Source: Karstenula rhodostoma CBS 690.94 (Eukaryota > Ascomycota > Dothideomycetes > Pleosporales > Didymosphaeriaceae). Taken from it: a DNA stretch of 64,000 nucleotides. The DNA lies in assembly GCA_010093485.1 (NCBI GenBank), contig MU001501.1, forward strand, positions 1,691,052-1,755,051. Direction: 5' to 3'. The position numbers and the translations under genes are program-made. Below are positions 1-64,000 of the stretch, piece after piece. Positions within the stretch are counted from its first letter, which is position 1. Each line of letters starts with the position of its first letter. The notes beneath the pieces were generated by a model, which was given only the letters and a program-made list of their open reading frames with translations, was not told the DNA's origin and did not search any database.

Positions 1-279
1 CTCGCAAGGAGGAGTGCGCGGTGGGAGAACGGATTCGCGACGAAGAGGATCAGGAAGGTGCTGGTGAGGACCGGCAGATAGAGATGCACAAAGGCACGCC
101 ATGCAGGCGCAGGCGGCTGCGGAGCCGGCTCTGTCGCCGTTGGAGGTGCGCCGGCACTTGGAGAAGACATTGTCGGCCCTGTAGTCGTGGTGCAGGCGGT
201 GGGGCAGGTAGCGGGGCAGGTAGCGAGGTGCACTTTCGGTGTCGGATGGAAAGGAATGCCAAGCCAAGTCTCGCGCCAT
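1..279 (-). CDS. Possible open frame running off the left edge, low confidence
   Basis: On the minus strand an ATG at 279 opens a frame without stops to the left edge (about 93 codons). The DNA is GC-rich, so long chance frames occur on both strands here, and a plus-strand frame covers much of the same stretch. The predicted peptide is rich in Arg, Pro, Cys and Ala with no recognisable motif. I list it only because a real gene could continue outside the window. Confidence 0.15.
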   Translation of the reverse strand, partial: MARDLAWHSFPSDTESAPRYLPRYLPHRLHHDYRADNVFSKCRRTSNGDRAGSAAACACMACLCASLSAGPHQHLPDPLRRESVLPPRTPPCE

Positions 280-555
280 CACGTGATAGCGCACCTGCCT
301 AAGGAAGCTTTGACCAAGTGAAAGGCGAAATTGACAGTGAAAGTGAACAGCAATCCACGCTCAACTGGAAACTGCCTAATCCGGTAATCTCTTCATCGCT
401 CTTAGACCCATGGCTCGTTGAGGCACCCCACTACCACTCCATAACATGTCGAAAAGCCGCAGCATCTCCCCGGGCATTGGTTAACAGCACTTGCAACAAG
501 CTCGTTCACAACTTCACTGTCTCACCGCAATAACCCATGGTCCAGGCGCCACTCG
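280..555. other. Intergenic, nothing recognised
   Basis: No conserved open frame or repeat was seen between the left-edge frame and the end of the GNAT gene. The stretch is the likely 3' flank of that minus-strand gene. Confidence 0.4.
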
Positions 556-1128
556 TTACCGCAAAGCATCTGGAAACGCAGGTCCCTTCATCTGCATAAC
601 AGCCACGCCCCCGCCCTTCTCACCCTCAGCCGGTCTTTTACACTCCAACACACTCATCCCCATCAGCTTCTCATAAAATGGCACCGACTTCTCCCAGCTG
701 CTTGTAAACAGCATGCTTCGCCTCAGGTGCGGCATCGCCTCGATGACTTCTTGTACGCACTTGATCAGCCACGCACCAAGTCCCTTCCCTTGCATTTTGG
801 GATCCACGTAGACGTCGGTAAGATAAAGGAACGTCGTGAAGTCGGTTATGCAGCGGGCGAAGCCGATGAGCTTGGGTTGGATTGTTTCAGAAGGGCCGGT
901 CGACGAAGTAGCCGGTGCAGCTGGTGGAGACTCGTACATGCCAAAGCAGAGCGAATTCTCGAGCGTTTCGCGCATCACGTCTTCTGGTAGTGCATCGGCC
1001 CAGTAGAAAAGGTCGGACGCGAACACGGTATTGAGCTCGGCGATGGGGATAAGCGCGGGGTCTGTCGAGATGAAGTAGCCATCTTTCGTCCATGTGCGAT
1101 GGGTCAGTTTTTGCTTTGTGGTGGTCAT
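556..1128 (-). CDS. GNAT family N-acetyltransferase
   Basis: A single-exon gene of 190 residues. GNAT enzymes move an acetyl group from acetyl-CoA to an amine; the substrate here is unknown. The central segment LYLTDVYVDPKMQGKGLGAWL (described as about residues 100-120) contains motif A, the Q-G-K-G-L-G acetyl-CoA pyrophosphate loop after a beta strand. Downstream PFYEKLMGM matches the usual C-terminal Y-x-x-x-G-M region of small fungal GNATs. An insert of Ser, Pro and Ala residues lies before the core fold. No signal peptide or membrane segment is seen, so it is probably cytosolic. The length fits a stand-alone GNAT, and the first ATG of the frame was taken as the start. Confidence 0.85.
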   Translation of the reverse strand: MTTTKQKLTHRTWTKDGYFISTDPALIPIAELNTVFASDLFYWADALPEDVMRETLENSLCFGMYESPPAAPATSSTGPSETIQPKLIGFARCITDFTTFLYLTDVYVDPKMQGKGLGAWLIKCVQEVIEAMPHLRRSMLFTSSWEKSVPFYEKLMGMSVLECKRPAEGEKGGGVAVMQMKGPAFPDALR

Positions 1129-3494
1129 GTTGACAAATTCGACAGACGCGTTATTGTTGCACTTGAAAACCTTCTCAATTCGTGGTCAACTGCTGTTGTA
1201 CCTCAGCAATGAATCAACCTACCGAAGCGAACTACGTTGCATGCAAGTTCGGGAACGAGCCCGAATCCCACCGTGGCAGACGTCATCGCGACCCGTTCTT
1301 CGAGACGCCCGACACACAGCATATCAACGTGTGTTGATGTATTTTTCTGATGTGTTATTTTGTTTGTGACAATGCGGCAGAGTTGTCCAGTGCCCGTGCC
1401 GCGCTGTTATGACTGAGGGAATTTGCTTGGGCGTCGATGGCGGGGCTCGTTGGGCATGTGACATAGCCACTGTTGGAGTCAACCTTTATCAGGAAGATAG
1501 CATCCTCGTTAACAGTTTTCGGCATGCGTAATGACAGGCAATTCGTTATGTCTAGTCCTCTTTCTATTTCGTCCCTCTATAACCGACTTATTCTGATTCC
1601 GTTCACAAATAAGTTGGGAAGAGTTTCAAATCGGTCATGCCTCACTAAGGAGAAAGAGAAATAAGCGTCTACTCGCGGCAGCTTCGCACTCCCTAGAAAA
1701 GTCAATACAGGCGAAACAGTAGCTGGGTACAGGGAAGCAAACCAGACGTAGGTTGTGGTGCAACCCGAGCGTGTTTTAACACCAGTTCTGCAGGGTCCGA
1801 TTCCAGTGTCAGGTTTTGCTCAGGTTGCTTGCGCTTCCGTTATACAATACTGCCAAACCTTATTACGTGACTGCAAGTCAGTGTGGTACCAGGACAGATT
1901 TCTTCTATAAATCCTACTTGCCTGTTAAAGCCTCAAAAGTTCGAAGCTCCTGCAGTATCTCTTCAGTACTCGAACTAACCATCGTCGACGGTTCGTTGGA
2001 CGAGTGATATGCCCCGTAACAACTACCACGCTCTAGCTCAAGATTGCAATATTCATGCTCAACCATATAGTATTCTAGAGACTAATAAGTCATTACAATA
2101 CTCGGTTCGCACTGGAGTGAAGGACTCTTTGACAATACACCTGCATCTTCTCGGTCCGATATAGTTGTTATCATGTTTCGTGATGATTCATTATGAGCGA
2201 AGCTTTTGAACTGCAAATAGGGCTGTACAATATCTACGATCCAGTTGAATCGCTCGTCCGATAGAGATGATAGAGCTTGGAAATCTAGGGTGCAGAAAAT
2301 CAGGGATCTAAAGTCCAGCTGCAATGATCGTGGCCATCGCCAACCATTCCGCTCTCCTGATAATTTCTTGGCATTGAAACCGACCCTTCGGACCGGCAAT
2401 GGCTTATTCATTCGTATGAGGTTGCTGGTCTCGTCGAGGGCTCTTAAAACCTCGATTTGCGCGTAGAATTTAGCTAATCTGGACTCTAATTCCTTCAAAG
2501 CAGTGCCTTGGAGTTGGAACGCATCTTCGTAGATTTGATCGAGTCATTAAATGATTACACTAGACATGACGCAGCAGATACGACAGTAGACAGTCAGGAA
2601 CATAGAAGCTTACGATAATGTGTTCCGAAGCGAACTGTCTTGCATTTAAGCTAGGAGACAAGCGGCCGCCATGATCGACCGCCACCTTGTAGATAGGTAC
2701 AAGCTGCGCAGCTCAAACCCATCTAGGCTAAGCGTCGCCTTCTACAAAGGAATGCCGCAGGCCGTATGTTCGCGCGATCGCTTCCGAACTCTATGCAGGG
2801 ACAGTGACGATGTCCCACACCTTTTTCACATCCTAGTAATAATTTGTTCGCATGGCTTGGCACTGCGTGTGGGGTGCTAGCACATTTCAAGGATGAGGCC
2901 TTTGCGCGGGAGTGCGACGTGCATGCGTTCTCTTATTCAGGGGCTGGCCACGATACTTTGTGTCCCTTACAGTCGTCAGTGGAAGAACTGGCCGAACTGT
3001 TCGCTAGTATTATAGGTCGCTTGGATAAACACGAGGTAGTGCAGTTATAGTTTCGTGGCCGTGATTGGTTGTTTTGGCGCCGCGACCTTACCGACCGCGT
3101 AGCAGTGATGCAGCCCGCCTCACACCATGCAATCCTCAGTTCAGGGATAATCTGTACAGGGCTGGACCCCAATTATACGTCAGTTTCTGCCAGTAAAGCT
3201 CAAGGAGGTATATGCAGTGGATATGTGGCAGATAACACATTCCAATCATTCCAGCTGGTTCACGGCAGTCCAGGCAACCGCGTGCTGTCTGGCTGTAGAA
3301 TACGGTGGTGGATCAATCTATATATATTTGGTATTCAATCAAAATGCCATTCATTCCTACCTCAGCATTAAAATGCTACGCGTTTCAAACCCATTGCTTG
3401 TTTGCTTGTAAGTACTTGAATAAGAGCGACTTTACGAACGTGCTAACGGGTGCGTAGGAACACTCTGCAACCGTAACTCGTCACCATTCCCGCT
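1129..3494. other. Intergenic, only weak frames
   Basis: A 2.4-kb GC-balanced stretch without a convincing gene. The best candidate is a minus-strand frame around 2082-2520, listed separately. The remaining frames are short and share no recognisable motif. Confidence 0.4.
2082..2520 (-). pseudogene. Possible gene remnant with coiled-coil character
   Basis: A minus-strand frame of about 145 codons contains a helical, heptad-like stretch (LKELESRLAKFYAQIEVL) followed by basic sequence. It has no ATG at its 5' end and a stop lies just upstream, so it could be an exon of a degraded gene or a chance frame. The family is not recognised. Confidence 0.2.
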
Positions 3495-3956
3495 ATGGCC
3501 TCCAACATTCCAAAGTTCCGCTTCCTCACTGCAGCTCAGGTCAGGCGTCTTCACGGCACATTAATCGCGAACGCCCAGCCCACACAGCCGGCTTTGCTAG
3601 AGTCAGCAGTACAGTCTCCCTTGAACATCAAATACTACAACAACGAACAGAACCTGTTCCAGCTTGCAGCAAGTCTCCCGGAGAAAATAATGAAGAACCA
3701 TGCATACCAAGATGGAAACAAACGCACAGCACTTGTGGCGGCAGATATGTTCTTGAAGATCAACGGTTACAAACTCCAAGAAACACCCTTACAGACCGGC
3801 AATGTGAGCCAGGACCTGGAAAACGCCCATGTCGCAGTGTGCACGAATGCGTGGACAGCTGAAGAATTGGGTCGATTCTATGAGCAGAGCGCCAAGGCGA
3901 TTGAGGAATGGACTCCTGAGATCCTGGCTTATAGGAACGAGGCTACGGAATATTGA
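3495..3956 (+). CDS. Doc/Fic-fold protein (death-on-curing family)
   Basis: A single-exon gene of 153 residues. The signature NHAYQDGNKRTAL (about residues 70-82) is the Fic-fold active-site loop in its Doc form: His followed by D-G-N-K-R rather than the G-N-G-R of AMP-transferring Fic proteins. Bacterial Doc uses this loop to phosphorylate elongation factor Tu and is held in check by the antitoxin Phd. No Phd-like frame is adjacent. The length fits Doc (about 125-150 residues). The absence of introns and the bacterial-type motif are compatible with an old transfer from bacteria, though Doc-like proteins occur in several fungi. It could also be a non-toxic Fic-fold enzyme. The target is unknown. 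Confidence 0.8.
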   Translation: MASNIPKFRFLTAAQVRRLHGTLIANAQPTQPALLESAVQSPLNIKYYNNEQNLFQLAASLPEKIMKNHAYQDGNKRTALVAADMFLKINGYKLQETPLQTGNVSQDLENAHVAVCTNAWTAEELGRFYEQSAKAIEEWTPEILAYRNEATEY

Positions 3957-4179
3957 GGTGTAAACATGATGGGGTTTTTTTTTTAAAAAAATTATTATAA
4001 CGCTCTTTCGGTATCAGCAAACAAATTTAAATCGAGACTTTTGATAGTGGGCCATCCCGCGATGATCACATGTCCTTCAACCTATCAAGAGCCCCTCCGA
4101 TTTCTGGTATTATGGTACTAGCGATTTCCGCAAACTCGGCTATCTTTGATTAGCATGCGTGAATTAACAGTATAGGGTC

Positions 4180-4698
4180 TTAGGTGAGGTACCATCTGGA
4201 GTTCCGTCCAGGGCGATTGTATGCATCACACCGTAGAGGTATAAGGTTGCCGGGCTTGTATTCGCAGCAGACTGGCGGGGAAGTTGTTGAGGGACGACTA
4301 GGCGGGGGCAACCAGGTGATGAGTCTAATGATCAGGATGTCAGCAGCAACAACTAGACAAAGTACGGTGTAGCGGTTACCAAGGGCAAAGTGCTGGGTAT
4401 CGTGGAAGTAGCTCAGTGTGAGCCTATCGGGGCGCTTGGGGAGAGCGGATGAGTTATGAGCGAGGCAGCCACCGGCCTGCAGAGCATAACCGACTTCTGT
4501 AGGAATACAGACATAGGCTTCCCCAGGGTCGCCCACTCGGATAGAGACTTTATTTGTGACGAGTGTGCCCTCTGGGCCCAGTCTGGTGAACTCTGCTGTC
4601 GCGTTATGAAAAGCTCTCGCAGCTGCGGCGCCACGGAGAGGTCTTAAAGCGTTAAAAGTCACAACTCGTGTAATCGTGGTTCGAGATCTGGCAAGCAT
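4180..4698 (-). CDS. Hypothetical protein with mitochondrial-type presequence
   Basis: The N-terminus is rich in Arg, Ala, Ser and Thr without acidic residues over about 30 positions (MLARSRTTITRVVTFNALRP), typical of a matrix-targeting presequence ending near A-R-A-F-H-N. The rest is not recognised. As an uninterrupted frame it has 172 codons with a hydrophobic stretch near residues 108-128. Alternatively a 55-bp intron at 4325-4379 (GTAACC donor, CTGAC branch, ATTAG acceptor on the minus strand) would remove that stretch and change the C-terminus. I cannot decide between the two models, so the start is more reliable than the end. Confidence 0.45.
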   Translation of the reverse strand: MLARSRTTITRVVTFNALRPLRGAAAARAFHNATAEFTRLGPEGTLVTNKVSIRVGDPGEAYVCIPTEVGYALQAGGCLAHNSSALPKRPDRLTLSYFHDTQHFALGNRYTVLCLVVAADILIIRLITWLPPPSRPSTTSPPVCCEYKPGNLIPLRCDAYNRPGRNSRWYLT

Positions 4699-6071
4699 TG
4701 CTTGGTGGGGGTCGTAGATATAAGGGTTTACTCAAAGGAAAACGTGTTCTTGAAAGAATGAAGGGCGATGGGTTAAGTGGTTGATTGCTTCCTACTTGGT
4801 TTCAGCCGCGATGTCTCCGGGCAGGCGGACTTGGCACAGCTGACGAGTCCAGGGTCATTGCTGATCTGCCCCGCCCACTTTAGCTAGCGGGCTTTGTGGC
4901 GGGGCTGCGTCCGATTGGATGGAGGAAATTGTCAATGCTCAGCTCCTCGTTCCACCCGCAGAGGCGACTCCATGTAAAGTTGCATACAAAGCTCATCTTC
5001 GCGACCCCTTCTTGTTCACTCAGGCTGCAGATCGCTCGTCCCGTCGCGCGTTCCTTTCTTAGTCAATAACACATCGACCTGGATAGCTCAGCGAGCATAT
5101 CCTGCTACACGCCTGCCTTGATCGCGACACGTACCGAATAATTTGCTATTGATAGCCCAGTCGCTTTAACGAGGGCCCTGATAAACCCCCCTCGACAACG
5201 TTAAAATAGATACCTTGGAGTGGTACGTTCAGCAATTAGACAAGATAGCAAAGGGACCAGAAAACAGACACAAATCGGGGCCGAAAACGGGAATCGGAAG
5301 CTGCTGAATCCCACAATAGAGTCTTGCTAGAGTCCAGAACAGGAACTCGCAATCACGCCTAGGGCCTTGCTATAGACACTATTTCCGCATGTGTATATTA
5401 TCTTCGATGCCCTTAAGGAGTGTTCTGTGCGGGCAGAGCTGACTAACATCCTTAGAATCTTGTCTGCATAGCAGCTTCAGAACTTGTATACCCTCTTAAC
5501 TAGCTGCAGAGGATAGTAAATTAAGAGTTTATTAAAGATATATATACACTAGCAGGACTTCTTCGATCTGAAAAGCGAGCTAGTGAATAAAGATATACGG
5601 AAATACATACAGTAACGACTATTCGACGACGAACGATTGAGCAGATGGAGAGCAGATAAGTCTAAAAGCAGTATTCGGCGACTGTATCTCTCGTATTCCT
5701 AGTCCAGTCCGAACGGCTATCTATCAACCGCTGTAAATCAATGTTTTTGATGACTCCGACATGGCACAATTCGCCGGCAATATCCGGCCTTGAACAGGAT
5801 TGGGCTAAGCCCGATAAAGCACGGTGCCTCGGCCCATGCGATCTCCGGCTCCGAGTCACGCCTTCGGTTCGATTTATGACATCTGCTCTCACCAACAACT
5901 TCGTACTCAAGATTCCGACGTCCAGTACATGAGCTTGGGAACTATTAGCGCTTTCCATGATGAAGATGCTCATCTACTGTCCGTCATGATCCGCGTTCTT
6001 CTCTCCAATACCTTCCCGTAAATCTCCTACAACGTCAGAACAACCTCGGATAAGAACAACTATCAATCACA
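4699..6071. other. Intergenic, nothing recognised
   Basis: About 1.4 kb between the divergent mitochondrial-type gene and the MFS gene. Short frames occur on both strands (for example 5662-5973 minus) but none shows a motif or plausible splice structure. Promoters of both flanking genes must lie here. No clear core elements were identified. Confidence 0.4.
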
Positions 6072-7678
6072 ATGCCTCGCAGGCCGGACGAAAACGAGCC
6101 TCTTCTCGGTGATCGCCATGTCGACGCCCCAAGATCCGATGGAACCCTACTTTCCCACATAAAAACTATCCTCTGGGGCCCCGCATCCGTAGAACGATCC
6201 GTGGTGATGAAACTCGACCTCACCATTTTGCCCTACTTCTCGTTGATATGGTTTCTCTTCGGCGTAAACCGCGCTAGCTACAGTCATGCCTATATCAGCG
6301 GTATGAAGGAAGACCTCGACTTTAAGGGCAACCAATTCAACCTGATGATCACCATATACATGGTGTTCTATGCTGTGTTTCAGATACCCTCTACTTCGCT
6401 TCTCACTTTGGCGCGGCCGAAGTATGTTTTCGTTGCTGCGAATGTGGCGTGGAGCGTTCTGACGCTGCTCACCTTTCGAATGCAGAATGTGTACCAGCTG
6501 TTTATTTTGAGCGGCTTTGAAGGCGCGTTTTCAGCCGTTGCATATGTCGGAGCACACTTCATCTATGGGTCATGGTACAAGAAGTCCGAATTGAGTACTC
6601 GGGCAGCCATCTTCTGTTGCTTCGGGCATACGGGAAGCATCGCGGGCGGATGGATTCAAGCCGGTCTTCTCTCCGCTTTCGATGGAAGGGGTGGGCTACC
6701 AGCTTGGCGATGGGTGTTTGTGGTCGTATCGGTCATTACGATTCCGGTTGCTGCACTTGGTAAGCTCGATAAGATAACGTTCTGACACGCTGTAACTGAC
6801 TCTTGGTGCAGGATGGATCGTGATTCCTAACCTGCCCGCACACAAGAGTGCATGGTACCTCTCTGACGAGGAGAAGGATGTGGCTGTTTCTCGACTTGGA
6901 AAGACCAAGAAAGCTAGTTGGGATCTGACAGTTTTCCGACGCGTACTTCTAAGCTGGCAGTTCTGGCTTTTACCGATGATCTTCATGCGTAGGTTCACCA
7001 TCGTATCTCTCCCATAGCAGTACAGATCTAATCCTTGTAACAGTCTACTCGCTCTGCATTCAAGCCTGCGGCAACAACGTTATGCCCCTGTGGATGGCTT
7101 CCCGCGGCTACACCACCATCCAACAGAACACCTACCCCACCGCGATCTACCTTTTCGCCATCCTCGGCACGATAATTTACTCGCTCATCTCCGACCATCT
7201 CCAATCGCGCTGGCAGCCATCCCTAGCGATTGGCCTAACCTTCATCGTTGGCTCAGCCATCCTCGTCGCCGACCCCGCAGCAGATGGTTGGCACTTCTTC
7301 GCTTTCTACCTGCTTGGAACGACGTATGCGCCGCAGGCTGTGTGGTACTCCTGGATGGCGGATGTGACGGCGCATGACGTACAGCTCAGAGCAATCACGA
7401 CGGGCTGGATGAACAGCTTCGACTTTGCCTTCGTCACGTGGTGGCCGTTGGTGTTCTATCCAGTCACAGACGCGCCACATTACGAGAAAGGGTATATTGC
7501 AAGCTTGGTCACTGGAGCACTGGTTGTGCCATTTGTTGGACTAATTGCATATCTTGAGACAAGGGATCGAAGGATTGGGAAAATCGGAATGAGCTTCGAG
7601 GGCGAAGGTGCGGAGGGCGCAGAAACAGCAAGAGAGGAAGTTGATGGCGGGTTGGTTAGCGTGCCGCAGATCTCGTAG
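6072..7678 (+). CDS. MFS transporter, allantoate/pantothenate permease (Dal5/Liz1-like) family
   Basis: Three exons (6072-6759, 6812-6988, 7044-7678) give 499 residues. Introns of 52 and 55 bp have consensus donors (GTAAGC, GTAGGT) and join in frame as LGWIVIP and FMLYSLC. The family is proton-coupled anion symporters of the plasma membrane that take up small carboxylates or vitamins such as allantoate or pantothenate. Visible family features are an N-terminal acidic cytosolic tail, a first membrane span near residues 55-75 (PYFSLIWFLFGVNRASYSHA), the segment GSWYKKSELSTRAAIFCC, and about 12 predicted spans. The C-terminal tail is acidic and Glu-rich. The substrate cannot be assigned. The gene ends only 286 bp before island 1 begins. 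Confidence 0.92.
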
Positions 7679-7955
7679 GATGGCAGTAGCGACAACTACT
7701 GATAGCGCTCATGGTACTCACAGCAAGTCCTTTGCCTTCGGCTGAAGCATCATGAGGTTGCGTTGGGCCAAGGCACTTCTCGCGCACGTACAGCGCACAA
7801 AGTGAGAAGATAACGTGGAATCCTCCAGAGAAACGCACCCTGATTCGTCTTATTTTCTGACATATCAAATTATCCGAAACCTTCTTTCTCCAGACGCATG
7901 CATATCTAAAGCTGAAATTGGAGAGGATCTGCTTAGTCATCGGGGTTCCAAAGTC
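7679..7955. other. Short flank between the MFS gene and AT-rich island 1
   Basis: GC-balanced DNA with no gene recognised. It ends at the 8-bp direct repeat that marks the left edge of island 1. Confidence 0.5.
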
Positions 7956-7963
7956 CTAGCCCC
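7956..7963. repeat. Left target-site duplication of island 1
   Basis: CTAGCCCC occurs here and again at 20359-20366, directly outside the inverted repeats that bound island 1. Both copies are in the same orientation, as expected for a duplicated target site. Confidence 0.75.
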
Positions 7964-8041
7964 TTATCTCACTAGGTCAGACGCGCGCGCACGGCCCACC
8001 TATCCCCCAGCCACACTACCAACCTGCGCGCGTCTAAGGGA
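7964..8041 (+). repeat. Left terminal inverted repeat of island 1
   Basis: Begins TTATCTCAC and ends in CTGCGCGCGTCTAAGGGA, matching the reverse complement of 20292-20358. The two arms share the 9-bp outer end, a CAGCCACA block and the 18-bp inner block, with small gaps between. The arm is GC-rich and escaped the AT conversion seen just inside it. Confidence 0.75.
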
Positions 8042-8220
8042 CTATTAAAGTGGGTAAAAAAGTTACTTCTTTTAATACTATACTTTATTACTATATACCC
8101 TTTTAAAGAATTTAAAAAATAAGTAAATTATTTAGTAAAATACTAATAAAAGGCTAGAATTAATAAAAATACCTTACTAATTTATATAAAACTCTATTAG
8201 TATATTTATAATAAACTTTA
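8042..8220. other. AT-rich spacer between left TIR and 5' LTR
   Basis: RIP-mutated sequence without recognisable content. The first ten or so bases still resemble the inner side of the right inverted repeat. Confidence 0.4.
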
Positions 8221-8469
8221 TATAAAGGTTAATTTAACCTAAAATTAAATCCCCTTATAAGATATTTACTTACCTTTAAGTTTAGACTTTATTTAATAGC
8301 CTATATATAAATTAGTTAGTAGATCTTAAATATCTAGTATATAGAGAGTTCCTTTCTAAAACCCTCTTTATCTTAGTATTTTAAGTTTAGTTTTAATTTA
8401 TATAGTTTTTTTTATTTATTTAATTCTAAGAGTATTTATTTTATTTAGCTATATTCTAGTTTTATATTA
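8221..8469 (+). repeat. 5' LTR of the chromovirus
   Basis: Starts TATAAAGGTTAATTTAACCT and matches 16110-16359 and 18623-18871 along about 250 bp, including a shared TATATAGATTAGTTAGTAGAT-like block. The terminal TG and CA expected of an LTR appear as TA, as RIP would leave them. Confidence 0.82.
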
Positions 8470-9899
8470 AATTTAAGACCTCTTCTTTTAGCTAAAGATT
8501 AGTAATTATAATATCTACTTTTAGCTTTTTAAGTATAGAAAGGTCTATTAAAATCCTAAAATTTTTCTTTAGATTAGCTATTAAAGTACTAGAATATCCT
8601 CTAAAGTCCTTATTAAAGACTAGCTATTAAAATACTAGAATATCCTTTAAAATTCTTATTAAAGGCTAGCTATTAAGATACTAGAATATCCTCTAAAATT
8701 CTTATTAAAGACTAGCTATTAAGGTACTAGAATATCCTTCTAAGTTTTTTAAACTTTTTTAAAGACTTATTAATATTAGGTACTTTTAGTAGAATTAATT
8801 ACTATAAAGGTTAAATCCCTTTTAGGTAAAAGTATATACCTATTATAAATATACTAAAAATAATATATATACTTTTAGTAAATAGGCTTAAAATATAATT
8901 AACTACTTACTTATTACTTATATTTTATTTATCTAAACCTACTTTTTATCTTTATAGTAAATATTAATTTATATAATATTTTTATTTTAGATAGTCTTTT
9001 TTTTTTATTTATTTTACTTTTAAATAGCTCTATACCTACTATACTACTACCTATAACTAAATATATAAAAATAAAATCTCTAGTATTTAAATAGTCTATT
9101 AATAAGGATTTAATATTTTTCTTTTAGAGCTATATTAGGACTTATTTTATAAGCTATACTACTAAAGTAATAATAGCTTTTAATTTTAATAAAGAAGACT
9201 TTAATAATATTTTAAAAATAAATAATCCTTATTATAGTATAATTATAGGTAAGATACTATATATATTATTCTAAAGTTACTTATCTATTTTAATATAAAA
9301 ATAGATATTAATAGCTAAAGCCTCTAGTATATAACCTTCCTATAAATTAGAAGACTTACTTTTCTAAATTAAACTTTTTCTACTAAAACTAGATATCTAG
9401 CTACCTAAAAATACTAAAGAATACCTAGCTAATATTAGTAAAATTAAAAAGGAATTAAACCTCTATTAGAATTCTAGAACTAGAAATTATAAAGAGAAAA
9501 AAGATAACTTTAAAGCTAGTCTATAGGTAACTAGACTATAAAAGTTAAAAGAAGTATCTAAACTATATATAGCTTTTACTAATATTAATATAATTATTTT
9601 AAACCTAATTACTTTAGATAGAAAGTATTTAGAAACTTTAAATTATTAAAGTCTAGAGTTTACTACTACTTTTAATATATATATAGGCTATATTAAGGCT
9701 AATATAGCCCTATTTACTATAAAGCTATAACTTATAGCCTTATTCTAATATATATATAAAATATAGGACTAGTAATAAAAGCTAGTCTAGTAAAATATTA
9801 ACCTAAATAATAAAATTAATATTATAATAAACTCCTAGATATAGACTTAAAAAGAAAATAGTTATTTATAAACTAAAATTATAGAACTAAAAAAGACTA

Positions 9900-12800
9900 C
9901 TAAGGCTAAGAATTAACTAATATAAGTAATAATTAGTAATTTAAATAGTAATAATAGTTTTAAATTACCCTACTAATTTAGCGCTTTTCCTACTAAGCTA
10001 GTACCTACTATTAAATATAATACTAAACTAGTTACTTTAAAGATAAATAGTTAGTAAAATATAGATTATTCTACTATAAATTAATATATTCTAAAAGTAA
10101 ATACCCCTAGTAAACTTTTTTATAAAATACTAAACTTTTACTATATAAAGTACTAAGCTTACTAAAGTAAATACCTATCCTCTAAAATTTTAGACTCTAA
10201 TAAATTTAATAGTAATAAGGCTTAGTTTAAACTATAGTTCTATTTACTAGAAATTAAGATTAAATCTAATATAGACTATTTTTAGTAAAATACTCTTAAA
10301 GAATATACTATAGCTATTACTAATTATATTAATATATAGCTAGAAGGCTATACCTTTAAAATTTTTAATATCTAAAAATAATAGTAATTAACTATATCTC
10401 TTATAAATTTATATAACTACCTCTAAGCTATATTTATATTACTAAACTAGAATATTAATATCTATACTAACCTTTAGAAAATAATACTTTTATCTAGAGA
10501 AGATATAAATTTATTTATTATATAGTATAATATATTTATAAACTAAACTAGATTTTATTTTAATAATTTTAAAGAGATACTCTATAAGAAGCTCTATATA
10601 AAGCTTACTAACTAGTTTATTTAGAATACTATTAACTCTACTATAGATTATAATAAATTTTATACTATTATCTATAAGTTATATAAAGCCTTTAAGTATA
10701 ATTATTAAATTAATTATAACTAACTTACTCTTTTTACCTTATACTATTATAAGGAGTTTTTATTATAAATAGTTACTTTAGCCCCTTATTATACTATAGG
10801 ACTACCTAAAAATACTATAGTAGAATTAGCTTTAAAATACTAATCTATTAACTCTAGATATAAGTACTCTAGAGAGTAGTATTATAAGAATTAAATATAT
10901 TATAATTACCTTTTTAAGAATTATATTTATTATAATTATCTTATTAAACCTTATAATAGGTATACTATTACTACTATTATAAAGGTTTAAAAAAAAAAAA
11001 AAATTTATTTTTTTCTAAAATCTAGTAATAAATATACCTCTAATAAAGACTCTAAGTTAGACTTTAAGTTAAAAAACTAGAAATACTAGTTAACTTTAGA
11101 CTAGTATCCCTAATAGGAGTAGTAAGTATAGAACTAATTAATCTATAGAAGTTAGTATTCTACCCTAAGAAGTATTATACTAACTCTAAAGATATTTAAA
11201 TTCTTAATTTATTTAGAGGAATACCTTTTATACTTTCTATAATATTTTAAAATAATAAATATAAGATTTATATATATAACCTTATTAATTCTAATATATT
11301 TATATATAATCTTATTACTTTATAGCTAGAGAAAATATTAAGGTACTAACTTAGTATTAAGTTAATATAGTTTAAATATCTAATCCCTCTTAAGAGTTTT
11401 ACTAGTAAAAAGGCTACTTTAGTTAATTACTACTTTTAAGTAGTATTTAATATTAATAGATATTCTATAATTATATAATTTATTCTATATAAAATAGGAG
11501 ACTATAACCTTATTATAAAATAAAAATTTTTTAAAGATACTAAAATACTAATTAATTATTATAACTAGTACTTAATATAGCTAGATAATATATTATTATA
11601 AGTTATTACTTTACTTATAGTACTATATTATCTACTTCTACTAGTTAATAAAGAATACTAGTTTAATACTAACTAATAGGATACTAACTTTAAAAAAGAG
11701 AATATTTAACTTTAATAAATATAATTATTCTATAGGAAATACTCCTTTATAAAGAAGTTTAAAATCCCTATAGAGTCTATAATATTATCTATCTCTCTAG
11801 TATAGGCTACTCTTTAGAACTATAGTAATTATTAACTACCTTTAATAGAGTCTATTCTAGATAAGGACTTTATTATAATATATTATATATTTTTAAATAA
11901 GGATAGTAATAAAGCTAAACTACTAGAGTCTAGAAATAAAAGTTAGTAATTAGCTAAGTCTAATATTAAAAATAATACTTTAGTATATAAATATAGTAAT
12001 AAGTTACTATATAATAATAAATTATTACTAGGGGAATTAACTACCTCTATTAAGTCTAATTCTATTAGAGACCCTAGTAAATAAGCTACTAAGAAACTCT
12101 TATAAAAGCTAAAAATTAAATTAAAAAACTATTTAAAGAATTAAGTTATTACTATTTTCTACCCTATAAAGTAGCTTTAATATAAGGAAGATTTATATAA
12201 GATAAATAAAGTATTATCTAATCTAGAGCTACTACTTCTAAAGGAACCCCCTAAGTATTAAATACTAATAAGAGAATAGCTTTTTAAAGTTAATATTAAT
12301 ATTTTAACTATTTCTACTATAGTATTTATAATTAGTATATAAGATATAAAGATTAGTTCTATTAGTTAATATAAATTATTTAAATTTATAAAAGCTAAGT
12401 ATTATAAAAAGGAAACTATAATTAACTTTCTAGAAAAGTTTTAAGAATAGCTACTAATAGAATTTAAAGCTAAGCTTTCTTACTATAGATAGATAGGGAT
12501 AGATATTTCTTACTTTAGTAAATAAAAAGTAAATACCTTATCTCTATAATAGAAAGGTATTAACTATAATATTATTCTTACTAAAAATATTAGTATTTTA
12601 AAGACCTCTCTACTATATTCTATATCCCTTAATAAGTTAGAATTACTATACTTATATATTTAGAATATAGTAAAGAAAGGGTTTATTTTCTCTAATAATA
12701 CTAGCTTTATCTCCCCTATTTTATATATAAAGAAGTCTAAAGGGGGGTAATATTTTTATATTAATTATAAGAGGCTTAATAATATTACTAAAAAGAATAT

Positions 12801-15500
12801 TACTTTTATACTATTATTAGAAAAAACTCTTATATACCTATCTAAGATATATATATTTACTAAACTAGATCTATAATAAGCCTTTTACTATATATAACTT
12901 ACTAAATATATTTTTAACCTCTTTATATTTTAAATTTAATATAGTAATTTTAAGTATAATATTTTTCCTTTTAGTATAACTAATAGACTAGTATTATTCT
13001 AATACTTTATTAATATAATTCTAACTAATATAATTAACTTAATTTATATAGTTTATATTAATAATATTCTTATCTACTCTAAGGACCCCCTAGAGTATAA
13101 GGCTTATATATTTAAAATTATTAAATAGCTAAAAAAGTACTACCTCTATTATAATATTAAAAAAAGTAAATTTACTATTTAAAAAGTTAAATTTCTAGAC
13201 TTTATTATTACTACTAATAGAATCTATAAAGACCCTAAAAAGAAAACTATAGTATAGAACTAGAAAGAATCTACTAGTCTCTATATCTTCTAATCCTTTT
13301 TAGAATTCTATAACTACTATTAGACCTATTTTAAAAACTATAGATATATTATTTAACCCCTTATTAAACTAACTAAAAAAGGCGCCTAGTATAAATTTAA
13401 AAATAAGAAATATACTACTTTTTAAATTATAAAGGACTTTTTCTACTTAGATAATCTTATTATATAGTATTCCCCCTACTATAAGATATAGATAGAGATT
13501 AATACTAGTAATAGTATTATTATAGGAGCTATCTTATAGATATAAAATAATAGAATCTAAAAACTTTTTAGTTTCTACTTATATAAAATAAAACTAGTAG
13601 AAATAAATTATAATATTTATAATAAGGAAATACTTACTATTATAAATAGGTTATATATATAATATATCTAGTTTATTAGTCTATAGTTAGAAAAGCTATT
13701 TACTATTATTATAGACTATTATATATTTAAATACTTCTTTATAAAATAAGAACTTATACTCTATTAGACTTATTAATTAGAAGTATTATTCTAGTATAAC
13801 TATATAATTATATTTTACCCTAGATTTATAAATATTATAGCTAATATACTATTATAGAAATAGAAAGAACTAGTTATATAGAAGATAAAAGCTAAATTAG
13901 CCTATATAATATATTTCTTCCCTTAATAATAGAATATTACTAATAATAATACTAATAATAAGGACTATAAAGTAATAGTATTAATTATTATTACTAAGCT
14001 AAACTAATAGAGTAGGGAGACTAAATTATAAAACTCTTTTATTATACTAGTAAACTATCTATTTAAAATAAATTATACTAACCTAATTTTAAAACTATTT
14101 TAAAAGGCTACTTCTAAACTAAATAGTAAGTATAATAGAATACCTTCTAGATTTTTTTTATACTAAGACTATCTAGTTATCTTTAAAACTAGTTAGCTTT
14201 AAATAATTCTTATTAATATAGTTTACTTCTACTAAATAATTATATACCCTAGTACTAAAAAGACCTATAAACTTATTTAGAAATTATATTATTAGAGCTA
14301 TATATATATAGATATTAAATAGTTTATATAAAATTATAAGATTTATTACTAGACTAAGCCCCCTTATAATAAGAAGCTAGGCCTACTCTAATTATTATTT
14401 ATTCTAGAGGCTATATAGTAAAATATTTCTATAAATTTTAAGAGCTTTTTACTAGACTAAAAGGGCTTTAATAATATTATAATTTATATATATTACTTAA
14501 GTAAATATACCTTTTTACTACTATACTATAAGATAATTACTATAGAATAGACTACCTTCTTTTACTACTAGTATATTTAGAGGATTTTTAGTATCTCTAA
14601 ATCTATTATATTAGATTAAGGGCTATAGTTTACTTCTAATTTTACTAGTAAACTATATTATTTTATAGGTATATAGTAGAAACTTATATCTATAGATTAT
14701 ACCTAAATAAATAATTAAACTAAGATATATAATAAATATATTAACTAATATCTCTACCTATTTATTAATAAATTTTAGAATAATTAGTTAGATCTACTCC
14801 CTTTAATAGACTAAGTATAAGCCTTTTTATTTAATAAATTTATTAGTTTCTCTCTATATAAAATTAAGTTTAGCTATAAAACTAAAGTTTTTTAGAACTA
14901 AAAAAATAGAATTAAATTATCTAAAAACTCCTCTAATAATATTAGCTCTAAGTAAGCCTATAAGTTTATTATTATTTACCTTAAAGCTATTACTTAGGTC
15001 TATAACTAGGCCTATTAAAACCTTATTATAATATAAAACTTAATAGTAAAATAAGCTAATAAATATTACTAACTATCTAATTTTATTATTAGTAACTTTA
15101 TTTATATTACTTTAAAAGGTTTTTTAATATTATATCCCTTTATTAAGCTTAATAAGTAAATATATAGTCTATACTATATTATAAAAATAAAAGGATTATT
15201 CTATAAGTTTAAATTACTATTATATATAAAAGTTTACTTAGTATTTTATATAGACTATCTTTAGAAAGTATCTAATAATCTACTTCCTAGATAATACTAA
15301 CTATAGAAACTACTAACTAAAGTTAATAATACTTTTAAATAGAAGGTATTATTTATTTATAATAGCTAACTAAGTTAGGGAAAACTCTAGTACTAAATAA
15401 TATAGTAAGACTATAACCTAGATAATATATAATATCTAGTATTTAACTTTAGAAATATCTTAAAGTTAGTAGGTAACTTTTATAATACTAATCCTTAGGT
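9900..15500 (+). pseudogene. Degenerate gag-pol of the chromovirus
   Basis: Translation across stops shows recognisable pieces. Protease is near 11270 (N-L-I-N-S-N in place of a D-S-G core). Reverse transcriptase spans about 12500-13250, with the catalytic box reading YINN at about 13056-13067 instead of YIDD, then FTI-KVKFLDFII. RNase H lies at about 13490-13740 (EINYNIYNKEILTI). Integrase lies at about 14550-14760 (FTSNFTSKLYYFIGI). The chromodomain lies at about 15350-15480. The losses D to N, Trp to stop and Gln to stop all fit C-to-T or G-to-A change. The gag region at about 9900-11000 is inferred from position only. Confidence 0.8.
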
Positions 15501-16109
15501 AGCTAGGTCCCTTAAGTACCTAAATACTTAGAAGAAAGCTACTTTTAATAAAGTATTTTTAGATAGTAATCCTAAAGATAATATACCTATTAAGGTAGAT
15601 AATTAATAAAGGATTATTTAAAAATAGACTAGTTAGTATAGTAGCTTAATCTAAATAGCCTATCTAGTATTTATAAGGTATATTTACCTTATACTTTTTA
15701 GTACTATAAAGGATTAAGCTTTATATATTAAGTACTTTAAGCTTTTAACTATAATAAGGAATTTAAGGTTTTAAACTAAATTTTAACCTCTCCTTATAGA
15801 ATTAGGGAACCCTATATAATATATATATAATAGTGTATAATTAACTACTTAAAAAAATTCTAAATAAAAATATTTTTATATAGGAAATTATAGAGCCCTA
15901 TATAATTATACTAGAATAGGATACTCTAATCTAATTTATAACTATATAAGTTTAATAAGAAATTTTTTAAGAGTATAAAAGATATTTTTTTTATTTTTAT
16001 TTTTTTTCTTTTTAGATTAATTTATTCTTTTCTTTTTTTTTATAGATATAGGTATTCTTATAGTCCTTAAGGACTATTAAAACCCTAGATTACACTTAGA
16101 GGGGGGTAG

Positions 16110-16359
16110 TATAAGGGTTAATTTAACCTAAGGTTAAATCCCCTTATAGAATATTTACTTACTTTTAAGCTTAGGCCTTATTTAGTAGCCTATATATAGA
16201 TTAGTTAGTAGATTTTAAATACCTAATATATAGAGAGTCCCTCTCTAGGACCCTTTCTATCTTAGTATCTTAAGTTTAGTTTTAATTTATATAGTTTCTT
16301 TTATTTATTTAATTCTAAGAGTATTTACTCTATTTAGTTATATCCTGGCCTTATACTTT
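16110..16359 (+). repeat. 3' LTR of the chromovirus
   Basis: Follows the purine tract and starts TATAAGGGTTAATTTAACCT. It is somewhat less mutated than the 5' copy (it keeps a CCTGGCC near its end), so the two LTRs have diverged unequally. Confidence 0.82.
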
Positions 16360-18622
16360 ATATTTTTAATAACTAAATTACTTTTTATTTATTTAATTTT
16401 AAAAAAGATTTTTATTTTAATTAAAAAAGTAATATTAAATTTAATATAGTATAAATACCTTATTAACCTTTATATTTATTAAATATTACTAATTAATAAT
16501 ATTTATAAAAAGGATTTTAAATTAGTATTTATAAGTTTATTATTAAATTTAAAAGTAGGTAAATTAGGTATATATATTAGTATTCTATAGAGTAGTATAT
16601 ATATAAATAAATAGTAAAAATTTATTTAAATACTAAATTATATAATAGTATAGATACTAGATACTCTCTAGTATTTTAGTCTAGATATAAGTCTAGATAT
16701 TAAACTAGATATTAGTTTAAGTATTAGTTTAGATATTAGTCTAGATATTAAACTATAACTATACTAATAAAGTATAATTAAGTAATATAATATAGAAATT
16801 ATATTATATATTTAAGTAAAAAAGGGATATAATAATAAGAATAGTATATAAATAAATTTAAAAAATTTTTTAAATTTAGAAATATAGTATATTTAAATTA
16901 ACTATTTTAATAATATAAATAAAGTAATTTTATATTCTAATTATATTATATATCTTAAATATATATTTTAGATAAATAGTATATTAGAAAATATTTATTT
17001 TTCTTTAAGTTATAAAAATCTAAATATTTATAAATAAAATATTTATATTTAGCTAAATAATAAAGTTTTTAAAGTAATTTTTAAATATAAATAGAGTACT
17101 AGATATAATATATTATAAAAAGATTAAATATAATAAAATATACTATAAATAGAAATAGTTTTTAATAAATAGAGATTAGAATAAATATTAATTTAGATAT
17201 TAGTATATATATTAGTCTAGATATTAGTTTAGATATTAGTCTAGTTATTACTTTAAGTATTAAATTCTAGATATACTAATAAAGTATTATTAAATAGCTT
17301 ATTATAGAAATTATAGTATATATTTAAAGAAAAAAGAAATATATTAATAAAAATAATATATTAATTAATTTTTAAAGGTTTTTAAGTTTAGAAGTATAGT
17401 ATATTTAAATTATCTACTTTAAATATATTATATACCTTAAATATATATTTTAAATAAATAATATATTATAAAATATCTATTTTTTATAAGTTATAGAAAT
17501 ATAGATATTTATAAATAAAATATTTATATTAAGCTAAATAATATAGTTTTTAAAGTAATTTTTAAATATAAATAAACTCCTAGGTATATTATACTATAAA
17601 AGTATTAAATATAATAGATATCTATTTTAACTAGCTTAATACTACGCCCTTTTTAGTTAGCCTATATATAGATACTAGATAAGTTTTAGTTACTTTTTTA
17701 GTCCCCCTTTATTTATATATTAGTAAAATATAACACGTCTTTTTATCTCCCTTACTTTATTAATTTACCTACCCTTATAGTGATTATATATAATATATAT
17801 AATAGAATATACTATAAATATATATAGTTTTAAGTAAGTATAGATTAAAAATAATTAAGGATAGTTAAGAGAATTAAACTATTAAATAAGTAAGTAATAA
17901 AAGGTACTATAATTTTTCTTTCTAATATAGATATTAGGTTAGTACTAATATAGTATTTTAGTAAAAACCTAATATTAAATTTATTATTTTCTATAGAGAT
18001 AATCCTTAATAGAACTCTATATTTTAATACTTTATAACTTTTTACCTAACTATCTAATTATAATAGTTTCTAGACTAAACTATTTATAGTTAGTAGTATA
18101 ATATAATAGTAATTTATAAATCTTTTTTTTCTAAGTAGTTAATATTTTTTAATATACTTAAAGATTTTAAAAAAACCTAGAAAGTTTAAATTTTAAATAT
18201 CTCTATAATTATATAAACTAGAACTATAATTTTTATACTATTAAATAGGGCTTTAAGAGTAGATATATTTAGACTTTTAAAGTACTTAGATATTTAAACT
18301 TCTTATTTAGATAATTAAATTTTAGTATTTATTACTATAAAACTAGAAATAGCTATAACTTAATTATTATTAAAGCTAGAAATATAATTTTTAGTTCTAT
18401 TTAAAGTAAAAAGCTTCTTTAGTAATTTTAATATTTTAGATTTTTTAATTAGGCCTGGTTTAGATTTTCCTGGCCTAGATTAATATTATTATATTATATT
18501 TTAAGAGCTAATTAAAACGCTTAAATAGCTTTTTTTTTTAGCTAATAAGAAGGCTTAAAAAAAGTATTCTAATTAGATAATATATAGACCTAAGGTTTAG
18601 TTAGCTATATAGAAACTCTACT
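16360..18622. other. AT-rich sequence with an internal duplication and unidentified remnants
   Basis: RIP-mutated DNA between the 3' LTR and a solo LTR. It holds a tandem duplication (listed separately). A few patches escaped mutation, for example near 17642 (TACGCCC), 17733 (ACACGTC) and 18450-18480 (GGCCTGG). No protein fragment was recognised. Confidence 0.5.
16670..17605 (+). repeat. Tandem direct repeat, two copies of about 430-460 bp
   Basis: Copy 1 (about 16670-17125) and copy 2 (about 17195-17605) share blocks in the same order: a run of TAGATATTAGTCTAG units, ATAGTATATTTAAATTA (16883 and 17395) and AAAGTAATTTTTAAATATAA (17071 and 17552). The offset falls from about 512 to 481 bp because copy 2 lacks roughly 30 bp. 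They could be LTRs of a second, otherwise lost family. Confidence 0.6.
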
Positions 18623-18871
18623 TATAAGGGTTAATTTAATCTAAGGTTAAATCCCCTTATAGGATATTTACCTATCTTTAAGCTTAGGCCTTATCTAGTA
18701 ACCTATATATAGATTAGTTAGTAGATCTTAAATACTTAGTATATAGAGAGTTCCTTCCTAGAATCCTCTCTATCTTAGTATCTTAAATTTAGTCTTAATT
18801 TATATAGTTTTTTCTATCTATTTAATTCTAAGAGTATTTACTCTATTTAGCTATATCCTAGCCTTATACTA
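18623..18871 (+). repeat. Solo LTR of the same chromovirus family
   Basis: Starts TATAAGGGTTAATTTAATCT and matches the two other LTRs to their end. No internal element sequence is attached on either side, so it is best read as a solo LTR left by recombination. Confidence 0.75.
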
Positions 18872-20220
18872 CTATAATAGTTTACTTCCTTACTATATTT
18901 ATTATAAATAATAAAGTTTTAAAAATATAAGTTTAAAAAGTTATTATAATAAAAAGTAAAAATTTTAGATTTTTTTATATCTATAAAATTAATTTTTTTT
19001 TTTTTTTTTTTTTTTAATATAAAGCTACTATTATAACTATCTAATAATAAGAAAAAATTTAGAGATACTATATAGTTTTATTAAATAGCTCTAAAGGATA
19101 ATACTATTTATAATAAAAGAGAAAGAAAGATATCTATAGTATTAGATTTAATTAACTAAGTATTAATCTATTTATATATATTATATAATATACTAATACT
19201 ATAATACTATAATATTATAATACTATATAATACTAATAAAATAATATATTCCTTATTTACTAATATCTAATATATAATTATAGAGAAGTTATAAAATATT
19301 AAAGATATTATAAAATATTAATAATATTATAATTTAAAAAAGAATATAAAAAAAAGGTTACCTATTAATAGTAAGTAACTTATAATACTATATATAAAGG
19401 CTAATTTTTATAAAAAAAGACCTATACTATATCTCTATTAAAATAGCTAATAATAGTAAATAACTAATTCTTAGTAATAAATATAATCTAGTATATACTA
19501 GTAATAAGTTTATTAGTAATCTAAATATATCTAATTATATATATTATAAAATCTAATATATTATCTAGTAAATTAACCTTTATTAGTATAATAATTAATC
19601 TAGTATATAAATATTATAAGTTATAACTATAAACTATATAATTATAGAGTCTATTAATAAGTTTCTTATATATATATATATATAGTATTACTAATATAAT
19701 ATTACTAATATAATATTACTAATATAATATTACTAACTTAAGTAGGAATAATACTATAGTAGTTAACTAAAAATAAGGACTTTATATATAAATAGTAAGA
19801 AATAATTATAATAATTTTTAAGGACTAAAAGGAACTAGACTTTATAGTAAAGATAATTATAATTAAATTAAAGTAACTTATATAATTAATAAATATAAAG
19901 TAGGTAATAGCTATTCTATAGTAATAGATAAAGTAAAAAATAGTAAGTAATATTAATAGTAATAATAGATAGATAGTATTAATAGTAATAGTAATAGTAA
20001 TAGAATAAACTATAAGCTATAGGTAAAAGTTAAGAATATTAGTAAGTATAAGTAAGTAAAAGAGTTAGTATTTAAATAACTATTAATTAGTATTATACTA
20101 ATAATTAAAAAAGTATAAAAATATATAAAAAAAAGGTCTAAATTATATAAATAAAGATCTAAAAGTAAGTAAATAAGTATTAAAGAAGGATAAAAAGGTC
20201 TCTCTCTTATTATAAGTGTA
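18872..20220. other. AT-rich sequence with simple repeats
   Basis: No gene recognised. It contains a poly-T run near 18989-19013, three exact copies plus a partial fourth of a 14-bp unit TTACTAATATAATA at about 19688-19737, and AGTAAT-type repeats at about 19947-20003. The composition is again that of RIP-saturated DNA. Confidence 0.5.
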
Positions 20221-20291
20221 CTATATAGTCCTATAGGCCTGGATTAGGATCCAGGCTGGAAATTAATCTTATACTAAAATAACTACAATAT

Positions 20292-20358
20292 TCCCTTAGA
20301 CGCGCGCAGAATCGATTGTGGCTGAGCAGAGGTCTGTGCGCGTTGATTGGTGAGATAA
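20292..20358 (-). repeat. Right terminal inverted repeat of island 1
   Basis: The reverse complement begins TTATCTCAC and ends in CTGCGCGCGTCTAAGGGA, matching the left arm. It is about 11 bp shorter because of small gaps. Confidence 0.75.
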
Positions 20359-20366
20359 CTAGCCCC
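20359..20366. repeat. Right target-site duplication of island 1
   Basis: CTAGCCCC, identical to 7956-7963 and in direct orientation, immediately outside the right inverted repeat. Confidence 0.75.
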
Positions 20367-22253
20367 ACGATTGTCCACGGTAGATGCCCTTCACGCCTAC
20401 ACTTGTTTGCGCCAACGTGCCGTATTGCTGCGACCGATGTTCGGTTTTGTCCAAATTCCCTCCGTAGTGTGCACGACACCTTAACATCGGATGCATCGCA
20501 ACATCCAGCGCAAGAGCTATCCGCATCGTGTCCCTCCGTCAATGCGACACTCGTAGCGATGCGCACGCGCCGTTCCCACCCGTTACGCGTCTTACGCACA
20601 ACCCACGCGCCTCTTTCTGCATACAATATATGGAAAAGCAATGGATTTCATCGCTGGGGTGGGCGTCTCATTTCCGCGGTTGAATTTGCGAGGCGCTGGT
20701 GGACGCCAACGAAAGCGGAGCGCATCGCTGGACGCCCATGCTCCCAAGAGTCGTCCCGAGTGATCGAGTTTCTGGCACACCAAGCATCGCTTCTCGTCGC
20801 TGTACAGCCTGTGACGATCGGCATTACCGAGCCCCACACGGTTCGCTTCAGCCCCGAAGACATCAATCGCTGGACGGACAAAAAGATTGCCGGAAATAAT
20901 CTGAGGCTTGGGAAAAAATTGTTGCAGGCGGACAAGCGCTACGAGGAAAAGATCAAAGAACTGGAAACAGAACTAGCTCGCAGTCAAGATCAACGTTTTA
21001 AATCGTGGTTCCTGAAGTTTACGGTTCGGTTTTGTGAAAAAGAGAGGGCCAAAATCGCAGATGATCTCATAAATCTCATAGGAAAAAGTGGCTCGGCGAA
21101 GGCGAAAGAGCCCCATAGGAAGTTGGTGCGAGAGGAGCCTCGTGGGCGGAAACAAACGGAGACCGACCAAAAACACCTGGGAACCAATGAAGCACGCAGA
21201 GTAGTGCCCGTCCAGAGCAAAATGCGCAGTGAACAGCTGATACAAAGCCTAAGGGAAGAGGAGCAGAAGTTGAAGAAGGAGATGAAAAGGAAATGAACGT
21301 GAAGTGTGACGCCACTGGCGCATGCGACAGCACATGCAAAATTTCTCCGCAAAGTGCACGTACTGAGTGCTGAGCGTAGGCTACCTCATTCCTCAGTTCG
21401 GGGCGATCAAAGACATCAGCAGCCTCTTTCGCAGAGGGCATGTGGGCTCCCAAATCCACTTCGTTTGAACTCAGCTCTGAGGTACGGGTATCTTCGGTTC
21501 ATCTTACCACTCCACCTTCTTTGTCATCATACCTTGCGAAATAGGGCGGCATACTAAGCTTCGGTGCTTCCGCATCATCTTTCTTTCGTGATTCCCACGA
21601 CCTTCCTTATCCAATCAAAACATACGGTGCCTGACACCGCCGCACCGCGCCGCACTAGGCGCCGGCTGCACATATGTCACGGCCCCCACTGTCTTCAAAC
21701 ACAAAAGATTGTGCGAACGCGTGATCAATATGCTGGCCACAGCGACTAATGCTGCGCGAGACTGCTTGCACGGACCCCTGTGAGTTTTTTGTTCTCGTGC
21801 CAGTATCGCTCGCCTATTGGGCCTCCAAGGTGAATGGTAGGGTATTGGAAAAGACAGTATCTCACTTTACGCACGATAGAAGTACCACATTGTCCAAGAT
21901 CATTCAGTCAGGTGGCAGTTCAAGACAGTACTCGCTCACTCCCCTATCGACGTGGCCCCCGGTCAGAGATATGGCGAATATTTCGAACGGCGAATGTATT
22001 GTAAATGCAAGCATGATCACATCTTTTCCTCAACGCCTAGTGTACGCGGCATCCTTCGGTGACTCCCATGCGTTCACCTGGTCTGTGCCGCGCTCTGTCC
22101 TACGCGTACCTCTGCCGCGCACTTGCAACTGCATATATCCCCTCCATACCCCGCGACTCACAAATTTCCATTGCACCGCCCAAACGTCGCCCGACCACCC
22201 ATCCACATCCAATCAATTCCAACCAATCTCACCAACCAACCGCGATCCTCAAC
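20367..22253. other. GC island left half, one doubtful frame
   Basis: A plus-strand frame at 20316-21296 (326 codons) begins inside the right inverted repeat of island 1, so its N-terminus is not credible. Its C-terminal 150 residues are charged and helical (EEKIKELETELARSQ), compatible with a coiled coil from an ATG further inside, but the family is not recognised. Nothing else was found up to the EthD gene. Confidence 0.3.
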
Positions 22254-23046
22254 ATGCGTATCGCCACCGTCGTCTTCAGCCTCTTCAGCTTCCCCCTCGC
22301 AATCGCCCTCTCCTCCTTCTCCCCCGACACCAACTCCACCACCACCTGCGTTCGGCGCCTCCCCGACTTCACAAACTGCTCACCCTCCGCCTCCGACGAC
22401 GGCAAGCAATGCCCGCACGCCTACACTTTCTCCGAGTACAAGCCCGGCACCGAGTCCAACCGCCAGCCATACTTCCGCTTCATGATCCTGTTCAAGATAA
22501 ACCCGGACCTGTGCGAGAAACAGGCTCACGAGCACTGGAAGACGGTGCACGCGGATCTCACGCTCGCGGCGAAGAACACGGGGGTGTTGATTGAGCGGTA
22601 TGTGCAGTTTCATGCGGACGGGGCAAGCAGGCAGGCTATACAGTCGCTGGTCGATACTGGGTCTGTGGTGAGTAATTCTCCAGCCTTTCTTTTCACAATG
22701 GTGAGTGTGAGAGTTAGAGGCTAACATTCGGGGACAGGAGGTCGCGCCATATGACGGCATCGCGGAGTTCCACGCCAAAGACGCGGAGAGCGTGCTTAAG
22801 TTCATCGGCAACGCATTTGCGGATCCCGTGATCGGAAGGGACCAGGCGTACTTTACGGATGGGCGGATGAAGTATAACGTTATGGCTGGTAAGTTTGGAA
22901 TGAGGGTGGTGGTGAGAATGTGTAAGGGCTGGCTGACGCATCGTGTAGGGTATGATACGCTGATCTACGGGTCTGGTATTCAGACGTCGGGTGGGACCGA
23001 TGGCATTCTGCCTGGCGATTCTCGCTTCAACAATGGGGGGTATTAG
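22254..23046 (+). CDS. Secreted EthD-domain protein
   Basis: Three exons (22254-22667, 22738-22888, 22949-23046) encode 220 residues. Introns are 70 bp (GTGAGT) and 60 bp (GTAAGT, CTGAC branch) and keep the frame. A signal peptide is visible (MRIATVVFSLFSFPLAIALS). The EthD (dimeric alpha-beta barrel) core reads FRFMILFKINPDLCEKQAHEHWKTVHADL in pieces: an aromatic beta strand, the conserved H-W-x-x-V-H-A block near residues 96-102, then FHADG. EthD proteins were first linked to ether degradation in bacteria; most fungal members have no known reaction. Secretion of an EthD protein is less usual than a cytosolic location. The gene sits alone between two transposon islands. The start is the ATG that gives the signal peptide. 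Confidence 0.85.
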
Positions 23047-24135
23047 GAGTTGGGGACCATGACGGAGTTCAATGGTTGTCTTCCGCTCAGGGGTCTTTCT
23101 TAAGCGTTCCTGGAGTTCCTTTGGGATATCTCTTTGTGGGCGTGACGGATAGAATATGGTAGGAACCTAGAGGGTTGTGGGATGGGAGACTCATCATACA
23201 TACGACTCCCTGCTATCTCCTTTTGAGAGCTTGAGGCGTTGTCGGAAGAGGCAACCTTTAGTATAATATAACCACTGCCTTTTTGTGACCTTTTTTTAAA
23301 CACGCTTATTTTTGAGCTGTTAGCTAGAAGAAACACCTTTTTGTCAACATTTTTGTACTCCACTCGATAACTCGATCTTTTTGTGAATATTTCCCTGCAG
23401 ATAATATAACCACAAAATTCACGACAGGTTGGAACAAGAAGTGACTAACATTTCGCTCAATGGTTGTCCACGACTACTGCTTACCATGACTGTTTCATGC
23501 ATCGCATTGATGTTTACACGTATATACCCAATCCCATCAGCTGGATATCATCCCGGCGAAAGAAGGCAACGATATGGCTATTGGACCTCCCTTGGGTCTA
23601 GTGCAGTACGGCTGAGAGCCGAGTACATTTCGTCCTAAAGGTAAATTCAACCGTACATACATTCAGCAGCGCCATGATGGCAACAATAGCGCCTCCTACC
23701 AAAATGTGCGATTTAAACGAAGAACGAGCTCCATCTCCACGTATATGTACGCCAAAGAGGGACGCCAATTATCGTGCTCCCAGAATAGCAACAGCCGGGT
23801 CCTGCGGCTGAAGTGGCGCTAGGCCGGCTCTCCTGTACGCTTCGATGCAAACCCCACAAAAGGGATCTCCGTGCTCCCGCTAACGTCGCCTCCCGACGAG
23901 TCAGTTCGGAACGAAATTGACGGATGGCACCCCTTTAACGGCCCCTTTGACAGAATAACGTGTCCCGTTTGAGCCAGGTTCTCTCAAAATGTCGATTGCG
24001 CAAAGCAACGTCTTCATAACAGCGAATCAGCGAGTGGCAAGCCTCACCGGCGATATCCTCACCTGGGCAAAAGCGCGCTGAAGCTAGCGAATGATCTGCA
24101 TGACGGGGGTACATCGTGCTGTTCACTGTGGAACC
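23047..24135. other. GC island right half, nothing recognised
   Basis: Only short frames occur. The stretch ends at the 9-bp direct repeat that marks the left edge of island 2. Confidence 0.45.
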
Positions 24136-24144
24136 TGAAAGCGC
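24136..24144. repeat. Left target-site duplication of island 2
   Basis: TGAAAGCGC, repeated exactly and in the same orientation at 30822-30830. Confidence 0.7.
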
Positions 24145-24175
24145 GTGTAGGCAGGTCACCCGACCATGGTTTTTA
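24145..24175 (+). repeat. Left terminal inverted repeat of island 2
   Basis: GC-rich end sequence containing TCACCCGACCAT, matching the reverse complement of 30791-30821. The outermost seven bases match poorly and the inner 24 match at 22 positions. Confidence 0.72.
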
Positions 24176-25074
24176 GATCAGCGTATACTGCCCCCTTATA
24201 GGCGTATAGGTAAATTTTACAGTATATACTAAGGTAGCGCTAAGGCTTAGCGTATTATATAAGCTAAATTACCTATAATAAATAAAATTACCTAAATAAC
24301 TTCTAAATATATTTAACTATAATACTATATATATATTTATATAAATAAGTTCTAAATAAGTTTATATAGTAATTACTAATATATTTACTAAAAAGCTCCT
24401 CTACTATATAGGTAAATATATTCTAAATATATTCTAGCTCTAATATATAGTAACTATTATATTAATAATATCTAGCCTTAGGTTACTTACCTAATAGCCT
24501 TAGCCCCCTCCTAATAAATATATAGGTATTTATATTTAAACACGTTCTAGACGCGTTCTAAATATATTTAACTAATAATTTAAAAGGAGAGTATATTATT
24601 AAGTATAGTAAGAATAGGTATAAGGCTTATAGAGTAGGTTTAATATATTCTAAATTTATTTAAACCTTTTACTTATATAATACTAGAGGGTATACTAGAC
24701 CTATAGTACCTATATTATCTATATAATTAAGGTATATAGCTTTACTATTATAGATTTAATTTAAATATATTCTAAATATATTTACCTACTTTAATTACTA
24801 ACTTTTTAAAGATAAATAAAGGATAACTAGGAAGGTACTTCCTCTTCTAGATAGAAGGTAAATATATTTCTAATTTATTCTAAATACATTTAGCCTACTA
24901 ATTTATATCTAGCCTACTATAATACTATAATAGTAGCTTATAATACTACTAATACTATAAGTTTAAATATATTTAGAATATATTTAAGCTAATTCTTACT
25001 AGGCTCCTACTAGGCCTATTACTTCCCCCCCTTTTCTCCCTCCCCCTCCCCCTCCCCTTCCTGCCCCTAACTAG
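24176..25074. other. AT-rich interior with scattered CTAAATATATTTA motifs
   Basis: No protein fragment recognised. The near-palindromic motif occurs several times, and some occurrences sit in GT...CTAAT...AG intron-like stretches, for example 24858-24912. One copy near 24540-24570 still carries CpG (GTTCTAGACGCGTTC). Confidence 0.45.
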
Positions 25075-26052
25075 GTAAGCCCTTTAAATAGATTCTAAAC
25101 GTGTTTATACTAATATACTTAGGATAATAATAAAGATAAAGAGGAAAAAGAAAAAAAAGAAAATAAAAAAAAGGAAGAGAAAGAGACTACCTCCTTCCCC
25201 CCTATCTAAGTAAGTCCTTTAAATAGATTCTAAATAGGTTAAGAATATATTTAAGCTAATATCTATAGAATAAGGATAAGGATAAAGAAGATAAAAAGGA
25301 AGAGATAGAGGTAGAAAAGAAAAAGAAAGAAAAGGCCCCTCCTCCTCCCTTTAGTCTAGTAAGTTTTTTAAATAGGTTTAGAATATATTTATACTAATAT
25401 CTATAGAATAAGGATAAAGAAGAGGAAGATAATAAAGAAAAGGAAGAAGTAGAGGAGAAGGCTACTCCCTTCCTCCCTACCTAGGTAAGTCCTTTAAATA
25501 GGTTCTAAATAGGTTAAGAATATATTTAAGCTAATATCTATAAAATAAAGATAAAGAGGAAGAAAATAATAAGAAAAATAATAAAGAGGAAGAAGAAATA
25601 GAGAAAAAGAAGAAGGAAGCCCCTCCTCCTCCCCTTAATAAGATAAGTCTCTTAAATATATTCTTAACTTATTCTAAATATATTTTAGTAAATACTAATA
25701 TTTTTAGCCCTTAACTAGGAACTAGAGGAAGAGGAGGAATAGAAAGGAGAGGAAGAGGGCTACTATTACTACTACTACTACTAATACTAGTAGTAGTAAA
25801 ATTACTACTAAAGTAAGTTTAAATAGGTTTAGAACGCGTTTAACCTATTACTAATATATTTAGGCCTCTACCCCCTTAACTACTACTAAAGTAAGTTTAA
25901 ATAGGTTTAGAATATATTTAACCTATTACTAATATATTTAGGCCCCTACCCCCTTAACCCTAAAGAGGTAGGGTAGTCCTTAGGGTAGTTTTAGTAGTTA
26001 GGTAAGTCTAAATAGATTTAGAATATATTTAAACTATTACTAATATATTTAG
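25075..26052 (+). repeat. Array of eight near-identical intron-like units
   Basis: Units at 25075-25122, 25210-25268, 25359-25406, 25485-about 25543, about 25643-25707, 25813-25863, 25891-25941 and 26002-26052. Each starts GTAAGT/GTAAGC (mutated to ATAAGT in the fifth), carries a core like AAATAGGTTTAGAACGCGTTT, has a CTAAT branch-type motif and ends in TAG (TAA in the fourth). Lengths are 48-67 bp. Between the first five lie purine-rich blocks that would encode Lys and Glu runs followed by Pro. Between the last three lie short, partly duplicated blocks. See the findings for interpretation. Confidence 0.65.
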
Positions 26053-29000
26053 CTATCCTCTCCTAGTAGCCTATTTAAGAGAATAAAATTAAGTCCTTAT
26101 AGTAATAATAGTAGCTATAAAGCTAGCCTTAGATATAAAGCCTAAATATATTTAGAACTTATTTAAACTAGTCCTAAATATAACTATAAACTATTCTTTA
26201 GGTAAATAATAAAGTTCTAAATATAACTCTAAACTATTCTTTAGATAGAAAATAAAAACTAAGTAGTATCTTATATAAATATATTAATAATATATTTAAA
26301 TATTTTTCTTAAATATATTTATAATATAATATAATTACTATTTAATTATATTTAACTAATTTAAAAGGTTTTTCACGCTAGTCTATATATAGGAAGAATA
26401 AGGGGTAAGAGAGAACTATAAAAAAATCCCTTTCTTTACTTTATAGATATTACTTCTTTATTTATATTCTCTTCTTAAAGTACTTTATTATAATATTAAA
26501 GCTAGAATAAAATATAATTCTTCCTATAAATATATTCTAATATTATTTATAATATATTTAAGTAGGCCTCCTACTAAAAGTATACTTAGTTTAGGTCTCT
26601 TCCTCCTAGTATACTAGAGCTTTCTAAAGATATTCCTAGTAAAGGGTACTTTATTTACTCTAGGGAACTATATTACTAGGTATTACTATTAAATAATATA
26701 GGAACCCTACTCTATAGAGTAAGTTCTTTTATAGGAATATATTATAAATAAGTTCCTAATATATTTAGTAGTATTTTTATAAAAAGGGTATACTTTATAC
26801 TTATATTAAGCAATATTATCTAAACTACCCTATTACCCCTAGAAAGACTAGCTAAGCTAGCTTTACCTAAATATTAAAGGCTATTATTTAGTATACCTAG
26901 CTTATAACTTTAAGCTCTAAAGATATCTATAAAGAGGGTAGCTATATAAGTATAGTTAAACGTATTCTAAATATATTTAAACTAGTATAAACTATACTAG
27001 TTAAACCTATTTAGAATACTTCTAATAAATAAAATACTAGTTACTTTCCTACTTACCTAGTAACTCTAGAGGAATAGTATTAATAGATATTCCTTTAATC
27101 TACTCTTTTTTACTCTACTAATTATATAAAACGCTAGGTAAAAGGAAAAGTAAGAAAGTATTACTTTTTTTTAAAAAGTAGCTAATTATTCTAGCTAAAT
27201 TTAAAAACCTACTAGTAACTTCTTTTAGCCTTAAAGTTTCCTTCTATATATTTAGTATATAAAGAGAAGAATCTATCTATTTATTCCCTTTAAGGAAAAT
27301 ACTAGGGATAGTAATACTTTAAAATAGCTAAGTAAATATATTTAGAATATATTTAAGCTACCTAATATATCTATCTATAGTCCTTTTTTATATAAATCTA
27401 TCTCCTTTTATAGCTTAAATTACTACTTATCTAGCTTAAACTACTCTCTCTAAATAGTAATTTAATCTCTCTATAGCTATAGTGCCTCTTACTTTACCTA
27501 TAACTCCTAGTTTTAAATAAGAACTTATTACTATATAGATTAATTTCTACTTAAATATATTAGGATTAACTTTAGAATATATTTAAATTAATATACCTAG
27601 AATTTAGAGAAGATCTAATAGGAGATATTCTTACTAGAAAGGATCCTATAGGAAAAGTTCTTACTAGAAAAGATCTTATAGAAGGAGACTTTATAGGAGT
27701 AGTCTTTCTAGTTTTAGCTAAAAGTAGGCTACTTAATAGATACCTTACTCTTTCTATATTAATAAAGCTAGATAAATCTAATATATAGAGTACCTTATCC
27801 CCTTCTATAATATTCTTAGGTAAATTATTCTCTCTTTACCCTAAATATATTATAAATATATTTATAGAGATTTTACTTAGAACTTACTCTTTTTTACTTA
27901 TTTACTAGCCTCTCTTTATATATTAATAAAGAACCTCTAAAATAGACTTAAAGAACTATAATTTATATATTAAATCCTATATATATCCCTTACTTTATAC
28001 TCTATAATATCTTAAAGATCTATTTATTTTATACTAGAATATATTATAAATATATTCTTAATAGGTTTATATTAACTTACTTTAGAATACCCTTAAGAAG
28101 AGGTTACCTCTACCCTATTTAATATCCTTTATTTCTAGCTTATTTAACTATATTAGAGTATAATTCTATTTAATTCTAAGTAGCTTTAGGTATTAGACTT
28201 ATATCTTATAGTAAGCCTACTATAATTATAGGATATTTCTTATACCTTACCTAGTTCTTAATACTATCCTATATTAAATTCTCTAGAATATATTAGGAAT
28301 ATATTCTAAATATATTTAGTCTTTACTTCTTACCTATAAGAAAATTATATAGCTTTATATATTTAGCCTCTATTCTAATATATAGAAGACTCCTTATTTA
28401 ATCCTATACTATTCCCTAAATATATAGTACTCCTAGAACTGCTTTATTAATACTTTAATAGAAGTATATATAATAAAAGTATATTATACTTTAGAATTAC
28501 TAATACTAGTCTTTTAAATAAGGGTCTAAGATATAAAGTATTTTCCTAAAACCTATAAATATATTTAGATAGTATTAGAAATATATTTATTTAGTTTACC
28601 TTATATTTACTTTATATCTATATTAACTATAGTACTAAGAAATCCCTAACTATATAGATAATTCTAATAAAGGTTCTTTTAGGTAGTCTTACTACTTTCT
28701 TAGAAAAAGTAGAGTAAGCTATCCCTATATACTAATAGAGATTTAGAGTTAGTAATAATTTAGTTAAGAGTAATAACTAGAACTTATTAGGAATATATTT
28801 AAGTAAAGCGATTAATAAACTATACTTTTACTATACTCCTTATAAAAGATAATAATAAGAATTTTAAACTATCCCTTTTTAAGTCTTTTATAAAATATAT
28901 CTATTTAGAATATTATCTATAAGAAGAGAATCTTTACCTATTAGTTATAGAAATAGACTATATAGTTAGCTAAAACTATTATAGTAATATCTTAGATATA

Positions 29001-30790
29001 ATACTAAATATATTAGGAATATATTTAAATAAATATATTTAGAATATATTTATATAAATATATACTTCTACTAGATTCTATAGATATCTTATATACTACT
29101 TATAGAGAATACCCTTAAGACTATACTTAAATAAGAAGGTAATAAACTTTTTATATTTTATAATTTACTAAATTTAGTCTTTATTAGTAAAGGTAGTATT
29201 TAGTTCCTCTAAATATAAGATATTTTACTACTATAGATAGACTAGTAGTTATAGAGAATTTAGAAACTAGACTAAACCTATTATTAATATATTCTAAATA
29301 TATTTCTATAGATAAGCTTATATCTACTTAGTATTAGTATAAGTATTAGATAAAGAATATTATAAATCTCCTCTAGCTAGTCCTTTAGGAGAAAGTATAG
29401 TAGTAGTAGGATATAAGAGTAAGTTCTAGATAAAATAAAAATATAGTAGGGAGTTTTTACTAGATTAATAGGAATAAGGATAAGAAACTTTACTAGATAG
29501 GTCTCTTTTACTATTTTACCCTAACCTTAGGGATAATCTACGCCTAAATATATTAAGAAGTTATTTAGAATATATTTAAACTTAAACTTACTATACTAAT
29601 TAATCTAAGCTATTTAGGGTTCTATAATATTATAGTATTCTATTAGGAGAGGTAGGCTATTCTAGAATAAACCTTTTAGATAATTAATATCTACCTTTTA
29701 TAATACTTTCTAAAAGAAGTAGTTTTCTATTTTTACCTTTTACTATATCTATACTTTATACCTAATTACCTAGTATATAGAATTAGATAGATCCTACTAT
29801 TATTAGCTAGAATAAGTTCTAAATAAGTTATAAATATATTCTTATATAGTATAGTAGTTAAAGAACTAGGCTATATCCTTATAGATATAGTATATAATAT
29901 AACTAGTTTTACTACTATCTTTACTTTATACTAAAGTAATACCCTAATACCTTTTTCTCTCTACTTCTTCCTTTATTTAAGATACTAGTATAAAGCTATT
30001 TTATCTCTTTAAAAAGTTAAGGAGTAACTTTAATATATAAATAGGTTTAGATTATATTCTAAAGGTATTTATAGCGCTTAATCCCTATATATATATACTT
30101 CTACTTCTATATATTTATATTTAGGAATAGAGAAAAAGTTTATTTTAGAGGGTATACCTTCTTTTTAGAGTATTATATCTAAATATATTAGAATTATATT
30201 TAGAACTTATTTAGCTATATATACTATTAATACCTTCTCTAGTACCTTCTTACTAGTTAGGTATATACTATTAGCTAGCTATAGTATATAAATAATATAT
30301 ATAATACCCTTATTATAGGTCTTTAGATATATTAGAAGGATAGAGGAGTAAATTATTTCCTTAGTATATAGTACTATACTAAGCTTCTTATTTATACTCC
30401 TAAGTATAAATAGTGCTATCTATATAAATATATTATAAATATATTTAGAATATATTTAGGCTAAAAGTATACTATAACTAGTAGTTTAATACTCTCTTAT
30501 AACTCTTATAACTAAAGGTTATTATTAGATTTAACTACTATATCTAAACTAATATTCTAAAGTAGATTAGGGTCTTTAGGTAGTAGGGTAGGTTATAGTA
30601 ATAGATTATAGATAAAATCTATATTTAAATATATTCTAAATAGGTTAGCCCTAGGGAGGTATTAGGAGAATAAAGAGATAAAGAGGATACTAATAATAAC
30701 TTTATTCTTAAAGTAACCTAACTCTGAAAACTCTATAATTACTACTTTAGGTAAGGTGGTTACACTAGCAAGGGGTATGGTCAGCCGAGG
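26053..30790. other. AT-rich interior of island 2 with a motif iterated every few hundred bases
   Basis: Variants of CTAAATATATTTA or TTTAGAATATATTTA recur roughly every 200-300 bp to about 30650. Some are embedded in GT...AG stretches, for example around 27340-27395. Near 27600-27700 there is a short imperfect tandem repeat with the unit GTTCTTACTAGAAAAGATCT. No coding sequence was recognised. Confidence 0.45.
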
Positions 30791-30821
30791 TAAAAACTAT
30801 GGTCGGGTGAGCTGTATCCTG
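30791..30821 (-). repeat. Right terminal inverted repeat of island 2
   Basis: The reverse complement matches the left end. Just inside it, a second copy of a GACCATA-type block suggests a subterminal repeat. Confidence 0.72.
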
Positions 30822-30830
30822 TGAAAGCGC
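30822..30830. repeat. Right target-site duplication of island 2
   Basis: TGAAAGCGC, identical to 24136-24144. Confidence 0.7.
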
Positions 30831-30968
30831 CGTTCCTCGTAACTCGGCGCCAGCTCCTCGTCAGGCATCTAGCTGCTTTGCATCGCTGTCCTCCGCCTGC
30901 TTCCACGCTATATAGTATGTAGTTGTCGCCACTATGTTTTCCTCTACACTCACCCAAACTCGTTCGTC

Positions 30969-32780
30969 ATGAGAGTCACTTCGTTCCTGGCCGTCGGCCT
31001 GTTCTCCGGCGCCTTGGCCACTACCGTCTCCAAAGATGCTACTTGCGGAGGAACCAAGAAATACACATGTCTTGGCAGCAAGTTCGGAAACTGCTGTAGT
31101 AGCGCCGGGTGGTGTGGTTCTACGTCCGCGTACTGCGGAAATGGATGCCAGTCTGGCTTTGGAAAATGCACCACCGGGGCTTCAAGTGCTGTGTTGAGCA
31201 GCACCAAGGCCTCCGTCCCTACCTCGAAGACATCTTCCGCCGTCTCGTCACCAACTACCGCGTCCGTCTCAGCCACCCAGTGCTTGACCGGAAAGAAGGT
31301 GCCCTACAAGGTCTCATCTGATGCGGCATACTCCCAGCTCGCAAAGCCGTACAACCTACGCTTGCCGTACAAGCCTGCTGTTATCGTTCTGCCGACAACG
31401 AATCAGCATGTTCAAGACGCCGTGGTGTGTGGCGCAAAAGGTGGCTTGAAGATTCAGGCAAAATCGGGTGGTCATTCTTATGCGAGCTTCAGCAGCGGAG
31501 GAAAGGATGGATCGATGGGTAAGCTTACTTGGTGGAGGAGGTCACGGGGATGAGGGCTGACGTTGCATAGTCATTAATCTGGAGTCTTTCCAGAAGGTTG
31601 CTTTGGACACCTCGTCTGGCATTGTTCAGGTTGGCGGTGGTGTGCGATTGGGCAACCTCGCAGATGGCATCTACCAGCAGGGCAAGCGAGCTCTTTCCCA
31701 CGGAACTTGTATGTCTGGTCCACGTCTTGAGGGAGGTCTTTGAACTAACTCGTTTCAGGCCCTGGTGTTGGCATTGGTGGACATTCCACTCACGGCGGAT
31801 ATGGTACGACTTCGCGAAGCTGGGGCCTCGCCATGGACGCTATCATTGCCGTCGATGTCGTTCTCGCAAACGGTTCCCTGATCAAGGCCAGCTCCTCGCA
31901 GAACTCCGAGATCTACTGGGGTGTTCGAGGTGCCGCCGAGTCCCTCGGCATAATCACCCAATTCTACATGCAAACACGTGCGGCACCTGAAAACGTCACA
32001 TACTTCGGCATCTCATGGGCGGGCATGTACGACAAACAGTCGACCTTCACCAACGGCTGGCTACGCCTCCAAGAAGTCGCGCGCAACGTCTCCATAATCG
32101 ACAACCGCATCTCCTTCGGCGTCTACCTCGACAACGCCGGCACCTTCAGCCTCTCAGGTTTCTTCTCCGGCAACGTCTCCGAATTCAACACCAAAATCCA
32201 GCCCGAATTTCTCCGCAAAATGCCCCCCGCCGGCCCACCCACCACAAAGTCCTACACCTGGTACGACTACCTGGTCCTCCTCAGCGACAAGAAAACCATC
32301 ATAGAGCCCACGACCGGCTACGCCGACAACGACACCTTCTTCGCCAAATCCCTCACCGTCCCCGAGACCGACGGCCTCTCCGCCGCCGCCCTGAACGCCT
32401 ACTACGACTACGTCAAAGCCGGCAGCGTGCCCTTCTTCTCCATCGTCAACCTATACGGCGGCCCCGGCTCCGCCATAAACAGCAAGAACACCTCCTTCGC
32501 TGCCTACAACGACCGCGATAGCTTGTGGGTCTTCCAGAACTACGGAAAGGGCGCCGGCGCGAATGTCGTCTCCTACATGAACGGCATGAACGATGCGATT
32601 ATCAAGGCGCAGCCGAACACGCGATTTGGCGCGTATTTGAACTATGTGGACCCCAGCTATAATGCGACGACGGCGCATGAGCTGTATTATGGCGCGAAGG
32701 TGTATGCGAGGTTGGCGGCGCTGAAGAAGGTCGTGGATCCTGGGAATGTGTTTTGGAATCCGCAGAGTATTGGGGCATGA
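30969..32780 (+). CDS. Secreted chitin-binding (CBM18) FAD oxidase, AA7/BBE-like family
   Basis: Exons 30969-31518, 31571-31708 and 31759-32780 give 569 residues. A signal peptide (about 1-17) is followed by a hevein-type chitin-binding module with eight cysteines (C26, C34, C42, C43, C49, C56, C60, C67), a Ser/Thr linker (about 68-105), an FAD-binding PCMH domain and a C-terminal BBE domain ending DPGNVFWNPQSI. H169 in SGGHSY and C230 in HGTCPGVG are the two residues that bind FAD covalently in this family. The second intron interrupts the C230 codon. Relatives such as ChitO oxidise the reducing end of oligosaccharides to lactones and release hydrogen peroxide. With a chitin-binding module, chito-oligomers are a plausible substrate (inference). 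The start lies 148 bp from island 2. Confidence 0.93.
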
Positions 32781-33808
32781 GTGGGGTGGTTGGATTAGTG
32801 TTGTGCGTAGTTGATATAGTAATTATCCTGTGCAGTTGAGAAGGGGTTTTGATGTGATTGTTTCTGGGGATTGTCGTTGGTCAGCGCGATTTCGCGGCGT
32901 TGTTTCATGCGGTATGCAGAAGGGCAACCTTTGTTTTTACGTGCATTATCAACATGTTAACTTAGCAAGCTATAGAGATTTTTGATACTGTGTCCTATGG
33001 AAGTTCACCAAGCGCAAGCTCAAATCCACATCCCTACCTCTTTAAGCGCGCCCAACCAATCTTTTGGATGAATGATACTGCTACCTCTTTGCTAGTTAGG
33101 CACCCAAGTCTAAGTTCCTGCCTGCCCAATCAATCTTTTGAACGAGTGCTACTGCTATCTTCCTGCTAGTTAGGCGAAGATGAGCCTCGAAATGTCGATG
33201 GCACTCTGTTCGCAAGGAGAGGCCTGCTGCCGTAACCATTTGATGTGCGTACTGGTCTCTGATAATTCACGATTCTGGTATTTTACTTGTCCCACTCCTT
33301 TTGAGTGGCCGGCGTTTGACAACTGCTTCAAACAGTGCAGAATCTTCCAGCAAGGTCTGTCCAGCCCTTCATTGGCTCAAGGAATCGTGGGATCGTGCTT
33401 TATTTACGGCTCGGTTTATGTACAGGGGTTTTGAAGGTTCATTGCGTTTGGTTCAGAGTTGCCGGTGGAGTATGCGGCAGTAGCTAACCATAACTCTTAT
33501 AAGACGCTGTTGGGCTGGCGGGCTGGCGGGCACCAAGGACGTGGGGACGTGCAGCTGCTTGCTTCCCGGCTAGAATAGGTGAACGATACCTCTACCTAGG
33601 TAGTAGCATAGTCATGTGACCTTGATGAGGTTTTTGGTTAAAGCAAGAGCACTGACCCCAATAGAGCTTCAGTCGAATACAGTAGCATTTAAGAGGCGTT
33701 TGGTCGTCGTGCTCGCCGCGTGGCCCGAAAACCCCCCACCCTCACCCGCGCAAAACCTCCAGATATCTCCACCGCGCAGAACTTCCGGAACTCCCCACCG
33801 CAGCGAGC
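32781..33808. other. Intergenic with a short direct repeat
   Basis: No gene recognised between the oxidase and the metalloprotease. A 52-bp segment is duplicated at 33050-33101 and 33124-33175. A short GGCTGGCGG duplication lies near 33512-33530. Confidence 0.5.
33050..33175 (+). repeat. 52-bp direct repeat, two copies
   Basis: Both copies start GCCCAA(C/T)CAATCTTTTG and end TGCTAGTTAGGC. They are separated by 22 bp and differ at several positions. Confidence 0.7.
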
Positions 33809-35199
33809 ATGGCGACCTGGACACGAATCGTAGCACTGCTGCTTCTGTGGCTACCCCTCGTATTCAGCTACTCCTGGACTCCAATCAGCTCCGATCAGTC
33901 GTTCCCGCTCCCCGAGGTGCGCTCGCCCGACATATTGCCCGACCCCGATGATGGCGCTCAAGCTGCCTTTGGCAATGCATCTAGCGCTTTGGACAGTAGA
34001 TCGCTCACTAGTAAGTGTAACCTCAGCCTATTCATACATAGAACCTAGGCATCGCGAAGCCATCGATGGCATTAATCATCCCTAGGCTTCGTCAGCGATG
34101 GCAGCGTACAACCATGGCCAATCCGTGGCATACTAAGGAAACGCAACCGTATACGCTACTGCTTCGCCACAGCCGAGATGAAAGAGAAGATTGGATGCCG
34201 TCTGAGCGAAGCCATCGCGTTGTGGGACGAAGCGCTTGGTGGCGGAGCTGGCAAGGTCTCGGGTCACAACCTCGCTTTCTCCGAAGCTCGATTCGGGGGC
34301 ATACCTCAGCTTTGCTTCAAAGACTTCTACTATACCTATTGGAATGGGAAACGCAACAAGTTAGTCGCCAATGACGTCTTGGCTGTCTACTTGAAAGACG
34401 AGGCGAGCTCTGGTGGCGTGAGCTCTGCGACTGCGGGCTACATCCCCAAAGAGCGTGTATCAGCAGATCAACTCAGAGGATTCAGGCATCAACTCACTAT
34501 CGCTGAGAATGCCCCTTCTGCCGTCATAGCGCACGAGGTATGTAAACCTGATTTCTGTGGGAGTTATCTACTAATGTTGTGCAGATTGGACATGGTTGGT
34601 CTTCTTTAACACGATGAGATGCGTAGACGTTTCCGCTAACATATTCAGTGATGGGTCTTATGCATGAACATAAGCGCCCAGATCGTAAGTGGACCCCAGA
34701 ACGTATCACCCCAGTGCTGAAAGGAATTTCCAGGTGACGACTTCGTCGACTTTCGCTGCAAAAAGCTCAAGGGTTTCGGGAGCGCTATGATCACAGCTCA
34801 TGCAAAGCCTGAAAACAGTGACCTGACCCTCGAGGATATCGGCCACTTGCTCTGTACCGATAGGGCCTTTGCAGACCAGAATCAATTTGAGGCTTCCCAG
34901 TTCATTCGCATTACCGATAATGAGGACAGTCATACAGAGTTTGATTTTGATTCTATTAGTAAGTCTGCTGAGATCGTATACTGGATGGATGGAAAAGACT
35001 CACAGTGAGTGCAGTGATGTACGGAAGTGGTAGTTTCGCACTCGACAGTTGCCACGAGAACGCCCTTGACCAATGCCCATTGGTCAAGATTAAGAAAGAA
35101 AATGGAGTAAAAGTAGATGAGGAATACATTCACCGGTCGCTTCGCCCTTCTGAAGGGGATGCTGCTTTCGTCAAGAAGTACTATCCCTGGAATGAATAG
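33809..35199 (+). CDS. Secreted astacin-like zinc metalloprotease
   Basis: Six exons (33809-34010, 34086-34537, 34585-34594, 34649-34684, 34734-34958, 35006-35199) encode 372 residues. A signal peptide (about 1-20) is followed by a prosegment-like region and a metzincin catalytic domain. The zinc site HEIGHVMGLMHEHKRPD places ligands at H217, H221 and H227 with catalytic E218. The Met-turn SIM (M309) follows about 80 residues later, as in astacins (family M12A). The enzyme is expected to cleave extracellular proteins. The zinc motif is assembled from four exons, one of only 10 nt, and every junction keeps the frame, which supports the model. Four cysteines in the C-terminal half could form disulfides. 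Confidence 0.88.
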
Positions 35200-35716
35200 G
35201 GCCTCTCAGAGGTATGCATTACATGTTGCGCGGCTTGTCAGCGGTTGGGCAAGTATGATATTTTTTGAGCGCGTAAACCATGGGTTTTTGGCGGCCTAAG
35301 ACATGATCACGAGGACACTGCTTGAACCGGCGCAGACTTTGAGTGTTGAGGTAAAGGTAGCATAGAGCCCCTGAGGTTTACACATGGAGAGCATACACAA
35401 TATAATTATAAGATCACAGGAAAAAATCACCGTTCCAACACTGCATTCAATTGATCGAGGTACTGCCGTGATATAAAATCCATAGAACACTGGGTTCTCG
35501 GTCATCCATTGAGTAGGTACACCCAGCATCAAATGAATGAATCGGATAAGGCACTCGCCTAGGGATCCATCCAAGAGCGGTGTTCAGATGTCCTCAGCCA
35601 TAACAACCCTGACCCTTATGAACGTGGCAATACGCAAAAACCAAGTTGGGTTTACCTCATGTCCCTGCCTAGAGCCTCGATAGATGAAAAGTGCACCAGG
35701 TTGTCAGGCAAGGCGC
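35200..35716. other. Intergenic between convergent genes
   Basis: About 0.5 kb containing the 3' flanks of the metalloprotease and the minus-strand MYND gene. Nothing else recognised. Confidence 0.5.
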
Positions 35717-37662
35717 TCAGACCCTCTCCAGCTCCACGTATCGCTCATATCCCATCAGACCACTGGCACGACGATCGTCGAACTCCTTTTTCGTCATCGT
35801 GTCTGAGACGCGGTACGGCCACTTGTCGATGATGGTGGGCTTATTTTTCACTCTCATTCCATTGGCGATGGCGTATCGGTTTGTCTCCTTCAGCATAGGT
35901 TGAAAGAGCTTGTCGAAATCCAAAAACATGTCGTGGCAAGAAATGCGGGAAATGAAGTCCGCACTCTGCATGAAAGCGTTCTCGTTCATCATTTGCCGCT
36001 TCATAGATGTCTTATCGACAGGCCACAGTCGGTTGAGACGTATCATAGATGATCCGAAAGCTTGCTGTTTTAGATAGCTAGGCTGTACGTGGTTCTCTTC
36101 GGGCGTTGCATTCATGAATAGCATAAGTAAGGAAGCCTTGGAGTTCTCGCCTTTATCCTTGAGCATGGGCCCAAATGTACGAACACAGGATTCCGGTCCC
36201 ATATAGCCACGATCGCAGATGTTGGAGATCTATTCACGCGTTAGCAAAAGCCCTATGGGATATGATGGCGCTGGATATACTGACTTCAATCCGATCGAAC
36301 TTGGAGCCATCGACGTGTTTTGGTAGGTGCGAAGCATCCTCGTTGAAGGCCCAAACGGTTGATTTCATCTTCTGTATGCGCAAACAGAACTCGTGCAGCG
36401 TGTCGCGAAGATAGAAGAATAGAGCCCCCAGTTCGTCAGCCTCGGCCGTCTGGACGTTCTTGATCCAGTCCGAGCGTTCCCAACCCCAGAACGGGTTTGC
36501 GTCGTCTTTCATTGGCCACTCACTGCCTTGGAAGAAGGTCCTGCACATCGTCAGCGGCATAAAATAAAACGGTGTAGTGCGATAGTCCAGCGTCTCGCAT
36601 GTTATGTGTTGGTTTGTGAACGCTAGAGAATACGTACGGATTCGGAGTGTCGAACTTGTCCTGGCTACTACCAAACGGGATAAGCACACCAGTCCGGCGG
36701 AAATGCATAACTAGCTCTCGCTGGACAGGACTGAAGTCAAGCAAAGCTCGGTCCACGTAGTCCTCGCGCTCTGGGGCCATGGTGTTGCGCTGGCGAATGG
36801 CTGTCGCCTTCTCGCTTGTAAGACCGCCACGGACATTGAACAGATCAGCAAGTCGAGACCACTCTGCTTTACGTAGCGCTACACGCAAGTCTCCACCAGT
36901 GAGCTTGAATGTTTTGGCTAGGATATTGTCGGGGGACTTGTCTTTGACCTTTCCGCAAACATCTTCGATCAAGGGAAGTATGTCGACTTGCAAGCAATGT
37001 AACATACAAGAAGGGATTAGGGCCGAGTACCATAGGTGGATCATGATCGGAGTGGCCACTTCAGCTGTGTAAGACAACGCAGTCATAAGGAGTATTATGT
37101 TTCTGCCGACAACATCGAAATCGCGATCATTAATGACTGCTTTCCACGTGCCATCGTACGCGTCAGGAATCGTAGTGACCGTCTTGACAAGGTTTCGAAT
37201 GTCGCCAGAAGCTGCAAAGAGCACGTTGAGGTCGCGATGGACCACATCCGTAACGCCTTCGTTTTTGACGACGTTCAATATGCCTAACGCCGGGATGTTG
37301 CCCCAAAGATACTTCCTTGCGCCAAACATGGTTACGGGAGGGCCGCTATGGACATAGAAAGCGGGCGTCCGATTGTTCCTGATCCAGCTCGGTGACCAGG
37401 TCTCCTTCATAAAAGGTGACTTGCAATTGACATTGTGGTGTACTCGATGGGCTGATTGGCAATCGGCGGAGCAATACTAAGGCGGTGTCAGAGGAGGCTG
37501 CTTGGTTTAATTCGGGCTATTGCGCAAACGTACCTGAACAAGCTTGCAGTTCTTGCAGATGAGTGCTGGAGCATTTTGGCAGGGCGAAGCTTTGCCGTCG
37601 ACCTCGTGTCGAGTGTTTGCGCAAAGCGCGGGATGAAAGAAGGCTGCCACTTCGGACGCCAT
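35717..37662 (-). CDS. MYND zinc finger and DUF4470 domain protein
   Basis: Four exons on the minus strand (37662-37534, 37476-36638, 36540-36285, 36229-35717) encode 578 residues. Introns are 57, 97 and 55 bp. The N-terminus holds a MYND finger with C28, C36, C39, C45, C49, H53, H57 and C61 (KNCKLVQYCSADCQSAHRVHH), split by the first intron. It is followed by a DUF4470 region (FAASGDIRNLVKTV and INDRDFDVVGRNIILLM), a pattern known from fungal proteins of unknown function. MYND fingers usually bind proline-rich peptides of partner proteins. The second-last junction reads FDRIE-ISNICDRGYMG and requires a GTCAGT donor. No targeting signal is seen. The biochemical role is unknown. Confidence 0.85.
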
Positions 37663-38362
37663 TTTCGCGGAGCGTCGACTGCGCAATTGCAGTGGTGATC
37701 AAGGTTTGCGTTTCCAGCAACGTCAAGTAAACAAACGCTTGGGTGGGCTATCGGCAATATGTTTCTCCGATTGTCCGACAAGTGAATGGTCGACCAGAGT
37801 GACGCATCCACCACTGGCGAAATCAATTCGCCACACTTCCGCTCGACAGCGAGCCACACTATAGAGCCCCCAGAAACAAATAATGACGTTTCTCCATTGC
37901 TTACGACGCGATGATAGTCTTCGCGCGAAGTAAGCGTCATCCGGGTCGGAGCCTAAGACCTTCCACGGTTTCAACACGGGACAAGAGAAGTAGAATCGCG
38001 TATGAGGCACTTGAATCAGATGCTAACAAACGGTGAATTGCTGCCTTAAATAGGGTTATTCGATTTTCTACGAACGACGAAGAAGAGCTCGGCACAATAG
38101 TGTCCGATTCAAGGCTTTCTACCACGTGTTTATGTTGCACATGCTCACTAGGCGACTGCCTGATTGAGCGGCCTCGTACAATACTGAAATAAGTCGCGCG
38201 CGCTGTTGCCTGGGTGCCTGTGAGCTGCAAACGTCCATATAATACTATTTGTTACTTCTCTGTGATCTCCGTCGTACCGATCTTCTTGACTGCAACAAAC
38301 TCTCCGCCAACTCGCACCCCTACCACTTGTTCAACTAAACGCACACCACTCATACAACTAAC
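37663..38362. promoter_or_regulatory. Shared 700-bp divergent intergenic region
   Basis: Lies between the start of the minus-strand MYND gene and the plus-strand DnaJ gene, so it must hold both promoters. No specific element was identified. Minus-strand frames here lack motifs. Confidence 0.4.
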
Positions 38363-38934
38363 ATGTCTGAGAACAGTCGTAACCGCAACTACTATGGCGA
38401 CCTCGGTCTGACCCCAAGTGCGACGGCGACGCAGATCAAGGCCGCGTGTAAGATACTCCCCGGTACAAAGTCGCTATGTCTTAGACATGGACACTTCGTA
38501 CATAGACCCACTTTCGTGACTCAGCTGACTTTGAACTTGCGAATATAGACCATCGACTCGCCTTGCTCCACCACCCGGACAAGCAAGGTCCCGGCTCCGA
38601 AGGCGACGCAAGCAAGTTCCGCAACGCCCAAGAAGCCTATGAGAAACTTTACGAGGCCAAGGTGCGGGAAGAGAAGAGCAAGGCGACGTACAAAACGACC
38701 ACCGCCACCGATACCGACACCGACACCGACATACGTCCTTTCAACGTCTTCAACCCTCGCCCACGTCGATCTCCACCTGCACCAGCTCCCACCCAAGACG
38801 TCCCCCACCCGCGCGCACCTCCGAATGCTTCTGCTCCTGCTCCCAATACTCCTCGCCCAACCACGAAGAGGACTTACACCTACAACCCGAACGCGAAGTT
38901 CCACGACGTGGGCTCCGAGTTCGAGGAACACTGA
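38363..38934 (+). CDS. Small J-domain (DnaJ) protein
   Basis: Two exons (38363-38447, 38549-38934) separated by a 101-bp intron encode 156 residues. The J domain starts almost at the N-terminus: NYYGDLGLTPSATATQIKAA is helix I-II, then YHRLALLHHPDKQ with the HPD tripeptide at residues 37-39, and FRNAQEAYEKLY as helix III. The HPD loop stimulates the ATPase of an Hsp70 partner. The rest is a Thr-Asp dipeptide stretch and a Pro-rich tail with no zinc finger or C-terminal substrate domain, so it is a class C (type III) J protein. The cellular client is unknown. Confidence 0.88.
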
Positions 38935-39133
38935 AGACAAATCGTAGTGCAGTTGTTCCAATCAGGACCTACCATAGCGTTGATGGAGTTTGGCATTGAT
39001 TATGGGCATCCAGAGTTCAGGGCCAACGCGGGAATGAATGGTGACATGAAATTTCAGCTCACGTGAAAAGCGTTGAGGTATACCGATCGGTACTTTTAGG
39101 TCAAGCAATGCATATATACCAATTCAACTCATC
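38935..39133. other. Short spacer between convergent genes
   Basis: Separates the DnaJ gene from the HeLo-pseudokinase gene. Nothing recognised. Confidence 0.5.
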
Positions 39134-40903
39134 TCAGTGATTGCATAGCTCATCCAATGGTATCGCGACTGTGTTATAAAAGTCAAGTGCAGTCGCGCCC
39201 CCTCGTAGATTCAAGCACCATTGCACCACTTCTTTGTACTTCGTCCCGACCCGATACGCCAATTCATGTTTAACTCGTATATCAATCCTTCGTTTGAGTT
39301 CGATTGCCTCAGCTTCGTGAAACTGCCTCATACTCGGAGACAGTGTCACGGGTGGCTCCTTGCCAGGTTTGAATTTGGCTGCCAACATATCCATTAGGGG
39401 ACCCCAAAGCGCTATTTCGAAGAGCAGTAAGCCGAGTGAGTAGATGTCGTAGTGCATCTGATACCCGGATGCTGCGTCTCCTTGGTAAAGAGGGTGACGG
39501 TAGATGGCAGCTTCCAGATCATTGAGAACCTTCCCGCGGTCGATAGTCTGAGCTTGCGTGAGCTGTCGTGAATAATTGAAGCCCTGAACGAGAGCGATGT
39601 TGATTGACTTGAAGCTTTCTACTGAGCTTGCAGTAAGGATCTGCGGGAAAATGATGTTCCTACTGTTGATTCCCTTGTGATACCAATCGCTGCCGTACAG
39701 GCGAGCAAACGAGTCGACAAGCCGCTTCGCTAGCTTATAGCGCGCCTCAAGGGCTGGTTTATATGGCAATAAATAGAGATCTCGCAGACTAAGCGGCTGA
39801 TATGTTTTGCTACCGAGAACATCCAGTGGGCCCGACGGGAAGCGGAAGACGATCCACCAGCAGTGGTAGTTGGGATCGTCGAGATAGCCTAGTGCTTGGA
39901 GTGTGTTGAGGTGTCGCTGTGATCTGGGCTCTCCGAGCAGAGCTATGAGCTGGCGGATTCGATCTTGCAGTATGTCTTTTTCGTCGTCTGCGATGTTAGG
40001 GTCGTACTCTTTCTTTTCGAAGAGATAAGCAGCCTCGGTATATATCAGCCCTCGTTTGATGAAACGCATCTGAATCCGGTCTTCAGTGCGGATGCTCGTA
40101 AGGCTCCAGTCTTTCAAGGAATCAGCAGTTGTGGCTGGTGGCGACGGAGGAGCTACGGTGATGGCTTTCCATTGCGCTAAGGTGCTAATATCCATCTGAG
40201 AAAACTGATCGTTCCAGACAGGAGCATCGCGCAGTTGTGAAAGAGCTTGTGGATCCGAAAGGCCGCGGATTATATCCAAAGCTATTCGAGTTCCCTCCTG
40301 CTGCACCTTTCGCCGATCATGTTCCACAATAAAGTTTTGCAAACTGTTCACATGCTTTTCAAGCTTACTGACGAAGCCTTCGAACTTTTGTTTGTCGTGC
40401 ACCGCCCAACAAACCCGTTTCAAGACACTTGGGTCATCTTTTTGTTGCGAAACTCCCACCCGAGCAGCATCTGCTTCTATCTTAGCCGCAATACTCGTTT
40501 TCTGCGACCTTGCACCGGTTAGGGCAGTGTGCAGGCTCTTCCGCATCTGAATGATTGCGGAACTTGTTCTTTTTTTGCTGCCATCTCCTGTATCTGCAGT
40601 CCTGAGTCCAAATTTTCCTCCTTGTTGCTCGACTTCCGTAACAAGCACGCATATCCGATTCAGAGTTCGCGCGATAAGCTCTTCGAACGGCAGAAGTGCG
40701 CTGAGAAGGTCTCCCTCAGTCAACCCTACTTTCTTCGCCCAGATGCCCAGATGAGCTTTCAGTGTCTCTAACCGGATGAGGAGATCTTCACTGTCATCCG
40801 AGAAGCTGATTGTATCGTCAAGTACTTTCCAGGCTTCGACAGTGGCCTTTAATACGAGTGGCACAACGCCTACAATGAGGCCCGGCAGTTCAAGGCCGGA
40901 CAT
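39134..40903 (-). CDS. HeLo-domain protein with C-terminal pseudokinase
   Basis: A single exon of 589 residues. Residues about 5-205 form a HeLo (prion-inhibition and propagation, HET-S type) helical domain: hydrophobic N-terminus (LPGLIVGVVPLVLKATVEAW), then LETLKAHLGIWAKKVGL. In HET-S and related proteins this domain inserts into membranes and kills the cell when released. Residues about 300-585 have a kinase fold: the catalytic loop reads YHKGINSRNIIF and subdomain IX reads YDIYSLGLLLFEIALWG. The catalytic Asp of the H-x-D motif is Gly, the loop Lys is Asn, and the DFG position reads GFN, so catalysis is unlikely. The plan resembles MLKL. It is divergent from the kinase-ankyrin gene. Cell-death activity is inferred. 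Confidence 0.85.
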   Translation of the reverse strand: MSGLELPGLIVGVVPLVLKATVEAWKVLDDTISFSDDSEDLLIRLETLKAHLGIWAKKVGLTEGDLLSALLPFEELIARTLNRICVLVTEVEQQGGKFGLRTADTGDGSKKRTSSAIIQMRKSLHTALTGARSQKTSIAAKIEADAARVGVSQQKDDPSVLKRVCWAVHDKQKFEGFVSKLEKHVNSLQNFIVEHDRRKVQQEGTRIALDIIRGLSDPQALSQLRDAPVWNDQFSQMDISTLAQWKAITVAPPSPPATTADSLKDWSLTSIRTEDRIQMRFIKRGLIYTEAAYLFEKKEYDPNIADDEKDILQDRIRQLIALLGEPRSQRHLNTLQALGYLDDPNYHCWWIVFRFPSGPLDVLGSKTYQPLSLRDLYLLPYKPALEARYKLAKRLVDSFARLYGSDWYHKGINSRNIIFPQILTASSVESFKSINIALVQGFNYSRQLTQAQTIDRGKVLNDLEAAIYRHPLYQGDAASGYQMHYDIYSLGLLLFEIALWGPLMDMLAAKFKPGKEPPVTLSPSMRQFHEAEAIELKRRIDIRVKHELAYRVGTKYKEVVQWCLNLRGGATALDFYNTVAIPLDELCNH

Positions 40904-41330
40904 TTTCGTGATTGGAAAGATCGAGTGGAGAACTGAGCGTTCGCATCTTGATGGAGTTCAGAGAGGGGACATATCTCGTATAAATTGGCTCGAGGAGGAA
41001 TTTAGCGCAAACTATGGCCCAAAATGGTCTAGTTGCATGCAGGTCGGCACGCCCTCTCCACCCATCCTTCACCGGTTTCCCCACCGCAGCTGAATGTTCA
41101 CGATGCATCTAGCCAATCCAGACGCTCAGCGCATGTTGCGGATATGCCGGTACGGACGCCGCATCCATCGCATACAGGAAAAGCAAGCGGCCTCAACAGT
41201 CATGTCTTTGCCCCGCGCACCATCCCCAGCTGAAGCGTGGCCCTCCTCACGTTCCGCAACATAGCGCACTATCTATCTTAACTGTTCTGCAACAGTCGTG
41301 ATACTAGTAGTTTCATTTCCGTGTGCCTCC
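40904..41330. promoter_or_regulatory. 427-bp bidirectional intergenic region of the HeLo/kinase pair
   Basis: The HeLo-pseudokinase and kinase-ankyrin genes start from opposite edges of this stretch. It must hold both promoters, so co-regulation is possible. No binding motif was identified. Confidence 0.45.
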
Positions 41331-44300
41331 ATGGACGAGTTCGATTGGGTCAGGTCGTTTTCAACTTCCTATGGAACCGTCAGCCATGAATTCCCCGCTG
41401 TCGAGCCAAGAGAATCTCCGCCTTCGGCATCTCGTGGTTCATTCGCTTCCTTTGTCTGCCATGTTACCAACCTCGAGAGCAAACTACGCACACTGACGCC
41501 TATCGTCCTCGATGATTCTTCATCTGTTCGAGCTACAGGAAAGATTCTAGGTCAAGGAAAGACGTTCATGGTGAGGCACGCTCTATGGATGAAGGATCCC
41601 AACGAGCCCCCACTCGATGTCGCTTTGAAGGAAATCATTCCTGATGTCCAAGCCGAGGAAGAAGCGTCACGGTACAGTCAAACAAGCCCGCTGAAAAACT
41701 GCAGCTGACTGTGCAAGATTCGCATCTTCGATGACCAATAGACCACAGGTTGACTGGAAAGAGATCCTGTTTGAGCTCCGAGCTTTGCTTCACGAGCCTG
41801 TTCGATACCACCCGAATATCGTTCGTCTTTTGGGGATTCAATGGGGCCTTTCACCGATCTCTGAGTCGACCTTCCCAGTATTGATCATGGAGTACGCTTC
41901 ATTCGGCACCTTCAAGACTCTGCAGTCTTCGCAAAATACGTTGCCTCTTTCAGTCAAACAGAAGTTATGCTATGATGTCGGGCGTGGCCTGTCTGCTCTA
42001 CACTCTGCTGGGATCGTGCACGGCGACATGAAGCATGAAAATGTTTTGATATTCCCTTTCAAGCGCAGCAGGAACTCAAACACAGCGCAAGTTCCGTATG
42101 AGATGCTATACACCGCAAAGCTAGCAGATTTCGGCGGCACGGTCATGGATATGCTGCCCAGCGAAACTCGAAAGCTGGAAACATGGACGTGGCCTTTCCA
42201 AGCTCCCGAAGTCAACGATGCTCGACCATTAACTAGAGAAGGAATGATGCTTACAGATGTCTACTCATTTGGACTCCTTGTTTGGCGAGCATTCGAGGAC
42301 GGTGATGGGTTTGTTTCTATTTCAGGGGCTGCGCAAAGTGCTCCAGATGAAGAGAAGCGTAGTCTCAGCGCCAGCAAGTCAACTGAAGAACTCACCCAAA
42401 GTGCCTTAAGAAGTGTCAAAAACTACGCTGCTTCGCATGCAGTCCCACAGGCATTTTTCGACATCTTTGCATACACAGTCTTTCACACCGTCAGGCTCGT
42501 ACCGAAGGATCGTGACCTCGTTAAAGCACTGGCGGCTCTAAGGGGCATAAAGTAAGCATAACCGAACAGCGATAACGATCTTACTGATTGTCGCTAGACC
42601 CGGTCACATACCCAGATATCGTGACTTTGTGCAAGAGAAAAACATTGAGCGTGCTGTTACGGAAGCTCGTGAAGCACCTGTAAGCCAAACCATCCCATAC
42701 AGTACTAAGGCAAAAGTCTGAGTACATTCGGCCTACGTATTGCCTATCCTGGGGTAACACACTGTACTCAGACTTTTGTTCTGATACTGTACGCGCCTGT
42801 CACTAATTGCGATAGGGGCGGCATGGGATAACCAGAGATGCGCTATCTTTCTTCCTCGGTCGTTCCGGAGATGACGTGGACTTGCAGGATAATCTGTACG
42901 CCTGTCTTCTTGTGCAAGGATGATTCACTAACTGTGTGCTAGGCCCGGATTCCGGCCCCAGCTTGACGAACCCAATGCAGAAGAATTTACTTTCGAGCCC
43001 GAGAAGCTGAAAAACATTCTGACATGGCACCAACAGCGGCAGATGCTTGAAGAGCTAAAGAGTGCGGGCTCAGATACTCGTGACAGCACTGGTGGCCTCC
43101 TTGATATGAAGAAGACGGTCGCCGCGTTTTATGTCTTCCAATGCTATCTTCTCGAATTTGGCACAGTATTCAATAACGTGGATGCCTCACAGTGGCTTCT
43201 TAAAGCTGCTTCAGATGACGACAGTCATGAAGACGAAGATTACCTCTCTCAAGCGTGGGCTTGGCGCATTTCACGAGCTCTGGAAGTCAATCTGGACATG
43301 CCAAGACAAACACTTGATGCGCTTCTCAAACTGTCCGTCATACGTGGTCACAGAGTTTGCCTTCATGATATTCAGGAGCTTGCTTCTATTGGCAGTGCTT
43401 TGGACCGCCAACAATGGTGGAATACTTTTCAGCAAGCTCGTCAAATCTTACTATCGCAGATGGGTGGCGTCGGCATGGGCTACTTTTTCTCATCCCACCT
43501 TAATCCACCATGGAATAAGGTCGAAATGGACAATCTGGAAAGCCTGGACGGAGCGCTGCGTGCCGTTTTAGGTAGTGCTTATGAATCATGTCTGAGGGCG
43601 TCTTCATTGCACACCTCTAACAACACTGGAAGCGATACAGAAGACTCCAGATTCGATCGGATCTACGTGAACAGACGTGGTCATGGTTTGTTGCATTATG
43701 CTGCAGCGGCCGGTTTGTCGGAAACTTTGCAGCACCTTGTCATCACATATAACTGCAACATCGATTTGCCGAATCAACATGTCGACGAACCGCCTCTTGT
43801 GTGTGCTTGTGCGGGAGGCAAACTCGACTGCGCGTTGTTCCTGCTAGATAACGGCGCCGACCCCAACGGTTACCTCTTTGGACAGGAAGGGCCTCTTCAT
43901 TGGCTTTCAAGTTTCTTGCCAAACGAGATGGAACATATCGCTAGTAGACTTGTCGCCGCCGGGGCAGAACTCGAGCTGCGTTCCGGTGGTATGCGTCATG
44001 ATGTCCGCGGTATTCGAGCAGACTGGGAACATACCTTCGAAATTCGCACTACTCCCCTAGGGCGAGCAGTTTTGATGAACAATCTGGACGCTATCTTGGT
44101 TCTCCTAAAGCTTGGAGCCAACCCTCTTGCAAAGAGTGCAAAGAAGCATCGTGGTGAGTGGGAGGGGTCGAATGACATGTCTAAAATGATGGATGTGGCA
44201 TCGCCTTTCGAGCTCGCTGCTGTCCTCACTTACCCCGAGATACTGGCTGCTTTCATCACTCACATTGATGGAAGCGCCACTTCTCCAACCCTGCGGCTCC

Positions 44301-45760
44301 TGAGCGAGGTCGGCATGTTAGATCTTGCTCGAAGCAAGGCGGTAACCAGGACTGACCCGCTCTCACTCCAGAGTCGCCTCGTTCGTTGTGGGAGTCGCTA
44401 CAAGCAGAACTTGAAGGCTTCACTAACGATATTGTATGCTCGGGCTTTACCATTCACGGGCGGAATGGCTTCCGATGATCTACAGAAAGAGAGAAGCAGG
44501 GTCCTCAGCCGAGAGGTTAGACTGGGCAACGTCGATATCGTGGAGACATTGCTAGAGCTGAAATATCATCCAGACGGAACTCAGTACCATCGTCCAATCG
44601 AAGAAGCTATCAGGGTGAACCACAACGCTCTGTTCGACCTCTTGAAAAGGTACAACGCCAACCTTTCTGTTACCCAAATGACGCCTACTGGAGTGATATC
44701 ACTGCTTCACGCATGTGCATCTCGGCATCGTCAATCGCGACCGGGTAGGTATATCGCAGATGCACTCATAGCCGCAGGTGTACCTCTGGAAAGCGTGGAT
44801 TCGCGAAGCAAGTCACCGCTTGCAATGGCGATTCTGAACCAGAACTTTGACGTCGCGGCTGCGTTGGTCGACAATGGTGCCAACGTCGATGCGCTCTACC
44901 CGTTGCAAATTCCTGGATCGCATGGGTTAGAGACAAGATACACCACAGTACTCGTGGAGGTCCTATCGCAACATACCATGCGTACTATTGAATCGCTGAA
45001 ATTTCTGTTCGGAAAACGCAATGGGAGTCCAAAGGAACGGCCCGCATTCCACACAGACCCCGCTAACAAGTTCTCCATCCTGCATCTTCTAGCTGGCAGT
45101 CCGAACTTCACGCACATTGCGCAGATCACGCCTAAGATACTCAGTCTTTGCCTGGAAACGTACAATGAGCCTTCGTTGATCAACTACAGGCACCCTCTGC
45201 TCGGATCCGCACTCTGCTATGCAGCAGCAAACGGACAGAAATCAATGGTAGATCTCCTGCTCAAGCACGGGGCGGATGTCAGCGTTGGTGCAGGGCCGGT
45301 GGTGAGAGACTCGGTGCAAGTCTTGCTTCGGCCTAAGACATCCTGGACGCCACTTTGGGCTACGATACTAAAGCTCGACGAGGAATTATCAAAGGGGATT
45401 CTGCTGCCATCCAAGGATTCACCATATGACTGGCTTCACTCATCTTTGTTGCAAAATCTTGAGAAATGCGTCACCTTTCTGTCAGCCAACAATGATGATG
45501 TGCTTGCGCAAAAGGCCGTAGAACGACTTAGACAGAAGAGGCGCTTGGTTGAAGAAGAAGAATCTAGATGGTGGGTTGAAAGACACAGGAATAGCCAGAC
45601 AACGGAAATAGCAAAAACACAGCAACCCTTGGACCTGGGTTTCCTTCCAGGGTCGGCAAGTGAGAATGACGAGAGGAAGATCCGAGATATCTGCAACGGT
45701 ACTGAGCCTGACTGGAGGTCAGGAGAGCTCGGTCGGCTTATGCGCAATATGCACCTTTGA
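41331..45760 (+). CDS. Protein kinase with C-terminal ankyrin repeats
   Basis: Five exons (41331-41671, 41718-42551, 42598-42679, 42816-42895, 42943-45760) encode 1,384 residues. The kinase domain (about 65-345) has the full set of motifs: glycine loop GKILGQGKTF (70-79), VALK with K100, HGDMKHEN (215-222), DFG (251-253) and APE (276-278), followed by DVYSFGLLVWRAF. The order and the RxHPNIVRLLGI segment resemble RIPK/TKL-type kinases. The long C-terminal part contains ankyrin-like units (GLLHYAAAAGLSETLQHLV, PLVCACAGGKLDCALFLLDNGADPN, SALCYAAANGQKSMVDLLLKHGADV), which usually bind proteins. There is no signal peptide. The start ATG at 41331 was preferred because the frame upstream begins only with GTG. 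Partner and substrate are unknown; the divergent pseudokinase is a candidate. Confidence 0.87.
42700..42789 (+). repeat. Palindromic MITE-like insert within an intron
   Basis: Inside the 136-bp third intron of the kinase-ankyrin gene, CAAAAGTCTGAGTACA (42711-42726) is the exact inverse of 42763-42778, with a 36-bp loop. The similarity continues outward to CAGTA and TACTG at the ends. The other introns of the gene are 46-47 bp, so this one is about 90 bp longer, which is the size of the palindrome. Confidence 0.7.
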
Positions 45761-46055
45761 ACTAGGCGTCTCAGTCCCTTACCTTTCACTGTCTAGCTTG
45801 GCGAGCGCGAGCACGTGCCGACGATACTTGGCCTGTGCGGGACTCAAAAATAAACACCCACGCTCCCAACACTTGCCTCGAAGACTCCTTCACCTTTGAC
45901 CGTCAAAATCGGCCACAGAGGGCCGTGAAGGCGCTTTCCGAGTCTGTATTGCGGTTTCACAAATACCTCGTCTCTTGGATACCACTCCCCGACCTTATCC
46001 TTCCGGTTATTGTCGAGAATCTCTCACTCAATTGCTCGTGTTTCTCACCACCAAA
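45761..46055. other. Spacer downstream of the kinase-ankyrin gene
   Basis: About 0.3 kb with no recognised content. Confidence 0.5.
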
Positions 46056-47047
46056 ATGGCGTCGCGACAGGTCAGTCTTCCCGGCTTAATCCGCCCATTG
46101 AAGCCCGTGAGAATACTTACTAGTACGGCTTTAGAAACAGCACAATCCTTCGTCCAACAAGCGTGCCAGAGCCTTCGTCAGCGTCGAGAAGTCCCAGAGG
46201 CATGTAACACAATCGCGTAACTCATAATCAGTAACTAACAGCTCAAAGCTGGATGACGGGTCCTTCTATACAGGTCGTGGTTGGCAAGAGCGAATCCTCT
46301 CGGGTGTTCGGGGTCTTCCGCAACCTCATCACAGCTCGGTCTAAGTTCTTCGAGACAGCACTTAATGGTCGCTGGGTAGAATTAGACGATAATATGGTCA
46401 AGCTCCCAGAAGAGGATCCCGCTCTCTTTCAGAAGTAGTTGCAGCTCCTGTACTTGAACACCGTTCCTCTCCGAGAGAAGATCGATGTCCTCACAACCCA
46501 GGATGGGGAGCCCGATGGTTCTGTCAGCAACAAGACGAGGCGACCAGAAGAGGAGATATCGGACGACGTGTCAGCTGCTGTGACACGGGAAGTGGCCACC
46601 ATCATAGACCTCTATATCTTCTGCGAAAAGATCCAAGACGTCCGGTCAAAGAACATCCTCACCACCGCGATTCTAGAAGCTACTCAGACGCAACGAGAGG
46701 ATGGTTTCGAGTATACTATCCCACTCGACGGCCCCACGATCCGCTTGTATGATACTACGGCTCCTGGCAATAAGATGAGGAAGCTTCTCGTGGATCATAT
46801 CGTTGTATGGGGTGACGTGGAGTCGTTGCAGGAACTGCAGCACCCTTCACAATGGGAAAAGGATCCCAATGCTCAGCGCGATGCTAGAACGGAATTCATG
46901 TTCGATGTCGCAGTTGCTCTATTCAAAAAGTGAAACGATCGCTATGGTTATATTGTCGCATCCGATTACCACGAGCTGCTTGAGGAAGCTGTGTCTGCGG
47001 ATGACGTCTTGTTTCGGGACGAGGACGAGGACGAGGACAACGAGTAG
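46056..47047 (+). pseudogene. BTB/POZ-domain protein gene, broken
   Basis: From 46253 one reading frame continues to 47047 but is interrupted by TAG at 46436-46438 and TGA at 46931-46933. Both sit where a Trp would fit: ALFQK-stop-LQLLYLNTVP and VALFKK-stop-NDRYGYIV. The BTB core is clear: VVVGKSESSRVFGVFRNLITARSKFFETALNGRW. Just upstream, LDDGSFYT belongs to the same domain but lies in another frame, so a frameshift near 46273 is likely. An upstream ATG at 46056 followed by GTCAGT probably was the first exon. BTB domains mediate dimerisation and cullin-3 binding. The C-terminus is an acidic Asp-Glu tail. Confidence 0.72.
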
Positions 47048-47433
47048 TCCGCAAGGTGCGTGCTCCAGTGTGTATGGACTACTCCTGGGACCCCATGGAA
47101 CCCCACGATTCATGATCTGACAAAGAATTCTAGACCCCTGAAGGTGTTGTCGGGCACGTATGTTTTCCAGAGCCTTGGAATAGTGTCGACAGTTGCTTTT
47201 CACATTCAGGCTGGTACACGGTGAACGATGCGCGATGAGGACCAGAAGCTCACTCAGACGATCGGTACGAGCGTACATAGTTTGCCGCTTTGTCTCACGA
47301 TTGCCTTTCCAGCTAGCGCACCATCTCTCGAAGTACGAGCGATTCATGTCACATCCGACCATGCTAGGGTTGGCGCAAACGGATCATCGAGAAGCTATCA
47401 TAAATCATTGAATTTTGAACCTTTTATTGTGGC
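47048..47433. other. Spacer between BTB pseudogene and rhodopsin-domain gene
   Basis: About 0.4 kb, the 3' flanks of two convergent loci. Nothing recognised. Confidence 0.5.
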
Positions 47434-48741
47434 TTAAACTTCTTCGCAAGCTACTGACGTGCGAATCTTACCCCTTTCATCGCTTTCCTCCAGAAAGCCC
47501 GCCCACTGTGCTGTCAACGAGTTATGTCGCTCCTCCACACATATGGTGGGTAGCTGAACAAACGTGGGTTCCACGAACGCAGGCTCCGGGCGCGTGATGA
47601 ACGACGTCGGCACGAACGCAGGTGCCACCCTCTCGTTGTGCACGAAGCTCGCGATGCTGTGGTCTGCACTCGAGCTGGGCGAGTGCTTCTTTTCCGACGC
47701 GCTTCGGCCTATGCCCGTCCCCTTTCGTATGGACAGTGCGCTCGATAGCCGCGACATGAGGGCTGACTGTCCGATGCGCCTTATGAGCGGCCGGAAGATG
47801 GGCAGTGAGGCGCAGACAATGCTCATGCCTGCGTGCACGGTAGTCCATACTTCGGTGTTGGAGTATGAGGGGACACGGCTGTTTTTCTTGAAGCCCAGGA
47901 CTACTCTTACGAGGCCGGTGATGATGGTGCTAGCACGTGTTAGCGAATGCCCGGGGCGTCCTCGTTCATCGGTAGGAAGCCTTACAAAGCACCCAGAGCA
48001 AAGATACCCAGCACCAACCCCTTCCTTCGCCAGCTCATCTTCATCCGCACGACGACGCTCACTGGCATCGCAAGGATGATGACGTCGAGCACGATCTCGC
48101 ACGAGCCGCTGGCCATCCAGAAGAGGTTGTAGTCGAAGCAGTACCGCGGGTCCGCGAAGCTGTTGATCCAGCTCCACTTCAGCGGGATGCAGTTGGTGAA
48201 GGATGCGACTGTGCAGCCGAGCCACCATCCCACGACGAGAAAGATGGCAAGATAAAGCTGTGCGCGGAAGGCATTCGACACGTTGAAGATGCGGTTATAC
48301 ATGAGCAGGATTGCGAGCTTCGTGGTACCCGCGATGGTGAAGTAGAGGATCGAGGTGGCGAAAGCGAGCTTGAGGTAGAGGACATCGTGGGAGGTGTAGA
48401 CGTAGCTCGTGTCGGTGTTCTCGGACACCCAGAGGCCATTGGGCGCGACACTGTTTGCTTGTCGGCGTTAGCTCTCGTCCAAGATTGACGGAGGGATGCG
48501 CATGGTACGTACCAACGAGCGTTACCACAGCAGTGGCTAATGTGAATAGAACGGCGGAGAAAATCGACCAGTCATCTGCTTTGAGTCCCGACTTGGTGAA
48601 GATGCGCGTATAGAATCGCAGTCCGACGGAAACAACGGCGAGGGCGATGACAAGGCCGCTGACGGCGAGAGTGGCATTCGAATCTCCGGTCTTCTGCTGC
48701 TCAACGCGGCGCAAGAGGCTTTGCGCATACAATGGGGCCAT
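47434..48741 (-). CDS. Fungal rhodopsin-domain (PTH11/SAT5-like) membrane protein
   Basis: Three exons on the minus strand (48741-48509, 48450-47986, 47929-47434) encode 397 residues. Introns are 58 and 56 bp and the joins read LVGTVAPNGLW and LGAFTIITGLVRVV. Seven membrane segments can be traced, beginning with LAVSGLVIALAVVSVGLRFYTRIF, where the GLRFYTR block is typical of this family. A Cys-containing loop (FTNCIPLKWSW...FADPRYCFDY) and LDVIILAMPV are also characteristic. Members are plasma-membrane proteins, some of which act as sensors in plant-associated fungi, but most are uncharacterised. The C-terminal tail of about 130 residues is Ser-rich and cytosolic. The first donor (GTACCA) is non-canonical beyond GT; it was chosen because it alone keeps the frame. 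Confidence 0.85.
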
Positions 48742-49554
48742 ATCGCTGACTGTTTGTTGCGCTCGAATTATTTCCGGGTACTAGGACCTTGGGCGCGATA
48801 ACACGTCGCAACAAGGGTTTCATGGTGGATAAATGCGACAGGTTATACGTATGCAGACGCGGGTCATGTTTGTCTTCGGGATTGTAAAAGTCGTATGGAG
48901 GGATGGCTTCGCGAGGCGGAGTATCGCGGGGCATCTGTACAAGGCTGGATGGGGGCTAGTGTTCGCCGTTGTAGATGCACATCCGCATGCGCCATTAGGG
49001 AAAGGTCACCAATGGAAACAGGTTATTTCCACGAGGCTAACGGAAGATAAGTAGTGTCCGGTTCTTGCGGGAGCGGTGCGGATGCTACCATGCGGTCACA
49101 GCGCAAGTGGGGGACCGTTTTTCAAGCGCGGACATCTTTGGTAGCCTGCTGAACGCTCGTGTCGTGAATTTACACTCTACCTCTATCATTTTATGCGGAA
49201 ATCTCATGTGCTGGGTCTCTTGAATCTGCGCAGCATAGAGTGCAAGGCTGTAAAGTCGCCGATGTCAGCATATCTCACACGTGGATGGTATTTTTAGATC
49301 CCGTGTGAGACCATTCCGGAAAAACGATTTGGGTGCAGGGATGACGGCGGCTGTGTGTCTTGGTGAGATAAGGCGTGGGGGCCGTGCAGATGCAGAATCC
49401 ATCAATCACCACAACACCGCTCCACTCCCATCACCAGCGATCTCGGGACATTCTTAGCGCACTGCAAGCACGACAACCGGTGAACTTCAATCTTTTCGAT
49501 TGCGCGATACACCGCTCTTGAGGCCTGCTCACACCACCGCACCACCGCGTAACA
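48742..49554. promoter_or_regulatory. Divergent intergenic region, 0.8 kb
   Basis: Lies between the rhodopsin-domain gene (minus) and the sphingolipid reductase gene (plus) and must include both promoters. A minus-strand frame near 48701-48934 is protein-like (REAIPPYDFYNPEDKHD) but has no recognised family. It might be an upstream exon or a small gene. Confidence 0.4.
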
Positions 49555-50684
49555 ATGGGCGCGCTCCTCACGAAGAATGAGCTGCCTGTGGAAGGTCGAG
49601 TAAGCCGCCAAGGGCTCTGGTATAATAGACATGCTGATAATTCAATAGACCGTGCTCATCACAGGCGGTTCGAAAGGCCTCGGGCTCGCAGCAGCGCAGC
49701 AGCTAGCGGCCAAAGGAGCCAACCTGGTCATCGTGGCACGTGGCCAAGAAAGCTTATCTACTGCCCTCAAGGGCGTCACCGTAAGCTGACCAAAAGCATT
49801 TCCAAATATACCAGACACGGTATTGACAGTGTGTCAAGAAAAGCGCTCGCAACCCAGAGACTCAGCGCTTCCACTCTATCCAAGCAAACGTGATCACCGC
49901 GGAAGCATGCTCCCGCGTCATCGCAGAGGCAACAGAATGGAACAACGGCCACCCTCCGGACATCGTCTGGTGCTGCAGCGGCAGCGCACACCCCACGCTC
50001 TTCGCAGACACCCCAACTGAGCAGTTCCAGACAATGATGGATAGTAACTACTTCTCCTGCGTGTACATGGCACACGCGACCCTCAACGCCTGGCTTCGAC
50101 CTACTTCCAAGCCCGCGATCACGGAGGAAGGCGAAGCGACGAGCGCATCAAAACCAGCACGTCACATCATCTTCACCGGCTCCTTCGTCTCGTTCTATTC
50201 TTTCGCGGGCTTCACGCCGTATGCGCCGAGCAAGGCGGCTATCCGCTCGCTGTCCGATTCGCTATCGCAGGAGATGAACCTCTACGCTACATCACGTCCA
50301 GACCTGCCGCGGATGCGCATCCACACGGTGTTTCCGGCCACCATGCACACGCAGTCCTGTGCAGACGAAGATGCCGTGAAGTCCGACCTGACCAAGTCGC
50401 TCGAGGAAGGCGATCAGATCCTACAGCCGGAAGAGTGTGCGCGGAAAGCGATCAGTGGGCTGGAAGCTGGCGAGGAATTGGTCGCTACGAGCTTGATTAT
50501 TAGAGCGGTGATGGCGAGCGTGTTGGGTGGGGCGGTCAGAGGGGGGTTCTGGAAGGGACTGGCGAATACCGTGTTGGGGTGGATTACTGCCGTGGTGATG
50601 GTTTTCATTCGGTGGGAGATGGATACGAAGGTTAGGAAATGGGGAAGGGAACATGGACCCAGCGGGTATCGGAAGAAGGACTGA
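49555..50684 (+). CDS. TSC10: 3-ketodihydrosphingosine reductase (short-chain dehydrogenase)
   Basis: Three exons (49555-49599, 49649-49780, 49839-50684) encode 340 residues. The enzyme reduces 3-ketosphinganine to sphinganine with NADPH, the second step of sphingolipid synthesis, on the ER membrane. The Rossmann motif TGGSKGLG lies at residues 20-27 after TVLI. The catalytic residues are S174 (FTGSFVSFY), Y187 and K191 (YAPSK), and PSKAAIRSLSDSLSQEMNLY is typical of KDSR/Tsc10. A hydrophobic C-terminal stretch (GLANTVLGWITAVVMVFI) is the likely membrane anchor. The joins PVEGR-TVLITGG and GVT-KSARNPETQRFHSI keep frame and family similarity. Other membrane SDRs are possible but fit less well. 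It is convergent with the next gene, 152 bp apart. Confidence 0.88.
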
Positions 50685-50836
50685 GTCGGTTACTGGGGTG
50701 TGGAAGCAGTGAGTTCGTCGATTCCAGGAGATCGTTTAATGGAGGCCAGGTTGGTGCGAACAACATACATAGCGCTCAGCGTACAGGGTCACTATTCGAT
50801 GTATTGACCGACCCTAGATTGGCCATTTCACTTGAG

Positions 50837-53800
50837 TTACTTTACTCCCAGTCCACTCCCGAAGATTCTATCGATCCGCGTGGCACGCTCCCATACAACT
50901 TCACCACCATCCTCACTCTTCTTTTTGAAGTACAAGATCCGATGCTGAGGTATAAACTCCTCATCCGTCTGCTCCGTCTTCCACTTCTCCAGCGTCGTCT
51001 CCTTGGCTCCCAAGAACCGATCCTCATACCCTACAACGTACTCACTAGGATCAAGATTCGCGTCCCAGCGAAGACGGTTGAGGATGTCGGAGGCGGGTCG
51101 GAGTTTGTTTGATGAGACAGGTGTACTGGTAGCGGAAGGCGCAGGACGCAGTGGCAGCCTGCGCGCAGTCGGAGGAGCAAAGTCGTCTTCGGTTTCGTCG
51201 AAGTCTTCCTCGTCGTCGGAGTCTGGCTCCATGTCGGGGATGTAGTCACCCCACTCGCGTGCGTCGGGGTGCAGGTCTTTGACTTCGGCTGGCTTAGCGA
51301 GGGAGACGCCAATCCAGGCTGAGCTCTCGTCGTAATACTTGTCGTCCGCGCGGACCAGAGTGAGGAAGCGGTCAAAGACTTGCTGCAAAACGGCCTTCGC
51401 ATCGGCGCGTTCTTCTTGACTGGTGGCGGTGTCATCATTGCTCCGTGACAAGCCGATGAGGTAGCAGCCGTGGTAGTAAGTGTCCGATGCGTTCGCCTCT
51501 CTATCGGCAAATCGAGCTGGCCAGATACGGGACGACAACTGGGGCAACGCTTTGTGAAGATCTGTTTGTGGTCAGCTAGATAATTATGATAGTGAAAAGC
51601 TAAACGTACCCACGACGAGATTGATGCATCGCGACTCAACCCAGCCCACTAAGCCCTTGCCCCTTGACAGCGCGCGGCCCCAGTATTGGATATCAATTTT
51701 GACGTAGCTATCATATGAACTAAGGAAACTTCCAATCGCGGGCTTGGATCCCGGAGCATCGACCTCGAGGAACGTCTCCCAAGTCATCCCGGGACTTGAC
51801 AAGCGATCGTCTGCCTGTCGAAGTTCGTGGACCAACACTTGCATTCCGGGTACGGTAGCCGTATGCGCGATATTCGAGTTCGGGGCATGGAATCCCAGAA
51901 TGACCATCACCTCTCGTGCGCTGCGCTGATATCGCGGCTTCTTTTTGTGGAAGAATGCATCATACACCATATCGTTCTGCCAATCGAAGTTTGCGTAATG
52001 GTGGAAAAACGAGAGGATCAGGTCGCCCGCGCTCACGGATCCAGAGTCGTGGGCCAAACGCTTGCACACCCAAGCCAACATCAGAGTGATGTGGATGCCA
52101 CCGAAGTAACCGAACTTCGTGGAGTAAATACCCCGCGCGACGGCCCATTGCCTAATGAAACGGTAGGCCAAGCGGAACGAGGCCATCGACGGGAGGGTGC
52201 GCTGGATGTAAGTGAGGTCGCGGATGGGTTTGAGCTTGCGTAGTGATAAGATAGGAAGATTGAAGATCGGATCGGTAGCTGGAATAGTTGCAAAATCAGA
52301 CCATCTACGCGGGAAGTTAGTAAAAAGTCGAAGGAAGACCTCTAATGGGTCCGAAGTACCTGTGAACGATGTTCGCCGCTGGACAGTACTGCAAGTCCAT
52401 GTTCACTCCGTTGACCGATAGCTCCAACATCGTGCCGGTGTTTGCCTCCACCTTTCGCAATAGGCGCACACCCTTGGCATCTGCCTTCAGTATACGTTGG
52501 CGAGCCAACTGGAAAAATGTCTTCGAGCTGATGGACCCGATGCAGAGACAGTCGATATCGGACTCTGGTGTCCACACATTCAGCGCGTAAGACCCTACCG
52601 GAATAATGACCATTGGTATTTCGGACGGGGTTGAAGATTCATCTGCACTCCCAAGAAGGACGTCTTTGATCAGACTAAATACTTGCTTGTAGCGCTCCTC
52701 GTCTTGCTGAGTAGGGAATGTTGCCCGTTTGGAGAGAGTCTCCATCAATTCAGCAGTGTTTGAGAGCTCAAGAGGCGTGTGTTTGTGGTGCACGATCCGC
52801 TTCTGGAGTATTTCTCGATCATCTAGATTATGAGGCGCTGTATCTTGACGGACTCGGAAACAGGCTCGAACACCATAATGGTCGCTTGCAACGGAAGTAG
52901 TGCCGTTTGTAAATTCAGGCCGTCCGAACTGGTTGAATTTCGTTAAGGCGAATCTGTCCTGGGGTCGCATGAAGATGCGATCGTAGCGTTGAGGTCTATT
53001 TTCCGCAGTACCAGATATGTAAGCAGCAAGAGGGTTTGCATGTGGGTCGAATGTAGCGCCCTCCTCGCCTTCGAAAAGACCAGCTGCATCTAGTGCCGCC
53101 GTCTCGTCGACGTCCTCCACTCTGGCGACAGCCCATGCATCCAAGAGTCCAATCTCACTCATTGTCGATTCGGTTGAATCCAAGACCCGAGACGTTTCCA
53201 GAGAGATTGACTTTCCCTTAACGGCTTCATCGATTGTGTAACGTGAAGTTGGTAGGTTGAAGTCGCCCGCGACGATCCAGGAACTGGAGCGGTAGTTCCG
53301 CTCCAAATGATTTACTACATTCTGTAGCTGGACCTTCTTCGCTGTGACTGAACTGTCCGTCAATCCAGCGGTCAGATGCACCCCAGCGACCACCAATGAC
53401 GTTGCACTGGAAAGCTCGCTCGCGAATATAGAAGTAAAAGAGGCCACGATCGCGCCTTTGTGGCGTCTTTGAAAGGGTAGAGACTCCCAATTGAACTGCC
53501 ATTTGCTGAGTATAACGATGTTGCGAAGGCTAGGCAAAGGGCCAATGTCTGGCTGGCTGGGCGGTCCATGCGAAGCGTATGGGAACGCCTCCCGCACTTC
53601 TTCAATCTTCAGTAAATGCGACAGAAATTCGTCAGAGATCTCTTGTAGAAAAAGGACATCAGCAAGCGCAGACTCCTCGAGAATGATGTCGACTAAAAGC
53701 GGGTCTCGGTCGCGTACAGGAGGATATTCGGAATCAAGTAGAACGTTATAGGTGGATACAGATAATGACTCTGGTCTTTTTCCTTCCGGTGAAGAGGTCG

Positions 53801-54572
53801 AAAGAGTCCATTTCTGGGCCTGATGGTTGAATTCATATGTCGTCCCAGGCTGCATTCGGCGGGCGTTGGAGAATGAAGGTTCACCGATCATATCCTTATC
53901 GGAAAATGTTTCGTATGTCGAATCTGATACTGGCTTCCAGAATTCTGTCAGGGGAGTCGGTGTTGTTTGAGTCGAGCCTGGAAGATCGATGCTGCCCCAT
54001 AACCGCATTTCACTAGTGGTATCTGCTCCACGGGTGCTCTTTTCTCGGACGAGAATCGCTAGGGACCCAACATCAAACTCGAACGCTGGCACTCGGTTCA
54101 CCTTGTCTAGAAGGAATTGACGAGCTGATATAGAATTATCCTGTGCCTGTCCGACTGTCAGATGAAAGACAGACGGGCTGGCTTTCAGTCCGAGCGCCTG
54201 CAACGCTGCGGATCGGATTGATCCCAGGAAATTTTCTTCCTTGACGTCCTTGGCCCGAAGGAAAACGGTGATATCTTTACGCTGTTTGAATAACCCTGCT
54301 CCCCCCAATGCTACTGTACGTGAGCCGGTCCCGTCGAAATTCGCGTGGAGATGCGACTCAATTCTCTCTTTTGCTTCTGGAAGGCGCTCGAGGGAAACGA
54401 AAGGATATATGAGATTAACATGTGGAGGCCACTTCTCGAATGCTTTATCGTACAATGACCTGAGTTTGTCTATCTCTTCACACCAATGCCGGGGGGGTAT
54501 GACACAAAGCGCCGTGTCGTACGAATTTGTTGCAAATGATGCTTTCTTGTGTTGTTGATCAGGATCCGCCAT
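50837..54572 (-). CDS. Four-domain RNA-processing fusion: 2H phosphoesterase, EEP nuclease, PAP-type nucleotidyltransferase, MJ1316
   Basis: Three exons on the minus strand (54572-52360, 52304-51610, 51561-50837) encode 1,210 residues. Domain 1 (about 15-180) is a 2H/LigT-like phosphoesterase with H51 (HVNLIYPF) and H137 (FHLT). Domain 2 (about 268-575) is an endonuclease/exonuclease/phosphatase fold with N276, E311, D437/N439 (GDFN) and D564-H565 (SDH). Domain 3 (about 630-970) is a poly(A)-polymerase-like nucleotidyltransferase with G660-S661, D672, D674 and D726, followed by its helical domain. Domain 4 (about 1125-1208) is MJ1316/DUF504, proposed to recognise cyclic-phosphate RNA ends; an acidic linker precedes it. 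All active-site residues are present. Together they could trim, cleave and re-extend damaged RNA ends. The start ATG at 54572 was chosen over an upstream TTG. Confidence 0.87.
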
Positions 54573-56772
54573 TACTTCAAGAAAGCCCAATGAGAACGTG
54601 AATGATTAGACGAAAAGGTGTGGTTAACCACAGGTATCATGAACCGAGCGCGCGGAATGGAAATAAGATGTCAAGGTAAACGTTCTTGGGTAGATTCCCG
54701 TATATGCTTATATGTCTCGTGCGATAAGTTGAGAGCATGCATGTTCCACATCGTGACGAGCCTCCGAATCAGGTATCCTCGATGACTCCTACTCAGTGTG
54801 TGGAGCTTCCGGCGTGAGCGGATATGACTCATTTACGCTAACCCAAATTAGAGGCTGCGTCTCAAGCATTTGGGCCTGTGCCATGAATCTCATTCAATTA
54901 GGGACAAGAAACATCGAACGAAATCGCCGTACAAATGCAGAAACGGCGATGACACGTGCAAAGGGGCAGAGGAAGGTTGCAGCCTGTTGGATGACGCGAT
55001 GACGGCGACGGGCCATGGTCTGTGCGTCTAGCTTCTTATAGTTAGCGCAGGCTTGTCTCGACATTCGAACCTTGCGAAACCAACGATCACAGTGCAAACG
55101 TGAGGTTCCAGTGAGATGAAGCTTTTTTGCAGCGGGTAGGTTATGTGAAGCTTCCCCGATACTAATGTCATCTCGCTGCTTGTGCAGTTCCCTCCAGCTG
55201 AGCCGGTCCATCACCGTCCAACTCCTGGACCTCCTGTCCGACAGTGCCCGGTGCCTCCACAATGTGATGCGCATGTTTCGCTACCAGTAGGCCTTCGGAT
55301 TCAGGAGGGTAAAATGTCTGCTACGCGTTGTCTGTGTACGGGTTACCGGCCTCGGATGGCGTCGTGCTGGGAACTGGCGCATGCGCATGTTTTCCTGCTG
55401 TGTGTCTTCGCCATAGCAGTGAAACCAGCGATGACTGCCAGAGCGAGCACGCCAACAACACCACCTATATTGCCTCCTCAGACTCCAGCGCTATCCTTGG
55501 ATTGGGAGGAGTGCGAGCTTGGCGAAGGTGTGGACGGTGGAATATGCGCTTGAACTTGCGAGTAGGCCTGTCGACGAGGATAATGAAAGATCAGCAATTT
55601 CGATAGGATATGTTGTTGCCGAGGGATTTTAGAGCTGAGTGAAGGATACTTCATGTTCATCGCTTCATTCCATACGTTGACGATTGGATTCGATGAGGTC
55701 GACTAGCATGCATTAATCCGGCGCTCTATCTCTGTACTCTGCTCCCTTCGGACCGTCAGTGAGTTTCCGCTAGGTCGTTGATAGATGCTCGTATCACTAT
55801 ATTGAAGTGAGACCTATTGAAAAGCCTCCCAGCCGTACCAGTAGATACAAATATGGAGATACTCACCTGTTTCTTGAACAGCAAAAGTTCTAGCCATCAC
55901 TCGCCTGACAAAACTATTTATTTCAGAAGTTTACCCACCGTCATCACAACTCTACGCACTAACAGTGCGCAAACCGCCATCTGGATAGCGACAGTAATAT
56001 CTATCGACCGTATACCCGTGCGCACATATTGCAGGTGGTGTGCATGAGAACGTCAGTGCTGCCCGAACACAGAACGGAAACTCTGGGAATAACTGGAAGA
56101 GCACACTTGGTTCTGCTACCATATAGCGCGGTCGATTGTGATTCTGAAGATTGGGCTATGGGATCGACCGCGGAGTATTCGTTAAAAGGGTGAAGAAGTG
56201 CACCGGAATGTTCCAGTAGAAAGGCTTTCGAAATTCCAGGTAATGGGTACATCAAAGTGAACACGGATGGTCTCGATAGAGAAAGGCGGATATTTTGTTT
56301 CGTGGGGAAGTTGATGACACTAGGATGCGCTCGCGCGGAAAACTTTACCCTGTACGCTTATCTGCGCCCATCGTAGAATTTATCTCCGCACATCGCCTAA
56401 TTCGGTAATCTTAGCACTATATGTGAACAGGGGTCTGTTGCGCTGGGTAACCCGGGGAGCCGACTCTGTAGAAGAGCGGCGCCTTACTCAAGTTTGGGTG
56501 ACAATTGCGACAGCGCGTCACATAGTAGCTAGATAATATTTTTGGGCAGGCAGCAGCGCACGCCTGAGTATTTCTTGCTTCAACTCCTTCGAACCTCGAT
56601 CAACTTTATTTGAACAGACAGTCAACAGACCTGTTCAAAGTTGTGTATTCTTTTTGCTCGTTGTCATCGCATGTCTAGCACAAGCTCGTCTTCTTTCTTC
56701 CCAACGCCGCAGAGTTCCTCCCTCTCCTCGCTGCCCAACATCATACCTTTCACAAACATCGACGAAGTCATC
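54573..56772. other. 2.2-kb intergenic region with a MITE-like repeat
   Basis: Divergent promoters of the RNA-processing and Dabb-GFA genes lie within. Frames near 55180-55660 are Pro- and Cys-rich but show no conserved domain. A short repeat at 56435-56519 recurs at 61280-61365. A possible upstream start for the next gene at 56671 would add a Ser-rich 34-residue leader. Confidence 0.45.
56435..56519 (+). repeat. MITE-like repeat, copy A
   Basis: About 85 bp nearly identical to 61280-61365. It starts CTGTTGCGCTGGGTAACCC, and its end, read on the other strand, starts GACGCGCTGTCGCAATTGTC, so the two ends are imperfect inverted repeats (CTGTTGC versus CTGTCGC, then AACCC versus CACCC). Confidence 0.7.
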
Positions 56773-57618
56773 ATGGCGACCGAAACCATCACACACATCG
56801 TTGCCTTCAAGTATCGCTCGGAAATATCATGGAGCGACATGGAAGACCACTTCAAATACTTCATGTCGCTGAAGACTCGCTCATTACACCGACAAACTGG
56901 CAAACCGCTTATCAAGTCGCTACGAGCTGGAAAGAACAGATCCTGGGAGTCGTGTTCGAAGGGCATGTCACATGCATTCGTATTAGAATTTGCTTCACAA
57001 GAAGACCTGGACTACTATCTGACCGCGGAGCCGGTGCACTTGCAATTCTCGAAGGATGCGAAACCACTTATTGAGGACTCCTTAGTTGTGGATATCAAAG
57101 ATGGCGTACTATTCGGTCCCAAGGCGGAACATCCGCTGTTGAAAAAGAGAGAAGATCTGTGGAGGGGAAGTTGCCACTGTGAAACCGTACAGTGGACGGC
57201 GCGACTGGAGAGCGCAGAACATGTGCTTTGTCATTGTACGACATGTCAGAAACTTGGGGGCGGACCGTACTCGTGCAATCAGATCATTCCGAAAGACGAT
57301 CTCAAGATCGTTCTGGGTAACGAAAATGTTGGCGAATACAAATACAAAGGGGCAAGTGGTGAGTTTAAAAGATAGCAGCGTTTAGGATGGTGGGATGTTG
57401 CGCTAATGACTGAGACAGGAAAGTTTGTAAATTGCTTTTTTTGCAAGACATGTACGAGTCACATCTATCATCACCAAGATGCAATGCCAGATAAGGTTAT
57501 AGTGCGGACGTTACTGCTCGAAGGTGGAAGCAACATGCCTGCTACTAAAGAGATATTTGGCGAAGGGCGATTGAGCTGGGTGAAGGAGTTACAGGATAAT
57601 TTGGAGTCTAATAGCTAG
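56773..57618 (+). CDS. Dabb-GFA fusion protein
   Basis: Two exons (56773-57358, 57419-57618) with a 60-bp intron encode 261 residues. Residues about 5-112 form a stress-responsive alpha-beta barrel (Dabb) domain: ITHIVAFKYRSEISW, then SHAFVLEFASQEDLDYYL. Residues about 128-258 form a GFA/CENP-V-type domain with zinc ligands C134 and C136 (GSCHCETVQW), C153, C155 and C158 (LCHCTTCQK), and C201, C204 and C207 (CFFCKTC). GFA domains were named for glutathione-dependent formaldehyde activation, though many members have other or unknown roles. Dabb domains are often small dimeric enzymes or stress proteins. The fusion is clear because both domains share exon 1. No targeting signal if translation starts at 56773. 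Confidence 0.85.
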
Positions 57619-57892
57619 GTGATGACCACCCTCATTCCTCCAAGACATGTCGGCTCATGTGTTCGAAATCAAACATATTACAAGGTTCCAAAACCTACTT
57701 GTTTGCGCGCCATCACAAGGGTTCATCGTCGACATCGTGTCTCAGATGAGGGTTGTTCTACAACCTGGCGAGCGAGACTGACTCATCTTTTGTAGCGCCC
57801 ATAAGTATAAAGTACCCTTCCGCTCGACAATTGAGCCACCACTAGTGACATTCCCCTTCCATCTTTTCGAGAATTTGTCAGAAAAAGCTCAC

Positions 57893-58676
57893 ATGGACGC
57901 GCAGAACCATCAACCTCTTCGATTCACAGCGTCCGCCACCAAAATGACTCCAACGCGCAAGATTCGAGTTTCAGTTTCATCAGCATCTCCGTAAGTCAGC
58001 TTCACATTTGAAGCAGTGCAAAACTCTACTAACAAATTGGCGTAGATTAAGTGACAAGAAACCGATCGAAGTGCAGCTCTTACAATCGGGGGAGCTCATC
58101 ATCTACTACTTAGAGCCCAATATCATTCCCAAGTCTGCGTATCTTCACCAGAAATCGCACAATTACACAGCCAAATCAATCTATCTCGGAAGTTCTGTGG
58201 AAAAGGGAATGCTGAAACACTACTTTCACTTTCTCAAGCATCAGACCCTACCAGTTCTAGGAGGGGGCGCCAATAAGGAGTTTGAACGCATTAGTAACAT
58301 CTGGCAAGTTGGATACGTGTTCGAGGAACCAACGACCAGAAACGTCGCCACGGGTGCATTGCTAGAATGGGCTAAAGAGTATGAGCGGTGTCCGAACTTC
58401 TCTACAATGTGGCCCTGTAGATATTTGATGTCTTTTCACGTGAAGAAGTTCTGCTTTTGCAGCTTTTGCTACAAGACGAATTCTCCTATGCATATTCTAT
58501 TGGTTGATCTGGCTGTAGACTATGGATCCGAGGATTGGATTGCCGAGAAGAGCGTTGCTCTGCCAAGACATTCCTCATTCCGCAAATTAGTATTCGAGAA
58601 AATTGTTGAGGTCTCGCGCGCAGCAGTCCATCCTCTCATCCACGCCTGTTTCGGCATATCTGGAGGGAAAAGATGA
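57893..58676 (+). CDS. Hypothetical protein, intact member of a local gene pair
   Basis: Two exons (57893-57990, 58046-58676) with a 55-bp intron (GTAAGT, CTAAC branch) encode 242 residues. No known domain is recognised. Features seen: a Ser/Thr-rich N-terminus, a Y-F-H-F block, an aliphatic-Trp segment (ISNIWQVGYVFEEP, ALLEWAKEYERC), and a Cys-rich stretch (KKFCFCSFCYK). The broken locus at 60916-61777 is a paralogue: it has an intron at the same place and phase, plus matching YFH, W-I-L-C and LLEW blocks. The segment layout recalls the C-terminal half of fungal BTB-type proteins, but I do not see the BTB core. Function unknown. Confidence 0.65.
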
Positions 58677-59524
58677 GGTTTAGGCGCGACACCGAGTGCG
58701 ATCAGCGCCAAAAGGGTCTAGCCTGAGAATGCCATGCAACATGTCACCCCTCCTCTTTCTCGAATCTCAGTCTCAAGCAGACTTGGTTCTGGATTGGCTG
58801 CGTTGATTTGGGCCAGACTCTAGCTCTCTTCTTCCATGTCCTACCCACAATCGTTCCAATACCTAAGGTCTTATCTCGTCGTATGCTGCCATCAGTTTTT
58901 CCGAAAATGGAACTTCCCATCAATCACTGGGCGGTGTTTCATTGACACATGGGCATTCTCGGGGTGCTAACACGGTGGGAAAAAGATTGTAGTGGTGCTC
59001 TGTACATCTTTACATTATTTAGATTATCAATCAGTACAATTGCAACTTTCTCAACTCGCATGGACAGTGTCTGTTTCGCATTTGACCGCTCTCGCCCATT
59101 ATCCTGTTACGCACCCCCAATCCTGCCGTTGATTTTGCATTCATCCAAACGAGGCCATGTGTAAATTCTGCAAAGATTTATTATGTTCGCATTTTAGATC
59201 CACAGCGTAGTGGGTAAATTCATCTCAAGTCACATGAGCTAACATTCACACGCCGGGTCGGAAAATCATTATTCCGCTCATTCTCGCCTCGCTAGTGTTG
59301 TTTAAATGGCTCCCCTTGCACGGAATCGATTTTTAGACAACCGTTAGCTCACTCCAATCCCAACCTTTTTCTTCGCCGTACCCCCATCAGCCTGTCACGG
59401 CTCTATAGCAATAGTTATACAGCTGCTGCCTCGTCTAGAATGGCAGATACAAGTAAGAATTGTTTCGCGCAGTATCATGCAGTCTCTATCTGCAGCTTTG
59501 ACATTCTCAATTTGGAAATAGCTA
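58677..59524. other. Intergenic, nothing certain
   Basis: No conserved frame. An ATG at 59440 followed by GTAAG could be a first exon of the next locus, but no acceptor joins it in frame. Confidence 0.4.
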
Positions 59525-60541
59525 ATGGTTATCAAAGTGTTACAATCTTCCATCGACGTGCACAAAGCGCCGGGGTTACGGCTCATCCGCGAGCACCTCG
59601 CCCGTGAAGGCCTCTCAGATGCGTTAGACTTGCTGCCCAATGTTTCCGAGTTCCGCCTCAGCAAGCACGGCAATGTGCTAGGTCATGGCAGTATTGTCCC
59701 GCTCTCACACAAGCTGCAGATCCACCTCGGTGGCAATCGCGAGCACTCTATCAGTACTTTCGTGTACTTGAATATGTACTTTAGAACGCCACCAGGCTTC
59801 GTATTCGGCAGGGAGAAGTCACATCTTCGCAAGACCAGAATCAGCGCATTAAGTACACAAGGATCGCCAGCGATGACGCGAAGGCTCTGTCAGCTCTCAA
59901 CATGCACTACCCCTTCTGCGCATTTCTCACTGGTTCCAACGACGACTTGCGGAAGCTCAAAGCACTTGTCATATTCTATTTCTTATGGGTAGGCCACGTG
60001 AGCTTGGAACAGATGAATGCCACTGGCAATTCCACCTTCTCCGACGAGGTCGCTGGCGCGCTGAAGCTGCTTCATACGCCCGAGCAGATACGAAAGGCAG
60101 ATGACCAGGGTGAGACTCAATTCTCCATACGACCACTGGATGGTAGTGTCTAACATCAGCACAGCGAGACACATCCACGGTTACAAGCTCGCGACTCGAT
60201 GCGCTTTCCTCGCTTCCCCCATCCAGGCGCAATTCAATGCTTGGCAGCCAAGCCTCTACGCTCGAGTCGAAAAATACCTTGATGATATCCATACGCCGGT
60301 GCCGTTCGAGAACCAGAAGAAGGCTACGGAGGAAGATGACAGCATCTAGGAGCAGTACAAGAAGTACAAGAAGGTGCTTGAGGATCATAAACGCATTGGC
60401 GAAGTGCTCATGGGCCTTGTCTACTTCATAGCCAGCTTCAAGAAGAAGAAGCAGCAGAACCTACAAGATGCTCTCTCTCGGGAGATATCAGCTGGTGACT
60501 GCCTCTTGTTTGAAGCGATGGAACGCCAAGGGCTGAAGTGA
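59525..60541 (+). pseudogene. Broken gene of unknown family
   Basis: A coding-like frame from 59525 changes frame near 59810-59820 (PPGFVFG, then SSQDQNQRIKYTRIAS in the next frame). It continues through a plausible 55-bp intron (60110-60164, GTGAGA...CACAG) and meets TAG at 60346-60348. Another 64 codons of charged, helical sequence remain open after that (EQYKKYKKVLEDHKRIGE) up to TGA at 60541. The changes suggest one frameshift and one nonsense mutation; alternatively the TAG is the true end. The middle part has LVIFYFLWVGHVSLEQMNA-type helices but no domain I recognise. It is not visibly related to its neighbours. Confidence 0.5.
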
Positions 60542-60915
60542 GGACCGGTATCTGACCTGTTACCTTTCAAATTATTGGTTTGTGGAAGGGGCGCTAATGG
60601 ATAGCTAATGATAGACCTATTGACAATCCGATCAAGATTTTTGTATGATTGGTCTACACGTGATGGTGTATGTTCTTCATCGATGCGTCAATGTCTCAGA
60701 CACATCATAAGTCAACAAACCGAACATGGGGAGGACAGTTCAGCTATCAAGGCTGCAGGTTATATTTAACGTGACTGTTTGACCATCCCGCAGCATTGTG
60801 ACCGTCATCTCCTCCTTTTCTGAATCAGCAAGCGACTGTCGGTTCTTTCTGTGGCATCCTGATATCAACAGGACTATCTCGATTGCATCGCAGATCAATT
60901 GCTCATTGCTTGAAG
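60542..60915. other. Short intergenic stretch
   Basis: No feature recognised; the probable promoter of the following broken gene. Confidence 0.45.
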
Positions 60916-61777
60916 ATGTCTAAACCAAAGGCACTTCCGCGTGTTAATGTTAGTGAAGTGAAGCCGTAAGTCCTTCGAGTACAAAATATATTACATTTGT
61001 CTCCAGGCCTAACATGACAACAGGCTATCGCAGCCTCTACAAGTCATCGTCCTCGGCGAACCTGAAAGCGATTTCAAGAACAACGATAACGTAGACCCCG
61101 ACAATTGGTACAAGCACACCACATACTACATAGTTAAGAAGTCAGCATATCTCAAACGAAAAATGGATGAGGGCCCTGAATTTTACATTGACCTTTACAG
61201 AGAGGCTCTCGGGAAGATCACCTCAAAAACGGTGGCGTCGTATTTCCACATAATCGCGCATGGGACCAGGATCAGGAGGCTGTTGGGCTGGGTAACCCAG
61301 GGGGCCAGCTCTGTAGAGGAGCGGCGCGTTGCTTGAAGTTTGGGTGACGATTGCGACGGCGCGTCTTCTCGTGAGAGTCATACCGCGCATGGGGCCATGC
61401 CGGTGAGATCAAGCACGCCTGACGCCGAGTTTTCCGCTGCCTCCAGTCTCTGGATCCTATGCAACCGCATTGGCGACAAGGACACCCAAAACCATATTAT
61501 TCCTGCTCTCCTAGAATGGGACCGAGAGCGTAGATTTTTTCCGCCGGCGATCGATCTAGTCTCCCTCTGGCGCAACACTATCCATCTGAATCCGATGTAC
61601 GCATTCGTGGTGGACCTGCTCGCCGAAATCCACCATCCCGATTATCCGCACCAATTCTAGCATGAATGGGAACTCTTTCACGAAGTCTCAGCGGCAAAGA
61701 AAAAGCGAGGGAAAGCCTCTGAGCCTGAAAACATCTTCACATGCTCAGTCTCCAGGTGCCTGCTACCTCGGGAGTAG
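60916..61777 (+). pseudogene. Paralogue of the 57.9-kb gene, disrupted by a MITE-like insertion and a nonsense codon
   Basis: Exon 1 is 60916-60965, the intron is 60966-61023, and the frame then runs to TGA at 61334-61336, which lies inside inserted DNA. The insertion (61265-61383) is flanked by the direct repeat CGCGCATGGG (61255-61264, 61384-61393). Insert plus one repeat copy is 129 bp, a multiple of three, so the frame after it is the same and shows the paralogous blocks (SSLWILCNRIGDKD, IIPALLEWDRERRFF). A TAG at 61658-61660 interrupts the C-terminus, after which 38 more codons stay open to 61777. Two separate lesions suggest a dead gene. Confidence 0.68.
61255..61393 (+). mobile_element. 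MITE-like insertion (copy B) with 10-bp direct repeats
   Basis: CGCGCATGGG occurs at both edges. The inserted 119 bp contains the 86-bp repeat shared with 56435-56519, with imperfect inverted ends. The 10-bp duplication is within the range of Mutator-like elements. Confidence 0.68.
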
Positions 61778-63069
61778 GACTACGATCATCACTACCAGGG
61801 GATTTTCATTCTCAATTAGATCCGCACGTCTTGAAGACGCGTTCCAACGAACTGCGTGCGCAACAGCCTCTTATTACTTCGATCGGATCCACTGCCAGAG
61901 ATCGCTTCACTGGTCATTCAGAAATTTCGGCGTTGAAATTTCCTTCTCGAATATCATCCGTTCGGTTTCATTAAGAACGCTTGTCACAAGAATATCCCCA
62001 TTGATTTAATATGCTAGATGTTCTGATAAATGGCGTTCAGAAATTTTCGCCATCTTCGTCAGATCAACTTAGTTTGATAACGACTAGCCATTCCTTAGGT
62101 ATTCTACAATCAGATATACATTTTCCCCTTAAATTGTTCCTCGCTTTCTAACGCTTAGTCGGATAACATTTATCTTGTCCATCCTCGAAGGTTCCCCCAG
62201 ATCTCGGCTTCAATCTCATGGCCGGTTCGAAAAACCTACACAACATAGCAATTCGTACCACTCCTAAGTGCTGGGACTCGGTAAGCAATGTTATAGTAGT
62301 ACGCGTGAGACAAGTTTACGACGGAGAGTATGATAACAATAGATGCTTGGGTTTATTGTACAGGGATAGGGGGACTAGAGGTATACTCGGCCGCAACGTA
62401 AGCCATTACACACTAGTGCTCAGGTGGCTACGGATGATACTATCTGCATACAGTCTTCCAACTCATTCAGGGATCATACAACTACGAGCTTCGACTGTAG
62501 TTACGAGTATAAGTAAAATAGGTAGGGATGTCTCAGCGTAGCAGCAAAGACGCAATAGAAGCGTTTATATCGCTAAACAGGCCTTAGCTGCTCCCCTTTT
62601 GGGTATTAAGTAATACCAGTACATGTTTATCAAACTATTCTATCCCTGCACTGGAAGACCTACCACCTTTACTTACGACCGCAACCACAGTAAATCGCAT
62701 TGCTGCCACGCACGAGAGAATGTGGTGTCGGCGGTACACATGACTCATCCAGGCACAAGCATCAACATTAGCCTAGGCAGGACCAATCGCAGCGTCCACA
62801 GTTGGGGGCCAAGACGGACCCTTGCTGCCGGTGGGATGGCGTTACCCGCATTAGGCAGCTCTCTAATACGGTAGTCGTCCAGAAGCATTGGATTTGCCTT
62901 GGGGGCGGTAGAAAGGGGATAGAAGGTATATATATGGCCGTGTGTCCCCAGATGCTGATGATCTCCATCGCAGATTCCTTTTCTATTGTCTCATACTTGA
63001 CTTTCTTTTTTGCTATTGCGCAACCACGCTCGCTACCATACTCGTTCGAAACCTCGAAGAAATAAAAAC
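61778..63069. other. Intergenic, nothing recognised
   Basis: About 1.3 kb with only short frames. The promoter of the Cys-rich protein gene must be near its right end, where a TATATATA run occurs at about 62927-62935. Confidence 0.4.
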
Positions 63070-64000
63070 ATGAAGCCCACCCACTTCTGGGCCGCTCTCG
63101 CCCTCACCCACGCCCCCGCCGTCCTATCCCAAGGCCTCCGACAAGCAACGGGCGGCCACGCCGCAACCCCAACCCCGACTTCAACAACCGCCGCCCCAGC
63201 ATCCAGCTGTACCGCATCCCTCCTCACGACGCTCTGCGACTACAAAGACCCGGGCTCGCAGTTCGCCGTCGCCAGCTCTGGGAGATCGCACTGCTGGGAG
63301 TACTGCAACGCGCACCAGCCATGCAACTTCGTCGTCCTCGTCACGGGGAACCCGCACACGGGGACGGGAACGTGCTGGCTGTACCCCGGGGAGGACTTCG
63401 ACGCCAGCGCGGGGACTACGGGGTGTGATTATCTATCTGTATACGAAAAGCCTACCTACGCGGATGACGCAGCGACGCCGACAGCCGGCACGTGCGAGGC
63501 CACTGCGTCTCCCTCCGCCATTGCAGAGGTGTGCGGGTATCCCGAGCCGGAGGACCAGTGTTTCTATTCGTGCGCGGCGAGTTCAGGTGCGGTGGATTGT
63601 CTGAGCCAGTGCGCGGAGGACTCGTGCGCGTTTGCGATCTTCTACACGGGCGAGGGGGGCGGGTCGCCGTATGCGTCGGGGACGTGCTGGAAGTACCCGA
63701 ATGGGACGTACGATGCGGGCAAGGCGGGGACGTGTGAGGGGAAGCCGGAGCAGTATGTGTATGAGAACAAGTGCCCCAAGGTGGCGGCTTTGTCGACTTC
63801 GTCGCTGTCGTTGTCATCGACGACGTCTTCGGCGCAGGAGAGCGGTGCTGCTAAGCCCACCGAAACGGCGTCTGGTGATGATGTTGCGGCCGAGGAGGCT
63901 AAGCAGGGGAAGGGGGGCGCGGGTGAGGGGTCGGGGGCTGCGGGCGTCTCGTTTAGTAGCCCGCTGGCTGCGGGTATGGCTGCCGCGCTGTGGTGGGGCG
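63070..64000 (+). CDS. Secreted Cys-rich protein, probably GPI-anchored, truncated by the window edge
   Basis: An open frame of 310 codons from ATG 63070 to the right edge with no stop. A signal peptide is visible (MKPTHFWAALALTHAPAVLSQ). Two tandem cysteine-rich units follow. Unit 1 (about 50-135) has CWEYCNAHQPCNFVVLVTG and GTCWLYPGEDFDASAGT. Unit 2 (about 140-235) has CFYSC, CAFAIFYTG and GTCWKYPNGTYDAGKAGT. The shared pattern is a Cys pair, C-x-F-x-x, then G-T-C-W-x-Y-P and a D-A-x-x-G-T turn. A Ser/Thr-rich stalk leads to a small hydrophobic segment (LAAGMAAALWW) at the edge, as in GPI-anchor signals. It would sit on the cell wall or plasma membrane. The family is not recognised; the repeats are weakly PAN-like. 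Confidence 0.75.
   Translation, partial: MKPTHFWAALALTHAPAVLSQGLRQATGGHAATPTPTSTTAAPASSCTASLLTTLCDYKDPGSQFAVASSGRSHCWEYCNAHQPCNFVVLVTGNPHTGTGTCWLYPGEDFDASAGTTGCDYLSVYEKPTYADDAATPTAGTCEATASPSAIAEVCGYPEPEDQCFYSCAASSGAVDCLSQCAEDSCAFAIFYTGEGGGSPYASGTCWKYPNGTYDAGKAGTCEGKPEQYVYENKCPKVAALSTSSLSLSSTTSSAQESGAAKPTETASGDDVAAEEAKQGKGGAGEGSGAAGVSFSSPLAAGMAAALWWG

What the first reader, a model, noticed from the sequence alone, without database searches (positions are those of the whole stretch)
39134..45760. Head-to-head HeLo-pseudokinase and kinase-ankyrin genes: a candidate MLKL/RIPK-like module
Seen: one gene encodes a HeLo helical domain plus a kinase fold lacking the H-x-D Asp, the loop Lys and the DFG Asp. 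Its divergent neighbour, 427 bp away, encodes a kinase with all catalytic motifs plus ankyrin repeats. Known: in vertebrate necroptosis a RIP kinase phosphorylates the pseudokinase MLKL, releasing a HeLo-like four-helix bundle that permeabilises membranes, and fungal HeLo domains execute allorecognition cell death. Inferred: the pair could be a two-component cell-death or defence switch with the ankyrin part as sensor. I know of no described fungal system with this pairing.
Basis: partly seen in the sequence, partly recalled or inferred. Interest (0 to 1): 0.8.

Follow-up and report, generated by a model that had tools for sequence, protein, structure and literature searches.

The report
Fungal kinase plus killer-like pseudokinase pair
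Two neighbouring fungal genes, one encoding a sensor-like protein kinase and the other a dead kinase fused to a membrane-attacking domain, are found linked in distantly related fungi and look like a fungal counterpart of the animal necroptosis switch; the cell-death function itself is untested.

Summary
Gene 1 (39134-40903, minus, 589 aa) is a HET-s-type HeLo domain joined to a pseudokinase. Gene 2 (41331-45760, plus, five exons, 1376 aa) is a kinase with intact motifs followed by ankyrin repeats. The start codons lie 427 bp apart. Source: Karstenula rhodostoma CBS 690.94.

The pairing is a conserved two-gene module. The pairs span Ascomycota and Basidiomycota, and their trees largely agree (Mantel r 0.98). 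MLKL is the best-scoring solved kinase for the pseudokinase, but also for unpaired relatives; RIPK1 is first but tied for gene 2. Homology to gene 2 finds two more kinase-ankyrin genes in this genome, each beside a caspase-like gene, one of them fused to a related pseudokinase.

Best explanation (inferred): the kinase-ankyrin protein senses a trigger and phosphorylates the pseudokinase, freeing the HeLo domain to breach the membrane. Each half belongs to a known kind; I found no description of the pair.

The parts
39134..40903 (-). Gene 1: HeLo-pseudokinase, single exon, 589 aa
   Evidence: homologues 80% identical in Paraphaeosphaeria minitans and 83% in an unnamed source
40280..40876 (-). 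HeLo domain of gene 1 (residues 10-208); the most hydrophobic 19-residue stretch of the whole protein is residues 4-22
   Evidence: Pfam PF14479 2.1e-20; HET-s structures first in profile, Foldseek and VIA; hydropathy
39137..40111 (-). Pseudokinase domain of gene 1 (about residues 265-589): beta-3 Lys kept, HxD Asp, loop Lys and DFG Asp lost; candidate phospho-acceptor loop residues S445, T449, T453
40904..41330 (.). 427-bp intergenic region between the two divergent start codons
41331..45760 (+). Gene 2: kinase, middle region (Sel1-like in some relatives), ankyrin repeats; five exons, 1376 aa
   Evidence: (P0088, 99% identical, Karstenula rhodostoma CBS 690.94)
41331..41671 (+). Gene 2 exon 1
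41742..42551 (+). Gene 2 exon 2 (most of the kinase domain; HGDMKHEN, DFG, APE). The public model starts this exon 24 bp further upstream
42598..42679 (+). Gene 2 exon 3
42680..42815 (+). Gene 2 intron 3, carrying a MITE-like inverted-repeat sequence
42816..42895 (+). Gene 2 exon 4
42943..45760 (+). Gene 2 exon 5 (middle region and ankyrin repeats)

Best explanation
A conserved fungal two-gene switch that works like the RIPK-MLKL step of necroptosis. The kinase-ankyrin protein is the sensor/trigger: its ankyrin repeats (inferred) bind a ligand or partner and relieve or cluster the kinase. The active kinase phosphorylates its partner's pseudo-activation loop, most likely at the conserved Ser/Thr that follow the GF-x (S445, T449, T453 here; inferred). 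The pseudokinase half then releases the N-terminal HeLo domain, whose hydrophobic first helix inserts in the plasma membrane and kills or seals off the compartment (inferred from HET-S and MLKL). Shown here: domain make-up, predicted HeLo and kinase folds, loss and retention of catalytic residues, linkage and co-inheritance of the two genes, a clade-specific loop motif. Not shown: phosphorylation, membrane activity, cell death, trigger.
Against: No functional evidence. 101 of 139 clade rows have no listed partner; 8 named species with a close (P0001-P0065) gene 1 homologue have no listed close gene 2 homologue, although search and clustering limits could explain this. In Emergomyces pasteurianus Ep9510 the listed homologues are on different contigs. 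Seven of 16 linked pairs with a tag on both rows are not consecutively tagged. The gene 2 search was seeded from this clade's own partner, so the outgroup could have more distant kinase partners that it missed. Unpaired HeLo-pseudokinases are equally MLKL-like, and the weaker MLKL chains (2e-5 to 8e-5) rank behind LIMK1. RIPK1 is tied with other kinases, and the C8 kinase is not RIPK-like. A loop Ser/Thr is not peculiar to the clade: at the neighbouring column 454 the outgroup has Ser or Thr in 30 of 37; only the surrounding motif is, and it was defined after looking. Same-contig linkage on megabase contigs is not adjacency.
Confidence: 0.52

Rival explanations
1. The arrow runs the other way: the HeLo-pseudokinase is an allosteric activator or membrane anchor of the kinase-ankyrin protein (pseudokinases such as STRAD and HER3 work so; recalled), and the kinase has some other substrate.
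For: The pseudokinase keeps the beta-3 Lys and a predicted kinase fold, and would be co-conserved with its kinase just the same. HeLo domains act at membranes, so one could recruit.
Against: The conserved Ser/Thr-rich pseudo-activation loop looks like a substrate; a caspase-like domain in the equivalent place at C8 fits an executioner better than an anchor.
Confidence: 0.17
2. Kinase as guard or antidote: phosphorylation holds the HeLo-pseudokinase silent and loss or mismatch of the kinase unleashes it, an allorecognition or poison-antidote pair.
For: Two-gene linkage and lineage-matched partners suit an incompatibility pair; one kinase-ankyrin relative carries a HET domain (P0202).
Against: Conservation over Dikarya with largely agreeing gene trees is unlike fast-evolving incompatibility loci (recalled); polymorphism within a species could not be tested here.
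Confidence: 0.12
3. A conserved signalling pair unrelated to cell death (for example septal or membrane signalling) that uses HeLo only as a membrane domain.
For: I saw no death assay for any member; HeLo plus kinase-like architectures are numerous in fungi.
Against: HeLo is a known executioner domain (PMC12881547, passages and section 18); caspase-like neighbours at C8 and C5.
Confidence: 0.14
4. Neutral or purely regulatory adjacency (shared promoter, slow rearrangement), no direct interaction.
For: Adjacent genes can stay together by chance among close relatives, and vertical descent alone gives agreeing trees.
Against: Linkage persists between Pleosporales, Chaetothyriales, Sordariomycetes and Agaricomycetes at 30-40% protein identity and is absent from 40 rows outside the clade; a second, rearranged kinase-ankyrin/pseudokinase neighbourhood exists in the same genome.
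Confidence: 0.05

Closest known systems
RIPK3-MLKL step of vertebrate necroptosis
   Same: A kinase acting with a pseudokinase that carries an N-terminal helical-bundle membrane domain; DFG replaced by GF-x in both (the MLKL AGFE aligns with the fungal GF-x); beta-3 Lys kept here.
   Different: HeLo of HET-s type rather than the MLKL 4HB; RHIM/amyloid motif not sought; kinase carries ankyrin repeats; kinase tie to RIPK not decisive; genes linked; mechanism untested.
het-S/nwd2 and HELLP/PNT1 fungal two-gene clusters
   Same: Two linked genes, one a HeLo/HELL membrane effector (PMC12881547 passages).
   Different: There the sensor is an NLR that templates an amyloid motif on the effector; here the partner is an apparently active kinase, and the effector ends with its kinase C-lobe at residue 589, leaving no tail for a HET-s-like prion domain.
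Fungal gasdermin/protease two-gene clusters
   Same: Linked activator enzyme and pore-forming effector (PMC12881547 passage; PMC10197012 passages).
   Different: Protease activator there, kinase here; different pore-former.
HELL/HeLo proteins with kinase or pseudokinase domain
   Same: Architecture of gene 1; [quoted passage not shown]
   Different: That passage does not mention a linked kinase-ankyrin gene.
RIPK4/ANKK1 (kinase plus C-terminal ankyrin repeats; recalled)
   Same: Kinase followed by ankyrin repeats.
   Different: Membership not tested; gene 2 has an extra middle region between kinase and ankyrins.

Membership tests
HeLo domain (PF14479) | Profile match above curated cut-off | tested here: met
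   73.9 bits vs cut-off 23.2
HeLo domain (PF14479) | HET-s-like helical bundle fold | tested here: met
HeLo domain (PF14479) | Hydrophobic N-terminal helix that targets the membrane | tested here: inconclusive
   Most hydrophobic 19-mer is residues 4-22, but residues 1-9 have pLDDT under 50; membrane activity not testable
MLKL | N-terminal helical bundle plus C-terminal pseudokinase | tested here: met
MLKL | Pseudokinase sequence closest to MLKL among kinases | tested here: inconclusive
   MLKL first (4.4e-9 vs LIMK1 1.2e-5), but over profile positions 367-494 only, with other MLKL chains (2e-5 to 8e-5) behind LIMK1; equally true of unpaired relatives; structure search gives RAF and other kinases first
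MLKL | Phosphorylated by a RIP kinase in the pseudo-activation loop | not testable with these tools
   Only conserved Ser/Thr positions seen
RIP kinases | Kinase domain closest to RIPKs | tested here: inconclusive
   RIPK1 first for P0088, P0189 and the 9-sequence profile, but tied there with EGFR and LRRK2 chains
RIP kinases | RHIM or death domain (RIPK1/3; recalled) | not tested
   Pfam scan of P0088 at E 0.01 shows kinase and ankyrin families only; RHIM was not specifically sought
het-S/nwd2-type amyloid cluster | NLR partner | tested here: not met
   Partner is a kinase-ankyrin protein; Pfam scan shows no NACHT or NB-ARC
het-S/nwd2-type amyloid cluster | Amyloid motif C-terminal to HeLo | tested here: inconclusive
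   Protein ends with the kinase C-lobe helix 572-588; no motif search was run
DUF7580 (PF24476) | Profile match above cut-off | tested here: not met
   21.3 bits vs 27 for gene 1, though many homologues carry it in precomputed annotation

The most novel reading that the evidence does not exclude
Fungi have a general kinase-driven death pathway built of exchangeable parts: a kinase-ankyrin sensor that acts on a pseudokinase, which cages one of several executioners (a HeLo pore domain in the window, a caspase-like protease at C8). RIPK-MLKL necroptosis would then be one animal branch of a kinase-pseudokinase death switch already present before Ascomycota and Basidiomycota split.
Probability: 0.3. 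Interest if true: 0.92.

Novelty: new variant of a known kind. Interest (0 to 1): 0.82.

Why it matters
Necroptosis-like parts are known in fungi (HeLo domains, RHIM-like amyloids), but in the passages read here activation goes through NLRs, by amyloid templating or by fusion, or for gasdermins through proteases. A conserved kinase/HeLo-pseudokinase gene pair would add the missing phosphorylation step, make the age of the kinase-pseudokinase death switch testable, and give a named partner to part of a large, little-studied fungal family of HeLo-kinase proteins. [quoted passage not shown]

Tried and rejected
Considered and rejected: (1) chance neighbours, by the 38/139 vs 0/40 contrast. (2) MLKL affinity as special to this pair: rejected, since the 30-sequence outgroup profile A4 also has MLKL first, 2.7e-11, with IRAK4 at 1.5e-9. 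(3) A firm RIPK assignment: rejected after (tie; C8 kinase hits EGFR, a Src/Abl ancestor and JAK2 first). (4) Structure as proof of MLKL kinship: the whole-protein model finds many kinases, a CRAF/MEK1 complex chain first; MLKL is not among the 50 rows shown there nor, for the HeLo model, which excludes nothing. The full-length gene 2 profile A3 against the PDB was swamped by ankyrins, so a kinase-only profile was made. (5) All pseudokinase or HeLo genes being paired: no. Searches give 13 further HeLo or pseudokinase places in this genome; none is within 100 kb of a gene 2 homologue listed. For six of the 13 (on C9, C21, C16 at 316 kb, C2, C15 at 98 kb and C11) stretches of 9.0-9.9 kb were also searched with a kinase profile, without a match; the other seven were not fetched. 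(6) All caspase-like genes being paired: no; four further relatives (C10 at 564 and 965 kb, C24, C3) show no kinase match in 9.9-kb stretches. Pfam's caspase family finds two places in the genome, neither at C8 nor C5. (7) The C12 kinase hit (L035) has no ankyrin, HeLo or pseudokinase profile match in its stretch. (8) Synteny and orientation in other fungi could not be read from DNA: no other fungal genomes are held, and no metagenome scan was allowed; linkage rests on contig lengths and locus tags. (9) My first exon model of gene 2 was out of frame and was replaced. (10) Literature: searches; searches returned no paper. In the other listings (20 of 55 papers shown, 20 of 195, all shown in the rest) no title or abstract start describes the pair; I opened passages or sections of three papers only. 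Papers under other licences and preprints were not searchable.

Weak points of my counts: the gene 2 list shows 120 of 164 hits, the second HeLo list 120 of 218, the database is clustered at 90%, and only candidates sharing most words were scored. Clade and outgroup were split by score and identity in the lists, not by a tree, and nine of the 40 outgroup rows (P0079-P0087) carry no listed HeLo domain. Three of 139 clade and three of 40 outgroup sequences of at most 450 aa were dropped before the motif counts (136 and 37 left). The loop pattern was written after seeing the alignment.
Full report
What is there. The window belongs to Karstenula rhodostoma CBS 690.94: the database protein of gene 2 is 99% identical and so named (P0088), and the species is a pleosporalean ascomycete. 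The window lies at C10:1691052-1755051 of a 44.3-Mb assembly. Gene 1 runs from 40903 down to 39134 as a single exon of 589 codons. Gene 2 runs from 41331 to 45760 in five exons with GT-AG introns of 70, 46, 136 and 47 bp and encodes 1376 residues; the public model uses another acceptor for the first intron and has 1384. The start codons face away from each other across 427 bp.

Domains. Gene 1 has a HeLo domain over residues 10-208 at 2.1e-20 and a sub-threshold DUF7580 kinase-like match over 382-568. Gene 2 has Pkinase and PK_Tyr_Ser-Thr matches and ankyrin repeats above the cut-offs. The region between them has no Pfam match in gene 2 itself; a Sel1 repeat is annotated in a few relatives. 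Gene 1 ends with its kinase C-lobe, so nothing like the HET-s prion tail can follow.

A dead kinase beside a live one. In gene 1 the catalytic Asp is Gly, the catalytic-loop Lys is Asn, and DFG reads GFN. In 69 of 70 aligned close-family rows (the other has a gap) the DFG-Asp position is Gly followed by Phe, and in the wider clade Gly in 134 of 136 rows, with one Asn and one gap. No clade row has Asp at the HxD position, whereas 5 of 37 outgroup rows do. The beta-3 Lys is kept in 136 of 136. In gene 2's family HxDxKxxN is found in 115 of 120 listed rows and a DFG in 116 of 120; two of the rows that lack both, P0112 and P0113, carry no kinase domain in the list's Pfam annotation.

What the two kinases resemble. 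Against all solved structures, the gene 1 family profile has MLKL as its best kinase (4.4e-9 for 4m68 and 4btf; 3e-7 and 6e-7 for two more), ahead of LIMK1 at 1.2e-5, while further MLKL chains at 2e-5 to 8e-5 rank behind LIMK1; the match covers profile positions 367-494 and aligns the MLKL AGFE with the fungal GF-x. This is not special to the paired clade: 30 relatives without a detected partner give MLKL 2.7e-11 with IRAK4 close at 1.5e-9. For gene 2, every kinase under 1e-8 with the single sequence is RIPK1, likewise every kinase under 1e-12 with the Mycena homologue, but the nine-sequence kinase profile ties RIPK1 (4.3e-17) with an EGFR chain (7.6e-17) and LRRK2 (1.3e-16). I therefore call gene 2 a kinase of tyrosine-kinase-like type, leaning to RIPK, no more.

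The pair is conserved. Three protein searches gave 87 gene 1 homologues, 164 gene 2 homologues of which 120 were listed, and 218 homologues of a gene 1 profile of which 120 were listed. Genomic context is not given, but the longest contig of each row is. Of 139 rows that I assigned to the gene 1 clade, 38 have a contig length that also occurs in the gene 2 list; of 40 more distant HeLo-pseudokinase or kinase-like rows, none does. Ten of the 38 contigs are shorter than 100 kb; one is 6,997 bp and has room for little else. Of 16 linked pairs whose two rows both show a locus tag, nine are consecutive: Paraphaeosphaeria minitans (PMIN04_007983/4), Exophiala bonariae (LTR84_001033/4), Alternaria burnsii (GT037_004884/5), Massarina eburnea (469011/2), Chaetothyriales CBS 132003 (g4795/4), Staphylotrichum longicolle (NEMBOFW57_010976/7), Cladophialophora chaetospira (H2200_013205/6), Pyricularia pennisetigena (PpBr36_08941/2) and Pyricularia sp. 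CBS 133598 (PspLS_04131/2). Seven are not: two further Chaetothyriales (15 and 12 apart) and five with JGI 'DRAFT' numbers, which as I recall need not follow gene order (one of these, Decorospora, sits on a 14.8-kb contig). Matched pairs also occur in Mycena and Crucibulum, so linkage spans Ascomycota and Basidiomycota. In Lindgomyces and Decorospora the more distant HeLo-pseudokinase (P0283, P0294) lies on another contig than the pair, a within-species control.

Results against. 101 of the 139 rows have no listed partner. Some are other assemblies of species whose partner is listed, or short metagenome contigs, but eight named species with a gene 1 homologue among P0001-P0065 (Phialophora macrospora, Zopfia rhizophila, Epicoccum nigrum, Melanomma pulvis-pyrius P0050, Lasiosphaeria ovina, Lophiotrema nucula, Delitschia confertaspora, Didymella heteroderae) have no close gene 2 homologue in the list (reading). 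In the reverse direction, each of the 25 NCBI-named gene 2 rows at 54% identity or more (P0088-P0111, P0113) comes from a species, or for Alternaria a genus, with a listed gene 1 homologue. Emergomyces pasteurianus Ep9510 has the two on different contigs. The gene 2 search started from this clade's own partner, so the zero for the outgroup concerns this kinase family only.

Co-inheritance. Trees of the 38 pairs give a distance correlation of 0.981 (0 of 2000 permutations as high) and share 30 of 35 splits; one well-supported HeLo split and three well-supported kinase splits (0.9 or more) are missing from the other tree. Vertical descent of linked genes explains part of the agreement. More telling, the same orders (placed from recall) are split between lineages in the same way in both trees: Exophiala and three Chaetothyriales with the Pleosporales (grouping with Massarina and Byssothecium, support only 0.73 and 0.86) but Cladophialophora in the other main group; Rhypophila with the Pleosporales while Madurella, Podospora and others are in the other group; Melanomma in the other group. 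In the midpoint-rooted trees no pair crosses between the three groups of 16, 18 and 4. The two genes therefore behave as one unit, whether by old duplication or by transfer.

The loop. Clade members carry a conserved Ser/Thr pattern just after the GF-x: position 445 is Ser/Thr in 134 of 136, 449 in 125 of 136, and 453 in 129 of 136. The pattern GFx[YF][ST]R-x(1-3)-[ST]-xxx-[ST]-[ILV]-[DN] matches 118 of 136 clade and 0 of 37 outgroup sequences; it was written after seeing the alignment, so it describes rather than tests. Against it as a mark of pairing, the outgroup has its own conserved Ser/Thr one column away (30 of 37 at column 454) and Ser at 445 in 22 of 37. It is where a kinase would be expected to act if the MLKL comparison is right (MLKL is phosphorylated in a regulatory loop of its pseudokinase: PMC12881547 section 18, read).

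More modules in the same genome. The gene 2 search of the whole genome found two other loci with both kinase and ankyrin profile matches: C8 and C5. At C8 the kinase (L029:7440-8603) and ankyrin (4934-7309) frames are followed on the same strand by frames at 4054-4662 and 2401-4011 that carry YYSGHGG and DCCFAG, a weak caspase-domain match (0.003 with the presumed intron left out, below cut-off), and a pseudokinase of the gene 1 type (85 bits, 4.5e-25 with my own profile in a small search) with GFD in place of DFG. At C5 a single-exon kinase-ankyrin gene (L032:4043-7378) faces away from frames with YGGHG and DCCHA; Pfam does not recognise them, but they resemble the C8 protein at 31% identity, 1.5e-10. 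So each of the three kinase-ankyrin genes found by homology lies beside a candidate executioner. The caspase label for C8 and C5 rests on motifs, weak profile scores and mutual similarity; the Pfam caspase family finds neither, and four further caspase-like relatives have no kinase match in the stretches searched. None of 13 other HeLo or pseudokinase places is near a gene 2 homologue.

What is known. Passages of two reviews were read, and one section of the first (PMC12881547: passages, section 18; PMC10197012: passages), and passages of PMC9815663. They describe HeLo/HELL executioners under NLR and amyloid control or fused to NLRs, gasdermin-protease clusters, the frequency of two- and three-gene clusters, and in one sentence HELL proteins with kinase or pseudokinase domains. 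None of the passages seen describes a linked kinase-ankyrin gene, and no title or abstract start listed does; searches returned nothing. The library lacks most subscription papers and preprints.

Verdict. The linked, co-inherited pair is well supported as a real module (about 0.95). Its working as a kinase-triggered HeLo executioner is the best-supported mechanism, at about 0.52, with every biochemical step inferred. The kind is known in its halves; the combination is new to what I could search.

Noticed in passing
L029 (G000:C8:279500-289400), 2401-8603, minus strand: Second kinase-ankyrin gene followed in tandem by a caspase-like gene fused to a gene-1-type pseudokinase: a similar partner with another executioner domain. 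Its loop also has Ser/Thr residues after GFD.
   Followed up: partly
L032 (G000:C5:126000-135900), 2632-7378: Third kinase-ankyrin gene, divergent from a caspase-like gene (YGGHG, DCCHA) that Pfam does not recognise.
   Followed up: partly
42697-42792 within intron 3 of gene 2: MITE-like inverted-repeat sequence (16-bp perfect arms inside a longer imperfect repeat); 40 scored matches in the genome counting itself, the other 39 at 77-92% identity (only the best 40 of 74 candidates were scored).
   Followed up: partly
P0202, Lasiosphaeria ovina: A kinase-ankyrin homologue predicted to carry a C-terminal HET (heterokaryon incompatibility) domain, 1e-9; could be a true fusion or a gene-model merger.
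   Followed up: no
window 8001-20000 and 24001-30000: Very AT-rich blocks (15-30% GC) beside normal 50% GC gene space, as repeat-induced point mutation would leave; the gene pair lies outside them.
   Followed up: no
41672-41741: First intron of gene 2 has two usable acceptors 24 bp apart; public and present models differ by 8 residues in the kinase N-lobe.
   Followed up: partly
38506-38934 and about 46056-46933: Neighbouring open frames look by eye like a DnaJ-type protein and a BTB-type protein (labels from recall, no search).
   Followed up: no
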